Shown piece after piece: positions 1 to 64,000 of a stretch of 64,000 bases of DNA. The notes beneath the pieces were generated by a model that saw only the letters and a list, made by a program, of their open reading frames with translations, was not told the origin of the DNA and did not search any database. Source of the DNA: Paramyrothecium sp. XJ0827 (Eukaryota > Ascomycota > Sordariomycetes > Hypocreales > Stachybotryaceae). The stretch lies in the NCBI GenBank assembly GCA_020881915.1, contig JAJFPB010000003.1, positions 744,001 to 808,000 of the forward strand. The letters are read 5' to 3'. Made by a program: the position numbers and the translations under genes. Each line of letters opens with the position of its first letter. The stretch's first letter is position 1.

Positions 1-666
1 ACCTCGTGATTTGGGTCTACTGTGTGCCGTTCGCGCCTAGGAGGATATCACAGGAATTGTATCGGCCTGACTGCATAGATCTGGGAAAGAATAAGGCCAC
101 CTGGAGAAGTCAGGCACAAATGCAACACCAACTCCGATCTCACAGTTCCCTATCTGGTCTAGAGCAGCCGTTCGGCCGAAGCTAAAGCAGCTCTTCACCT
201 TTACTCCAATCCGCGATTCGTTATTCAATGGGGACAATTGGCCAATCCCATAAAGATTCTCCGTGAGGGGTTTTTCTTGTCGACTCGCATCCCCCCGGAC
301 CAGGAGGGCCACTTGGGGAATGAGGGGCGGGAGAGTGGGTAAATCGTCACCGTCTTACCTGAATTGGCATTCTCGGAAGCCGGCTGCCCGGGCTCGATTT
401 CATTCGGTTCCTGGTTCACGGGAAATCAGCCCGCAAATGCCTACTTGAGCGACGGTCAACTTCAGTCCTTGCAGTATGCATTCTTGACGCCATGGAGCAG
501 TCCGAAATGGGACATGGGGCCCTTGGGTGCGGGGGAAGACGACATATATACACCTCGCACGCGGATGTGCTCAATGCTGAGCAACGGGGTGCTCGTCTCG
601 CTCATGGTCAATTCGGTGTGAGTGTTTTACTTTGTTTTCGAGGAGTCTGTACCGCCCACGCCAAAC
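1..666. other. No gene seen; upstream region of the SGNH esterase
   Basis: Short open frames on both strands here have no recognisable domain and overlap one another, so I call none. A TATATA stretch at 545-550 lies about 120 nt before the esterase start and could be its core promoter. Confidence 0.5.
545..550 (+). promoter_or_regulatory. Possible TATA element of the SGNH esterase gene
   Basis: TATATA sits 117 nt upstream of the ATG at 667. Position and sequence fit a fungal TATA element; there is no other support. Confidence 0.3.
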
Positions 667-1786
667 ATGAAGGTTTTCGTACTTGCCGTGCTGGCTTCTG
701 CTGTCACGGCGGCCACTCTCCCCAACCACGTGAGGGCAAATGCACCGGTCAGTCCGCCCCTATTGAAAGCAAGATGAATTCCAACTTAACACGTTGCAAC
801 AGACCTATCGATTCGTCGGTCGAGTGAACCCGGAGACCAAGGAACTGACGTGGCCAAGCACTGGTGTGGCATTCACCTTCACTGGCACCACGGCGTCCAT
901 CAACATCAACAGTGTCAGCGGCGCAACCAGTGTGAACCTGTACATTGATGACAACGAGCCAATCATCATTCCGAATGTGAACGGGACCTCGATCCCAATC
1001 CCCAAGCTGCCCCAGGGAACCCACAAGGTGGAGCTGCGTAAACGCTCGGAGACCTACTTTGGCACATTTCGCATCACCGATGTGACCACCGACGGCGCCT
1101 TCGTGGAGGATCTGGCTCCCGAGCGCAAGATTGAAATCATTGGCGATTCCATCTCCGTCGGCTATGGCCTGGACGGCGTCCTGCCTTGCACGGACTCAGC
1201 TGTGCTGCAAAACAACCCAAAGACATACGGTGCCTTGGCTGCCAGGGCTTTGGGCGCCGACTACAGTGTCGTGGCCTGGAGCGGCAAAGGCCTGATCCGC
1301 AACTACGCAAGCTCGCCTCCCGATCCTCTTCCGCCCATGCCCGTCGTCTACACCCGCTACGGCGCCTACGATGCGGACAACAGTTTCACGTTCCCCTCCA
1401 CTTGGGTGCCAGACGCTGTTGTTATCAACCTCGGCACAAACGACTTCAGCTACCTTGGCGTGCGCGATCCCGTCAACCCAGCAGACCTTGTTGATGCGCT
1501 CGTGGAGCTCACAAAGAAAGTCTACTCCAACTACCCGGAGGCACAATTCTTCTTTGTCTCGTCTCCGCTGCTCAACGATGGCTATCCTCCCGGCGACGCG
1601 CAGAAGTCCACTCACATCAAGGTGCTCCAGGACTCCATCAAGAAACTCTGCGGTGTGAGAATTCATCTCGTAGATTGGCCATCGCAAGGCGCCGATGTTG
1701 GTTGTGATTACCACCCCAATGCCGCTACCCAGGCTATTGGTGCTTCCTTGCTAGAGGATTCGATCAGGTCCGCACTGGACTGGTAA
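667..1786 (+). CDS. Secreted SGNH/GDSL esterase, two-domain (CE2-like)
   Basis: Exons 667-747 and 803-1786 give 354 aa; the 55-nt intron (GTCAGT...ACAG, with CTTAAC branch-like sequence) keeps the frame. The first exon encodes a signal peptide (MKVFVLAVLASAVTAA). Residues about 30-130 form a beta-rich domain. A SGNH hydrolase domain follows: the nucleophile block IGDSIS (Ser about 143), the Asn block GTNDF, and the C-terminal CDYHPN with the catalytic Asp/His pair. This arrangement (beta-sandwich then SGNH) is known from carbohydrate esterase family 2 and related deacetylases of plant or fungal wall polysaccharides, so an extracellular deacetylase is the likely role. The exact substrate is not readable from sequence. 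The start is chosen because it supplies the only signal peptide in frame. Confidence 0.88.
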
Positions 1787-2098
1787 ATGATGCTTGAAAA
1801 AATCTAGCCTATGAATTTTGGATAGACAAATCGAGAGTATTCCTTTGGACCAGCCTTCTTTTGGCACGTAAAATTGCCCTTCATAAATGATGGAACTCAA
1901 TGAAGGATCCATCTCTCACTTACAACCCAGTGATGATTATCCACTCTCGAGCAGTAGTTTCAGTTCATCAAATTCTAGCACAATCAATTGCTTGAACACC
2001 CGTGTATGTTGATTGCCAAATTTCGGTTTCTTTCGTGAACAGCAGTCAATAGATACGTTCCTATTTTGTGAGCCCTTACAATAAGTCTTGTTCTCCCC
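1787..2098. other. Convergent intergenic spacer, no gene seen
   Basis: The esterase (plus) and alpha/beta hydrolase (minus) end towards each other across this stretch. I see only AT-rich 3' flanks. Confidence 0.6.
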
Positions 2099-3154
2099 CT
2101 ATCGAAAGAATTCTTGAATGACGCCGATTGCTTTTGCTGGCTGGCCTCTCATTTCTGCATTTACCAACAATTCATGGCCCACTCCCTCTATCACGACACT
2201 CTTGGCGGTAGGGAAAATTCTGCGGAGTGCTGTCACTCCTTCTTGAAGATAGGTTGTCGTCCGGGCGCCGGAGAGCAGGAGAATGTCTTGACCACGCTTG
2301 ACCGACAAAGCATAATCATCTGACTTTTGCAACATCCCCTCCACTACAGCAAAATCGTACCGGATCAGGCCAGCCATGTCCCTGAGCAGGCATTTCCCTC
2401 GATCGTCGCCGCCTGCCGCCTTACGCCGCACTTCTGCATTATCCATAATTCTGAGCATCAACCAAGTGAGAAGTTTCATCAGGCTACGAGGAATCCATGT
2501 CGGGCCCAGTTCAACCGTCTGCATGGCTGCGACAAGAGCACTAACTTCTCCATGTTGGGCAAGTTCAGATTCGTAGCGATGGATGCCTTCGATTTTGCAA
2601 GACGTCGGTAGATCCTCGAATATGATAGGTGGTTCAAAGATGATGAACTTTTTTATTCGCTCAAGTGTAGAACTAGGCGCGGGCTCACAAAGAGCTTTCA
2701 AAACAATAAGAGCTCCTGATGACACGCCAATGACATACTCTGATCCAGTGGCATTGATCAGTGTCTCAAGATCTTTTGTTTCGACCTCAATAAGGTCTGC
2801 CTTAAAGGCTGGGTGGTATGTCTCTTTGAAGGTCCTGTCTCCAGTGGAAATTGTGTATCTTAAGTCTATATTCTCTGTATCTTGTGCGCTCAATCCAGGG
2901 CGATCCAGCATTTGACGCACGACGCCGTCTTGGAAGAGCCTCTGCGGGTAGTCTCCAGACAAACCGCGACACCGTCGGGAGACAAGGTGAACTGTGTAAG
3001 ACAAAGCCATACCTCGCGCCAGCTCCTCATGCGACAGAGCGTAAGTCGCTGCACCATGCACCACAAGGATGCTGGGTCCGGAACCGATGCTATAGTAATG
3101 AAGCCTTGACCCGTCGATCGTATCGGCAAAATGAGAAGTGAGTTCGGTCGCCAT
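2099..3154 (-). CDS. Alpha/beta hydrolase
   Basis: Single-exon 351-aa protein without a signal peptide. The alpha/beta-hydrolase signatures are in order: oxyanion-hole block LVVHGAA (residues 31-37), strand/loop RCRGLSGDY (61-69), nucleophile elbow GVSSG (Ser145), and a C-terminal GVGHELLV with the catalytic His. A segment of roughly 45 residues (about 70-117) sits between the RGRGxSGDY-type loop and the helix before the nucleophile. Most relatives I know are shorter there, so it may be a lid or, less likely, retained sequence. Substrate is unknown. It lies about 15 kb from the PKS, too far to assign to that cluster with confidence. Confidence 0.8.
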   Translation of the reverse strand: MATELTSHFADTIDGSRLHYYSIGSGPSILVVHGAATYALSHEELARGMALSYTVHLVSRRCRGLSGDYPQRLFQDGVVRQMLDRPGLSAQDTENIDLRYTISTGDRTFKETYHPAFKADLIEVETKDLETLINATGSEYVIGVSSGALIVLKALCEPAPSSTLERIKKFIIFEPPIIFEDLPTSCKIEGIHRYESELAQHGEVSALVAAMQTVELGPTWIPRSLMKLLTWLMLRIMDNAEVRRKAAGGDDRGKCLLRDMAGLIRYDFAVVEGMLQKSDDYALSVKRGQDILLLSGARTTTYLQEGVTALRRIFPTAKSVVIEGVGHELLVNAEMRGQPAKAIGVIQEFFR

Positions 3155-5282
3155 AATAGGCTCATTGGAATCCTCGCCACTGCAGCCCGTCTAAATTTTG
3201 ATCAATCTAGGCTCAGCTGGAATACATATCGTTTGTTTCCAAGCATCGCACGTTGGCGCCTCCGTCATCGTATTACGCGTTTTCAAGGTTTCGTAATTCG
3301 TGTCTGCTAACCCGAGGGTGGCTTGCATGACATCAGGTTGTTTCCGGATACACGTGGCTCGGCCCAGGGACGAAATAATTCTAGACCGCCACACACGACT
3401 TTAGTCGTGATTGAAACTGTGAGGAATTTATCCCACTGCTAATTTTAAAAATTCTCAGATTGAGAGGCATCTATTGGGTCCGCGACGCTCAAGCCGGGTG
3501 CGGCGCACTTCACAACTAATGCTTCGGTGAAGTGTCTCGTCCTCGACAACGTACGGAATGATTATGATGGTCCAGAAGTATCGCATGCACGAGAATCGAA
3601 ATACGGGTATTTCGAAGTAAATGATTATTAACACCAGGATCTATATTACTAAAGATCACTCCTAAATAGGCTCTAAATACATAAAATACTATTATCAGCG
3701 TACAGATATGCGACCGTGTCACGACCCAACGCACCTCGGACTCTTTTTCAGACAGGCGAAGGCGCGCCTTAGCCATCTCAATCTGTGAATTGCCCGAAGA
3801 TTTACGGGAGGGCAGCTCAGTTGCTCCACCGGATCAACTGACACGCCTGCGCAAAGCGTGGCGTCAGATCGGCAATGCAGTGTCTGCGCTGCATCCGAGG
3901 GCTGACCACAACTGCGCCAGAGAATCAGCCCATGTCAGCCTCAGTTGATGGCACCCTACTATGAATTAACACCTCACCACGGACAGAGCCTCATGCCCCC
4001 TCAACAGATAAACTGTGACGTCGAGGCACCTCTCACGCTCTTGGAAGAAAATAATCATCTTCTCGGTATCCTCCACCCTTGCACGGACAGGTTGACTCTA
4101 GCAGAGAGCGCCAGAGTCATGAGTACGGATCATCGACCAGAAGCGATGGCGACTACCACAGCACCGAGGCCCTGTCATTTTGCCCAATAGCACTTCTCTT
4201 CCGTGCGTCTTGTACGAACTCGACCAACATTAGCCCGGTTGCACTGTCTCCACAATCAGGCGGGCACGCCATTTTCTATGCAGACTTCAGTGATTAGATC
4301 CACGTCTTCAACGATCGTATCTTGATGCAAAATCTCGAAATGAACAAGACACCCCGTCCGCTCTCCTATAGTCAAAGTCGTTAAGGGGCAGATTAGTAGT
4401 TAGGTCGGTGACGACCAGCGAATACCCGCTGTTGTATGTATTATTTTTTTGATGCCTCTCTTTTTACGATTGTGGGCGAGGGGCTTAGGCTTATGTATAG
4501 AATAACGAGGACATCGGCCACATACGTGCCTCTGGAACCAGCGTCATGGACCCTGTTTTTGGTGGCTAGCAAAGCCACGCGCTTCGCCACCCACCACCGT
4601 TAACGAAGCCCAAAACGGAGCCTCCCTGGGGCCGCCTAATGGTTGATCCAGCCTGTAGCTTCGGGTTGTCCCACTGCCCCAACCCGCTCACCCAAATTCT
4701 GCCTGGCTCAGCGTTCTGCGCATCATGTCTCAAGATCCTGCCCAGCTTTACTTGCCACGTTACATTTGCCTATGCCTTTTCATCTTCCGTTATACGCCTG
4801 TAGCGCCTTTCCGCTCGGCATAGTGCTTAAGGATAGCTCCCTGTACCTTTGTACCCAGCTGAGAACCCAGCGCCTGCATCGCAACAGGAATGACGCGCTA
4901 CCTCGCCAATCGTTTGGTGTTGTTTCGGAGCAAAGCTTAAGGGACAGTAGTTCTCGACAAATTTATGCTTATCCCGCTCTCTTACGCTACTGCACCTCGC
5001 CTGCAGGTAACCGGGTCATTCGCAAGGCGGAATCGTCGACTCGCTAAATAGCCCTCGTTCGGCGTCGCAATAATTATTCCGTGGCTGCGCCACACATTCA
5101 CCTGTTGCCGCGCCATATGGCCTTTTAAGTCCAGCCCTTCCCTGAGACGAGGGAGGGAGGTCCGGGTTGGTTCATTGACGGACGAAATCGCAGAAGCGCA
5201 TAACTCCGAGTCTGTCTAGACAATGTCTTGTTGTAAGTGTGAGTGCTATCGACGTTCAAGATGACGCGTTGCAATTCACTAA
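3155..5282. other. Gene-poor stretch, nothing recognised
   Basis: About 2.1 kb without a convincing gene. Several frames of 60-134 codons are open (for example plus 4643-5047 and minus 3516-3776), but they are low in recognisable structure, lack splice support and have odd compositions. An AT-rich patch lies near 3590-3710. I see no transposase motif or terminal repeat. Confidence 0.5.
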
Positions 5283-8200
5283 TGCAGAAGCAACTCGCAA
5301 GTCTTCGGCAGACAGCGCCGCCCGCGCCGCGATGGTGACCGTGACCTTCACCCGCGGCCTGCCCAGCCAACGCCCGCCGAGTCTCCTCTGCGAGCTGGGG
5401 CACCACTGCAACCAAAACCACGGCCGGCAGCAGAGACGGTAGGCAAAGAACCTGCAAAAACAGCGGCCCGAGAATCAGTACGACAGCCAACACAAGAGCC
5501 ATCAGTAGTCGTCGGGTCGCAAACATGGCCCATAATCGTGCCGCTTACCCCGGAAAGCCGGCATAATGTCCTGATCTATCACCATGAGATTCAGTCCATG
5601 GTGAGTGGGACAGTGCCATGCTGGACGTACGTCTCCCGGGGCCTCGCCGACGTGGGCCAGAAGGATGTTGTATTCACCATCAAGCGCCGCGCTACTGAAT
5701 CGCAGCGCGACTACCCCAGGGAGCCACTGGAGTGGTTCCAGATCCTCCATCTTCTTGCTCGAGAAGGCCAGATTGTCGACTGCTTCCACCAGACTACCTT
5801 CAGCAGGGACGGCTTCCTAGGTCGCTCCGACATTCGAGCCATCCTCTACTACCCGCCCACGGGCCTCAGCACCGTACCTCCAGAGTATCTGCCCAAGGAG
5901 AGGCTACATGCCATCGCTATGACGGTATCCGAGGTCGAGGTGATGGAGAGGTGCGGGCTGATGCGCGTCATCTCCAGCCTCGGCTTTTCCGAGAGATACT
6001 TCCCCGTCACTCCGTGGATCGACCGCGACCGGAAGAGCTGCGTTACCATAGCCGAGATGGACGAATTCATCAGGGAGGTCATTCCCTTCTGGGACGACAG
6101 GTCGACGAGCGCGTTCAGACGAGGCACCGATATCGTGCTCCATATCCCCCAGAAATCAGAAAGCGGGATCCAGACGCTCGTAAGAGGCCTCTCCCTCGAC
6201 GGCGCCATCGGTATCAGCTCGGTCCCTTACAGAGAATCTGACTCTGGCGTACTTTACCGTCGCGCCGATGATAACCTTCCGAAGGCCTATGGGACAGGTC
6301 TTTCGTGCACGAATCTGGCCTTTATTGTGTTTTGTCCCGAACAGGACGAGGACGAGTTTATATTGACTGAGGACGGCTATTCAGGTATGCCGCTATTTGA
6401 ACCCTTCTTGATGCACATATCGCTGACGGTGAATAGTGCTTCTTACCAACTCGACTTGGGCCATCATTCGGGATGCAATTCTTACGTCAAGGCCCATTAG
6501 CGTCACCATTGGAGACTTCAGGTTCTGCCTAGAGTATGCAGCTGAACAGAAAAGCACGCAGCAGAAACAGATTCAGACGACATACAAGACCACCAACTCC
6601 GCCCTAGCAGGTTCTTGGCCGTCGAGGACCCCAGCCGTCCATAACTGCGGCGGTTGCATAAGTTCCCATGGATTATGCAAGGTGCTCAAAAGCCAATCAG
6701 CAGTCCACCAACTCTTACGCGGGGAGAAGGTCCTGTTATTCAGCGGACCGAAAGCTCAGCTTGAGCGCTGCGCGTCCCAGGGCTGTGCTTTCGCGAAACT
6801 TATATATCCAGGCTCCCATGACGAGATTACCCACTTCCTTCAACGAGCGGATCAAGGGCCGGCAAACCAGATGCTGCTCTTGTCCATCCTGAGAGGTAAC
6901 CAGACACCCGATCAGGGGCTCCACGTTGCCGTGTCCACTACTCCAGGTATGATGATACAGAGGCCGGCCGCGTAGTGTTCTTTCCGCTAACTCCTGGCTT
7001 AGACGATCCGGCGTGGTCCGTGGTTGGGATGGATCCTGTCAACCCTGATCCTCTCTCAGCCAGAAGTATCGGCGTCATGGATGAGTGGCTGCAGCAGTGC
7101 AGCTCGAGGCTTCAAGGGCATAACGAATGTGTAAGATGGGACGCGAGGGCAGTTACCCTCCCCACCCGTGTTATCGACGTCAGGGGCCAGGTGCCGAGGC
7201 TGTGGACTCCTTCATCGAACGAATCTGGCCGTTATGCTACCTTGAGTTACTGCTGGGGTGGTCCGCAACCGCATTCCACTACGACAGCAAGACTCGCCGG
7301 GTACCACAAGTCCCTTCCGATGGATTTGTTTCCCACCACCATCCGAGATGCTATAGCATTGACGCGGGCTCTAAAGATCCCCTATCTTTGGATCGACTCT
7401 CTCTGCATTATCCAAGACTCTGAGCCGGACAAGACCAAGGAGATTGCCAAGATGAGCCAGGTCTATAAGAACTCGTGGGTGACCTTCTCAGCAGCTACAG
7501 CATCGACGTGCCGTGACGGGTTCCTCGGCATCCAAGAAGAAACACGCAATCGACTAAAGCGCTCCGTCACCATCTCCATAGCGGGTCCATATGGTATCGC
7601 CGGCAGCATCATGCTCACTCCAGCAAGATTCAACGGCGTAAACATGAGATTCGAAGACAAGTTCCCAATCGACCGCCGCGCATGGACATACCAGGAGTAT
7701 CTCCTCTCACCGCGCGTTATCAGCTTCTATCACGACCATACCGAATTCAAGTGTCCTAGAGGTCTTCTATCCGACGACGGGCTCAAAGCAGAGGAAGAGC
7801 GCCTAAACCCGCCCATATTCGCCAGGCGGTCAAAACTAGGTCCGCTATTCTTCCTGCAAGACTCAGATATAACCCCGAATCTCCGCCGAAAAGCCGTTTC
7901 CCCTGAAGCACGCAAGGTTCTTCGTCAGCTCTGGGATAATGTCGTAACAGAGTATACGCCCGGGAGACTGACGAATCCGGATGACAAGCTACCTGCCGTG
8001 TCTGCACTGGCCTCCGAGTTCCACCGTATCTTTGGCGATGAGTACCTTGCGGGACTATGGAAGGGGAATCTCATACATGATCTCCAGTGGTTCGCGTTTC
8101 CCCCGGCACACGGAGAATCGCCAGTACCAAAATACCACGTCCCATCTTGGTCATGGGCATCAGTAACCAATTATTCCGTCTATCCACACGAAGCAAGCAG

Positions 8201-8687
8201 GTACTCTGTCCAATCAACCCGAGCAGAAATTCTCGACTGCTCTGTCGACCTAGTATCAGAAGAAGCAACCTTCGGTCAGGTCAAAGGGGGTCTATTGACT
8301 ATTCGCGGTCCCGTTAGAAGCTTGAGCTTGAGAGAGGCATGGCAACATTTCGGCTGCGGGCCGAGGGCCGATCAATCCAAAACTATCGGAATGATTGACC
8401 CAGATTTCCGATGGAAGGTTCCCAAAGACGGATCAATTCGGAGCGAGTTTGGCATTCCGGAGGATAGAGGACCGCTCTTCTTCCTCGGGCTGTCGATGCG
8501 GCCGGGGGATAAGTATGAGACCTGCGGCCTCACGCTCCTCGAGACGGCGGACAACCAGTACGAGCGGTTTGGGCTGTTCAAGGTTGGGGCGGCTGATGAC
8601 TTGATAGCCATCCCTTCTTGGCACCAGCAGGTCGCCACGGAGCGCTGGGGCAATGATTATAAGGTTAGGACTATTTCTATACGATAG
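5283..8687 (+). CDS. HET-domain protein with N-terminal SUFU/DUF3480-like region
   Basis: Clear exons are up to 6384, 6437-6946 and 7003-8687 (introns 6385-6436 and 6947-7002, both with good branch points and matching phase). From the first in-frame Met (5598) the protein is 993 aa. The frame stays open back to 5283 with a Pro/Ala/Gln-rich stretch and no Met, so an upstream exon is likely and the true start is unresolved. Residues about 1-295 (counted from 5598) resemble SUFU / SARA C-terminal (DUF3480) domains: TYVSRGLADVGQ, FLGRSDIRAILYYPP, and a closing strand near the second exon start. Residues about 510-660 are a typical HET domain (ATLSYCWGG, YLWIDSLCI, the FSAA block, then the DRRAWTYQE block). 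HET proteins act in vegetative incompatibility or cell death. The SUFU/DUF3480 assignment is my inference. Confidence 0.85.
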
Positions 8688-9128
8688 ACAGGAGCTACAG
8701 TAAGAGCCATTGATCGCAAACGGCAAGCATGGCAATCTTTAGACTACTAGTGTATAATTAAGGCCTAGGGAGGAGTTAGGCTGACCCGATTTTCTCAAAT
8801 ATCAAATCGTAACCGGAAGCGCCCCTCGTTCGGGCGCACCGCATGTGTCATGGCAAGAAACGGAACTATGGGCATACACATTCGTTGTGTTTGCCGCCAT
8901 GTTATCTATCTATCATTTCTGTGTAAGTTTATAGTAGTCTAGTGTTTCCGTGTAGCTTTGGCTTTGGTGCAGGACATGCTTCAAACTGTCCTTCAGATGT
9001 TTGAACTTGGGCATTAGCTAGTCCCCACTTTTCCCAGTGGCTGGAGTTGTTCTCAGCTTTTCGATCAAAACAAACAAGTTCTCAACGCCTATCATCCGCC
9101 CTCGTCTCGCACAAATCCATCTGCCTCC
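8688..9128. other. Intergenic, no gene seen
   Basis: Spacer between the HET gene and the broken WD40 gene; a tract near 8890-8950 is T-rich. Nothing else stands out. Confidence 0.5.
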
Positions 9129-9692
9129 ATGGAAGAAATTGAGAGGCTGCGGAAGCAGCTACGGGAAGAGCGGCGCCTACGTGAAGAGGAGCAACGCCGA
9201 CGCGAAGAAGAGCAACGCCGACGCGAAGAAGAGCAACGCCGACGCGAAGAAGAGCAACGCCGACGCGAAGAAGAGCAACGCCGACGCGAAGAAGAGCAAC
9301 GCCGACGCGAAGAAGCCGAAGAACGCGCTCGCGCATCGTTCGTCGCCTCGGGATCTGATGATAAGACAGTCCAGCTATGGGATGCGAGTACGGGCACAGA
9401 GCGGCATATTTTTCACGGCCATTCAAGCCTTGTCACCGCGGTTGCATTCTCGCCCGATAGCAAGCTTATTATCTCAGGATCTGGCGATAAGACGGTCCGG
9501 CTATGGGACGCAGATACAGGCGCAGAGCGGCATATTTTTCGGGGCCATATGGGTCGGGTTAACACGGTTACATTCTCACCTGACAAGCAATTGTCTGCCC
9601 TCTTCGTGGGTAGGTCAGCGTGCAGAGTGACGAAACCTGCATGTTACATCATGTTCTTTCTAGGACAACTCAAGGCGATGACCTATCCCTGA
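9129..9692 (+). pseudogene. Truncated coiled-coil/WD40 gene
   Basis: The frame from ATG 9129 encodes 187 aa. Residues 1-68 are a charged Glu/Gln/Arg coiled coil built on six exact-looking copies of EEEQRRR. Then come about one and two-thirds WD40 units (SGSDDKTVQLWDASTG; SGSGDKTVRLWDADTG; then VNTVTFSPD). At about 9587 WD40 similarity stops abruptly and the frame runs into unrelated residues and a stop. Functional WD40 propellers need about seven blades, so this looks like the remnant of a longer gene, perhaps an NLR-type (NACHT-WD40) protein such as the het-d/het-e family. An AT-rich island begins a few hundred bases downstream, consistent with a decayed or rearranged locus. An expressed short protein cannot be excluded. 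Confidence 0.6.
9183..9308 (+). repeat. 21-bp in-frame tandem repeat, 6 copies
   Basis: Six nearly identical 21-nt units (core GAAGAGCAACGCCGACGC) encode EEEQRRR six times. High nucleotide identity between copies implies recent expansion or homogenisation. Confidence 0.92.
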
Positions 9693-12142
9693 TTTATTAA
9701 TATCCGGGGTTCCCATCAGACCCCTAAGTTCAAGTATTGACTCAATCGTGTGAATATGCCTCCTAGCACAGAATTCCTCAGCCTTATAGTGTACAAGGAC
9801 CATGCGCACCAACTAGAAGATGCGCTTCAGGTCTCAAATGTGACTAAGCCCGTCATTTACGCGATCGGCGACTGGTTATCTTGGGATATTCATTTACGCC
9901 AAGACAAAGAAGAAGTCCAGATCCTTAAATACTATAGGGCCAAGATCGCAAAGTACATCCAGAGATCATTATATATTTACTACTTCGGTGTGGGGTCTAT
10001 AGTTCCTTATTTATTAAAAGTAATATATTAATTATTTATAGAAATTATAAAAAGTTAGTATTAATCTTCTATAATTTATATATTAAGTATTATAAGGGCT
10101 ATAATATTAGTATAAATAACTAGAAATATTTTGACTTATTAATATAGAAGTACAATAGTAGAGAATTTATATTTATTTATTATACTTTTAAATAGGCCCT
10201 TATAAAGTACTAAAAGAGCTCCAAGTGTAAAAAGTTTTTTATATTATTTAGCTCAACCTTTTTATTTAAGAATTTATATAAAGAGGTTCTGAAAAACCTC
10301 AAAGCAATTCGCAAGGCAATGGCGTATGGAAACGCTCGAAGCTTATTTATACTAAGTTAATATATATAGTAGCTGAAGGAGTGATTAATCCGTAAGTCTG
10401 TTAAATGTGTAAGGGTCTTTTTAATCTTTATCCTCATGGATCATCGACGATTATAGTGGCGGCTACAAAAGCTAGAGACTTATATTAATTCATCTAGAGC
10501 TATCCAGGTCTGTTGCAGTTATCTCCTACTGTTTCCTCCTCGGAAGATCTGTATTGCAGCGACATCCTCGTTCGGTGGGGACATGCTTGCACTGTATTCT
10601 AGAATCTGGCTCGGACGAAGGATTAAAGATTGCGCGGATAATGAACGAAGCTACAGTCCGAGACGCACTCCAGCTTCCTGGGTGGGCAACTTGGCATTGC
10701 GCATCTTGGCATTGCAGATTGGACCCTGCGATCGAAGCTGAATGCCAAGAGATGTCCGGGTCTCGGCACAGCGGTACGATGTTCATGCATTTGAGACGAT
10801 GGTCACTCAAACCCACTCCAAACAACTGCATCTATTTGGGGTAGGTTGGCGTTACCTGCCTAGATAATAACCAGGCTTTGTGAGAGCTGAGCCCGGGTCC
10901 TGATCAAGAGAGCACTACAGAGTAACACAGGCGTGAATTACCGAAAGAAACGAGATTCTCAGGCTCAACAGTGGGTCACAACCCAGGCCCTGAGCGTCGC
11001 AGGGGTCAAGATTAGACGTGGAGCCATGGGACGTTGCCGCGTCACGGCGCATGGATTTCAGGCCAAGAACAGCGGACGGGCCTCCTGTATTGTGTGCTGC
11101 GCCGGAATGCAAGTGTAGATAAACATGTGCTTCAGATAACTTTATATACAAATCCGGCATAAAATATCCTCCCTTCGACACTCTCGCAGCAGCAATTGTG
11201 CCATTGGCACACCTACCCTGGAGCCACCAAAAGCCAAAGTTTTGTGTGTTAAAAGGTATCCAACAGACCAATTTAAAGCTTCAAGGTCGCAACCAATTGC
11301 ATGGATTCGTATGCTCATGAATTGTCAAGGGAAACCAATCGTCTTGCTCCCCGACTCGAAGATGCAACTCAATTGGGGCGTGTTGTCAAGATGTAAAGGC
11401 ATATGGTGCGAAGAAAGTTTCGGAAATGCGTTGCGCATCCTGACAAGACCCCAATGTTCGCTTTCAGTCGAAACCAGCTTGTGCTAACTGAAGCTTCTTT
11501 CTCCTTCTACCGTCCTGAACCAATGAGGCTGCGGCTACGACTACGAAGTGATAGGCCGTCTGAGGGAGATGCATCTCAATACTGAGCGAGTTGCACAGGA
11601 GTCTTCATCATTGGATCACTCGGAAATACCCCACTCGTCCGGGAATGGGAATGTCACCAGTTTGTGCGTCGCCAGTCCTTCGATGGGTCGAGCTCTCACC
11701 GTTCCCGTTTAAAATTAGCCAATCAAAATCCAGGGGGCCCTCTAAAGATCTCCGGCGCTGATGGGGCACGTGTTATCGACCCTGGGAGCCGCCCCCTTTA
11801 CTACCATGCATGCCGAACGCAAACAGTTCTGGACCTTGAAAATACACTTCAGATGCTACCTCTTCCTCAAGAGTACATCCAGCCCTCGTAAGACTCACGT
11901 GGAAGGCTCATGAGTGCTGCTCAATTGCTTCGCTCCGCACAACACTGTTGTTAGTCGATGACGCTTTCGACTCGACTTGCGCGCTTCCAACCAGTGTTTT
12001 GCCGAGACAGCATAAATCATATCCACTTTTGCACAACTGGATAACTTCGAAACGGTGCCAGCGAGCAAAATTCATCCAGGGGCAGCCATCGCAGCTCTGA
12101 GCACTTGACTTTCTTTTCCCGCATTGATTCTTCTCTGCGGCC
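9693..12142. other. Gene-poor 2.4-kb stretch
   Basis: The left part holds the AT-rich island described separately. From about 10,520 base composition returns to normal, but I find no conserved domain, signal peptide or splice-supported frame. Open frames such as plus 9750-10031 and plus 10554-10844 have no recognisable features. Confidence 0.5.
10018..10520. other. AT-rich island
   Basis: Roughly 500 bp of strongly AT-biased sequence (runs such as TATTAATTATTTATAG) with stops in all frames, against near-balanced flanks. This is how sequence damaged by repeat-induced point mutation, or other decayed repetitive DNA, looks in ascomycetes. I could not identify the original element. Confidence 0.6.
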
Positions 12143-13613
12143 ATGGAAAATATCACCGTTGCTTCGGATCTGACGGTCTCTGACAGAATTGTGCTGGCAA
12201 ATCTGATATCCGATATCAAACAGTACAAGAAAGAGAGCCCCGGTCTCGTTGACGGCGACGAAGGCTACGTGAGCCGGGAAGATGTCGACAGCGAATCATC
12301 TAGTGTTGCCAGTAAGCTGCAATCCGGGCTATCCGCACCAAAGACTTTGGAAATTGACTCAACCTAGGCTCGTCCGAGCCAGCGTCCAATAGCGATGCGC
12401 TCGATCTCAGTCACTTGAAGGCGCTCAACGATCCTGCTAGTTCAGACTTTGAGCCGAGTGTCATCTCCTCGCTTGATTTGCGAGACCTGGCCTCGCGACT
12501 CCCACCCTTCGTTTATGAACGCTTCATCCTCCCCTATGTCTCCTGGGCGCGGAAGCTTGTCCGCCATGAGACGGACGTCATCATGCTCACACACCTCACC
12601 CTCTACTTTAGCACATCTGTACCAAGCGCCATCCTATTATTCAGAAACTTCACCTACCTCCATGGCATTCTCCATCTGGTCATGCAGGTCTACTACACTG
12701 GAACGTACACCCTGATGATGCATCAGCACATCCACATGAACGGCATTCTGGCAAAGAAGGGTATCCTCAAACTAGTCGATCTCCTCTTCCCATACATCAC
12801 AGACCCACTGATGGGCCACACCTGGAACACGTACTACTACCACCACGTAAAGCACCATCACGTGGAAGGGAATGGACCTTCAGACCTATCATCCACTATT
12901 CGGTACCAGCGTGATGATGTGCTACATTTCTTGCACTACGTCGCCAAGTTTTACTTCCTGATCTGGTTTGATCTCCCTCTATACTTTTTCAAGAAGGGTC
13001 AAGCGAAGAATGCCCTCAAAGCGGGCCTTTGGGAACTTAGCAATTATGCCGCCCTTTACCTATCCTATCGCTTCAACAGCCGTGCAACTACTTTTGTCTT
13101 CCTTTGCCCACTCTTTATCATGCGGCTGGGTCTGATGATTGGCAACTGGGGCCAGCATGCGTTCGTTGACGCTGATGAGCCAGACTCGGACTTTCGATCC
13201 AGCATAACATTGATTGATGTACCGGTAAGCATATTTCATAAGCTCAAATTAGGCGCAGGATGTTTACTCACATATGATGTTTGCAGAGTAACCGCTACTG
13301 CTACAACGACGGTTATCACACATCCCATCATTTGAACCCGCGTCGCCACTGGCGCGATCACCCATCGGCTTTCCTCCAGCAAAAAGACAAATATATACGG
13401 GAACAAGCCCTGGTCTTTCACAACATCGATTATCTCATGGTCACATTCAAACTACTTCAAAAAGATTACATACATCTTGCGAAATGTCTTGTCCCTATGG
13501 GTGACCAGATAGGGATGACAATTGAAGAGCGCGCGAACATGTTGCGTCGCCATACTCAAAAGTTTAGCGAGGAGGAAATTCTCGAGAAGTTCGGCAAATC
13601 TAAAGCTGAATAG
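12143..13613 (+). CDS. Membrane fatty-acid desaturase family protein
   Basis: Exons 12143-12311, 12368-13224 and 13287-13613 encode 450 aa; both introns (56 and 62 nt) are in phase. A hydrophilic N-terminus of about 90 residues is followed by hydrophobic segments with three histidine boxes: MMHQHIHMNG, YHHVKHHHVEG, and after the second intron YHTSHHLNPRRHW. These bind the di-iron centre in membrane desaturases and hydroxylases. It is therefore probably an ER-membrane enzyme that desaturates or hydroxylates an acyl or lipid substrate; specificity cannot be read. The ATG at 12143 is the first in frame. No link to the nearby cluster is visible. Confidence 0.85.
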
Positions 13614-14484
13614 GGGATCAGAATCCAGCATGCGCATCACAGACTTCACCAGATTGACCGCAACAAAAGGAGGAGGTGACGCAGAATGCGAGTTTGAAAC
13701 GCATGTATACATGTATGACAATATAGACCGGCTCTGGATATCTTATAAAGTAATAGACTGTCCTTAACTCAGCTGGTGTGCGGCGTCGCCTACTTCGCAT
13801 ACCCAAACTATGCTATTCTTTGCGACCCTGGCTAGTAATGAGGCCTGGAACACTGGAAGCGTCTGGATGGCATCAGAGAGCCCGGAAACCCGAGCAAAAC
13901 CAGATCGAATAGTACGTCTACCACAGAGGAACCCTCTAATTGAGAATCCAATGCACGCAGGCGAAGGATATGATAACCAAGTGGAGATGGCAGGTAAGTC
14001 GGTGAGATTTTAGAACTTCTTTCGATCGAAAAAAAGGATAAAGAGTATGGCCCGGAGATTCCGCCGCATGAAGCAATGAGGTCCAATCAATGTACCAAAT
14101 TCTACTACGCTTAAATGCTGAGGTGCATATTGTAGAGTGTGTCACAGCTACGAGCTTATTGGTGCATGGTCGACGTGGGACAAAGATTGTGGCTCGGACC
14201 ATAAGGATAGAGATGCCAAGTCTTCGCAACCTGCAAGGTAGCGGAAGTCGGCACGATCTGGCAAGCTAGATTCAAGCTTACAGCTCAGGTCTGCAGGGGA
14301 GGGACATGCTAGAGCCAGTGAATCTCACATAAAGACTGGTCTCGACCCCGGAGTGAATACTCCACCATTGCTCGGTCAATCACGTTTCTACAAATCTACC
14401 ATATTTGGCAGCTAAGATCTACTCTATTGATGCGGACTGGGAGATAGCCGATCTGCTGAATGTGACAGGACTTGCATCTGAGGA
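13614..14484. other. Intergenic, no gene seen
   Basis: Convergent spacer between the desaturase and the minus-strand secreted protein gene. Short frames only. Confidence 0.5.
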
Positions 14485-15415
14485 CTAATCGTCTTCATCG
14501 TCGGCTCCAATTGGCACGATTGTATCCGGGAGCTCCGTTACTGGCAGGGATCCGCGCACCTGATTCTGCGCCTGACAGTCCGAGGTGCAGACAGTGGCAG
14601 GGGGAGCATCCTCCAACGCATCCTCTCCGAATACCGCACCCATCCGTCCACCACTCCAGACATTCCACTGCGATACGCTTCCATCTTGGTAGAGCCTGTT
14701 TGCACCTTGAGGGCTGTCCTTGGCAACAAATACCGTGTGAGTTGCATCAGCCGGCTGTATGTGTTAGTGACCGGTTCCGGTTTTCCTGATCGTGGGGGAC
14801 GACATGGAACTTACAATGCCGTTGCCGATGCGGACAGCGTTCCCTTGGTTGGGGTTCAGGAAGTAGAACAAGCCAGGCGCAAGCGTCAGGGTCTGGGTTA
14901 CATTGGCACCAAGCTCCGTCTCCACTTGAAGCATGCTCCCCTGGGTGTTGTCCTTCGCCTGGTACTTGACCTCTCCTCCCGCAACAGTGAAGGAAACAAC
15001 GAGAGTTCCTCCTTTAACTTCGAGGCGATCTACCCTCGGTGTGCCGAGTTGAGATGGCGTTAGGCTCAATTCTCGCGAGGTGAAAACAGTGGTTGGCTTG
15101 TTGAACATTCCTAGAGCGTTACTTTAGTCTTCCCTTCTAGAGCTGGGTTTGTCGTGCCTTACTGCCTCCTCTGTTGGCGCCAGTGAACGCATAGTTGTAG
15201 AGGTTCAGAGTAGCACAGTCGACGTCAAAGCCATTGTTGATCCCACGAACTGTGACAGTGCCTCGGCAAGCCAAGTTCTCTACTCGGACCTTCTCACCCT
15301 TATAAGCCCGCCCGCTGACCGTAACCGTGTACTCTCCTGAGCCCTTATCCACGTCGTCATTCTGGCCTACTGCGAGGCCAGATAGCAGTAAAGAAAGAGC
15401 GAGAATGTTACGCAT
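14485..15415 (-). CDS. Secreted protein of unknown function, 272 aa
   Basis: Exons 15163-15415, 14815-15110 and 14485-14754 (introns of 52 and 60 nt, in phase). The N-terminus MRNILALSLLLSGLAVGQ is a good signal peptide. The mature protein begins with a beta-rich segment (GEYTVTVSGRAYKGEKVRVE) with two Cys (in ENLACRG and DVDCATL), a second beta-rich block, then a region with CTSDC and an acidic tail ending DDEDD. I do not recognise a family. A TATAAAAG box lies about 100 nt upstream, suggesting regulated, possibly strong expression. Location is probably extracellular; function unknown. Confidence 0.8.
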
Positions 15416-16352
15416 GTTGGAAACTTTGGGATTGTCAAGGACGGTGCCGTCCTTATTACTCCTGTATGGAATAGACTGGTTGTGAAGATGAGGAACCAAA
15501 GGACACCCTCGACTTTTATACTCGTCCACATATGAGACACCGACCACCATGTTGCGCCTCCAAGAGAAGCACATACTAACAGGCCGGCTGAAATATGCGG
15601 ACTTGATTACCTTCTCTTTGAGGCAATACTGCTAGACGGAAACGATAGTGTCACAGGCCTAGACCTATATTACTAATGCTGACGATGTTTTCCGATGCGG
15701 AAGTCCGCTTCGGCCATGCTCATGCATCTTTTTCGGAGCTTTTCTACTCCGAGCTAGGTTGTAAGAGGTGAGCTGAAATATGCATGTTGAATTGATCCCA
15801 GTATCAACCAATAGATTCTCACATGAGAATCCAAACGAAGCCTGACCCGGCGGTCCATTGTTGCTCGTGGGTTCATTCGCTACCATGAAACCCGAGTTCC
15901 CGATTCAGTCCGAGAGCATCCTTTGACGATGCTGCGGCGACATTCGGAGTATCACTCACTAACTCCATTAGTTTGCATTCCATTGCTACTCTCCCACTAT
16001 TACATAACGATGAGGGAAGGACGGTGGCATCAGGTTACCAGCCCTGCTCTGCCCCCCGTTCTCAATGAACACGGATTTTTCAAGTTTGTAAGTTTGGAAA
16101 ACTTATTGGCAAGCAGCCCATCCTCAAGATCTTCCAAGTGATTGGAGCAGCTTAGTCAAAATTGATGGAAGGTTCATGTGACCCAACAAACGCAGCATGC
16201 ATTACCAAATTTCTCTAAAGTGTAATTCCCATCAACGCAACATAATAAAGTCATCGATGGCGACATTGCTTGTCTTTAACTTGACCACTCTTCATTTACT
16301 TCCCTTCTTTCCTACTTGACCCGATCATCATCACTAGCTACACCAAGGAAAG
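15416..16352. other. Divergent intergenic region
   Basis: Upstream of both the minus-strand secreted gene and the pyrG-like pseudogene. Contains the TATA box noted; no gene seen. Confidence 0.5.
15513..15520 (-). promoter_or_regulatory. TATA box of the secreted-protein gene
   Basis: TATAAAAG on the minus strand, about 98-105 nt before the ATG at 15415. Confidence 0.5.
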
Positions 16353-17211
16353 ATGGCTTCGAAATCCCGGTAGTCCTATCTTGCTCGAGCTGAGGCTCAT
16401 CACCACCCCGTTGCCCAGAGACTGTTCAGAATTGCAAATGCGAAACGCTCGAATCTCATTTTTTCGGCGGACTTTGTGGACACCACCACCCTGTTGCAAT
16501 GCGCTGAAGGTAACAGCCCCGAGTCTCTATACGAGTTATACTAACTCTTGTAAATGAAGCCGTGGGACCCTTCATTGCAGTCCTTAAAACGCACATTGAC
16601 ATCGTCCGCGACTTTGGAGAGGCCACGGTTGCAGGCCTCAAGTCTTTGGCCGCAAAGCACAATTTCCTGATTTTTGAAGACCGAAATTCGTTGATATTGG
16701 TACCACGGCCCAGAAGCAATACCACGAGGGCGCGTTGCGTATTTCGGAATGGGCGGATATTGTGAATGTGAGCATTCTGGGGGGCAGCGGTGTTGTTGAC
16801 GCCCTTGAACAAGTCATCCAAAACCCGGAATTTCATCTGCGACAGAAAAGGGCCTTGCTGCTTCTCGCAGAAATGACGACTGCCGGTAGCACGGCCACGG
16901 GTGCTTACACCGAGAAATGCGTGGAGGTAGCACGCGAGAAGCATGGTGTTGTCATGGGGTTCGTGGCCACAAAAGCGATGGTGCCCACCGCCAATGGCGA
17001 CGAAGATTTCGTGATTTTCACTACGGGAGTCAATCGCAGTAACGGCGGGGATAACTTAGGACAACAGTACCAAACTCCTCGCGCTGCAATTGCTGGGGGT
17101 TCGGATTTTGTGATCGTCGGCCGCGGCATTTATGGTTCCGATGACGTGGTTAGTGCAGCTGAGCAGTACCAGATAGAATCATGGGATGCTTACGAGGCAC
17201 GAATTGCCTAA
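16353..17211 (+). pseudogene. pyrG: Orotidine-5'-phosphate decarboxylase, decayed copy
   Basis: Clear homologue of the fungal URA3/pyrG enzyme (OMP to UMP, last step of pyrimidine synthesis). The intron 16510-16559 has a CTAAC branch and sits where fungal pyrG genes usually carry one. Conserved blocks: [74 protein letters not shown]. Two lesions are visible. Codon 7 is TAG (16371-16373). One base is also missing at about 16680-16690, just after FEDR where the catalytic Lys-x-x-Asp follows, so the downstream part (16735-17211) is in another frame. No in-frame Met lies between the stop and the frameshift. The rest is well conserved, so loss seems recent. A functional gene presumably exists elsewhere in the genome. 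Confidence 0.88.
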
Positions 17212-17735
17212 TTTGACATATTTCCGTGTGGGAAACTTCTCTTGCTTCTCGAGTGTGGTGGAGCCGATATTATTGTTTAATTGTCTATCAGAACCTTGAC
17301 CATGACGATGCACACAATGGCTTGGACGAATGTGCGAGATACCACAGCTAAAACCTTTTAACAAGACGCTACTTGATCACCTCATGCACAGTAGGAGCAA
17401 AGCATCATTCTTGTGAAAGAATTTCAATAATAGGAAGTAGGGAGTATATAACTCCTTAGTCTAGTAGTAATATGAAAAACCCGAAATCATGAACTCCAAA
17501 ATATTCAAGTCAGCGAATTAAGCCACACAAAGCAAAAACAGAAGGATAGCTTCTAACAGAAAGGAAAAAGGAGAAAAAAGCAATTTCGTATCTCAATAAA
17601 TAGCCTGTGCTTAACCAGTCTTGGCCCTGTAATACCCTTGATAGCTTGAGTGGCTGCGGCCGGGAAACAAACTGGGGCTTCACCCGCCTCTGGGTATGCA
17701 TTAATCCCTCGCTGTCGGTTTCTGGTAGGAACTTT
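17212..17735. other. Convergent spacer between pyrG-like pseudogene and PKS
   Basis: AT-rich 3' flanks of two converging genes; no gene seen. Confidence 0.6.
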
Positions 17736-20700
17736 TTATTGCGCGATCTCGATGCCTTGAGTTCCGCACACCTGACCGGCAAATTTCGTGATGGTCAAGG
17801 TCGGGCCCAGCAGTTGCTGGAAAGGGATGTCCATCTTGTATTCCTTGAAAATCCAGTTGCGAAGTTCCGCACCAATCATACTGTCAACACCGTAGTCGGC
17901 AATGCTCTTAACATCGACCTCGAAGTCATCCGGCCCGAGCATAAGCATTCTCGTCAACTTATCGACGAAGTGTTCAGTGACTAGTTGGACGGCTTCAGCG
18001 GCAGATCCAGCAGCCTTGATCGTGGCAAGAATGCTCTGTGCACCCGAAGATGTAGCATCATCTGCTGCGGACCTCATGTCATGGACAACGTGACTGAATC
18101 GTGCATCTTCAAGCCAGAAGACATCCGTGGCAATGGGATCATTTGCAGCCTTCTGGAGCTTGGCTGCGTCCAATCCGACCACAACAAGATCGGTATCTTG
18201 CTTGTTGGACACGATAGCAGCCTCAAAGCCCTCAAGAAGATGCTCTTCGTCGATGCCGTACATACCCTTGCGAAGGAGGGCGTCCTCAAGTTGAGTATTC
18301 TCGGCAACAACACCAACACCAAGGACCATCGGCAGCACAAGAGAAGTGGCAGGCTTTTCCGCGCTGTGACGGTGGCGTGCCAGCGAGTCAAGATAGCTGT
18401 TTGCTGCGGCGTAGTTACTCTGTCCTGGGTTTCCAAGGATGCCGGAGACAGAGCTTGTCATGACAAAGAAATCAAGAGGAGTCTTGGCAAGGACGGAGTG
18501 GAGATTGACGGCACCGAGGATCTTTGGCTCGACGGCGGTCTGCCAGTTGGAGTAGGGCATGGAATGGAACAGTCCATCCTAGAAAACCTTTAGTGAGTGC
18601 TCCAGGAGTATATTGGAGGGAGAAACTTACTCTGAGAACCATGGCGGCATGAATGACACCCTTGATGGGGTGGCTGGGGGAGACACCCTGGACAGCACGG
18701 ACAACGTCATTACGGGATGTGGCGTCACCGCGCACAACCTGAACAATAGCACCTGCGTCCGTAATATCCTTAACAAGCTTAGCCGCAGACTTCGAGTCAG
18801 TACCGGAACGGGACAAGAATGTAAAACGACGGGCCCCAGACTCCATCATCCAGGACGTCAGGCTGCGACCAAGACCACCGAGGCATCCAACTAGGAGGTA
18901 GGTGTGGTCAGGGTTGAACTGGAGTGGAGTACGAGCTGGAAGAACCTGAATGGACTCCTCAGAATGCTCATATTTGATCACGGACTTGGCGGCACCGAAG
19001 TCGTCCGTGAAGTTGGAGACGGCTTTGTTGATATCAGCCAAGTTGACGTTTTCGAGAACTCCAGGAGCCACGAGGGATCCTCTCTTGAAGAGCTTGACGG
19101 TTTCGGACAACAAGTGCGAGATGACTTCTCGGCGTGCCTCATAGAGCTCAACGATGTCAAAAGAGGTGTAGCTGGCACCGCGGGCCACGGGGACCGTATC
19201 GAGGGCGTTTCGGCTGAGAACGTCCTTGCGACCCGCGTCCACGAAACGCCCAAACCGAGCAATATGTCGCCAAGCCTCGCGAGCAGCGCTGGGCTCAACG
19301 CTTCCGGCGCTGAAAACAACATCTGCGCCCTTGCCGTGCGTGATTTCGGTAAGGCGTTCCGTGGCGTTGATAGCAGGAAGAATGTTCTGCTCGAGCAGGC
19401 CGAAATGATTCTTCAGGAACGCAACCTCTTCCTCTGACTTCGCCACAACATAAGGTATGGCACCAGATAGCAGGGCGATATTGATCGCGGCAGTACCTGC
19501 GGCACCAGTGCCATGCAGGATGAGAACATTCTCCTTGGGCTTGAGACGAGCCAGTTCGAGACCATAGTAGGCTGCAGCGTACGGCATCAGCAAGCCGACG
19601 ACTTCATCAATGGCATCGCCAGTCTCAAGCTTGTGCAATAGAGTGGCAGGAACTTGCTGGAAGCTGGCAAACTTGTCTGCATGGAAGCCGACAACCTTGT
19701 CGCCTGCCTTAAGTGACTTGACATCAGCTCCAACCCGTGTCACAGTACCGCCAATCTCATGACTGAAGGTTTGGGGATAATCAGCGCCTGTGATCACAAG
19801 GACTCCCTCTTTGGTCAAGCCGCTGGCTTCAACCTGGACTTCGACATGACCGGGCTTGACATCTGCATCATCAAGCACTTCCTGCTGAAATACGACCTTG
19901 TTCTTCAGGATTTTGCCCGAGATGCGGTCGCCAATGGTGAAGCTTCGTGGCTCCGTGCTCTGGGTCGCAGTGAAGATTTCGTTCAAGCCGGAGTTGCGGC
20001 CAAGGCGGCTGATGTAACGCTTACCACCGGAGACGCAAATCTCACGCTCAGGGGTCTCGGCCTCGGTAAGCTGGGATTGAGCTACGTCTGCAATGGCTGC
20101 AGGGATATCCTTGGCATCGACAGTGTCAAGGTCGAAGTCGAGAGTGCGGAAGTCCAATGAAGCCTGCTCAGCACCAACGGCGCGAGCTAGGCCAGAGATC
20201 AAGGCAAATTCAGGCTTCTTACCTTCAAGGAAGCCACCCGTTGTAGCCCACAGAAGGGAAGAGGCAGAGTTAGTGATGGCTTGAATGCCAAGGAACTCAT
20301 TTTCCTTCAGAGTATACAGGAGGGGGCCTTCAAAATCAGCGAGGACTACGACGTGGCTCTCAATCTTGGCATCAATACACTCGCTGAGGGCGGAAACAGC
20401 CACCTGCCAGCCCAAAGCCTCAAGGACTGAACCGACTTGTTGAACAATTGGAGCAGGGCTGTCGCGGTAGACCAGTTGCACGGTGTGTGTGTCAACGATG
20501 GCCTCTGCTTCCACAATGTCACCTTGAGCAGTTGAGACAGCAACAATGGTGCCAGACTTGCTTGGGAGTGCGAAATCAAGCCCATTGAAGCCCGCCTCCT
20601 GCAAAGCCTCGACAGAGCCAGGCTGTGTGAACTCCCAGATAGCATGGCCACCAGCCTTGAGAAGACGACGAAGAACAGCGAGGACTTCCACAGAGGGGGC

Positions 20701-23700
20701 ATCTCCTGGTGCAACAAGCAGGTCGAATGACTCGGGTTTAACACCCTGAGCCTCAAAATCCTCAGACAGGTCGAGTTTGATAGTCTTAGCATTGTTGAAG
20801 GGCTTGAAAACAGCCTTGGTTGCCTCCAAATCGTCCTCGGCCGTGACAGATACTGTGTAGGATGCCTGCGAGTTGCTGTTGAGCACATTGAGGGCATTCT
20901 TGGAGCCAAGCTCCAGCACCTTCAAGTTAGGGCGTTTGAAAAGAGCCAGATTGACCAGCTCGGAGACAGAAGTAGGCTCAAAGTGGGGAGCAGTCGTGAG
21001 GCTGTCGAAATCGATGGCCCAGGTGACCTCACCATAAGGAGCTTCCTTCAAGGCGGTCTCCGCCTTCTGAGGGACGGCAGCCTCGTAGCTTGTGGCACGC
21101 ATATTGACCATCTCCATGACGAGTGCTCCGTCCTCAGCTGTCATCTGCACGCTGGATTCTGAGGTTCGAAGTCCTCGGCGAGTGACCCAGGCATAGGCGT
21201 TGGCCTTCTGAGCTTCAAGTTGTGTCCCGGTGGGAGGCCAAATGGTCATCTCATCGAGCTGGATTGGAACCACACCACAGTCCATGGCAGTGGTTCGTCC
21301 TGCGTAGATAGCAGTGATACAAAGTTGCAGAGTTGAATCGACGGTTGCTGGGTGCAGCACATAGCGAGACTCACCGAGGGATTCGTCGACGACCTGCTTG
21401 ATATTGGTCGTGCAGCTGGCCTCGTAGACCTTGCCATCAAAACGAATATCGTCCATATCCTGGAAGGTTGGGCCATAGTCAAAGCCAACCTCACGCAGAG
21501 CTTGGTTCCATGCTTTTCCAGATGCGCGCTGGGGGAAGTCTGGGGTAGCTCGGGCCTTGCGATGCTCGGAGCGTGTGTTGATGCTCACGCTGCCAGCCAT
21601 ATGCTCTCGCTTCACGCCTTCACCATCAATTGAGGAGACACTGAAGTCCCACCATGCGCTTGTTGCCGCTGCCTCGTCGAAGACGGACGGACGCATATTG
21701 AACATGACTTCGACACCATTGTCATCATCGGGGGTCACCAGAGCTTTCTTGATGGAAACGTCACGAAGCACATAGCTCACAATCTCAACCGGTTTGTCCG
21801 CAAGATCATTCAGCTGTGTGATGGCCTCGATAGCCATGGAGAAGTATCCAGCGGCCGGGAAGACCGATTCACCACCGAGGAAATGATCCTTGAGCCAGGG
21901 CAGGTCGCGAGAACGTAGAACATTGCGCCAAGTGGGCTCGGCGAGAGAGCAACCGATCACAAGTTGGCCGAGGACGTCATGGCGAGGGAACTTAGGCTGA
22001 CGCTGCTCACGGCTTGTGCGGCTTTCAGCCCAAAATGGCTTGGTGTAGTTCCATTGGTAGGGAGGGAGGTCAACGATGGTCTGGCCTTGAGTTCCCAGCA
22101 CCTTGCCGGTAGGAGATGTCTCTTCCACAAGAGTCACACGCTGCATGTCAACAGGGTAGTTGCGAAGGAACAGCTCGCCAGCAAGTTTCAGAAGCTGAAC
22201 GGCAGAATCTGTGCTTCGGAGTAGGGTTGGTAGATAGTCGAGCTTCTCAGCCTTCAATTCGGTTTTGATCTGCTTGATAGGTCCAGCCATGGCAGAGTGT
22301 GGGCCGATCTCGATCAACAAGTCAACATCGGCAAATTCTTCGCTGGTCAGGATGGTTTGCACGGCTTGGTTGAAGAGAACTGGGCTTCGCAAGTTTGCGC
22401 TCCAGTAGGAAGGCTCCAAGACAGTGGATTGCGGGAGCACTGAGTTCGTTACAGACGAAACCATCTTGACATTGGTTGCAGTCTCCAGGGGTAGATCAGC
22501 GATGATCTGCGAGCTTCCAGCAAGAACCAATTTCTCATACTCGTCGGCAACAGGGGCCATGTGGTGAGAGTGGTAAGCCTTTCCATTGGTCTTGACCATG
22601 CGGGCAAAAATGCCTTCGGCGTCAAGCTTGGCCTTCACAGTCTCAAGAGCATCGGCATCACCGCTAAGAGTGACACCGGCAGGGGAGTTGTGGCAGGCAA
22701 TGGTAACCTTGCCCTGAACATCGGCAAGGTAAGGCTCGGCCCCCTCAGCACCAAGACCAACAGCCATCATAGCACCGCCAGTGTTGATGTCCTTGACCAC
22801 CTTGCCGCGATAGTATGCGGCAACAATTGCTTCCTTAGCTGAGATAAGGCCTGCGGCATAGGCAGCGGCGATTTCGCCAGAGGAATGGCCCACGGTGACG
22901 ACTGGGCGCACACCCCAGGAGTTGAGGAGCTGGACAATGGCAACTTGGATAGCAGTGCAAAGGGGCTGGGAGAACTCGGCCTCGTTGACGCGTGAGGTCT
23001 CGGCAGACTCGAGCAGGATATCTTCGATTGACCAATCTGGACCGTCGTGGAGATCGCCAAGGGTGAAGTCAAGAACGCGAATCGATCTGAGGAAGCTAGG
23101 ATGATGTTCCATGAGCTCGGCGCCCATGCGAGCCCATTGAGCACCTTGGCCTGTGAAAACAAAGCCAACTGTGGGCACCTTCTTCTTCTTCTCGGCAAAG
23201 GTGAAGGAGGTGGCAACATTCTCGAAGGCCTCAGCAACTGTGCCATGGCTTGCAACAGTGAAGGCTTTGCTGAGCAGGTTGCTGCGGCGGTTGGCGAGAG
23301 TGTACGAGAGATCGATCAGGTCGTACTTGTCCACGATCTTGCCGTGGGCTTCGATGTTGCGCTTCAAAGTGGGCTTGTCATGAGCTGAGAAAGGCAGCAG
23401 GAAAGGACGTTTGCGCTGAAGAGCTCGACGAGGAACGCGAATTCTCTTTGGGTCATTGTTGTCGGTGTACTTGTAATTCTGGTACTGTCTAACCAGAGAC
23501 TCAGCACCTTCGATGACGAGGTGAGCATTGGTGCCACCGCTATTCAAATGTCAGTACTTGTTTGTTAGAATGAAGGAATCACTCACTATCCAAAACTATT
23601 GATCGAGACACGGCGAACGGGCAGATGTGAAGGGAAAGGTACGGGCTCAGTTGGCACCTTAACCTTCCATTCATCCCACTTGATGGCGGGACTAGGCTTG

Positions 23701-25043
23701 ACGAGACCACGAGTGGGGGGAATGACGCCGCGCTCAACCATCAGAATAGCCTTGATAAGAGCAGAGAGACCACTGGCAGCTTCACTGTGGCCGATGTTCG
23801 TCTTAACTGCGCCAACCCACAGGGGCTCATCACCAGGCTTGCGCTCCTTGTTCATCGCCATAGACACAGCATGGACCTCAAGTGGATCACCGACAGCGGT
23901 ACCAGTGCCGTGGCATTCGAAGTAGCCAGTCAGGCGAGGATCCAGGTCACCTCCACGCTTGTAAGCTTGAGAGATGACATCGGCTTGACCCTCTCGGTTA
24001 GGGTGGGTAATGCCAACGGCCGGGACTTTTCCATTAGAGTTGACAGCGCTGGACCGGATGACGCCACGGATGGGGTCACCATCACGAACAGCATCAGAAA
24101 GACGCTTCATGTAGACAGCTCCAACGGCGTCTGCTCGGCCATAACCATCAGCACTTTCGTCGAAAGTGTGGCATGTCGAGGTAGGAGATAGAACGCCGAG
24201 CTTAGCCGTGTTCATGTGCTGGTCGACAGTGATGACGAGATTGACACCGCCAACAACAGCACCCTCGCATTCGTTATTGCGCAAAGCATTGCACGCATTA
24301 TGAAGAGCGTAAACAGAAGAGGAGCACGCAGTGTTCACGACGATGCTGGGGCCGTTCAAGTTGAAGACGTGGCTGATACGGTTGCTGATGATACCAGGAT
24401 CCACACCAGTGGCGGCAAGACTGTGACGGAAAGACGGCTCTTTGAAGGCCATCTGTTGCCAGTCTGCGGTGAAGCAAGCTGCAAAGACAGCAGTCCTAGA
24501 GCCGGCAATGGCTTCGAGGGTGGTGCCACCCGACTCGAAAGCCTCGTAGACGACCTCAAGCAGCTTTCGCTGTTGGGGGTCCATCCACATTGCCTCAATC
24601 GGCGTGATGCCGAACAGGCCAGGATCAAAATCGCTTATCTCCTCCTTGAGGAAATAACCTCCCAAGACACCGAAGCTGCCTGGTCGGTCGTTGTTCTTAT
24701 GGAAGTGAGCGTCGATATTGAAGCGGGACGCTGGGACCTTGGGAGTGTTGCCGGTTCCCTTGTTAATCATCATGTCCCAGAATGAAGCAGGGGAGCCGAC
24801 ATCGCCGGGGAGGCGGCATCCTACATCAGATATTAGAGAGGAATATAGTTCAGTTGTGCAAAGAATGAGCTTACCCATGCCAATGACTGCGATTGGCTCA
24901 AGCTGCTCATCAAGAGGCTTTTCAGCATATCCGGGGAAGGACAGAGCAGGGTAATCGCCGTAAAGGCTCGTGTCGCGACTTGAGTCTCGGCTCCCGTCCG
25001 AGACTTGGGAGGAGGACCTCGAAGTTCTCAGTAAACCAGGCAT
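17736..25043 (-). CDS. Highly reducing type I polyketide synthase
   Basis: Exons 24875-25043, 23587-24820, 18631-23539 and 17736-18578 (introns 54, 47 and 52 nt) encode 2384 aa. Domain order: KS (about 49-467; NTACSSS Cys222, ECHGTGT His360, KTNIGHSE His401), AT (about 590-900; GHSSGE Ser687), DH (LKDHFLGGE His and ATVDSTLQ Asp), a short degenerate methyltransferase-like segment, ER (NADPH loop HGTGAAGTAA), KR (GCLGGLGRSL; SSVSG and QSNYAAAN) and ACP (GVDSM, Ser about 2337). There is no thioesterase. This is the standard fungal HR-PKS layout, building a reduced linear chain from malonyl-CoA. The methyltransferase region lacks the usual SAM-binding glycine motif, so C-methylation is unlikely. 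Neighbouring monooxygenase, membrane protein and exporter genes mark a biosynthetic cluster. Confidence 0.95.
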
Positions 25044-26283
25044 GGCTTAACGTATTGTTGTGTTTGAGTCTAGTGTTGTTTGAGTGATGTACGTCAAGAG
25101 GTGAAGATGTCAAGTGCCTGTATGATTTCTAGACTCAGTAGTCTTTGTTTCTTTGCATGTCTGAAGACAAGTGAAAAGAAAGTTTTCATGACTGGATTTT
25201 GCTTTCAACTTATGCTATTCAGATCTAAGAGTTGAGGCTTCCACGATAGTGATGGCAATGTGGCGGGTGATGCGGACCGACACAACAGACCAGATGCTTC
25301 ACCATCGCCTTATCGCGGCTGCGCCTTGGCGGAATGCCGCTCCCGAAGCGGTGTTTCAAGATAGCTGAAGCCATCTGTAGCCTTGCCTCTAGCCGGAATG
25401 GCCTATGCGGAATGCACAGGATGGCCCGTTCTCCTCCATTCAGTCCTAGACCCTCCGAGACCGTACGCATCGGCTTCTGGAAGCCGTGCAGGCAGATAAC
25501 TGCAGCTAGCCGACAAGTGAAACACGAGGTAAGCGTGCGTCGTTGCTCCGGAGAAGAGCGAGCGGACCGAACCCCCGTGTCCGGGCTGCAGGGGCTGACA
25601 TCATGAGTCAGATCCCGATCTGTGGCCCGCACGTACGTCAATCAGGACGGCGGTGGAAAATCCGCAGCCGCGCTGATAAGGCTCTCAGCTCATTTTCAAA
25701 GGCATTCTAACCTGACCTTGATTGTCAACAGGTGTCAGGTTCATGGCGCCTCGTATGGGGAGTATTCTTTGGTGGTTTTGATGGATGTGTACAAGCTTGC
25801 ATAAAACTTTAGAAAACCTCTCTTACAGCAAGCATGAGTATATGCCAGATCTAATGCTACCTCTTCACACGCGAAGGGAAAAAAAAAAAGAATTGTTCGT
25901 TATCTGCGAAATCCATGTACATTACGTGATTTCTACATAGAAGTTGTACCCTTGAAATGTTCATCTCAAGCTGTTGCGCGGAAGACCATTCAGCGAGTAA
26001 TTTTCAAGCTTTATCGGAGCTCTTACGAAACTAAAATATTCCCTTGTCAAGACGCAAACTAGCTCAAATTAATTCTTTAAGGCGCCGTTTTTATTTGTGA
26101 TTAACTATGCCTTCCGTCTCTCTCAGGTCCAATTCAAGAAATTGTCAAGACAAGTTGCCCAGTCTCTCTGCGCCCTCATTTTTTTTTTTTTTTTTTTGGA
26201 GATTGACCAACATATCCCAGTTGATGTAGACGATAATCACTCTGGATGCATTAGCCACGAATAACTCCAGCCATGGTTCATTC
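25044..26283. other. PKS upstream region, no gene seen
   Basis: About 1.2 kb between the PKS start and the end of the membrane-protein gene. A 138-codon minus frame (25225-25641) has biased composition and no recognisable features. Homopolymer runs: A at about 25869-25880, T at about 26179-26199. Promoter elements of the PKS should lie in 25044-25600 but none is decisive by eye. Confidence 0.5.
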
Positions 26284-27394
26284 TCAAATCCGCTTACCAG
26301 ATGCCTCTTCGAGATCGAGCCGGCTTTCCTTGATATAAGAAGCGTAGGCAATTCCAGCACCTGGTCCGAATAGGAGAATCATAAGCAGGAACGTTGACAT
26401 GGCGCCGCCACGTGAAATGCGTTCACCAGCGGCAGCCTCTTTCTTAGACTTGAGTATGTATGAGCCGAGAATGAGCACGACTACTACGGTCAGCCAGTAA
26501 TCAAACTGGACAAAGAGTAGAGCACCCTCCGTAAGAGTGTTGATTTTCCCCCATTGAACTGCCCTGACATTGGGGAGGTAAACTCTCGCAAGGCTAGCAC
26601 CAGCAGACGACCGGCGGACAATGTAGAGGACAACCCCGATGTGAAGTGAGGCGCTCAATGTTCCACTGATGAGGTAGGCCAAGCGAGCAGGTCTTCTGAA
26701 ACCTCTAAACGCTGTCACAGCGATGAGCCGACTGGCTTGCGACTGGAACAAAACGAAGATGGGCGGTAAGAAGAAGTAGAGCGAAAGAACAAATTGTGCT
26801 TGGGTTGCTTTTGAGGCCGCAAACGCAGGCACAAACAGGAAGGCGGGCAGAAGTGAGTTGAAGATGGCTGTAAAAGGGAGGGCTTGGGCATCCGGACGAG
26901 AGAGCGTCTTCTTGGCAGCCAAATCCTGCTGAACATAAAGCTTGGCCCACACAGGGAAGGCAGCAGCCACTCCGGCACAGTTATAAAGAAATTGCCAAAA
27001 TGCAGGCCTTTAAAGTGTTAATTGACTTGTCGACCTTGGGGAAGAAGATTACTCACACTCGTAACCATCCCGAGGTTGCCCGGCGGCTTTCGATCAGAGC
27101 CAACAGATTGACGACGTGGACAACGCCAACAAGGTCAAGAGTCATGAGGTACGGAGCACGCTGCACCAGATTTGTAAGGGGGTCAAAGAATGAGATAAGA
27201 ATGGCGAGTAAGGTGTCAAATCCGGGAATGCCAGTGTAGAATTGGCGGAGAGGGCGACCATCTGGGAACTTCCCTGCAAGTGCTGCTCTCAGAGAGGCGT
27301 CAAGGGTGCCGTTGAAGCCCATCAAGACCCATAGCAAGAACACAGCTGTTACGCTGAGACTGTAAAAGACATAGGGTAATCGGGATGGCGCCAT
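26284..27394 (-). CDS. Polytopic membrane protein of the PKS cluster, unknown function
   Basis: Exons 27057-27394 and 26284-27007 (intron 27008-27056, phase-consistent) encode 353 aa. About eight hydrophobic segments are visible, starting with YVFYSLSVTAVFLLWVLMGF near the N-terminus and ending with a membrane segment before a Lys/Glu-rich tail (SYIKESRLDLEEASGKRI). No Asp-rich prenyl-transferase motif, heme Cys or nucleotide-binding loop is present, so I assign no reaction. It lies between the PKS and the monooxygenase and shares a 521-bp divergent promoter with the latter, so a role in the same pathway (tailoring, cyclisation or transport) is inferred. The name of the family is not known to me. 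Confidence 0.75.
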
Positions 27395-27915
27395 GGTGCT
27401 GTGTTTGCAAGGATGATGATGATAAGGGCTGATCGTGTTGGAGCTGAGATAATGTTGTTCGAAAGAACGAAAAGCGTGAAATGTATCATCGATTCTCAGA
27501 ACCCCAATATGCAATGATTGCGGAATTGATTGGGCATGCTATCATTTTCGGCGTGCACTTACTGCAAAGTACGTCCGGCGGCACCGCACGGTGCGGGCCG
27601 CACCTCCGTGTCCGCGGCCTTCCGACACCCAATGACCGACAAAAACCTCAAACGGCCCCAATCAATGATTTTGACGTAAGATGAGCGGAAGGATTGTCCG
27701 CTATGCTATTCGCGGAGCCTGAATCTTAAGCTTTTCCTGGGTGATGGTATTCCTCAACCACGCGGGTCGGCATAATAGAACCGACCATCCCGAAATATGC
27801 TTTACCTAAAAAGCAGGATAGTGCATGATAAAACGAAATTTGTTTTCCCATAGGTAATCATTCTTCCTAGAGAGCTTCTTCGGTAAAGTGGTTTCAGTTA
27901 CATTCCATTGACAAT
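27395..27915. promoter_or_regulatory. Bidirectional promoter of membrane-protein and monooxygenase genes
   Basis: Only 521 bp separates two divergent starts (27394 minus, 27916 plus), so both are probably controlled together. It contains the inverted repeat listed below. Confidence 0.6.
27584..27596. promoter_or_regulatory. Inverted repeat CCGCAC-G-GTGCGG, candidate Zn2Cys6 site
   Basis: Perfect 6-bp arms around one base. The ends are CCG and CGG seven bases apart, the triplet architecture bound by Zn2Cys6 dimers. It lies within the divergent promoter, about 190 nt from one start and 320 nt from the other. The binding protein is unknown. Confidence 0.4.
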
Positions 27916-29908
27916 ATGGCCGTCGAAAAGGTAGATGTTGTCGTGGTAGGCACTGGTAAGCGTTTCATCTTTCTCGGAGATCACCCTGCAATCACATGCT
28001 GTTTCTACTGTCCTATAATAGCACACTAACACACCATTAGGCTGGAATGGACTTATTGCTGCCAAGACCTATCTGGACTTCGAGCCCAAGGCAAAGTTGG
28101 TGATGATCGATAAGCAGGCCTCAATCGGAGGCGTATGGGGCACCGAGAGACTTTATCCTAGTCTGTACGCTCAGAGCAGACTCGGACTCTTCGAGTACTC
28201 CTTCTACCCTATGAAAAATGAGGGCATCACTTCAGATGGCTATATCTCGGGCCAAACTGTCCACAACTATCTGACTGATTTCGCGCGAGATCACGGTCTG
28301 CTCCCGAGAATTCGATTCCAAACTAGTGTTGTCAAAGTCGATCGCCTTTCTCCATCTGGATGGAGACTCGAGATCGAGGGTAAAGAGCCAATTGAGTGCG
28401 AGAAGCTCATCTATGCATCAGGTCCTACCTCCGACCCTGTGATGCCGGCATGGCCCAGGTCGAATTTCGATGTTCCGGTAATTCACTCTGCTGAAATGGG
28501 TGTGCACCTCGACGATATCGACAAGATCGAGCGCGCAACCGTTATTGGAGCCGCCAAGTCTGCTTACGATACGGTGTTCCTTTTGCTTAATGCCGGCAAG
28601 AAAGTTGATTGGGTGATCCGAGAGGTTGGCTCCGGCCCTCTAGCCATTATGCCTCCAACTATTTTTGGTGTTGTCAACAGCATGGATGTCATCACGACTC
28701 GGTTCTCTGCTCTCTTTGGCGCCAGCATCATGAATACAAGTGGCATCGGCCACCAGTTCTTCCAGAAGACACGGCTTGGCCGAGCAGTAACGAATGTATG
28801 GTGGAAGGCTGTCGATATCATCTCCGCTGTTCATGCCGGCTACTCCAAATCACCCAATGCTGAAAAGCTCCGACCCATTCCTGTTGGTAACGGCATCTTC
28901 TGGGCAAATTCAGGTCTTGGGGCTGCCAGTGTTCCAAATTTCTGGAAAGTCTTCCATGCCGGCGACTGCACAGTGCACCGAACGGAAGTCGACTCCTTAA
29001 CAGACAACACCATTATCCTCAGGAACGGAACCAAAGTCGAGACAGACTACGTCATTGCTTGCACAGGCTTTGTCAAGTCCTGTCAACCATTCAGTGATGA
29101 CCTCAAGCCGCTTTGCGGTCTGGCCGCTGATCCATTAGACAGCAAGAAGTGGGCTAAGCTAGACGCGGAGGCCGAAGCATTTGTCGATGATGAGCTACCC
29201 TCATTGCGCAGCCCTCCTTCACATCTGGTCCAAGAAATTGATCGCTCACAAGTCCCGGATAAACAAAGACTATCCTACGGGCCGTGCCGACACTACCGCC
29301 GCATGATCTCTCCAACGCTTGCGGCTCAGGGAGATCGAACCATCTTCTTTCCTGGCTTCATTCACACCATCTACACACCTATTGTAGCGGAGGTGCAGGC
29401 TCTTTGGGGGGTTGCCTACATGCTTGGCCTACACGATGTGCCATCGCAAGATGAGATGGAGAAGGAGGCAGCCGTGTGGAATGCTTGGACGCAGAAGCGG
29501 TACCGTGCTCTGGGCAAGAAGCACTCATACGCCATTTTCGACTTCCAGTCTGTAAGTATTTCCACCTATTTGGCTGACGATGTTTCACATGTGCTAAGAT
29601 TTTGATTGCAGTACATCGACCAGCTGCTGAACGACCTTGGAGTTCGGAGCCAGCGCAAGAGCAATGCTCTTGCTGAGTTGTTCATGCCGATGCTCCCGAA
29701 GGACTATCGTGGCTTGATCGATGAATTTCGACAAGCGCAAACTAAGAAGCACTTTTTGGGTAGCGGACCAAAGTCGAATGGTGTTCTCAAGTCCAACGGC
29801 GTCTTGAAGACAACCTCAGTTCCTAAGCTCAATGGTATTATGAAAGGAAATGGAGTTCCCAAAGTCAATGGAATGCACATTGCGACGGTTGAGGTCAATG
29901 GACACTAG
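27916..29908 (+). CDS. FAD-dependent monooxygenase (FMO/Baeyer-Villiger type)
   Basis: Exons 27916-27955, 28041-29551 and 29612-29908 encode 615 aa (introns 85 and 60 nt, in phase). FAD-binding GTGWNG at residues 12-17 is split by intron 1. ASIGGVWG follows, then the second dinucleotide loop VIGAAKSAYD and the late CTGF motif (DYVIACTGF) typical of the flavin monooxygenase family. Enzymes of this class use NADPH and O2 for hydroxylation, epoxidation or Baeyer-Villiger insertion. Its position between cluster genes suggests oxidation of the PKS product. The last 50 residues are an odd low-complexity tail of SNGVLK/NGVPK-like units with no counterpart in the catalytic fold. The predicted start is the only ATG that restores the first Gly-rich loop. 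Confidence 0.9.
29764..29890 (+). repeat. Degenerate short repeat in monooxygenase C-terminus
   Basis: Units reading SNGVLK, SNGVLK, LNGIMK, GNGVPK, VNG recur every 6-8 residues. The DNA copies differ at several bases, so this is an older and diverged repeat. Confidence 0.7.
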
Positions 29909-30602
29909 ACGGATGGTAGCTTTGAATATGATGCAGAGAAAGGGGGAGATGGGCTCCAATACATGATATAAGAGAATCATGCCTGAAGTGATGAAGGGAA
30001 TAGTACTGGGATTACTGCTCAAGGGAGTTATGGATTGGTGTGGGCAGGCTCTTATAAATTGCACTTCTGTTAACATCACGAACTTAACTGGTGAAACAAA
30101 TTTTAGAAAATGACTTAACACTTGGTTTACGTCTAGAATCTTCTCGCAAATATGTCCTTAAATGTTCTCCTCTTTTCTGAATCCTCATTCTGCTCTCGAG
30201 ATTTCCTGCGACAATGTTCTCTGAAGTCAACAGAAGGAAAAATGGACAAACTGATATTAAGAAAGTGCTCGCTATCCGGGGGTATTTGGACGGAATTACG
30301 AGCTGTTAACACGTGATCACAGCATGATATATATTCACTGGTACTTGAGCTCTGAATATGAATCGATTGAACACATTGCTCTACCCCCTTATTCTATCCT
30401 GCTAACAAGCTCAAAGGCTTTAACATTTCCAACATACTAATTCAGCCAGACTATTCATGGCGTAATCATAATTCTTGCAAACTCATGGTGGTTCCCGACA
30501 TTAGTGGCTCTCAATAGCTTCACACTTCACTCCTTCCCCATTTCTCAGTCTTACGGCCAGGTCAGGGTCTTCGGCATGCATTAGCACCCTTTGATCGACT
30601 GT
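29909..30602. other. Convergent spacer, no gene seen
   Basis: 3' flanks of the monooxygenase and MFS genes; moderately AT-rich, no coding signal. Confidence 0.6.
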
Positions 30603-32643
30603 TTAATTCCAAAGCCTCTTGCGCTGTACAAAAGTCAGTTGAATTCTTCGTCGTAAATAGTGGTAATGACTCACGCTCAAGAACAAGGACGCAATGAGCC
30701 CGAGTGCTGCACCAGCAATCTGAATGGCAAACGCATTATGAATGGCAAGCGTGATTTGCTCGACCACAGCTTCTTTGACCTCACCAGTCAGGCTCTGAAA
30801 GAGAGGGCTACTAGCTCCAACTGTAATGCTCTGTACTTGTTCTTCGGACAGGTCCGGCAGGACGCTCGCAATCTTTTGTGCACCAATGTTGGTAAAGAGG
30901 GATCCTGCCATACCCAAAAGGGTGATGCCGCCGAGTGCTTGGCCTTCAAAGGGTACTTTTCAGCGAAGAAATCTTGTGATGCAGATATGTGCACTTACCA
31001 ACGGACATAAAACCGATGGCGTTGTTCAGGTCCTCAACTGACACCAACGCCTGAGTCACGGAAAAGCCAGCAGCCAAGAATGAGCCAACACCAATGCCGA
31101 TCATTGCCGTGTATCCGTAAATTCGTGATGCCGAAGTATGGTAATCGATGGTAACTTGTGGGATCGTGAGATTTGATTACATCGATAAAACCAAGTGAGA
31201 ACTTACACATGAGTGCGGAGCCAATTAATACCATGGCGTTGCCAAAGACATACCAAGGCATGTGGTAACCCAGCTTTGGCATCATACCACCGTTGACGAT
31301 GGAAAAGAATGCAATCATGCATACAAGAGGGAGGATTCGAACGCCAGCCTCCATAGGACTGTCGCCCCTGGTGAACTGGAAGAGGAGAGGGGTGTAGTAG
31401 ACTGTAATCATCATGCATCCGGAAGCGAGGAACAGCTGATATTGCAAGTTGTTCAACTCCATTCGTTTTGCGAAGTGCGCTGGGTACAGCTTGTTCTCGG
31501 AGGAAACGAATGGATGATAGATCGTAACCAAGACAAAAGCAACGAGTAGGACTCCTGTCATCGTCCACAGAGTGATTTCGGCTCCGCTATCGAACTTGTA
31601 CACGACACCTCCAAACGTGAGTGCCATCGTGAAGCAGGCGCTGCCAGCGGAGAAAATGGTGATTCCCACCCAATCCTGGGTAAGGAACTTCTGACTCATT
31701 GAAACGTCCATAGGGTTGACACTTGGAAGACACCAGAAGAAGGCCGGCGCGAAGACGGCAGCAATGACAAGGTTGATGTAGAACGCCCATCGCCACGTTG
31801 CGCTGCTGTCGGCAAAGGCTCCGCCAATGACTGGACCGAGGACACTGCCAACACCGTAAACGACGGCAATGCCTGCGAGATAGATGGGTCGCTCTTTCAT
31901 GCTCGTCAGGACTGAGATGTACGTGAGACCGCCACAATAAGTTCCGGCTCCTGAATAAATTGTTAGTAACACACAAAGTGTGAGCTGTGAATCCGGAGAC
32001 GAAAGACTAACCTCCCACGCCAGCGATGACTCGGCCAATGATGAGTGCGTTCATGTTAGGGGCAGCGCCGCAAATAACGCTGCCAACCTCGAAAATGATG
32101 ACACATGCCAGGAACATCCATTTCACGTCATAAACTCCGTAAGCTTTCCCACTGGTTCTTGTGTTAGCCGATGGCGATGATTCGTGGTGCATAGGTGTCT
32201 TACAGAGGCAGGATCGCAACAGAACCCAGCGCAAATCCGACGCCGATCCATGCCAGATTCTCGATATCACCGAAGGCCTCAATGATTGAGGGTTGTAAAT
32301 CTGCGACCTAAGAGATCTTAGTAGAATATTATTGAGGTGAATTCAGGTCGAACGAACAATCGTGTTGTCGAGCGCGAACAACAGGACGGAGGCGATGAGG
32401 GAACTGTAAGCAAAAAACCACTGAAAGGCATTAGTACACCGCGACCAAGCATGGATGGAAAGAGCCTACCTTGATTCCTGTCACCGTCCGAACAACGTCT
32501 TCTGGTTTTGGGTCCGGTGGAGGCGACTGGGAGCTGCTTGTCTCGCCATGGGAGTCGTCTGGAAGGTGGGGCACGGCGACCTTCTCGCTATCGTGGGGTT
32601 CGCTGGAGCGAAGCACGCCCACTCTGTTGTAAATTTCAGACAT
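30603..32643 (-). CDS. MFS drug/toxin exporter, DHA2 (14-TM) type
   Basis: Eight exons: 32470-32643, 32358-32420, 32204-32307, 32012-32151, 31207-31950, 30999-31154, 30675-30943 and 30603-30623. All phases agree and give 556 aa. A cytosolic N-terminus rich in Ser/Pro precedes about 14 hydrophobic segments. DNTIVAD at the end of TM1 and the antiporter motif-C region [14 protein letters not shown] in TM5 are hallmarks of the H+-driven DHA2 family. Such pumps commonly export the product of the neighbouring cluster, giving self-protection. It converges on the monooxygenase gene and is divergent from the CLC gene. Two exons are very small (63 and 21 nt), which automatic gene finders may miss. Confidence 0.9.
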
Positions 32644-33369
32644 TGTAGGTTGGTGGGCAACTTGCTGACAATTGAAAAAGCCTTGCTTCTTGACTTTTGA
32701 TTGTGTGTTAAGAAAAGCGTTAGGAAAAAGTCAGCTTGTGCAGCCGAATCGAGGGATGTTGTAGGAGGCACGGAGATGGCGGCCCGCCTTGTCCGTGTCT
32801 TATCACGGCAGCGAAAAAAAGGGATCTACAGCACGGCATCGGCCCCGGCTTTCGCGTACGGCACTGCCAAGTAACCACTGAACGCAATTGATTAATAAAT
32901 CCGAAATCGCTGATCTTTTCCGTAAAATTGTTCATAAGTCCGTAGTCTCTACATGCAATGTTACGACTCTGCTCATGGAGGAGAAGCGTATGCTATTTCT
33001 TGAGGGCTGAGGCACTAGCACACTTAGCACAAGAGAGAAAGCCAGGGCACGCAAGGTCTCCAATCCTTCCCGATTGGCTTCCCCGTCATCCCGCCCCCTG
33101 TTCCCTGCTGTAAGGGGCCGCTGTGGCTCCGTACCGCAGTTCGCTCCGAAGCCCGTCGCCGGGAAGATCCAGGGGCGTAGGGCGTATCAGCATCCAAAGT
33201 AATATTGCAAAGCGCAGCTGTCAGCCGCACAGCAAGCTAGTTTAGTTCCAGTTGAAGGGAAAGACATATCATTGATCCACCGAGGACATGATGCAAGGTC
33301 CACGTGTTGCAGTAGCTTTCAGATTGACCACTTGCTGTACCATTGAGTGCAACACAACAGATCATTACC
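32644..33369. promoter_or_regulatory. Divergent promoter region of MFS and CLC genes
   Basis: Roughly 726 bp between two divergent starts. It probably marks the right edge of the metabolite cluster. No gene or clear motif seen. Confidence 0.45.
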
Positions 33370-35921
33370 ATGTCTGAATCAGATTGCAGTCCTTTGCTTT
33401 CAAACTCAAACTCATCCAGTGATTCCTTATCTTATGAAAGCTTCCCTCGACAAAGGGACATCGACTACACTACCGCAACCCCGAGTTCATTATCAGATGG
33501 TCCAGATGCCGAAGTTCACTATGGATTACCCAAGCTTTCAGACCCAACGAGTGCAACGAAGAAGCTAATACATAGCCTTGGAGACCAAGGGAAGGCCTGG
33601 GCTAGAGCAGTATGCGAAGCATTTTGGATCTTGAAGCACCGAAGTTTCTGGAGCAAACCACTATCGACATACACGGCGAAAGGTTTCAGCGTTGGTTTGA
33701 TAGGAATCGCTTCAGCTTTCATAGCTTATGTTGTTGATGTGTCCGAGTCAAGATTGTTTGACTGGAAGTATGGCTTTTGCACAGGTATGTTTAGCAAAGC
33801 TGGTTCACGAGATATCTAACAGAAAAGCAGCCAAATGGACGGCGAGTAAGCCAATGTGCTGTTCGGGGTGTGAGTAAACTGAGGACACAGCACGATAGAA
33901 AGGCTGACAAGAATATAGACAATGACTGCCAAGAATGGAAAACATGGTCCGAAATAGCGAACATCGATAACAAGCGGAGCGTTTCCTACATGATCAATTT
34001 CGCGATATATTCCACGTTTGTGCTGTTGCTATCAATGATGTCGCACGTTGTGACACGCTACAGCAAAACCACGCGACTCAATACTTCCTTCTCGTTGCCT
34101 CTAGGGCATGATGAAGCGGCCGATGGACACCAGTATTACTTCGCGGCGGCCGGCAGTGGGGTGCTTGATGTGAAGCGAAAGCTTTGGGGCATACAGGAAG
34201 AGGCACCTTGGAAAGTTTCGACATTACTTTCCAAGACTGTAGGGCTTATAATGAGCACCTCGTCAGGCCTCAGTGTCGGCAAGGAGGGTCCATACATCCA
34301 TCTCTCGGCGATGGTTGCAAACCTCATCCAAACAAATCTCTCTTCCGAGTTGCGCATCTCAATACAAGAGACGGTCTCGCTAGGATCCGCAACGGGCATG
34401 GCGGTCGCGTTCGGCGCTCCTCTCACAGGAGCTCTCTTCGTCATGGAAGATTTTGGGTGCGTATGGCAGCTTCGAAATTGTGGCATGTCTCTAACGAAGA
34501 GTACAGCCAAGTTTTGAACGGGGCAAATTTCGCAACCCTCATCGGTGGAGGCGTTGTCGCTTGCATCGTTCTCTCCACAATGAACCCCTATGGCGACAAT
34601 AAAGTTGTCCCTTGGCAAGTCAAGTACACCACAACATGGTCCTGGGTCGAGCTACCAGTATTCGTCTTGATCGGAGCCGCAGCAGGTATTCTCAGCGCCT
34701 TCTTCATTAAGGCTGTGCGCGTCTGGTCGGCCACATGGCGCCAGATGAACTGGGTCAAGCGCCGACCCTCTATAGACGTGCTTCTTGTGGCACTTATGAC
34801 TGCGTCGACAAGCTTTTGGGCCAAGCATCTGAGGTTTGGAACTGCAGAGCTACTCTCAGACCTGACGTCTTCGCGAGAAAACCTGTTCTCGCATTCATCA
34901 GTTGCTGCATTGGTACCACTTGCTGCAGCCTTGAGTATCAAATTCGTGCTGACTGTCGTAACGTTCGGCCTTCAAATACCTCAGGGAATTTATATGCCGT
35001 CTCTGGCTATGGGGGCTCTTTTGGGCCGATTCGCCGGGGAGGCGGTGCTTTTATTACCAAAAGGCTCCTGTTTGGGATTTACGTTCCAACCGAATCCAGC
35101 AGTCTATGCAATGGCTGGGGCGGGTGCGGTTGCAGCCGGTGTAACCCGGCTCCAGTTTTGCATAGTGGCGATCACTTTTGAAACAACTCGAAGCTGGGAG
35201 TACACTGTCCTATTCGCTGCCTCAATCGTGGCGGCCAAGGCTGTGGGAGCGTACCTGGAGCCGCTTGGGATCTATGTGAGTGGGATGATTTGCATGTGTG
35301 GTAGCATTGCTAATGCATGGATAGGATCTGGTTGCAACCCTCCACGGGCAGACGCCTGTCGACGAGGTACTGAAATCTTCCGATGCATGCGTGGATGATG
35401 TGTGGGAGCCACAAATCTCTCGCACCCCCTCCCTGAATCTAGTGACTGGGTTCGCAACTCATATCTACAGCCTCGAAATGCTCTTTGAAGTGGCTGAGAT
35501 TTCAGGATCTCAGTGGTTACCTGTTTTGAAGCAGAGAAAGCTTGTCGGGTGTGTTTCTATCTCGAGTTTCCGGCAGGCATTGCAAAGTTTCGATGACTCG
35601 TTTGCAATTGTCTTGACACAGAAACATCCAGATACGCTCACCCTCCACGTGGCAGCTGAGGATGAGGCACCCTCCTCCGGATTCATCACCCTGGAAGAAG
35701 AGCCACGTGGTGCTAGCATTGAGCTCTCCATAGATCACCCGGTCATTTTTGACTCGTGCAGCACACTGGGGGCGATGCAGGCATCCTTCCGGAGGCCTGA
35801 TGTGCGATATGTCTGCGTGGCAAGACAGGGGGTGTCCTGGACTGTGGTAACCAGAGAGACTTTGGCGGAATGGGCCAGTAAGGTAGAGGCTAGGCATTCG
35901 TTCCAGGCCTTGTTAAGATAG
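33370..35921 (+). CDS. CLC-family chloride channel/transporter
   Basis: Exons 33370-33784, 33831-33869, 33919-34456, 34507-35275 and 35325-35921 encode 785 aa with consistent phases; exon 2 is only 39 nt. CLC signatures are in order: AAAGSGVLDVK (filter block 1), SGLSVGKEGPYIH with the gating Glu, GAPLTGALFVMEDF, and LQIPQGIYMPSLAMGALLGR. Two C-terminal CBS-like segments follow (around LPVLKQRKLVGCVS and near the end). CLC proteins move chloride across the plasma or endomembranes of fungi. The usual GSGIPE filter reads GSGVLD here, so selectivity may differ. The Ser-rich N-terminus is cytosolic. Confidence 0.9.
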
Positions 35922-36575
35922 CGAACCGTGTAGGCAAAGATTACTGTGGCACTTTTATCCACCACGAATTTACACGAGTGATTGCAGTCATAGGCTGTCT
36001 TGATCGACTCTCCAATGGGCGGATCTGTCTTAAATTCTGCTGAACACTATCTGGGACTCTTACGCTTAAACGTTCCTTTTTAATGACTTATAGGCATTTA
36101 ACCATTCGTCCTTGAGAGTTAGAGCGGTGGTGATAGAGAATATGCTCAACAGTCGATAATTCAACAAAGCCCAACGCATCCAAAATGAAGCGAGCGTATA
36201 AATCAAACGCCTACTGTATATCCGAGTAAAAGATGCCACCTCATGAGGGCGCAGGAATTGGAAGGGCGAGTCGGAGATGGGCGGGCCGCACCCCCGAGCG
36301 AGGCGCCAAGCCCTTTGGGACGGCGATTTGGCCGTCCCGGGGTTACGGGGGCGGGGCGGCCTCGACATCCGGACAGCGCCTCGCGCCGGCGCAGTTCCGC
36401 TGCCGTGGCTTGTCGGTCACCGAAAAGAGATTCTCGATGGACTTATATCAAGATAAAAAGATGGCATGGCCTGAAGTAAACCAGAAACACAATGCATCAG
36501 CCATCACATCCCAATCTCAAGCTTAGCCTCCTGCAACGAATTCTCAGCTTCCTTCGCCCATCACTACCATTCATC
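35922..36575. other. Intergenic, no gene seen
   Basis: Contains a GC-rich patch at about 36,240-36,390. No conserved frame; the 5' leader of the DUF3237 gene lies at the right end. Confidence 0.5.
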
Positions 36576-37184
36576 ATGTCTACCACTGATAACCTCAGCG
36601 CCATTGCCGACAGCTTCCCCAGCGTCAAGCCAGCTTTCAAGATTGAGGTAACCATTTCCCTACCGACACGCATCTTTGACTAGCCTGAAACTGACACCCA
36701 TTAAAAGTTGGTCGGCATCACCGCCCAGTACCCCTGTGGTGACGTCTTCACCGGCGGCACCCTTGTGGCTGTGCCTTTCTCCAAGGGCACTGTCGAGTCC
36801 GTTGGAGACTTTGAGCCCAAGTTCAAGTTCAACATTACCACCGGAGTCGATTTCTTCCGCATTGACTCTGACAAGACTCATGGCCGTCTTCATGTCCGCG
36901 TCGTTCTAACCGACGATGAGGGTCGCTCTGTCGTTCTCAACGGCGACGGTGTCACCAAGCTCAACGAGCACATCATGCCTATCCTTCTGGGAGACCCGAG
37001 CGCCAAGTCTTCGCCCTGGGGCTTCAGTGTGGAGCACATCAAGTTCGAGGCTGGTCACGACCACTACAAGCCTCTCGAGGGTATGCTTTTTGCCGCTAGC
37101 CAGCGCTTCTTCTTCAGCCCTGAGGGTCTTCCCGGCGTTCAAGTCCGTGCTTCACAGATCATTTCTGGAACTGGCGAAGAGTAG
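36576..37184 (+). CDS. DUF3237 family protein
   Basis: Exons 36576-36647 and 36708-37184 (60-nt intron, phase 0) encode 182 aa. Beta-rich pattern: GGTLVAVPFSKGTVESV, then GVDFFRIDSDKTHGRLHVRVVL and a Phe-rich C-terminal strand (FAASQRFFFS). This fits the small DUF3237 beta-barrel family, common in fungi and bacteria and of unknown biochemical role. There is no signal peptide if the MSTTDN start is right; an upstream in-frame ATG at 36492 would add 28 residues and is less likely. Confidence 0.7.
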
Positions 37185-37840
37185 TGTTTTAATGGATGGT
37201 GATTTCGGTCGAGGACTTTGTAGCTGGAATATACACGATTGATGCTTTGCGCCTTTGTTTTCAAGAGAACTTGAATCAAGCTGTGAATACACTAGTGTGA
37301 TCCTACATAGTCAAGTTGATTACGAAAGACTACCCTGGGTATTGATGCATCAAACTCCTGCAATATGTTTTTGTTTCACATACTTATGGATCGTGTAACA
37401 CGAAACCTGGCTTCCTAAGAAAAGCAGTGATTTTTGGCACGTGAATGGCGGAGTCAAATCGTGTTTTGACATTGCTCGCAACGATTTTACCTTCGCTGCT
37501 GTACTGGTTGAGAGGCATGAGAGCCCACCATACATGACAACTTACCCCGGATGTATGAACTCGCACTAAGAAAATCCAGTTTAAGACTCAACTCATCAGA
37601 ATAAAATAAGAGTGAACATGTCGAGTCTACTTTAGATCAGTCATCAGTGTCGAGCTGCTTCACAAATTAAAACCATGGAGGTAAAGCAGCTGATATGGCT
37701 GAGAGTATGAGCTTATATTATCCTTTCAATCTGTAGCTACGTCCTATGATTTCATTCCCGTCCAGACCCTTTTTCGGTTACAATTTTCCACCAGTTGCAA
37801 ATAACCGAGGATGGCTCTAATAGAAGACCACATGCTTGTA
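37185..37840. other. Convergent spacer, no gene seen
   Basis: 3' flanks of the DUF3237 and secreted-protein genes; only short frames. Confidence 0.55.
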
Positions 37841-38908
37841 CTACTTCAGCTCCACACGGACACCCTTGCGCGCCATGACATACTCCAGAGCCTCATCTGA
37901 AGGCTGCTCAAAATCTGACGAGATCATGCTAGGCTTGCTAAGGGCTCCATTGCGGTGGCCCATCCTGATCTCGGCATAGAAGTTGGTGGTGGTACCCTTG
38001 AGCGCGCCCATGTCGGCCAGCGTCTGGTTGACGTGGCTGTAGCAGTACCTTTGGAAGACCGGAAATGCTATCATCTGTCAGATTATCGCAAGGCTTTCTC
38101 GTGCAGCCGCAAAGCTTGATTGGGATGCTTACTGTGGGTTCCGCCCGTGTGGCACCCGTACAGGGTCCAGTAGACATCGGTTTGGTGCTCACTGGCGGCC
38201 CGGGCCTCGAACCTTTCCCACTCACCGGCAAACTCTCCCTGGCCGTTCGGAAACTTTAGGGGAACTAGAATGTTGTCAGACTTGATGGCTTTCAGCTTGT
38301 CGCGTGAGTCAATCGCTTAGCATACCATTCTTCACCTCGAATGCCCAAGTGAATGAGCCATCGTCTTTGGTTGCATACTCGGTGATCTGTGGAAATCCAG
38401 TCAGATTCGACTACCTTTCAGAATCATTCTTGCGCCATAGAATACTAACCTCCTCCAGCCAGTCAAACGAGCCAACGTCACCCGCAATAGTCGTTAGTCG
38501 GAATGATCCGACCGTATTATCAGGCCCGATTGTAGCCTTGATGGGCTGCGGAACCCAGCTCAAGTCAGAAACTGCCCCCCCAATCCCTTTGGTTAGCGAA
38601 CCCGATCTGCAGCCATGTGTGAGGTCAGTGGGCCGCCGCTGTTTTGGGAAAACAGAGAGCGGTCCCTTTGCATGCTTACAGTTCCCGGTCAAGTTCCGAA
38701 CAGCCCAAGCGTTGGCACCCCAGGAGAAGTAGGTTTGGATGTAGATGTAGGAAGTGCCTGCAGGGCAGCTGCATGGGTGTGGTGAATTCACGCTGCAAGG
38801 TGGGAGCTCAGCTTCGTCGTAAGCTGCCCCTGAATGGGCAAGGGGCGGAGGAACCACCCAAGCCCTGGCAACGGCAAGATAGAGGAGAGTTGCTGCAACA
38901 AGCTTCAT
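37841..38908 (-). CDS. Secreted Cys-containing protein, unknown function
   Basis: Five exons: 38680-38908, 38450-38571, 38326-38386, 38133-38264 and 37841-38067 (introns of 108, 63, 61 and 65 nt) encode 256 aa. The signal peptide is MKLVAATLLYLAVARA. The mature N-terminus holds three close Cys (PPCSVNSPHPCSCP). The core IGPDNTVGSFRL...DWLEEITEY...GQGEFAGEWERFEA...YWTLYGCHTGG resembles secreted fungal proteins with a helix-grip/lipocalin-like strand pattern, but I cannot name the family. The acceptors of introns 1 and 4 were chosen by phase, because the nearest AG in each case gives a stop or a shifted frame. Confidence 0.75.
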
Positions 38909-40810
38909 GATGATGGTGGATGATAGCCGGCTGGGACAAATTATAGCCAATGTAGGTTAAGATTTGCGCTGTGCAGTTTGGGCTTCGAGATGATAATGCG
39001 AATACTATCAGGCCGCTTAAATAAAACATCGAGTGCACGACGCCTCAGACGCCATGCAGTCCGACAGATAAGCCGTGCTGACATCTCAGAGCCAGTGACT
39101 CGAGGGCCGGTTTCTCCCACGGAGACGGCAACGGTGCCCGCTCCCCCCGCATCCGTTCCACCTTCTGATACCTTACGCACGAGAGACCCCTGACCCTGCT
39201 CCTCGCCGCGTCGCCTGCGCGTCTCCGCGCGAGGCCGAGGATCCTTGATATGGCCATTCCCAGTTTTCGAGTATGCATTTCTTTCCAAACTGAAATTCCC
39301 ATCCCCCCGTAGAATCACGCCTGTGACGGTATAAGCCGTTGAAGGAGCCAATGTGGCGCTCGCAAACCGCAAGTTCGGCATCTGACCCATGCTCCGGAAA
39401 CTTCATCCCTTGCGGCGACCTTCCCCAGTGGGCTCTAGTGTACGCGCTCGTAGCATGCAAGCCTGGCAAGAGGACTGCGAATGGCGCTGATAGCCACAGC
39501 CATCTACGCCAAAATGTCGTCGCCACAGCAGTACACAGAGCTCCATAATCTCGATCTCGATCGCTATCCCCATCCGTAACACTCGCTCGGAGTATCATTT
39601 CTTCCGTTACCAGAGAGTAGATGAGGCAAGCTTATTCGAGTTATATCCTTGATCATCCCCTCCCACAGGATGTGGATCGGCCGCCATTCGCCTATCGCCC
39701 ATTGGTCTTGCCAAGCATGAACTAGTTGCACCCGTGTGCCAAGCCCAACATCCTCGTGTCAAGCGACCATTGTCCCACCAGGGCCCCATTGCAATGGCAC
39801 TGAACCATGTGTTTCCCCATTAAAACGCGATCGTGGAGCTTGCGCTAGGCTTTCTCGCCCGTGCTTGGGAAAAAGACTTCCGAGTCTTGGCTCTAGCTGC
39901 ATTCTTTAAGCTTATTCCCGATGGTAGGGTACCCCAATCAATAGCTCAATTCTCGCTAACGTACCGTAGTGTACTCCAAAGATAGGTTTGGCGGAGCTTA
40001 CAAGGGAGATGATCGAGAGCAGGGTTCTTGTTTATCGGCCAGTCTAATTCTCCTAGTGCCGACAGAGGAGAAACATCCAGCCATGACCAAAGCCTGACAA
40101 AGATAAGCACAGTGGTGGGCATCAGCTTCTTCTGCATTCCTAAAAGAGGGGTGTTCATTGAGCAGTGCCTCAAGGATCGCCTTGCGTCCCCTGCAGGGGC
40201 GTCTTGCATGATCGAATTGCCAGGGTCCAGCACGTCTCCCTCACCTTCCTCCTCCTCGAAGGCGCGTTCGCAGTGAGGCGTCATCCATGTTTGTAGTAGG
40301 ATGCCTGGCTGAAAACGAGTCAGTGTCCACACCCCACCTCCTACACAGCGATGATACGCGTGGCTTCCAGTCAAGGGATCTAGATTTCAGCATCATCCTT
40401 GCTGCATGTAGCCACTGCAGGAAACGCCCGGCCGTTTCGCCAATTGACAATGGGAATTGGGTTAATGTGATGACGATTCTCAGCTACACAAAGGGTTCAG
40501 ATGCCGTATTTTGTCCCGCACCCTTTGTCGTTGTTGTGTGCCGGGGTGCTGCGTTTTGTTCTTATCAGGGCCCTGAATCCTCAATGCGATCTCTACAAGA
40601 AGACCCAGGAACCAGCAATCGCAGGGTTGAGGATTAATCCGTATCTGTGTCCCTTCGCTTCTTCAGTTCTGAGGCGGCAGCAAACTAGAAGACCGGGAAT
40701 CAAGGACACAAAGGATAGACAATTCTGTGCATGGCAGTCATTCGTACATCACCCCTGTCTTCCTCTCCTCGCCCTTCACAAGACCTCCGTTCTTTCATCT
40801 CTGCGTTACC
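38909..40810. other. Gene-poor 1.9-kb stretch
   Basis: Several frames above 100 codons overlap on both strands (minus 38941-39390, 39173-39598 and 39946-40374). They show Arg-rich, unstructured compositions and no splice or domain support. I call no gene. Confidence 0.5.
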
Positions 40811-43140
40811 ATGGCTTTTTGGAGTAGCATTAGTCACATGACTGCGCTCCCGTCCTACGTTCCAACCGACCTTCAGGTGCAGCAAGCCAAGTCTGATATC
40901 TCCGAAAACACCCACCTCATTTCGGCGAACAAAATGCGAGCGGCCACCGCCAACCGAGACTCGGACCAGCCGGCCAGCGGCGGTCCAAACCGACGCCTGG
41001 CCTGCGACCCGTGCCGAGACAGGAAAGTTCGCTGCGACAGACAGCATCCAGTGTGCGGACGATGTGCCCGCTTGCGACATGACTGCAGCTACTCGAGCCC
41101 TTCCAAGCAGACCGCAGCCAAGATGGATCTGTCCAGGCTGCTGCTGACACTTCACAGCCGTCTGAGTGGGTGCCCTCACATCTCTGACGGTTCAACGACA
41201 TAGATGGCTGATTTGCGTTGTGTGTAGCGCAGGCAGAAGCGCAGATTGCAATGGGCTCTGCGCCCGCCCTTGATGTCAATCCCTTTGACCTCACTTGGCC
41301 GGATGCAGACCTAGCAACGGCCATGGCTGTTTCCGCAGCGGAATCGTCAATTCCTCAGCTACAGACGACATCGCCAAGTCACCAGCAGCCGCCGTTTTCG
41401 CTGGCGGGCTTGAACATGCCCATAGAGGCGGCACCAGATATGAACATATCAGACGTGCTCATGCTGGAGAGCATAACGGACTGGTACGTCGTCACCCCCT
41501 TCTTGAGGAAACCTTCTTGAGGAAATGACTCTTTCGTGCTGACACGCGTAACAGGTCCAACCAGACTCCAGCAAATGCCAACCCAAATGACATTGCAACG
41601 GCACCACGAGAGTCTTCAGCGCAAGCCTCGGTGCCTGTGGGTCTGTCAGCATTTGAGCCAATCCAGCAATCTCACGCGCCATCGCCTGCTTCCTCAACCC
41701 CGAGTGAGCCTCGCAGCCACGCCTCATCGGCAATATCTGCTAGTTTAGTGTCCAACTTGTAGGTACCACAACATCTCCACCTGTCGCACGAGATCCTTAC
41801 GTCCTGTACAGACATGTCAAATTCTTCGAGGTGTTTGACCCCATTTTACCAATCATCAACCAAGCAAGATTCTATGCCGAGGTTTTGCAGGGCCCAGGAT
41901 CAATTGCGATATTAGCACTGTCCTACGCCGTCGCCGCCCTTGGGGCCCTCGCTGCTGGTGATGCAGAATTCGGTTATGCCCAAGAACACTGCTACAACCA
42001 GGCTCGCGAACTCCTTGATGTGTGTGAACGGCAAGAGACAGATGGAACCTTGGCGAATATCAACATTCTACAGACATGCGTCCTGATCACGCTGTATGAG
42101 TTTAAGCGGCCCAACTTCGCTCGTTCTTGGATGACGCTCGGCCGAGCTACACGGCTTTGCAAAATGATGGGGTTGGACTGGATTGACGACCATGGGAATG
42201 GCGCTCGACCGACGGGGTTGCGCATCCACCTTGCTCCGGCGACCAGTCCCGCAGAACTTGAGGAACGCCGGCGCACATTCTGGGTGCTTTACGTGTTTGA
42301 CGCATTTGCTGCCATCAAGTCCGAAACAGCCACCACATTTGACGCAACACAGGTAAAGAAGCCATCCTTGAGTCGGTGGCATGAAGCTAACTACTGCAGA
42401 TGCCTGTCCGTATTCCTTCGTCCGGGGATCTTGCCAGCATCACCGAAATCAGCAACATGCCTTCATTACCCAATACCGATCAGCTATCCAATCTCACGAC
42501 TCTGTCACCATTCGCTGGGACCATTGTCACAGTGTCTTTATTTCGCCGCTGTTTTGATCACGTCAGGGCTTCGCTTGCGCGGAGTCCATCCTATTCATTC
42601 TGGGACGCACATTACCAGCTCGACAGGGCAATTCGTGATGGTCACGAAAAGCTAGCGAATCAGCAGTTGACTACGGCACAAGACTCAAATGACGTGCTCT
42701 CTCTCACGTTGCAATCGAATCTAGCGGCAGTAGAGATATGGCTCCATGAGACAGCGCTCGCCAAGGTAGAGCACGAACGTTTGCCCGATACCTTGGCAGC
42801 CGATGCGGCTACGCGATGTCAGGCCGCAGCGTACAGGGTCGTGGAAGCAATAAAGCGAGGGCAAACTTTGCCGAACGGGCAGCTCGACTCGTTCCGGCAG
42901 AGCAGCGACTTCTTCATCTGGCCCGCCACCACAGCCATCAAGTCACTCCGCATGCTGGTCAACAAGGGGGGGCCGCAGGCAATGGCTATGCATGGTGACG
43001 CTTTGCGCGTCCTTGCCGACACTATGCGGGAGCTTGTGCCCCCGGAACTGCTTCCGACGGGCTTGCTTGAAGAGGCAGATGACGACGGGTCTGATGATGG
43101 CCATTCTGACACGGGGCAGGGAGGAACCAGCGGCTTCTGA
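40811..43140 (+). CDS. Zn2Cys6 transcription factor with fungal_trans domain
   Basis: Exons 40811-41165, 41228-41483, 41555-41703, 41763-42352 and 42400-43140 encode 696 aa with phases consistent throughout. The zinc cluster CDPCRDRKVRCDRQHPVCGRC has the canonical spacing Cys65-x2-68-x6-75-x6-82-x2-85-x6-92. A Ser/Pro/Gln-rich linker follows, then the regulatory middle-homology region (KFFEVFDPILPIINQARF; ARSWMTLGRATRLCKMMGLD; RRRTFWVLYVFDAF). The acidic C-terminus (EEADDDGSDDG) may be the activation region. ATG 40934 is an alternative start with 41 fewer residues. It may regulate the adjacent DUF4188 gene or, less likely, the metabolite cluster 8 kb away. Confidence 0.88.
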
Positions 43141-43934
43141 GACGAAGGAGGACAAAAATGGTGAATCTCACAAGCGTGGGGGTAAGCATTGGAAAGGTTG
43201 TCCCACATTTGAGACTCAGTGACCTTAGTAGAGCAAGTAATCCGTTCAGCGAGAGGAGGATGGCGCCACGCGCCGGTCATGATGATCACTGCCGAAGCTG
43301 CACAGTAGACTATCCAATAGACACTCATTGGCCTCGAAGGGGCGTATCAAGGATTAATGCACACCCCCCTCCCCTTGGCTCAGCCTTGCTATCTAGTCCG
43401 GCAAGATAGTCCGAGATCAAACTCCCTCCTTGCACCTCGCTATCTGCCCCTCTCAGCCTCTTCAGGTCCCCTGCTAAGCTCTTGTCCCGTTGAGGGCAAA
43501 GGGGCTCTGGCGTCGCGAGAAAGGCGCGGACCGATGCCCGTTCACTGGCGTCAAAGGATTCAAGCCACCCTACCCTGCCGACATCCGCTCGGGGTCGGCT
43601 TCGTAAGTGCCGGCTCGCACGAGCAGCGCGCGCACGCTGGACTTCCGACACGTAGCGCCATTCTGTGTTGTTGTGCATTCTTCAAGGGTCTGGCGCATTA
43701 GCTCATCTGCTGGCTATGCCACTGACCGTATTGATCTTCGGTTAAGAAAGCTATGTTGTAGTCCGAACCGGTGAGCGGACACGGCCCGCCTCCTCCGAGC
43801 ATCCTTTTCTTTAAAGGGAACTGAGAACCTCTCGCATGGTGTGGAGATTTCTGGAATAGGTTGCTCGAATTGTTATATCCACTCCTGTGCTGCCTGCTTA
43901 TGTTGGCCTGAATCAGTTCTGCAACCACGTCGCA
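43141..43934. other. Intergenic, no gene seen
   Basis: Spacer between the regulator and the DUF4188 gene, both on the plus strand. Open frames here are short and featureless. Confidence 0.5.
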
Positions 43935-44976
43935 ATGGCACGCTTTAACCTGAATCTCATCAAGGATGAGCTGAGCCTTCCTGCCTGGTTGGCGATTGGG
44001 GCGGCCGCTCAGGTCCTCTTCACATTAGTCGCACCCACACGTTACATTTTAGTGCCTGTCGCGCTCGGCACCTCCATCCTCGCTCTCAATTTTATCACGC
44101 AGCTCCTCGGGCTCCAGGGTTACGAGTACCTCAAGAACGCCGTCATGGGGAGAAACTCTGTTATGTTTCCGGAGGATGATGGATCCCGTCCTACAGAAAT
44201 GGGCGCTAAGCCTGTGGCCATGTTCCTCATTGGGATTCGATCGAACCAGTAAGCGAACACGGAGAGGGGTGTCGAAACAATGTGGCTAATTACTTGACAC
44301 AAAGCCCTCTGGGTCGGCTTCTCCCTGCATATCAGAAGTTGACGGATTACTTGGACGAAATGTACCAGGATGCTGCAGAGCACCAAGCCACAAATGGCTG
44401 TAGGATTCACCCAAGCATGCATTTGAGATAACAGAGCTAAACCCAGAGTAGACTTGGGCAGGACGCCCGATTTGCTGCCTGTCGAGTTCTCGAAGAATAA
44501 CACGCTGGTTTCGATTAGCTACTGGAAATCGATTGACGAGTTAGAGGCCTTTTCGCGCAGGCCCGTTCACATCAAGGGCCTAAAGTTCCTTGTGAACACA
44601 CTTTTAAGCCCCAAGGGGTCAGATGTCGGTGTTATTGTTAGTCTTGCTCAGTCCCTTGTTGCTGACATTCTTACTGATTTCACAAAGCACGAAGTAATGG
44701 TGTGCCCCGCTGGTCACTGGGAGGCTCTTTACGGCAATGTCAACCCTTGGGGTTTCGGTAAGCAACCAAGCTAGCTGACCTGTTTACCCGGCCACTGACT
44801 GGAAAACAGGATCCCTCAAGTTCGGCAACCCTAAGACGGGAGCTATCTCCGGACCCATTTATGAAAGAGATCCAAAGCAACTCAATGGCATGTGGGGACG
44901 CATGGGTAACAGGATCAAGCAAGCCGAGGTGGATGAGAAGCTTGCTGCCATAATGGCAGCAACTGGCGGCATGTGA
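43935..44976 (+). CDS. DUF4188 (monooxygenase-like) membrane protein
   Basis: Exons 43935-44248, 44305-44399, 44449-44757 and 44810-44976 (introns 56, 49 and 52 nt) encode 294 aa. The N-terminus has two hydrophobic segments (residues about 15-60). The soluble part carries the family pattern IGIRSNHPLGRLLP, then VSISYWKSIDELEAFSRRPVH and CPAGHWEALYGN. DUF4188 members look like heme-degrading/ABM-fold monooxygenases with an added membrane anchor; a related protein is annotated in several fungal pathways, but the reaction here is unknown. It follows a Zn2Cys6 gene by about 0.8 kb on the same strand. Confidence 0.78.
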
Positions 44977-46066
44977 GCTGTCATGGCTTTGTCGATAGAG
45001 GATGGCAGGACTCGAAAACCGAGACGGGCACTAGAGCTTTTCCGTCATCCGATGGTTCGCCCAAGTTGGTCCACCTGCTGCTAACATTGGCCGGGGTTGA
45101 TAGGGGGAGAGCGAGAGTTCAGATGCGTGGGCGCGAAAGTGGGTACATCATCATAATTGTGGGACAGTTCTTGGTTTTAGTCCCCAAAAGAGACACCGTC
45201 TCCAGTTTGTAGGCAGTTACAGCATCTACCACTGATGATTACATGATCGAGATGATGTGTCAACCCATGTGTATCAACGTTGGACGAATTTTGAGGTGAT
45301 GTTGAATATGACTACGATTTACATGATTTCAAAAGTTGAAAGCGGTTGCTGTGACGACAGTTTCTCTAGCGGGTCATCAAAGATAACCTCAGGTCAACTT
45401 GGTTGTACTGCTCCAATGCCTCTTGAATATTGCAAGGCTTTCTAATTGACTCATTTCTAGTTGCCACCTCTTTGTTTTCAACATCCATCAAGCAACTCCC
45501 GAAAGAAGAGATCTCATTGCCAAAATGGCCCTACATTAGGACATCAAACTGGAGCTTTGAACTTCGCCTGTGGAGTTCTGTTTTCCCACTTCATTTGAGC
45601 CACCAGGTAACAATGGCAGTATATGTAGTTCCGATCTCGGAGCAAGACAGTAGAGTGTGAGATCTCTAACAAGTAACACCCGAATCATGATGTTTACAAG
45701 AAAAGAGGAGATTGTCTCAGTCAAATGTCTCCTGACTTGTCTACCTAGTATCACTGCCCAGTAGGAACTGTAACCGTCTTCGAAATATGAGTGTATTTGA
45801 ACAAATAGTGTTAAAAACTGCACCTTGGTCTGGCATATTTCGCGAGGAAACCTCGAGAAAGCATCCATCCTGGGCGAAAGATTCCTCGCGTCTTTGGCAT
45901 TACAGTCTTCTCAGGAGGTGGTGCCAACTGACTCTCAATTACCCCTTCCTCTATTTCCTCCATCATTGTAGCAAGCTCTGCTATCGTATCAGTATCTATA
46001 CCCTGAGCATTGATTAAACAAGCACCCGATGCAATGGAGGAAGGGGAGAGCCAGGCTATGAGCGTC
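44977..46066. other. Convergent spacer, no gene seen
   Basis: About 1.1 kb with only short open frames on both strands. Confidence 0.5.
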
Positions 46067-47942
46067 TTATTGGAAAATAATCACTCGGTTGCCAGTCCTC
46101 TCCAAAGGACACGAAACACATCGTTGATGTTGTCCGAGCATTCCTGATTGTGTTAACGCGATGCAATTACAAGGAGCAAACATTTGCATGTGTCCCTGTC
46201 CACAAATACACTGCAAAAAAACTGTGTCAACGGTCAAGGATGGCGGAACCAATAGTATGCTGTACTTACACAGTACCATTCAAACTTCGCGAGTTGACGC
46301 ACTCTTCCTTGCGGCTCGAACGTCCAATATACATCGTTGCTTTTCCCTACGCGACGGAGCGGGAAGTAGACATTGTTGACTTCGATGGCCTCAGTGAAAG
46401 GTCTTTTTGTTCTGTTGTACTGACGCACGAACTCGATCTTGATCTGCCATAAAGGGACAATGGCGTCGCACGCGATTTGAAGAGTAACGCGCGTTTGATC
46501 AGACGCCAGAATAGTGAGATTACAAGTTTTTGCCCCAGACCTTGTGTTAAGATGACTCGGGTAAAAGGACACACAATGAAGCGTGCTATTTTGTTTGAGG
46601 CCGTTCTTCGAAAGCGTACCTCTGGTATCTTGGAGAACTTTGTTGCCGTAAGTGAACTTGAAATAAGCACAGCTTAAGCCAAATCTTCGAAGGATCGCAT
46701 CCTGCAGTTCCATGGTCGTATCGTCAAGTCGTACCCCAATCACGGCTGTCTTGAGATTAGGTATTGGCAGACCCTTGACAAAGATCTGCACATAACCTTC
46801 GCCCAAAAACGGGCCAGTATTCTGCGTGCGACATGTCCAGAAGGCGGTATCCACAGTCTCTTTTCCCAAGTAGGAGCTCACCTGGATGCTGGGATCGTTC
46901 TTCAGAACAGCTTCTGTGAATAAGGATGCCGCCTCATCCATGTACCGTTTTGTAGACCAGTCGAGCTCGGCGGGGATCGCACTTCGGTCTAGGTCGTAAT
47001 GTGGCAGTGCTTTGGGAAGGCGCTCTGCTCTTTCGTCTTCAATGGACTCGAGGAGGGCTGCCAACTTTGTCCTGCACGTATCGAGGACCTCTTGCGTGAC
47101 TCTACTTTGATATCTTGTAACGTTGCGTTAGTTGAAAGGTTACCTTATGTTCAAGTAGAGAATCTCAAGCGCCATCAGAAATGATAGGAAATCTCACAAA
47201 TTAGCCATTGCGATAGCAATACTGAGACTGTTTTTATGCGATGTGAGTGCCTTGCGATACCGTTGGATGTCTTGGTTTGTTATGCCATCTGAATCCACTG
47301 CCTTGGAATCATTTTTCTGGCATTTCAAATCATTGGCTCTCTCCTCAATCTCAATAATGCTCGCACGACAAGTCTCCAGTAGGCTCCGGGTATTCTCTGA
47401 CGTCGTGGCCCACAAGGTGCCGCTACTTGTCTCACTGTCCATCAAGGACGCCTTGAGAGTTCCCAGTGTCTTGTAAATCTCTCGAGGCTCGTAGGCAATG
47501 TCTAGGAGTTGCTCGCCGACATTCTTTTCCGTCACGAGGGTACGATGCAATCGTTCGCAGGCGCTCTCGGCGCCAGAGATGGCCTCCCGCAGGTGTCGCA
47601 TTTCCTGCGCCGCATCTTCGGGGAGTTCTAGCAGCCTCACATTAGAATGATGCGACGGACATGTCGAGATTGGCAAGCGGCATACCAAAGTTGAACACAT
47701 TGCCAATATGAGCGCGGGCTTGGCCGGAAATGGTGATGCTCTCGAAACGTTCCACGGGTGCAGAAGAAGCACACTCGGCGCCCAGGCAGACTGCGAAGCA
47801 CCAAGCCACGCTTCTGCTGATGTTTCAGGCATTTCCGACCATGACAGGTCGCCAACAGCCCGTGACTAGCCGTCTGGCACGTGAAGTAATGGTCAAAGGC
47901 ACAGCGCAGGACGACCACCGTTGCCGCAGGGTCGTATTTCAT
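46067..47942 (-). CDS. HRAM-like motif / helical / ubiquitin-like / Cys-rich protein
   Basis: Exons 47840-47942, 47686-47790, 47198-47627, 46270-47113 and 46067-46210 encode 541 aa; phases agree at all four introns. Residues about 48-71 (exon 2) read FESITISGQARAHIGNVFNF, matching the spacing of HET-s-type amyloid (HRAM) repeats. A long helical region follows (about 72-280, ELPEDAAQEM onward). Residues about 325-390 look ubiquitin-like (VRLDDTTMELQDAI; KVLQDTRGTLSKNGL; STLHCV). The C-terminus has paired Cys/His (WYCCICGQGH, APCNC, HQRCVSC) as in a zinc ribbon or RING-like fold. It is divergent from the HELL-HRAM gene, 362 nt apart. The N-terminal 34 residues are the least certain part. Function inferred: adaptor or regulator in an amyloid-signalled death or defence pathway. 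Confidence 0.6.
47686..47757 (-). other. Candidate HRAM-like amyloid motif in the minus-strand partner
   Basis: Encodes VERFESITISGQARAHIGNV and a few further residues. Pattern: aromatic, x2, Ile/Val, then a short polar turn, AR/AK, x2, Gly-Asn. It matches the repeats in the neighbouring gene in spacing of hydrophobic and Gly positions. Identity of the motif is inferred. Confidence 0.5.
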
Positions 47943-48304
47943 CGCTCTGGGCGGAGGCCTGAAACGACTGTTGCAAACCGACTGTTGCGAAAATTTCTCA
48001 GACGCAATGATTGGTGAATACAGTACGGCTAGATGGGCGGGATTGCTGCCTGGACGGCAACCAATGAAGTGTGAACCGGTAGGATATCTTATCCTCATAA
48101 CTTTTGCCGTCAACTCAGCCGCACACCTTCAATTCCAGCCTCATCATCATTACCCATGTTTGGTTACGAAGGCATCTCAAGCTCTAGATTTCTTTGTATA
48201 ACATCATATTTGTTTACTTCTTTTATACTTCCTGCAATATCTTTGCCCGTCTCGCCATTGATCAACCATCAAACTCTCTGCGGCTTCTGATCCCTTCATC
48301 CTCC
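47943..48304. promoter_or_regulatory. Divergent promoter of the HRAM gene pair
   Basis: 362 bp between the two start codons, short enough for shared control. No specific motif identified. Confidence 0.45.
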
Positions 48305-49228
48305 ATGGAGCCGCTATCTCTCACTGCCAACGTGATTGCTGTGGCGACTGCGGCCTTGAGTAGCGGCAAAGCCCTCTATGACCTTATCGAGACGTATCGT
48401 CATGCTAGCCGGATCTTTCAAGATATTCACGCAGATATCAACGCCTTGAACAATGTCTTGGCTTCCCTACAAAATATTGGCCTCGCAGACCGTGGGACAT
48501 CCTTCTCACAGATGCAGTGCTTGTGTCTGCAAGAGATGGAGCCTGCACTGCAAAGCTGCTCAATGAGCTACGAAGCATTCAAGGACAAACTAAGCAAGTT
48601 GATGTCGAACTCGTCGCCTGGACACACCAGCAAGCGGGATAAACTTTTTCTACATTTCCAGACGAATGACATCTCGTCACTTCAGATTCAGCTGAGCAGC
48701 TATAAATCGACCCTTACGATTGGGCTCCTCGTTATCTCTATGTGAGCAAGAAATGCTAAACTTCATGTTATTCTTTTCTAAGAGCTCGTGGTTGATTGTC
48801 ATTCCTTCCTTTTGCACAACAGCAAGTCGTCGTCCGAGAGCAATAGAGAGCTGGGATTGAAAATCGAGTCGACCATGGGCGAGATCACCAGCCAAATGAA
48901 GGGGGTCAAGCTCGCTTTGCAGGCTGTTGAGGACGCTGGCGCAGCCAGTAACGGGAGCCTGATGACAAGCTTAGCGCAGATCATGGGGGTTATGTCGCAC
49001 TGCGGCAACGTCTGCAGGGCGGCGTCAGCTATAGTTCCCACTCGTGACACTACGACTTATGAGTCTGTGCAAGCCTTTGACAACGCAAAGTTCATGCTAG
49101 GTAGCACTAATACTCAGGCTATTGCAGATGGATCTTCAAAAACTTTTGGGGAGGTTGTGGGGAAGAACGAAGCGAAGGTCTGGATAGGAGACTTGGACGC
49201 GAAGACGGCGCTTGAGTTCATGAAGTAA
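48305..49228 (+). CDS. HELL/STAND-accessory domain with C-terminal HET-s-like (HRAM) repeats
   Basis: Exons 48305-48741 and 48823-49228 encode 280 aa, close to the size of HET-S. Residues 1-60 (MEPLSLTANVIAVATAALSS onward) match the fungal helical N-terminal domain found in STAND and HeLo-like (HELL) proteins. The helical part continues to about 215. The C-terminal 57 residues contain two pseudo-repeats, T-Y-x2-V-x5-AK-x3-G (residues 224-242) and T-F-x2-V-x5-AK-x3-G (253-271), offset by 29 residues. The second reads TFGEVVGKNEAKVWIGD. This is the layout of a HeLo-type effector with an amyloid prion-forming domain: amyloid templating exposes the helical domain, which then damages membranes. 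That mode of action is known for HET-S and related proteins; here it is inferred. It lies beside another HRAM-like gene and about 6.6 kb from a NACHT receptor. Confidence 0.75.
49055..49199 (+). repeat. Two HRAM-type pseudo-repeats in the HELL-HRAM gene
   Basis: Encode TYESVQAFDNAKFMLGSTN and TFGEVVGKNEAKVWIGDLD, separated by about ten residues. Hydrophobic, Ala-Lys and Gly positions align without gaps. DNA identity is low, so the repeat is old and maintained at the protein level. Confidence 0.65.
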
Positions 49229-49579
49229 TTCGACAAATATCGACTCTATGAAGCACCGAGTTAGAATTTGGACAAGCAGGAAGAAACTATCACATTTCGT
49301 CTTGAAATCAGAGTGATCTAAACAAGGCTTATAAGATGCATTATATATTACAATTTGATGCTTAAAAGGTTGAGTTGTGTCGATTTACATCGGCGACGAA
49401 GCAAATCCAGTTTAATACCATCGCCCAACTTGCGTCCCCTTGATGGTTGCATCCCACTTGAAGTCTCTCAAACACGTTCACGCGCCAACCAGGCTAACAA
49501 ATGCCATATATTTGAGTAATATGGCTTGATATTAGATTAAGTAATTATCTTGTAGTAGTAGTCTTGTACATTGCGTGAT
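49229..49579. other. Convergent spacer, no gene seen
   Basis: 3' flanks of the HELL-HRAM gene and the BYS1-like gene; AT-rich, no coding signal. Confidence 0.55.
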
Positions 49580-50190
49580 TTAGCTGCGGCCAGGAGCGCA
49601 GACGGTGGTGACCAGAGTGACGGGCTTGGGGCAGCCGAAAACCTTGGTCTGGGCGGGGGTGCTGTAGCAGGCAGCGTTGTTGGCGACGCAGCTGAAGGAC
49701 TCGCAGCCCTCGCCGGCGGAGAGGGTGTTCTTGAAGCCGGAGAAGGGGTTGCCGAACTGACTGTTGAATGTATTAGTATGAATGTCGAATCCATTTGCTA
49801 GTGCCACCACTGTGTGCACAAAAGCATAGGTGATCCATGGACAACTTACGTGCTCAGCTCATAGTAGGCGTAGTTGGGGTCGGCCGTGACGGAGTATCCG
49901 AAGAACAGAGGGGTAGTCAGGGTCTTGGTCCTGGCAATCTTGACAGTCTGTTTAAGATCGGTTAGTTTCCGTGTGTTTATTGTGAAGACGGAGAAACATA
50001 CGGAACCGGTGGTTCGGAGAGCCTCAGTGAACCTCTGGCCAGTCTGGAGGGTGGTGAGAGGGCCGGGAGCGCCGCCGCCGTATGGGACGGACTGGACGTA
50101 GACGGGGAAGGCGCAGTTGTTGTGGACAACGGCGTTCTGGGCAGAGGCCAGGCCGAGGAAGCCGGCAACAGCAGCGACGGAGAACTTCAT
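49580..50190 (-). CDS. BYS1-type secreted protein
   Basis: Exons 50002-50190, 49850-49947 and 49580-49760 (introns 54 and 89 nt) encode 155 aa. The signal peptide is MKFSVAAVAGFLGLASA. The mature protein starts NAVVHNNCAFPVYVQSVPYG, the thaumatin-like opening of the BYS1 family (yeast-phase-specific antigen in Blastomyces; many secreted fungal homologues). It contains FGYSVTADPNYAYYELS and a Cys-containing C-terminus (CESFSCVANNAACYSTP). Extracellular or wall-associated; biochemical role unknown. A good TATA box and a GGT/TGG repeat lie upstream. Confidence 0.85.
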
Positions 50191-50199
50191 ATTGATTGA

Positions 50200-50235
50200 G
50201 GTGGTGGTGGTGGTAGTGGTGGTTGTGGTTGTGAG
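50200..50235. repeat. Trinucleotide (GGT)n-rich microsatellite, BYS1 5' leader
   Basis: Imperfect GGT/TGG repeats just upstream of the BYS1 ATG at 50190; on its strand this is an ACC/CCA-rich leader. Confidence 0.8.
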
Positions 50236-50308
50236 GATGAAGTATGAGGCTGAAGATCTGCGGTGGTTGGATGGTACAAAAGCCAGTGAATGGGTAGATA
50301 TGGCCAGT

Positions 50309-50316
50309 CTTTTATA
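50309..50316 (-). promoter_or_regulatory. TATA box of the BYS1-like gene
   Basis: TATAAAAG on the minus strand, about 120 nt before the start codon. Confidence 0.5.
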
Positions 50317-52072
50317 TCTATTTGTTTTCCAGGCTCGTCGTTTGTCCATCTATCACGATCGTATCGGGCAAACATCACGCGGTGAGCAAGGCTCAATCAG
50401 GCAACTAGCTAGAGCTCTGCGGGTGGATCAATAAAATCATCGATACGAGAAGATGTACATTGGCTGACCTCATAGCAGGCAAACTAACGGGGAGCGGGCC
50501 AGAATCTCGTATTCCACGGCGTTGCCGCAATTGACCAGTCACAAGCCCCCGTGCGCCCTCACCGCCCCAATGCGGCCTTCTGTCTGTATTTACTTTCTTC
50601 TTTTTGTTCATTATTACTGGATCGACTTCTCCGCATGACGTTTTCCTTGGTATTTCCGCATGTGCCGACGGTCCGAGTTGCATTAGGAACAGCGGGTTGG
50701 CATAAATAGGCCGTGCCTGACCAGGATCAACCCCGCAAGTAAGCAGAGCCTAAGCCTAGCCGTCTGTAATTCATGGGAGCCATTTTGTTATTCAATGCTA
50801 TGCTATGCTTCCTGTCACGGCATTTCCGCGGGACACGGGAGACGGGGCTCCCCAATGGATTTGTGGGCGCAATGCCTTGCGTCCGGGCATCGTCATGGAC
50901 TTTTGTGCTTCGTTGCATAGTTTTGAGGTCATTGCCCGAACAATCCCGCCCCGGCCCGTTCTTTTGTTTGGCATCAGCTGATGGATTCTCCGCGTCGGAC
51001 CAGGATGGCAACACGAGCTCGCCCACGGTTCTAGGCCCGAATGGCTTGGCGGACCCTTGTCCCTCGTGAAATTTTGTCCCAAGTCCTGTCGTAAGGGGAG
51101 TTTTGCTGCAGGTGCCTCTTTCACACAGAGTACTCGTATCTAAAAAAGGACTGGCTTATTTCAGACCGAGACTCAATGCGAGCTGCCAGGGTCTTTTCGA
51201 TTCTTCGACAAAAGGGCATTCTAGAAATCGACCCGCACGCGAGCACTTCTGCATGTCCAAAAATAATCGCTCAAATAACGCTCGCATATATTTGCTGACT
51301 GCATCACTACCTACCAGGACCTGCACAGCCTCTGACGAAAATTTTTGACGATGCAGCAAACGCGATCCCGCCATGAGCTCGGTCATCCTGAGCAAAGTTG
51401 TTCCGCGCCTATCTTTTTTCATATAAACATGAAGTTTTGGACCGAATCCTACGTATCTACATAAGAATGAAAATGGCCACCATCACCTACAAGTGCCTCT
51501 GCTCGAGCAAGCACCATGTTATCCAAAGGACTGGGCCGCGCGCGGAAATGTGTACCATCTACCGTGACTCTTTGCAACTTGTGAGGGGAGCGAGCAATCT
51601 CGCGTAGCAGGAATGGGCAACCTACCCTGGACCAAACCATAGAAGGCCGAGAATCGGGATGATTGCTCGACAATTCTATGCCTGTACAGAGATGATGCAG
51701 CCATTGCTTTTGGCATTGTGAGATTCATCCTCGGGGTGCCACTTACTGGGTGTCCCGAATGTTTGCCTTGGATGCTATCTATGATTTCGCCGATTATGTC
51801 CCTGAGGTTCCAACTGTGTTTGGTGTCCCAGTCGCCTACCTCACAATGCGGAAGCATCTCCCTAGTTTCGTCCTCAGTGCTCCATGTGGTTCCGCCCGCT
51901 GTGATCCTGATACTATAGGTCATATAAAGGAAGGGATTTGGACCTATAGAGCCTGACATCGGCCGATTGCGGTTATCATTCGTGTCGAGCCGCTCGCCAA
52001 GGGAACTTAAACTCTACATCATAGGGGAGCCTGTCTCTGGGAATAGCAATTGTGTCACCTTAACATGCTGGA

Positions 52073-52958
52073 TTAGAGCTTGGTCTGTATGTTCTAAGAG
52101 AACCGAATAGAAGAAAAACAAGAGAAAATTAAAAGGAAAAAGGAGGAAAAAGGAGGAAAAAAGGAAGAAAAAAGAAAGAGAAAAAGAAAGATTAAAAAAA
52201 AAGGAGGGGGGAGGGATAGAATTACTTGGTACTCCTCATTATTTCCAGTGTATCTGTCAATTTCCTTGCCATGCCCATCATAGATTCTAATCAAAGGGGC
52301 AAAGCTATCTTTAGTAGCTGTTTCTTGGATATGAGCATTGTAGATCCCCGATGCGAAGGGTGGAGGTGGTTTCTTCTTGCAGATGCACCTACGGTCTGCA
52401 CAGGCCTTCTCTTCATCATCACCACACGAAATAAAGCCGCAGCCGTCCGCATCTGAGCAAATTTTCTGTTGGCAATTGCAATTGCCGCCTAGGCAGGCTC
52501 TCTCCTCGTTATCGTCGCAGCCGAGACAATCGCAGGCGTCAACTCTCTCGCAGAGACTAGGGTCTGTGAGACCTTTGCACACGCAGACACTGTCATCTCC
52601 TCTGCAAGCAAGACGTAGGCAGCCTGCGCTCGTAATGGAAGATTTAGGAGATTTGTTGCGATCACTGGGAATTTTTTCTTGCAAACACATGTACCATCTT
52701 CACAAGTGCTAGATAGGTCGCCTCTGGCGCAATTTGGAGTTGAACACTCCGCATCTCTAGTACAAGCATTCTGTGGCGGTGGTGCAATGGCAAAGAGTAC
52801 GCCAGATTTTTGTAGTCTGGCTCTACCATGCAGCAGCGGCCCCCTTGGTATTGTGATATGTCCTGGTAAGGGAAGGAGACCAATTTTGCGTTTGAGGTAA
52901 CTACCACAAAAGGGACACGAAGCCACATAAGAGGCCGGATAGGTTGAGGTAAGGCCAT
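52073..52958 (-). pseudogene. Cysteine-rich repeat gene, probably frame-damaged
   Basis: Three Cys-rich units are encoded on the minus strand with spacing near C-x5-C-x4-C-x6/8-C-x4-C-x-C-K: one in the frame around 52,680-52,790 (CTRDAECSTPNC...CEDGTCVCKKK), two in another frame at about 52,370-52,610 (ending CNCQQK and CICKKKPP). The frame change falls at an A6 run near 52,672. One added base there would join all units, so this is either a homopolymer error or a real frameshift; an intron (52,632-52,673 region) fits phase less well. A last intron (52,094-52,225) would contain a very long pyrimidine tract. The 5' model from ATG 52,958 needs two short introns and is weak. Function unknown; Cys patterns recall secreted EGF- or trypsin-inhibitor-like repeats. 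Confidence 0.45.
52096..52217. repeat. Long polypurine (plus) / polypyrimidine (minus) tract
   Basis: About 120 nt almost purely A/G on the plus strand, including AAGGAGGAAAAAGGAGG and an A9 run before GGAGGGGGGAGGG. In the minus gene it would be an extreme polypyrimidine tract before a TTAG acceptor. Such tracts can form triplex (H-DNA). Confidence 0.85.
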
Positions 52959-54119
52959 GACGAGAAGTCTGACTGGATGAGATGAACAAGAACAATACGG
53001 TGATAATAGTAGGACAGTGATAATGGAGATGGAGAAAACAAAGTGTTAGGATGCGGCGTGATTGTAGCAACTACGACAGCACGTCCGTCTTCCATCCTTT
53101 ATAGGTCTACTACACCGTAGCTACCCTGGCATCGACATTGATCCTCTGTTGGTCAAGGTTTCCGATCTAAGCATTACTGCATGTTCCCGTCCTACATTGG
53201 AAATGGCTACCTCGGGGCTGTTGATAAGCTGATACGATTAGAGGACCTACCATGAAGCTCCAGGTCAAGGACCCCACGTAGTAACAAACAGAATTGCAGA
53301 GCGATACAGGTCTAATATGGCTGCTACTGGTCCGGTATGGGCCTTCCCTACTTGCGTTTCTCTGCGATGGTATCTTCGGATTTGGACAGGAGGGGATTGG
53401 GTCTTCCAGAGGCACAACGCATTTCATCATAGTGTTCCTACGAGTCTTGAAGATAATGGGCAACTTCATGGGATCTCGCAACCCCGAGCCTTACGTCTTG
53501 TCGTTGGCTGACGGCCAAGAGAATTTATGCCATCTCCTGAATCTGAAGTTAATAGACTTTAGCAGGCCACGCGGTTGCATGAGACAAGGCCGAGAGAAGC
53601 ATAGCCGGACGCGACAACTGAGGTGCTTGGCACGATCAAACCTAACAAGCAAGTGGCCCCCAAGTTTCATTGCACCTGGTCGCTAGCGCGGAACTCGTAG
53701 GTCCCCAAGACTAGACAGATAGCGGCGGGCTGCGAACAATAATCGTGGCCTTGGGGGGGTGTGATGTGTGTCTCCTGACCACGGTCACAGGACCTTGTAG
53801 TCCTTCCTGTTCAAGTGTCGTGCTCTTAAAATAGGCTCCCGTTGGTTCATGAATTTGTTGCCTAATAGTTGGTCTGTAAGCCCCGCACAACTTGACCAAC
53901 AGGTAGATGTATCCCCGCATGAATCCTATCTCATGAAACAAGTACCAACCAACTAACACACAACACGACCATCCACAAGCCACCCATTTTTTCGGTCAGC
54001 GCTGCGTGCGTGATTTCCATAACCAACATTCCCTTTGGACCGTACCCAGAGTGTTCAACATCATCTCTACATTTTGCTTTCTCAAACTGCTTGTGCGACT
54101 CGTCGTTCCACCTGTTGCA
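52959..54119. other. Intergenic, no gene seen
   Basis: Divergent spacer between the Cys-rich gene and the ankyrin gene. A 130-codon plus frame (53,294-53,686) has no recognisable features. Confidence 0.45.
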
Positions 54120-55502
54120 ATGCCATACCTACCAACAGGCCGTTCCGAAACCAGAGAGATTTCTCGTCTCCCTTCCAATCAGCAGGGCCTGAAATACGGA
54201 GAAGGTCAAAATGGGGGTGGGGCTGCAATTCATCGCGCAATCTTCGAAGAGTGGGATGCCAGATATCGTGACCTCCCGCCGCTGCCTCCTCACCTACCAA
54301 GTCCGCTCTACGCAGTCCAGAACAATGACAGGTATCGACCTAGATGCCGAGAGAACTCTGAAATGTTAACTTTCTATGATGCTTGTGCAGAGGGCACCTT
54401 GGACCAAGTTCGCGAGTACGTGCAAACTTCTCAGCCCTCAGCCGCCAACCTTGCCTATGCTCTTGAGGAGGCTTGCCACAACTTCCAATTAGACGTTGTA
54501 AGGTTCTTGTTGCAGCAGCCAGACACAGCACTTCACTATAGGTGCTTTCGTAGGTCCCCTAATTGGCCGTTCCGCGAACCGATCTCGTTTCCGAAACCAC
54601 AGAGTATATTCACAAGCGGCAACTCGCGGCTCCTTGACTTACTCAAGCTCCTGCTTGATTTTGGATGGCACCCAAACCAACTTATCGGGCCAATGGAAGG
54701 AAATGGGCTGGTATCTTCGCGTAAAATCCGTCAAGAGGTAGCGCTGCACTACCCACGATGCATTCTCGACCAAGATATTCTTCGCTTCCTCCTTGACGCT
54801 GGAGCGGACCCAACCATCGCAAGATATTTCGACAGAGATCCAAGGTTATCTTTCGCCGAACAGCGGGTCAACATGAAGAGCGGTGATATTCTCGAGAGGG
54901 CGGTCAACCTAGGCGCCACGGAGGCCGTGACTCTGTTGGTATCGCGGGGGGCAAGACTTGCCTACGGCATGCCTCTGCATAGCTTGATACGACGTCGACC
55001 TAATAGTGCCTTGCTTAAAGCTATGGACAATGCGTATCTTGAAGAGATCTGCAGGGAAGACCCAGATTTCCGATATCCCACCTTATCAATTCGTCTTCAT
55101 ATGGCAAGACAATTGCTTAGCCACGGTGAGGATATCAATAGAGTAGCCAATGTGTATGCATTTACCCCCGCATGTTTATGTATAACAGAGCTAAGAATGA
55201 TTTATGGTCATAGTTACAGGATCGCCTACGGATACAACCGAATTCCTACGGCTTCTTTCAAAGCGACAGCATTGTCCCATGCTAAGCATTCAATGGACTG
55301 GGATTTTGTGCAATGGCTTTTGGAAAATGGTGCCGATCCAACTGCCAATTATCAAACAATTCAAGACCCGTATCTTTTCTACTGGATTGGAACGGACGAG
55401 GAGGAGATTGAGGAGATGTACCAAGATATCATAACCAAGGTGGAGAGAAAAAAGGGAAAGGTTCCCGTACATGTACATGGAGGGACCACGAGCGAATCAT
55501 GA
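54120..55502 (+). CDS. Ankyrin-repeat protein, 460 aa
   Basis: Single exon. The first in-frame ATG is at 54,120; the frame is open further upstream without a Met. Ankyrin units are recognisable but divergent: LTFYDACAEGTLDQVREYVQ, ALEEACHNFQLDVVRFLLQQ, LLDLLKLLLDFGWHPNQLI, ILRFLLDAGADPTIA, LERAVNLGATEAVTLLVSRGA, ARQLLSHGEDINRVA and FVQWLLENGADPTAN. There is no signal peptide, membrane segment or enzymatic domain. It is probably cytosolic and acts through protein binding. It precedes a NACHT-ankyrin gene by 355 bp on the same strand, suggesting a local expansion of ankyrin genes. Confidence 0.82.
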   Translation: MPYLPTGRSETREISRLPSNQQGLKYGEGQNGGGAAIHRAIFEEWDARYRDLPPLPPHLPSPLYAVQNNDRYRPRCRENSEMLTFYDACAEGTLDQVREYVQTSQPSAANLAYALEEACHNFQLDVVRFLLQQPDTALHYRCFRRSPNWPFREPISFPKPQSIFTSGNSRLLDLLKLLLDFGWHPNQLIGPMEGNGLVSSRKIRQEVALHYPRCILDQDILRFLLDAGADPTIARYFDRDPRLSFAEQRVNMKSGDILERAVNLGATEAVTLLVSRGARLAYGMPLHSLIRRRPNSALLKAMDNAYLEEICREDPDFRYPTLSIRLHMARQLLSHGEDINRVANVYAFTPACLCITELRMIYGHSYRIAYGYNRIPTASFKATALSHAKHSMDWDFVQWLLENGADPTANYQTIQDPYLFYWIGTDEEEIEEMYQDIITKVERKKGKVPVHVHGGTTSES

Positions 55503-55857
55503 TAGGATCATGCAACATTATAGACCGCGGCCGCCCGATTACTCCAGATTGTCAGCATTTTTAAGGGATTCATATGGTGAGGGATACTGGGGTAGAAAGT
55601 ATGGAAGAGCGAAAGGATTACACATATTTTTTATTTATCAATAAGGATTCCTCCCAATCTCCGTCCATTCTTGTACCTGTAGTCAAAAGGGGCAGATGAA
55701 ATGACGTTCGACACGTGATGTTATGCAGCATTGTGGCAAAGATTGCTGCCTAATTTGAACTGACAGACAATATAAAGATGTGATCTCAGATCAACTCCTC
55801 ATTTTTTCATCTTTGAGCAGCAAGATATTTTCTCTTCGTTTCACGTCTCAACTGATC
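55503..55857. other. Spacer with candidate promoter
   Basis: 355 bp between two same-strand ankyrin genes. It holds TATAAAG 81-87 nt before the NACHT gene start. Confidence 0.5.
55771..55777 (+). promoter_or_regulatory. TATA-like element of the NACHT-ankyrin gene
   Basis: TATAAAG about 85 nt upstream of ATG 55,858. Confidence 0.4.
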
Positions 55858-58800
55858 ATGCCAAAATCTTCGCACACGGCAGACGAGTATGAGTTTGTGG
55901 AACATGAGGAGACATCCCTGAATCCTGAAGCAATCGCCAAGATCCGGGAATGGCTGCAACCAACAGACTACCTTGCTGAATCGGGAGAGTTCCGTCGCCA
56001 CCTTCTGTCGCAGGCCCCTGGTACAGGACTTTGGCTCTGCAAGACGGAAGAGTATCGAAGATGGCACGACTCTCCCGATCATGGCAGTCTTTGGATCAAA
56101 GGCGTGCCCGGAGCGGGCAAGTCGGTCATGGCAGCCTCCATCATTCAGCACCTCAAAACCACTGAAGACTGCCCTGTCCTGTTCTTTTTCTTTCGAAGCA
56201 TCGTTGCGGCCAATTTCTCACCGCGTGCGCTCTTCCAGGACTGGTTGGCCCAGCTTCTGCCGCACTCGCCAAAGCTGCAATTCGCACTCAACGCCCGGCT
56301 GTCCAGCAGCCTCGCCGAAACTTCAGACAGCGATCTCGTTCAGTTGTTTGTTGAGGGCGTCTCGTGCGTTCCCACGCTTTACTGCGTGGGGGATGCTCTT
56401 GACGAGATGACGACTGACAACAGAGCCTTCCTCGATCATTTGAATAAGCTGGCTACTTTCCGACCCCACTCGCTGAAGCTGCTCATCACCAGTCGGCCAA
56501 AGCAACATCTGCAAAGCGCATTGCGTGACTCATCCATCGTGCATATCAGTCTGCAGCAGCAACTCGTAGATACGGACATCATCGCATTTCTTAATCACCG
56601 GTTTGATGCTGCCCCCAAAACCGAGGTCCAACGACAGGTCAAACAAGACATTATTGACATGGTTGCGAGAAGATCCGGAGGGCTATTCCTCTATGCCAAG
56701 CTCACTATTGACCAAATTGAGGCCGCCTTATTATCGGAATACCCTATAGACATTGCCAGTCTTGAGAAGTCCCTTCCTTCAGGGCTACAAGAGACGTACG
56801 GCAATGTACTCGCGAAGCAGCGTGAGAAGGGAATCGACATGGAGTTACAGGTGTTTATATTGGAGGCCATCATTCACGCATCTCGACCGTTGCGGTTGAA
56901 TGAGATGGCGAGCCTCCTCAAGTGTATCCATCCAGCTGCAGCTGGATCACAATCCTTCAAGGGCCTAGTCGCCGCGGCTTGCGGGCCGTTGGTCGAGATT
57001 TTGGAAGATGAAACACTTCAGGTGATCCACCATTCATTTACCGAATTCTTGCGCGGTGATACAAAGATCCAGAATGGTTCCAATGCTTCGTCGATCGACT
57101 TTCCAGTCATCAATTCGGATCAAGCACACAAGCGGATGGCCATTAACTGTCTCACGTACCTCAAATCGGGTACACTCCTTCTCGATAATGAGATCCTGGA
57201 TGGCGAGGGCGTAGATGCATCCGTCGCATATGTTATGCCTCAGCATCAGTTCAACCGTGACGAGTTGCTTCATCGGCATTCCAATCTCGGAAACGCGGTG
57301 CAAGGTCCTTTCAGATACTTGGATGCCCGCTTACGACACCCATTCCTGGGCTATGCCGTGGAGAACTGGTGGTACCATGCGAGTCGCTACGATGCTGAAG
57401 ATGACGAGTTTTTCAAAACTATCACAGACTTCTTTGATCCAGACAGTCTTTCCTGTCGCAGATGGCTCGTGCTACAATGGCGTTCAACGTCGAAAGGTAG
57501 AGAGACCTTGGAAGGACTTCCGACGGCTCTTCACATTGCTGCGTTTGCTGGCCTATCCCAATTTTGCCTCAGCCTAATCAAACAAGGTCTGGATGTCTCT
57601 GCGAGGGATGCTCAAGAGCGCGTCCCGCTGCACTGGGCGGCAGCCAATGGACACGCCAAGGTTGTAAGCTTGCTCCTTGATCATGGAGGCAAGCCAGATC
57701 CCATAGACGGATTCGGGCTACAGCCTATTCATCTTGCCGCGAAGAAAAATCATGCGACAGTTGTGAAAGTTTTGCTCGCCGCAGGCGTCGAGCCAGACAC
57801 CATCAAGATAAGAGAAAACCACTCCAGGCGCCTCAGAGATGGCGAGACACTCACGACAGGCGAATGCGCAATTCTCTACGCTAGCAAAGCAGGTCATACG
57901 GAGACGATTTTGGAAATGATTCCTTACTGCAAACCGGAGGTGCTGGAAAGACTACTATGTGAATGCTGTCGATTTGGTCGAGCTGATGCTGTCTCAGCTA
58001 TCCTTGAAAGGACAAATGTGTCTGCTGACGCAACATGTTGTGGAGCGACTGCTTTATACTTGGCTTGCCGCGCCGCCAACGCCAGGTGTGTAGACTTGTT
58101 AGTTGACCGCGGCGCTGATGTTGGAAGAACATCAGAGTATGCGCCTCGGCGCACTTGGCTAGGAGAAAGTCCGTATACAGAACATAAAACGCCACCGTTG
58201 CATCGACTGGTCCAGTCTTGGAGCAATGGAGACCCTTCGGCTTGCAGGTCCATACTCTGGAAATTGGTCGAGGCAGGCGTTGACCTCGAACAAACTGATG
58301 GCCTAGACCAAAATGCATTGGTGATAGCTGCTTGCGAAGTAGGCTACGGCGCCACAGGGTCGCCTCATTTGAGTGCTATGAAGGAGTTGTTGAAAGCAGG
58401 GGCAGACATCTGCAGAACTTACAGCTCGGGAAACACAATTCTGCATCTTGCGTTACAAGCGGGTTGCGATCTCGAAACTCTGCTTTTACTCCTTGATAAT
58501 GGCTCCAATCCCAATCAACAAAATGATCATGGAATGACGCCACTACACTGCATTGTGGGATCGTCTGATGGGAACAGGGACGCTGGAGTCATCTCCCAAA
58601 TGACACGATGTTTGCTGGATCGTGGAACCGACCCCAATGTTAAGACCAGCCATCTGCCACCAATACTACAAGGAGCAATGGACTCAGGACCTGAGATTTT
58701 CCAAATGCTTCTCCCGCTTTGCACAGATGAATACGTCCGGAGACGTTGCTGGTTTTCCTTGGAGGGAATTTATGAAGAGGAAAAGTTTGACGTTTACTTG

Positions 58801-61800
58801 GATATACTTCTTGGCGAAGGAATGGACATCAATGCATCGGAAGCGAGAAACGGTGATACACTCTATATCCGCTGCCTGGGTTCTGAACATAAGACCGAAG
58901 CCTTGCGGAGCCGCGGAGCAAAGACTGACGTTGTTGACAATAATGGCAACAACGCCTTACATATTCTCAGTAAGAACGGCTCAGGCAATCGTGAAAGATT
59001 GCAAAAATACATATCCGAGGGCTTAGACCCGCTGGTAGTGAATGACGATGGTTACACGTTGCTCCATCAAGTTGCTCATTGGTACAGTGGCACGCCGGAA
59101 GATGCAGAGTATGTACGTTGGCTTGTGGGTTGCGGTATCAACGTCAACGCTCAGGACCACGAGGGCAACACAGCCCTCCATATTTCCATTAAAAGAGCTA
59201 TCTCATTTGACATAATGGACCCGACCGGGAGAGTTCCGTTTGCCCTGGCCCTCAACCATGAACAAGGCGTCAGCTTCAACATCATCAACAACAATGGCTT
59301 GGCTGCGCTGCATCTTGCAGCTATGGATGACTGTATCAAAATGGCCGATCTTTTATCTGCGGGAGCAGACATTTCAGTTTTGACTCGAGATTCCGAAAAC
59401 GTACTACACATCGCTTGTCGCGCTCGCCAGACGAATGTTGTCGGGCAGATACTCAGCCACAGTACCAGAATCAATGTGGAACACCGTAACAAAAGTGGCA
59501 GGACACCTTTGCACATTGCGTGTCGCTCAGGTGACCTGGAATCGGTTGCGTTGCTTCTCGAAAGCAAGGCAAATCCCCATGCTGTTGACTCCAATAGATG
59601 TACTCCTCTTCATGCATGCGCTGAGTTTCCCATTGAACAAAAGCTATGGGAAGCGAACAAAAATATCCATCAACAGAGGTCCAATCAACCGGGAGATCCC
59701 TTCAGGCCAATTCATGGAAGATGGATGTCTCGGGCTCCCTGGTACGCCAGAGGATATAGGAAGCCTGAGCCAGATATTCGCAGGACTTTCTTCCACGGAG
59801 TAGGCGAGATAGTGCGACGACTTCTGGAAAGTGGTGCAGAGGCTGGCGCTCGAGACTCTGATCGACTTACCGCGTTGGACGTTGCCATCCAAGGCCATTG
59901 CCCAGAGTTCACTGAAGTTTTCGCCGCAGACCCCGCGTTATTTGCGAGCGCAACAAGGCACTTGCACGGAGAAGAAGAAGACGACGATACGGTCAAAAAG
60001 CGACTTCACAAACAGCGAGAACAAATGAGAGCGCACATGATGCTCATGCGGCCAAGGCCTTACTTGCATAACTTAGAACAAACTGACCAGTCGACTTTCG
60101 ACCTTGTACTCGAGTCTCCTGCGTTCTATCTGGAGCTACTGACAGTAGAAGAAGCGGTAAACGTCATAAACCGAAGTTTTCAAGCCGAACCAACTAGCCG
60201 CGCTCATTACAAGCTTTTGCAAGAGCTGGCAAAAGCGAAACATCTCCACCTCACGGAACGAACGGCTCCTCTCTTCTTGCATTACAGCTCCTATGAATCT
60301 GTCCAAACCGAGCTGGAGTGGCCTGTGAAGAATCGCTACCATGTGGACGAGGCGTTGACATCGCTACAACTCGCTTGTAAGCAGCGAAAGATGAATCTAC
60401 AGATGCTACGTGTCCTTGTGGAGAAAGTGAAGATTGATGTCAATGGACAAGGGGCAATCTTCAGTGACGTCGACCTCTCTGGACCCCACCCAGGAGGTGC
60501 TGCACTCCATGTTCTCGCCTCAGCAGATCACTGGTGGCAACTCGAAGGCTTGAGATATATCCTTGCTCACGGCGCAGCGGTGAACATCCAGGATAACAAG
60601 GGTCAAACTCCGCTACACATCGCCTCCAAGGGTAAGGAGTGGTGCAACAGAGAAATTGTTGGATCTTGGAGGTTCGAAGCCGTGCGCATCCTTCTTGACA
60701 ATGGTGCAGACCCGAATATCCTCGACAAGCAAGGCTTTTCAGCTCTGCACGCAGCATCCAATGCACCGCAAATCATGAATGAATTGCTGAGACGAGGTGC
60801 AGATGTCACACTAGGAAGCAGGCATCCCTTGTTCCAAGCGATCTATATGGAAAACATTGAAACTGTCGAAATGATTCTCGATCATGGCGTCGACGTCAAC
60901 GTTGTCGACGAAGATGCCCATAGTGGTGATAACCCCTTCACGTTAACCGAATCACGGAAGGCTTACGCCCTCTTAAATGCAGCCTACGCGACGAAGAAAA
61001 ATACTTCCGTTAATAGGTCGGCGCCGTTACTGAGAACTCTTATAAATCGGGGAGCTGATCTTTACGTCGCTCTGAACAGCCAGGAGACATTAGTACACTT
61101 CCTCTTTGAGTTTCCACAGTATGAGGTGATGGATACTTTACTCGAGAAGCCTTGTGTCTCTCGAATCGATTTCAATTATCGAGACCAACGGGGACGCTCT
61201 GTTTTGATGGCCGCATGTGACTGGCAATATTCAAGCTACTCACACTGCTACTGGACGGCGGGAACGCCATCACTGCCATTGCGAATTCTGAACCTTGGAG
61301 CAGATGCATCTTTGCTCGACGATGAAGGACAATCAGCACTACATCATATTCTTGATAATCCTGGCTTCACGACCGAGGACGTACTGGAATTCGTCAACCG
61401 TCAAGAGATAGCCCCATTATGGTTTCTCAAGGACAAGAAAGGATTCTCACCCTTTCACTGCGCTCTGCGTACGCTTAGACCTGAAATCTGTGAACTACTC
61501 CTCTCCAAAGGCGCCGACTTTTTGGAATCTGACCCGAACGGGCAAACAGCTTTGCACCATATTGCCCGACAATGTCTACAAGTCAAACGCCAAGCAAAAG
61601 GTGGCTTATATTCAAGTATTGATTTACACGAAGACTGGCCTGATCACTGCCTGGGGCTCTGGCAACATTATCTCTCGGCTGGGGGCTCTATTAACGCGGC
61701 TGACAACGCCGGCAATTCGCCTCTACTTGCTTTTCTCAGCGCTGATATTCTGGAGCAGAGGAGTGCATCTTTTTGCCATGTTGAGTTCTATGATAAGCTC

Positions 61801-62043
61801 TTTCCTGCGGACAGTGGTGTAGATGTCCTCGCAACCAACAACATTGGAGACACAGCTCTACATATCATTGCAAAGCGCTCCTCTATTGTTGTCGTTGATG
61901 GGCACGATAAAGCGATGTTCAAGCTCATGATGGATAAAGGCGTGGATCCACTGAAGGAGGACGCCGAGGGAAGGACGGCACTGGACGTAGCCAGTGCTTT
62001 GGACAAGAATGATATTGTTGGATTGTTTGCAAGGAAAGGGTGA
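55858..62043 (+). CDS. NACHT-ankyrin STAND receptor (NLR-like), 2061 aa
   Basis: One uninterrupted exon of 6.2 kb. ATG 55,858 is the first in frame. N-terminal leader of about 30 residues (DEYEFVEHEE), then a NACHT module: Walker A GVPGAGKS (82-89), Walker B-like TLYCVGDALDE (about 173-183), and LLITSRP sensor strand (about 210). The winged-helix-like part continues to about 420 (IHHSFTEFLRGD). From about 555 to the end are some 30 ankyrin units, many typical (PLHWAAANGHAKVVSLLLDH; TPLHIACRSGDLESVALLLE). A charged, non-ankyrin spacer lies near 1,370-1,420. Fungal NACHT-ankyrin proteins resemble NLR immune receptors and several control incompatibility. There is no N-terminal effector domain or amyloid motif, so it would need a partner. 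Confidence 0.93.
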   Translation: MPKSSHTADEYEFVEHEETSLNPEAIAKIREWLQPTDYLAESGEFRRHLLSQAPGTGLWLCKTEEYRRWHDSPDHGSLWIKGVPGAGKSVMAASIIQHLKTTEDCPVLFFFFRSIVAANFSPRALFQDWLAQLLPHSPKLQFALNARLSSSLAETSDSDLVQLFVEGVSCVPTLYCVGDALDEMTTDNRAFLDHLNKLATFRPHSLKLLITSRPKQHLQSALRDSSIVHISLQQQLVDTDIIAFLNHRFDAAPKTEVQRQVKQDIIDMVARRSGGLFLYAKLTIDQIEAALLSEYPIDIASLEKSLPSGLQETYGNVLAKQREKGIDMELQVFILEAIIHASRPLRLNEMASLLKCIHPAAAGSQSFKGLVAAACGPLVEILEDETLQVIHHSFTEFLRGDTKIQNGSNASSIDFPVINSDQAHKRMAINCLTYLKSGTLLLDNEILDGEGVDASVAYVMPQHQFNRDELLHRHSNLGNAVQGPFRYLDARLRHPFLGYAVENWWYHASRYDAEDDEFFKTITDFFDPDSLSCRRWLVLQWRSTSKGRETLEGLPTALHIAAFAGLSQFCLSLIKQGLDVSARDAQERVPLHWAAANGHAKVVSLLLDHGGKPDPIDGFGLQPIHLAAKKNHATVVKVLLAAGVEPDTIKIRENHSRRLRDGETLTTGECAILYASKAGHTETILEMIPYCKPEVLERLLCECCRFGRADAVSAILERTNVSADATCCGATALYLACRAANARCVDLLVDRGADVGRTSEYAPRRTWLGESPYTEHKTPPLHRLVQSWSNGDPSACRSILWKLVEAGVDLEQTDGLDQNALVIAACEVGYGATGSPHLSAMKELLKAGADICRTYSSGNTILHLALQAGCDLETLLLLLDNGSNPNQQNDHGMTPLHCIVGSSDGNRDAGVISQMTRCLLDRGTDPNVKTSHLPPILQGAMDSGPEIFQMLLPLCTDEYVRRRCWFSLEGIYEEEKFDVYLDILLGEGMDINASEARNGDTLYIRCLGSEHKTEALRSRGAKTDVVDNNGNNALHILSKNGSGNRERLQKYISEGLDPLVVNDDGYTLLHQVAHWYSGTPEDAEYVRWLVGCGINVNAQDHEGNTALHISIKRAISFDIMDPTGRVPFALALNHEQGVSFNIINNNGLAALHLAAMDDCIKMADLLSAGADISVLTRDSENVLHIACRARQTNVVGQILSHSTRINVEHRNKSGRTPLHIACRSGDLESVALLLESKANPHAVDSNRCTPLHACAEFPIEQKLWEANKNIHQQRSNQPGDPFRPIHGRWMSRAPWYARGYRKPEPDIRRTFFHGVGEIVRRLLESGAEAGARDSDRLTALDVAIQGHCPEFTEVFAADPALFASATRHLHGEEEDDDTVKKRLHKQREQMRAHMMLMRPRPYLHNLEQTDQSTFDLVLESPAFYLELLTVEEAVNVINRSFQAEPTSRAHYKLLQELAKAKHLHLTERTAPLFLHYSSYESVQTELEWPVKNRYHVDEALTSLQLACKQRKMNLQMLRVLVEKVKIDVNGQGAIFSDVDLSGPHPGGAALHVLASADHWWQLEGLRYILAHGAAVNIQDNKGQTPLHIASKGKEWCNREIVGSWRFEAVRILLDNGADPNILDKQGFSALHAASNAPQIMNELLRRGADVTLGSRHPLFQAIYMENIETVEMILDHGVDVNVVDEDAHSGDNPFTLTESRKAYALLNAAYATKKNTSVNRSAPLLRTLINRGADLYVALNSQETLVHFLFEFPQYEVMDTLLEKPCVSRIDFNYRDQRGRSVLMAACDWQYSSYSHCYWTAGTPSLPLRILNLGADASLLDDEGQSALHHILDNPGFTTEDVLEFVNRQEIAPLWFLKDKKGFSPFHCALRTLRPEICELLLSKGADFLESDPNGQTALHHIARQCLQVKRQAKGGLYSSIDLHEDWPDHCLGLWQHYLSAGGSINAADNAGNSPLLAFLSADILEQRSASFCHVEFYDKLFPADSGVDVLATNNIGDTALHIIAKRSSIVVVDGHDKAMFKLMMDKGVDPLKEDAEGRTALDVASALDKNDIVGLFARKG

Positions 62044-62331
62044 TTTTGGAATTATAGGTTGGAAAGCTAAATTGTTTTGTCGTATTGAAGAGGGGACCCT
62101 GCCAATAACGCGGCCAAGTATACTTGATGGCCCGAGTACAAGCTAAAGAGGAAATTGACTTTCGTTTTACTTGAGGAGTACTATTGCCTGTAACGGTGAT
62201 GGTTATGGACTGAGTTTTGATCCATGAACTGCACTTGGATGAGCAGTCAGGGGTGTACTTGATGTCGTATCTCCGACATGTGGTCGACGGCCGCTGGTTT
62301 TGCAACTAGATGCCATCAACTAGCTATAGAG
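62044..62331. other. Short convergent spacer
   Basis: 288 bp between the stops of the NACHT-ankyrin and the 400-aa unknown gene; nothing further seen. Confidence 0.6.
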
Positions 62332-63625
62332 TTATGTATACGATTCGTGATCCCATGCTTCCATCGGTTTGGAATAGCAGACCCAGACTTTCTGGGGGTG
62401 CTTCTGTGCTTTCAGCCACATATGTTTGAGACTAACCCCTTCACGACGGGCAGCGTAGAACCACGCGTCAATGCAAAGTAAGGGGACCTTGAGACGACCT
62501 TGATAGATTTCACCGTCCTCCGAAACGATTTCATTTGGCGACGATGATTCCCAGTCAGCATCGTATGCCCAGACCCACCAAATATCATGACCTGCTTTGG
62601 TGAACATCCAATAATCCATAGGAATTCCGGTATCAACCACTATGAAAGTGTTTCGCAGGATGCCGGGGGATGAAAGCGATTCCCTGTAATCTTTGAAATG
62701 TCTGTCATTATGAGCAAGAGATTGTTAGCTGGAGCAGAGATAGCAAGTCAATGCTGAAAGCTCAATGAACTCACCGTCTCATTGCATCGTCTGTGCTTAA
62801 GGTTTCATCAGCTGGTGCAAGAGCCCAGTGTTCAGTCCAGAGCTTCTTCAAAGTGGAAATGAGGCCTGCGCAATGGATTGATTCCATATACGCATAGCTA
62901 AGCCAACGCTCTCCTTCCGCAGCATAAGGCAATCCGGATGTGTGGATATCAGACCAAACGTCATTCCACTTATTGCCGTACCTCTGGTCAACTTCTCTAC
63001 TCTTGTAAAAAACAAAACCCCAGTGCTGTTGCGTCTCAACAATTTGCTGGACCCAAGTCGGGGGATCATGCGCCAGTTGTTTCCAGATGGCTTTGATAGC
63101 GCCACCGGGCTGTTGCTCCATATGTGCGAGGTCGTCTGTTGACAAGCGCTCGAGGACTGGGATGATTAATCTGGCATTCTGACGCGCAGTTTTTTCGTAT
63201 TCCGTCCGGATGAGCTCTCTCGCACGTTCTTTGGGTGTTTGGAGTTCCTCTTCGCGCAGCTGTTCCTCATATGCGTCCTGCAAATCTACACCATGAATGA
63301 AGCGCGCATCACAGATGATGAGCTTCCAAGCATCCAAAAGGGCAGGTAGATCGAAAAGTTCGGGTAGCGCAGCAGCATACATCAATTCATAGGGGTCTTT
63401 GTAAGCGTTATTGGTGGTGCGTGCTATCATAGCTTCCCCGTCTGGCGGATAGCCAGCTCGACCCAGTAAGGCATCATGCAATGGTCCTTCCTGGGAGAGC
63501 TTGCGGGGATCAGAAAGAGCTTCGGCCACAAGATCCCGGTCCCCAATCAACTTTTTTATGCTTGAAAGCCTCTTGGCCCTTTGCTGCTCGTGAAAGAGCT
63601 TCGAACGCTCTTCTCGTGTGGCCAT
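62332..63625 (-). CDS. Fungal protein of unknown function, 400 aa
   Basis: Exons 62,775-63,625 and 62,332-62,683. The acceptor at 62,684 (TTACAG) was chosen because the nearer CAG at 62,704 shifts the frame into a stop. The N-terminus is basic and helical (REERSKLFHEQQRAKRLSSIKKLIG). The body is Trp- and acid-rich (PALLDAWKLIICDARFIHG; WKQLAHDPPTWVQQ; WNDVWSDIHTSG; WWVWAYDADWESSS). There is no signal peptide, membrane segment or motif I recognise. It converges on the NACHT-ankyrin gene with 288 bp between the stops. Function unknown. Confidence 0.7.
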
Positions 63626-64000
63626 GGTGGCCGTATTGATGCCAATCGTGTCTGGTTGCTGACGGGGGGAAATGGGAAGGCAGATGCAGAAGTCCGGAGA
63701 TGACTGTTAGTCTCAAGCTCCACTGCGCACACAGAACGTTCTTCTTAGGAGACAGGTCATTGTTCAGATAACCCTGCCTGAGTCGGGTTTTCGCGTTCAG
63801 TTTCGCATTGCAGCTGGCCAAATCGAACGAATTTTGCCCAGATCCAGCTGGATAAAAACTTCAGGCGTGTGCCTTGCGCGGCATTCCACTTGGGAAAGCC
63901 ATGTACCATATGCAAACACAATGCCCTTGGCAAATATTCGGCCAATCAATTGGGCGTCGGCTCCTCATACCTGGAGCGATCCACCACCTGGTGGACACAC
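63626..64000. other. Upstream of the unknown gene; window edge
   Basis: No gene seen; minus frames here are short and without features. Confidence 0.5.

Follow-up and report, generated by a model that had tools for sequence, protein, structure and literature searches.

In a 64-kb stretch of genomic DNA (hereafter the window; positions 744001-808000 of contig C9 in a genome of 51.8 Mb and 15 contigs) we find an effector gene that very probably encodes a divergent HELLF-type protein, and head-to-head with it a gene for a ubiquitin-like protein that does not resemble an NLR. We give roughly even odds (about 0.5) to the reading that the two form an amyloid-templating pair with a non-NLR trigger, in which the effector is switched by its ubiquitin-like neighbour. 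This reading builds on features that appear in the sequence itself, namely a HELL domain and a conserved repeat pair in the effector, an r0-like motif and a predicted ubiquitin-like domain in the neighbour, the adjacency of the two genes in a second species, and a neighbour with no detectable nucleotide-binding domain.

The effector is a protein of 280 aa encoded on the plus strand by two exons, 48305-48741 (from the start codon to the 5' splice site; 61% identity to P0001) and 48823-49228 (including the stop codon; 54% identity to P0001), which are separated by a GT-AG intron at 48742-48822. A preliminary description of this locus had its coordinates, intron and reading frame right: the Fusarium austroamericanum ortholog FAUST_2095 (P0001, 282 aa), which shares 58% identity with the effector from end to end, has an annotation that runs through this junction as a single protein. 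The same description placed the N-terminus in the HELL rather than the HeLo class, and we agree, as the HeLo-like HELL family PF17111 (PigL_N) matches residues 1-190 (48305-48955, plus strand, the span including the intron) with 98.4 bits against a cut-off of 27.2, while the Pfam profile search at E 10 showed none to the HeLo family. PF17111 is also above cut-off in the homologs P0001, P0007 and P0008, and is without a match in P0011, whose N-terminus is garbled. When the single effector sequence was searched against Pfam, NCBIfam and PDB sequences only PigL_N was found, plus weak or chance matches. Database searches with the effector returned one protein (E 0.001) and then seven (E 1); both repeats are carried by three of the seven (P0001, P0008 and P0011), P0007 has the first repeat and an annotated end that falls inside the second, P0009 and P0010 are too short to reach the tail, and P0012, a weak match, lacks it. 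The matches with a species name come from F. austroamericanum, F. austroafricanum and Colletotrichum tropicale (4/7 bear no such name), the best of them being from Fusarium and the one from C. tropicale being shorter, which would probably put the genome in or close to the ascomycete family Nectriaceae. Next downstream of the effector, at 49580-50190 on the minus strand, lies a gene for a small protein with an N-terminus resembling a signal peptide.

At its C-terminus the effector carries two HRAM-like repeats on the plus strand, r1 (residues 221-241, 49046-49108) and r2 (residues 250-270, 49133-49195), each supported by a four-tail alignment, PDB ranking, a signature pattern and a self-match; they are joined by a loop of 8 residues and followed by a tail of 10 residues with one aromatic residue (49196-49225), which is conserved in the alignment of four homologs. 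The preliminary description had recognised this pair, which is confirmed; the strings it quoted cover residues 224-239 and 253-268, and the repeat limits given here follow the 21-residue register of the literature. HRAM proteins are described as having two pseudo-repeats of ~21 aa within their last 80 residues and a loop of 6-18 aa (Daskalov 2015, PMC4518210), with Gly at position 19, generally hydrophobic residues at positions 5, 8, 10, 16 and 18, and a preference for K/R at position 15 (PMC4518210). The effector shows this layout, with two repeats of ~21 aa in its last 80 residues and a loop of 8, and in both repeats positions 5, 8, 16 and 18 are hydrophobic, position 15 is basic and Gly 19 is kept; at position 10, where HRAMs in general prefer a hydrophobic residue, r1 has Ala and r2 has Gly. 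Four tails (those of the window protein, P0001, P0008 and P0011) share r1 and r2, the 8-residue loop and the tail, and Gly 19 is kept in 7/8 repeats of these four proteins, r2 of P0001 having Ala. When the four-tail alignment was matched against itself, the best of all offsets laid r1 exactly on r2, and this was equalled by 1/1000 column shuffles. A search with the HRAM signature pattern in all six frames of the window gave three matches, which are r1, r2 and the motif of the neighbouring gene (residue shuffles gave a mean of 0.7 matches and a maximum of 4 in 200 shuffles); this pattern had been widened after r2 was inspected, to admit Gly at position 10, and its narrower form matches r1 and the neighbour's motif only.

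Profile searches gave a more divided picture. PF11558 (HET-s_218-289) had no match on the effector at E 10, and with the C-terminal 79 residues alone Pfam was without any match at that threshold. Run genome-wide, again at E 10, PF11558 found only a canonical HET-S-like pair on another contig (the C7 pair) and neither gene of the window. The preliminary claim of a C-terminal HRAM-like pair thus stands on homologs, self-repetition and PDB rank, and not on the Pfam HET-s profile; among the 155 HRAM proteins catalogued in 2015 only 38 are reported to match PF11558 (PMC4518210). Single-sequence searches were insufficient here, and it took the four-tail profile, run against 177,635 distinct PDB sequences, to reach HET-s in the PDB: out of 14 sequences at E <= 10, the HET-s prion-domain chains 2kj3 (E 0.054) and 2mus (E 0.09) rank first and second, and their alignments to the profile cover both repeats in register. 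Each of these E-values is weak by itself, and it is rank and register that argue for the likeness. Nucleoside diphosphate kinases come next in the list, from E 0.12, which together with the best PDB match being only E 0.054 and with the lack of a Pfam HRAM match would be in keeping with a PigL_N protein whose C-terminal repeats form a small tail, folded or helical, with no amyloid signal and a convergent likeness to HET-s. An AF2 model of P0001 (mean pLDDT 58) likewise has a helix over r1, followed by two strands in r2, at a pLDDT of about 30-53; with this model Foldseek found no match at E 0.001 or better, and being of low confidence and too poor to use it speaks neither for nor against the predicted two-rung solenoid fold. 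We nevertheless hold such a folded tail to be improbable, since the top-ranking PDB match aligns with both repeats in register, since their symmetry is so rarely equalled by shuffling, and since the window protein keeps the loop length, Gly 19, the basic position 15 and the hydrophobic positions 5, 8, 16 and 18. In these comparisons P0007 was used for r1 only, in the position check and the pairwise scores, and was left out of the tail alignment, the self-match and the 21-mer scoring described below, while P0009, P0010 and P0012 (which have no tail) and the partner homolog P0006 (which has no N-terminus) say nothing on the motifs.

The neighbouring gene, which the preliminary description does not mention and to which we refer as the partner, is a conserved gene that lies head-to-head with the effector on the minus strand, from 45811 to about 47790. 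Its spliced model aligns with P0002 over 537 positions at 44% identity. It consists of an N-terminal exon with a single motif (47686-47790; matched in tblastn by residues 23-45 of P0002 with 57% identity and E 2.8e-5), an exon for a helical region (47198-47627), an exon for the helical end and the ubiquitin-like domain (46270-47113) and a last exon (45811-46065) that is placed by splice fit, alignment and a weak tblastn match of P0002 460-507 (E 0.082); a candidate first exon lies at 48127-48157, also on the minus strand. A Cys-rich tail considered for the partner was dropped, as the homologs indicate another last exon and the stretch falls in an intron. A match to ArsA_ATPase (E 0.063, below cut-off) came from a wrong-frame open frame over a partner exon and is absent in the spliced models. 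An AF2 model of P0002 (eight rows) had a mean pLDDT of 40 and was too weak to use, and a search of the genome with P0002 found the window gene only.

The ubiquitin-like domain lies at 46570-46752 (minus strand), where PF00240 matches with E 1.8e-4. This is below cut-off in the window model, as it is in P0002, P0003 and P0006, and P0004 has no PF00240 match; the ortholog P0005 reaches 26.0 bits, above the cut-off of 25.4, and a profile of the partner family finds the ubiquitin-like chain 2jvc in the PDB with E 6.5e-7. We therefore regard the predicted ubiquitin-like domain of the partner as supported. No nucleotide-binding family was found at E 10 in either of two window partner models or in P0002-P0006. 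The helical region contains a weak PigL_N-like stretch (47068-47565, minus strand, the span including an intron; 22.5-22.6 bits against a cut-off of 27.2), a match that recurs in 3/4 members with a best E of 8.3e-6 and begins at profile position 19. Membership of this region in the HELL family was rejected, with PF17111 below cut-off and with no helical match to the effector family by hhalign. Because the weak PigL_N match begins only at profile position 19, the partner may descend from a HELL-like protein in which the membrane helix disappeared and the motif was acquired.

That motif, which we call r0, is a single HRAM-like element near the partner's N-terminus (47696-47758, minus strand). 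In the homologs P0002-P0004 (551-556 aa; F. equiseti, F. flagelliforme) one 21-residue motif follows after the first ~18 residues, so that r0 is N-terminal in 3/5 partner homologs, P0005 and P0006 beginning further downstream; the motif of P0003 is short of four residues, the aromatic one among them. With a 21-mer score built from the eight effector repeats of four proteins, r0 excluded, the partner r0 ranks third of the 63,096 stop-free 21-mers of the window, its 13.6 being behind r1 and r2 themselves and ahead of 12.3 for the next 21-mer; it had already been spotted by eye before this scoring. At 36 other loci of the genome 2/108,952 distinct 21-mers reach 13.6 (14.1 and 14.0), whereas none of them comes up to the 19.4 of the F. 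equiseti r0. Other methods saw less: the r0 exon gets -1.4 bits from an HMM built on r1/r2, hhalign of the effector tail with r0 gives a probability of 0.6%, the r0 profile finds nothing in the PDB at E 10, and with a mixed HMM of repeats and C7 motifs the r0 open frame comes fifth (E 5.6).

Two other pairs of the same genome served as comparison. The C7 pair (1797500-1807400; start codons at 1804731 on the plus and 1804483 on the minus strand) consists of a HeLo effector (157.5 bits) with a PF11558 match of 69.5 bits, head-to-head with an NPHP3_N-WD40 NLR, in whose open frames we find an N-terminal motif, NPHP3_N and WD40 repeats above cut-off, and NACHT below it. The C12 pair (829000-834500) consists of an NPHP3_N/NACHT gene and, head-to-head with it, the gene of a HELL effector (90.3 bits). 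A GxQxxGN segment that by eye looks PP/RHIM-like is present in both, in each at the end where it would be expected; the C12 effector also has an HRAM-like 21-mer upstream of this segment, with a score of 14.0. The window pair shares the anatomy of both pairs, save that its partner yielded no match to a nucleotide-binding domain. The orientation of HET-S/NWD2 is reported to vary between species (PMC3321046), so that a head-to-head arrangement is by itself little proof. As a yardstick, PF11558 gives 13.5 bits (E 0.075) on the canonical r0 of the C7 NLR and 12.5 bits (E 0.15) on the partner r0 exon, both below the cut-off of 32.2; PF17108, the HET-S N-terminal motif of NLRs, gives 16.7 bits (E 0.0071) on the C7 r0, itself below the cut-off of 24.3, and had no match in the partner at E 10.

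Pairwise scores bring in a second effector to which r0 might belong. Against r1 and r2 of its own pair the canonical C7 r0 reaches 26 and 28, and published r0 motifs usually group with their own r1/r2 (PMC4518210); the partner r0, at 24, is nearer to the C7 r2 than to the window r1 and r2, with which it scores 18 each. This would fit an account, to us the less probable one but a serious competitor, in which the effector is of the HELLF type and its cognate trigger is an NLR encoded elsewhere, or it has no dedicated receptor, and the neighbour's r0 addresses the C7 HET-S-like effector or nothing. Adjacent NLRs are in fact recorded for only 98 of the 155 catalogued HRAM effectors, HeLo-like ones included (PMC4518210), and NLR adjacency is described as common but not systematic (PMC4518210). 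Moreover, the effector matches with a species name include none from F. equiseti or F. flagelliforme, although both have the partner; as the first effector search missed homologs that the second found, this lack of a match is not proof of absence. Against a trigger encoded elsewhere, the adjacency of effector and partner is kept in F. austroamericanum, whose orthologs bear the consecutive locus tags FAUST_2095 and FAUST_2096, on contigs that do not differ in length (the FAUST_2096 model begins downstream of the motif and is without the r0 exon), and a whole-genome search with the effector tail gave no second copy, the window alone being returned at E 10, from one first-look candidate. The NLR nearest at hand does not help this account either. 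The nearest NACHT match to the effector, among 74 listed in the genome, lies 6.5 kb downstream in a large NLR gene (55759-62043, plus strand) with NPHP3_N/NACHT and many ankyrin repeats in one 2094-aa open frame, and we rejected it as the cognate receptor as no HRAM-like motif was found near its N-terminus.

The window holds several further genes. An ankyrin gene (53937-55502) lies just upstream of the NACHT-ankyrin NLR, and a HET (heterokaryon incompatibility) domain gene is found at 6900-8687 on the plus strand (95.9 bits). A highly reducing polyketide synthase (17736-25046, minus strand; KS, AT, DH, zinc-dehydrogenase, KR and ACP pieces) is accompanied by an FMO-like gene (28022-29605) and an MFS pump (31034-32050), the three of which perhaps form a secondary-metabolite cluster.

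In the templating mechanism that we favour, the plus-strand gene would encode a HELLF-type cell-death executor whose HELL helical bundle is held silent until its last 60 residues (r1-loop-r2) convert to a two-rung amyloid solenoid, a conversion that would release the bundle for an attack on the membrane of its own cell. The upstream trigger would be encoded by the minus-strand gene: its single N-terminal r0 would nucleate the fold as soon as a signal is sensed by the helical and ubiquitin-like parts or these parts cluster, and in this way a protein that lacks a nucleotide-binding domain would stand in for an NLR. Amyloid folding, templating between the window proteins, membrane attack and a sensing role for the neighbour are steps that we infer. 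The neighbour might conversely be a brake, its r0 capping or co-assembling with the effector amyloid and its ubiquitin-like domain recruiting a proteasome or segregase for clearance. Such a role, which we would likewise infer, suits a protein that has a ubiquitin-like domain and no visible nucleotide-binding switch, but we think it unlikely, as known trigger receptors are built in just this way, with one N-terminal motif and a gene next to that of the effector, and as the N-terminus of FNT1, the NLR partner of Podospora HELLF (PMC7889193, PMC7885112), is reported to induce the HELLF prion rather than to cap it (PMC7885112).

Returning to the neighbour as a trigger, we tentatively suggest, and with somewhat less confidence than for the pair itself, that fungi possess amyloid signalosomes without an NLR, in which a head-to-head HELL executor would be set off through templating by a ubiquitin-like protein that bears a HET-s-type motif at its N-terminus. 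In the literature surveyed, HRAM templating in fungi so far begins at an NLR or at the effector's own prion form. If true, a trigger motif carried by a non-NLR protein would make the amyloid relay a portable module and link it to ubiquitin-type biology. The genome moreover offers a compact test system for cross-seeding, with the window r0, the window r1/r2 and a canonical HET-S-like pair.

Set beside known systems, the window pair combines familiar parts with one that is not. HELLF/FNT1 of Podospora anserina (HRAM5) has the same HELL domain with two C-terminal repeats (277 aa vs 280 aa here) and likewise an adjacent gene with an N-terminal r0 (r0-like here); HELLF, with its HRAM5 repeats and prion-forming tail, is reported to kill on contact with that prion (PMC7889193, PMC7885112), and its prion-forming region spans residues 209-277, against about 218-280 in the effector here. 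However, FNT1 is an NB-ARC/TPR NLR, whereas the partner here is a helical, ubiquitin-like protein: where a HELLF-type effector has an adjacent NLR with r0, the gene adjacent to ours has an r0-like motif and no nucleotide-binding family at E 10. HET-S/NWD2 (HRAM1) and the C7 pair are likewise two-gene modules with a double C-terminal motif in the effector and a single N-terminal motif in the partner, and the C7 pair is head-to-head as is the window pair, but their effectors have a HeLo domain rather than HELL, together with a PF11558 match, and their partner is an NPHP3_N/WD40 NLR. HELLP/PNT1 (PP motif) and the C12 pair, the latter again head-to-head, share with the window pair a HELL effector with a C-terminal motif and a like motif at the N-terminus of the partner, and differ in their motif (PP in HELLP/PNT1, PP/RHIM-like in appearance in C12) and in having an NLR as partner. 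The literature covered, with subscription papers and supplements outside its scope, mentions neither an N-terminal HRAM on a protein other than an NLR nor a partner of the ubiquitin-like type; the ubiquitin-clan Crinkler domain named among NLR N-termini (PMC9815663) is a different matter from the partner here. The preliminary description had taken the combination of HELL and HRAM to be new, but it is already present in the 2015 catalogue (PMC4518210) and in Podospora HELLF (PMC7889193, PMC7885112), and the new point is not this layout of the effector but the non-NLR make-up of the neighbouring gene.
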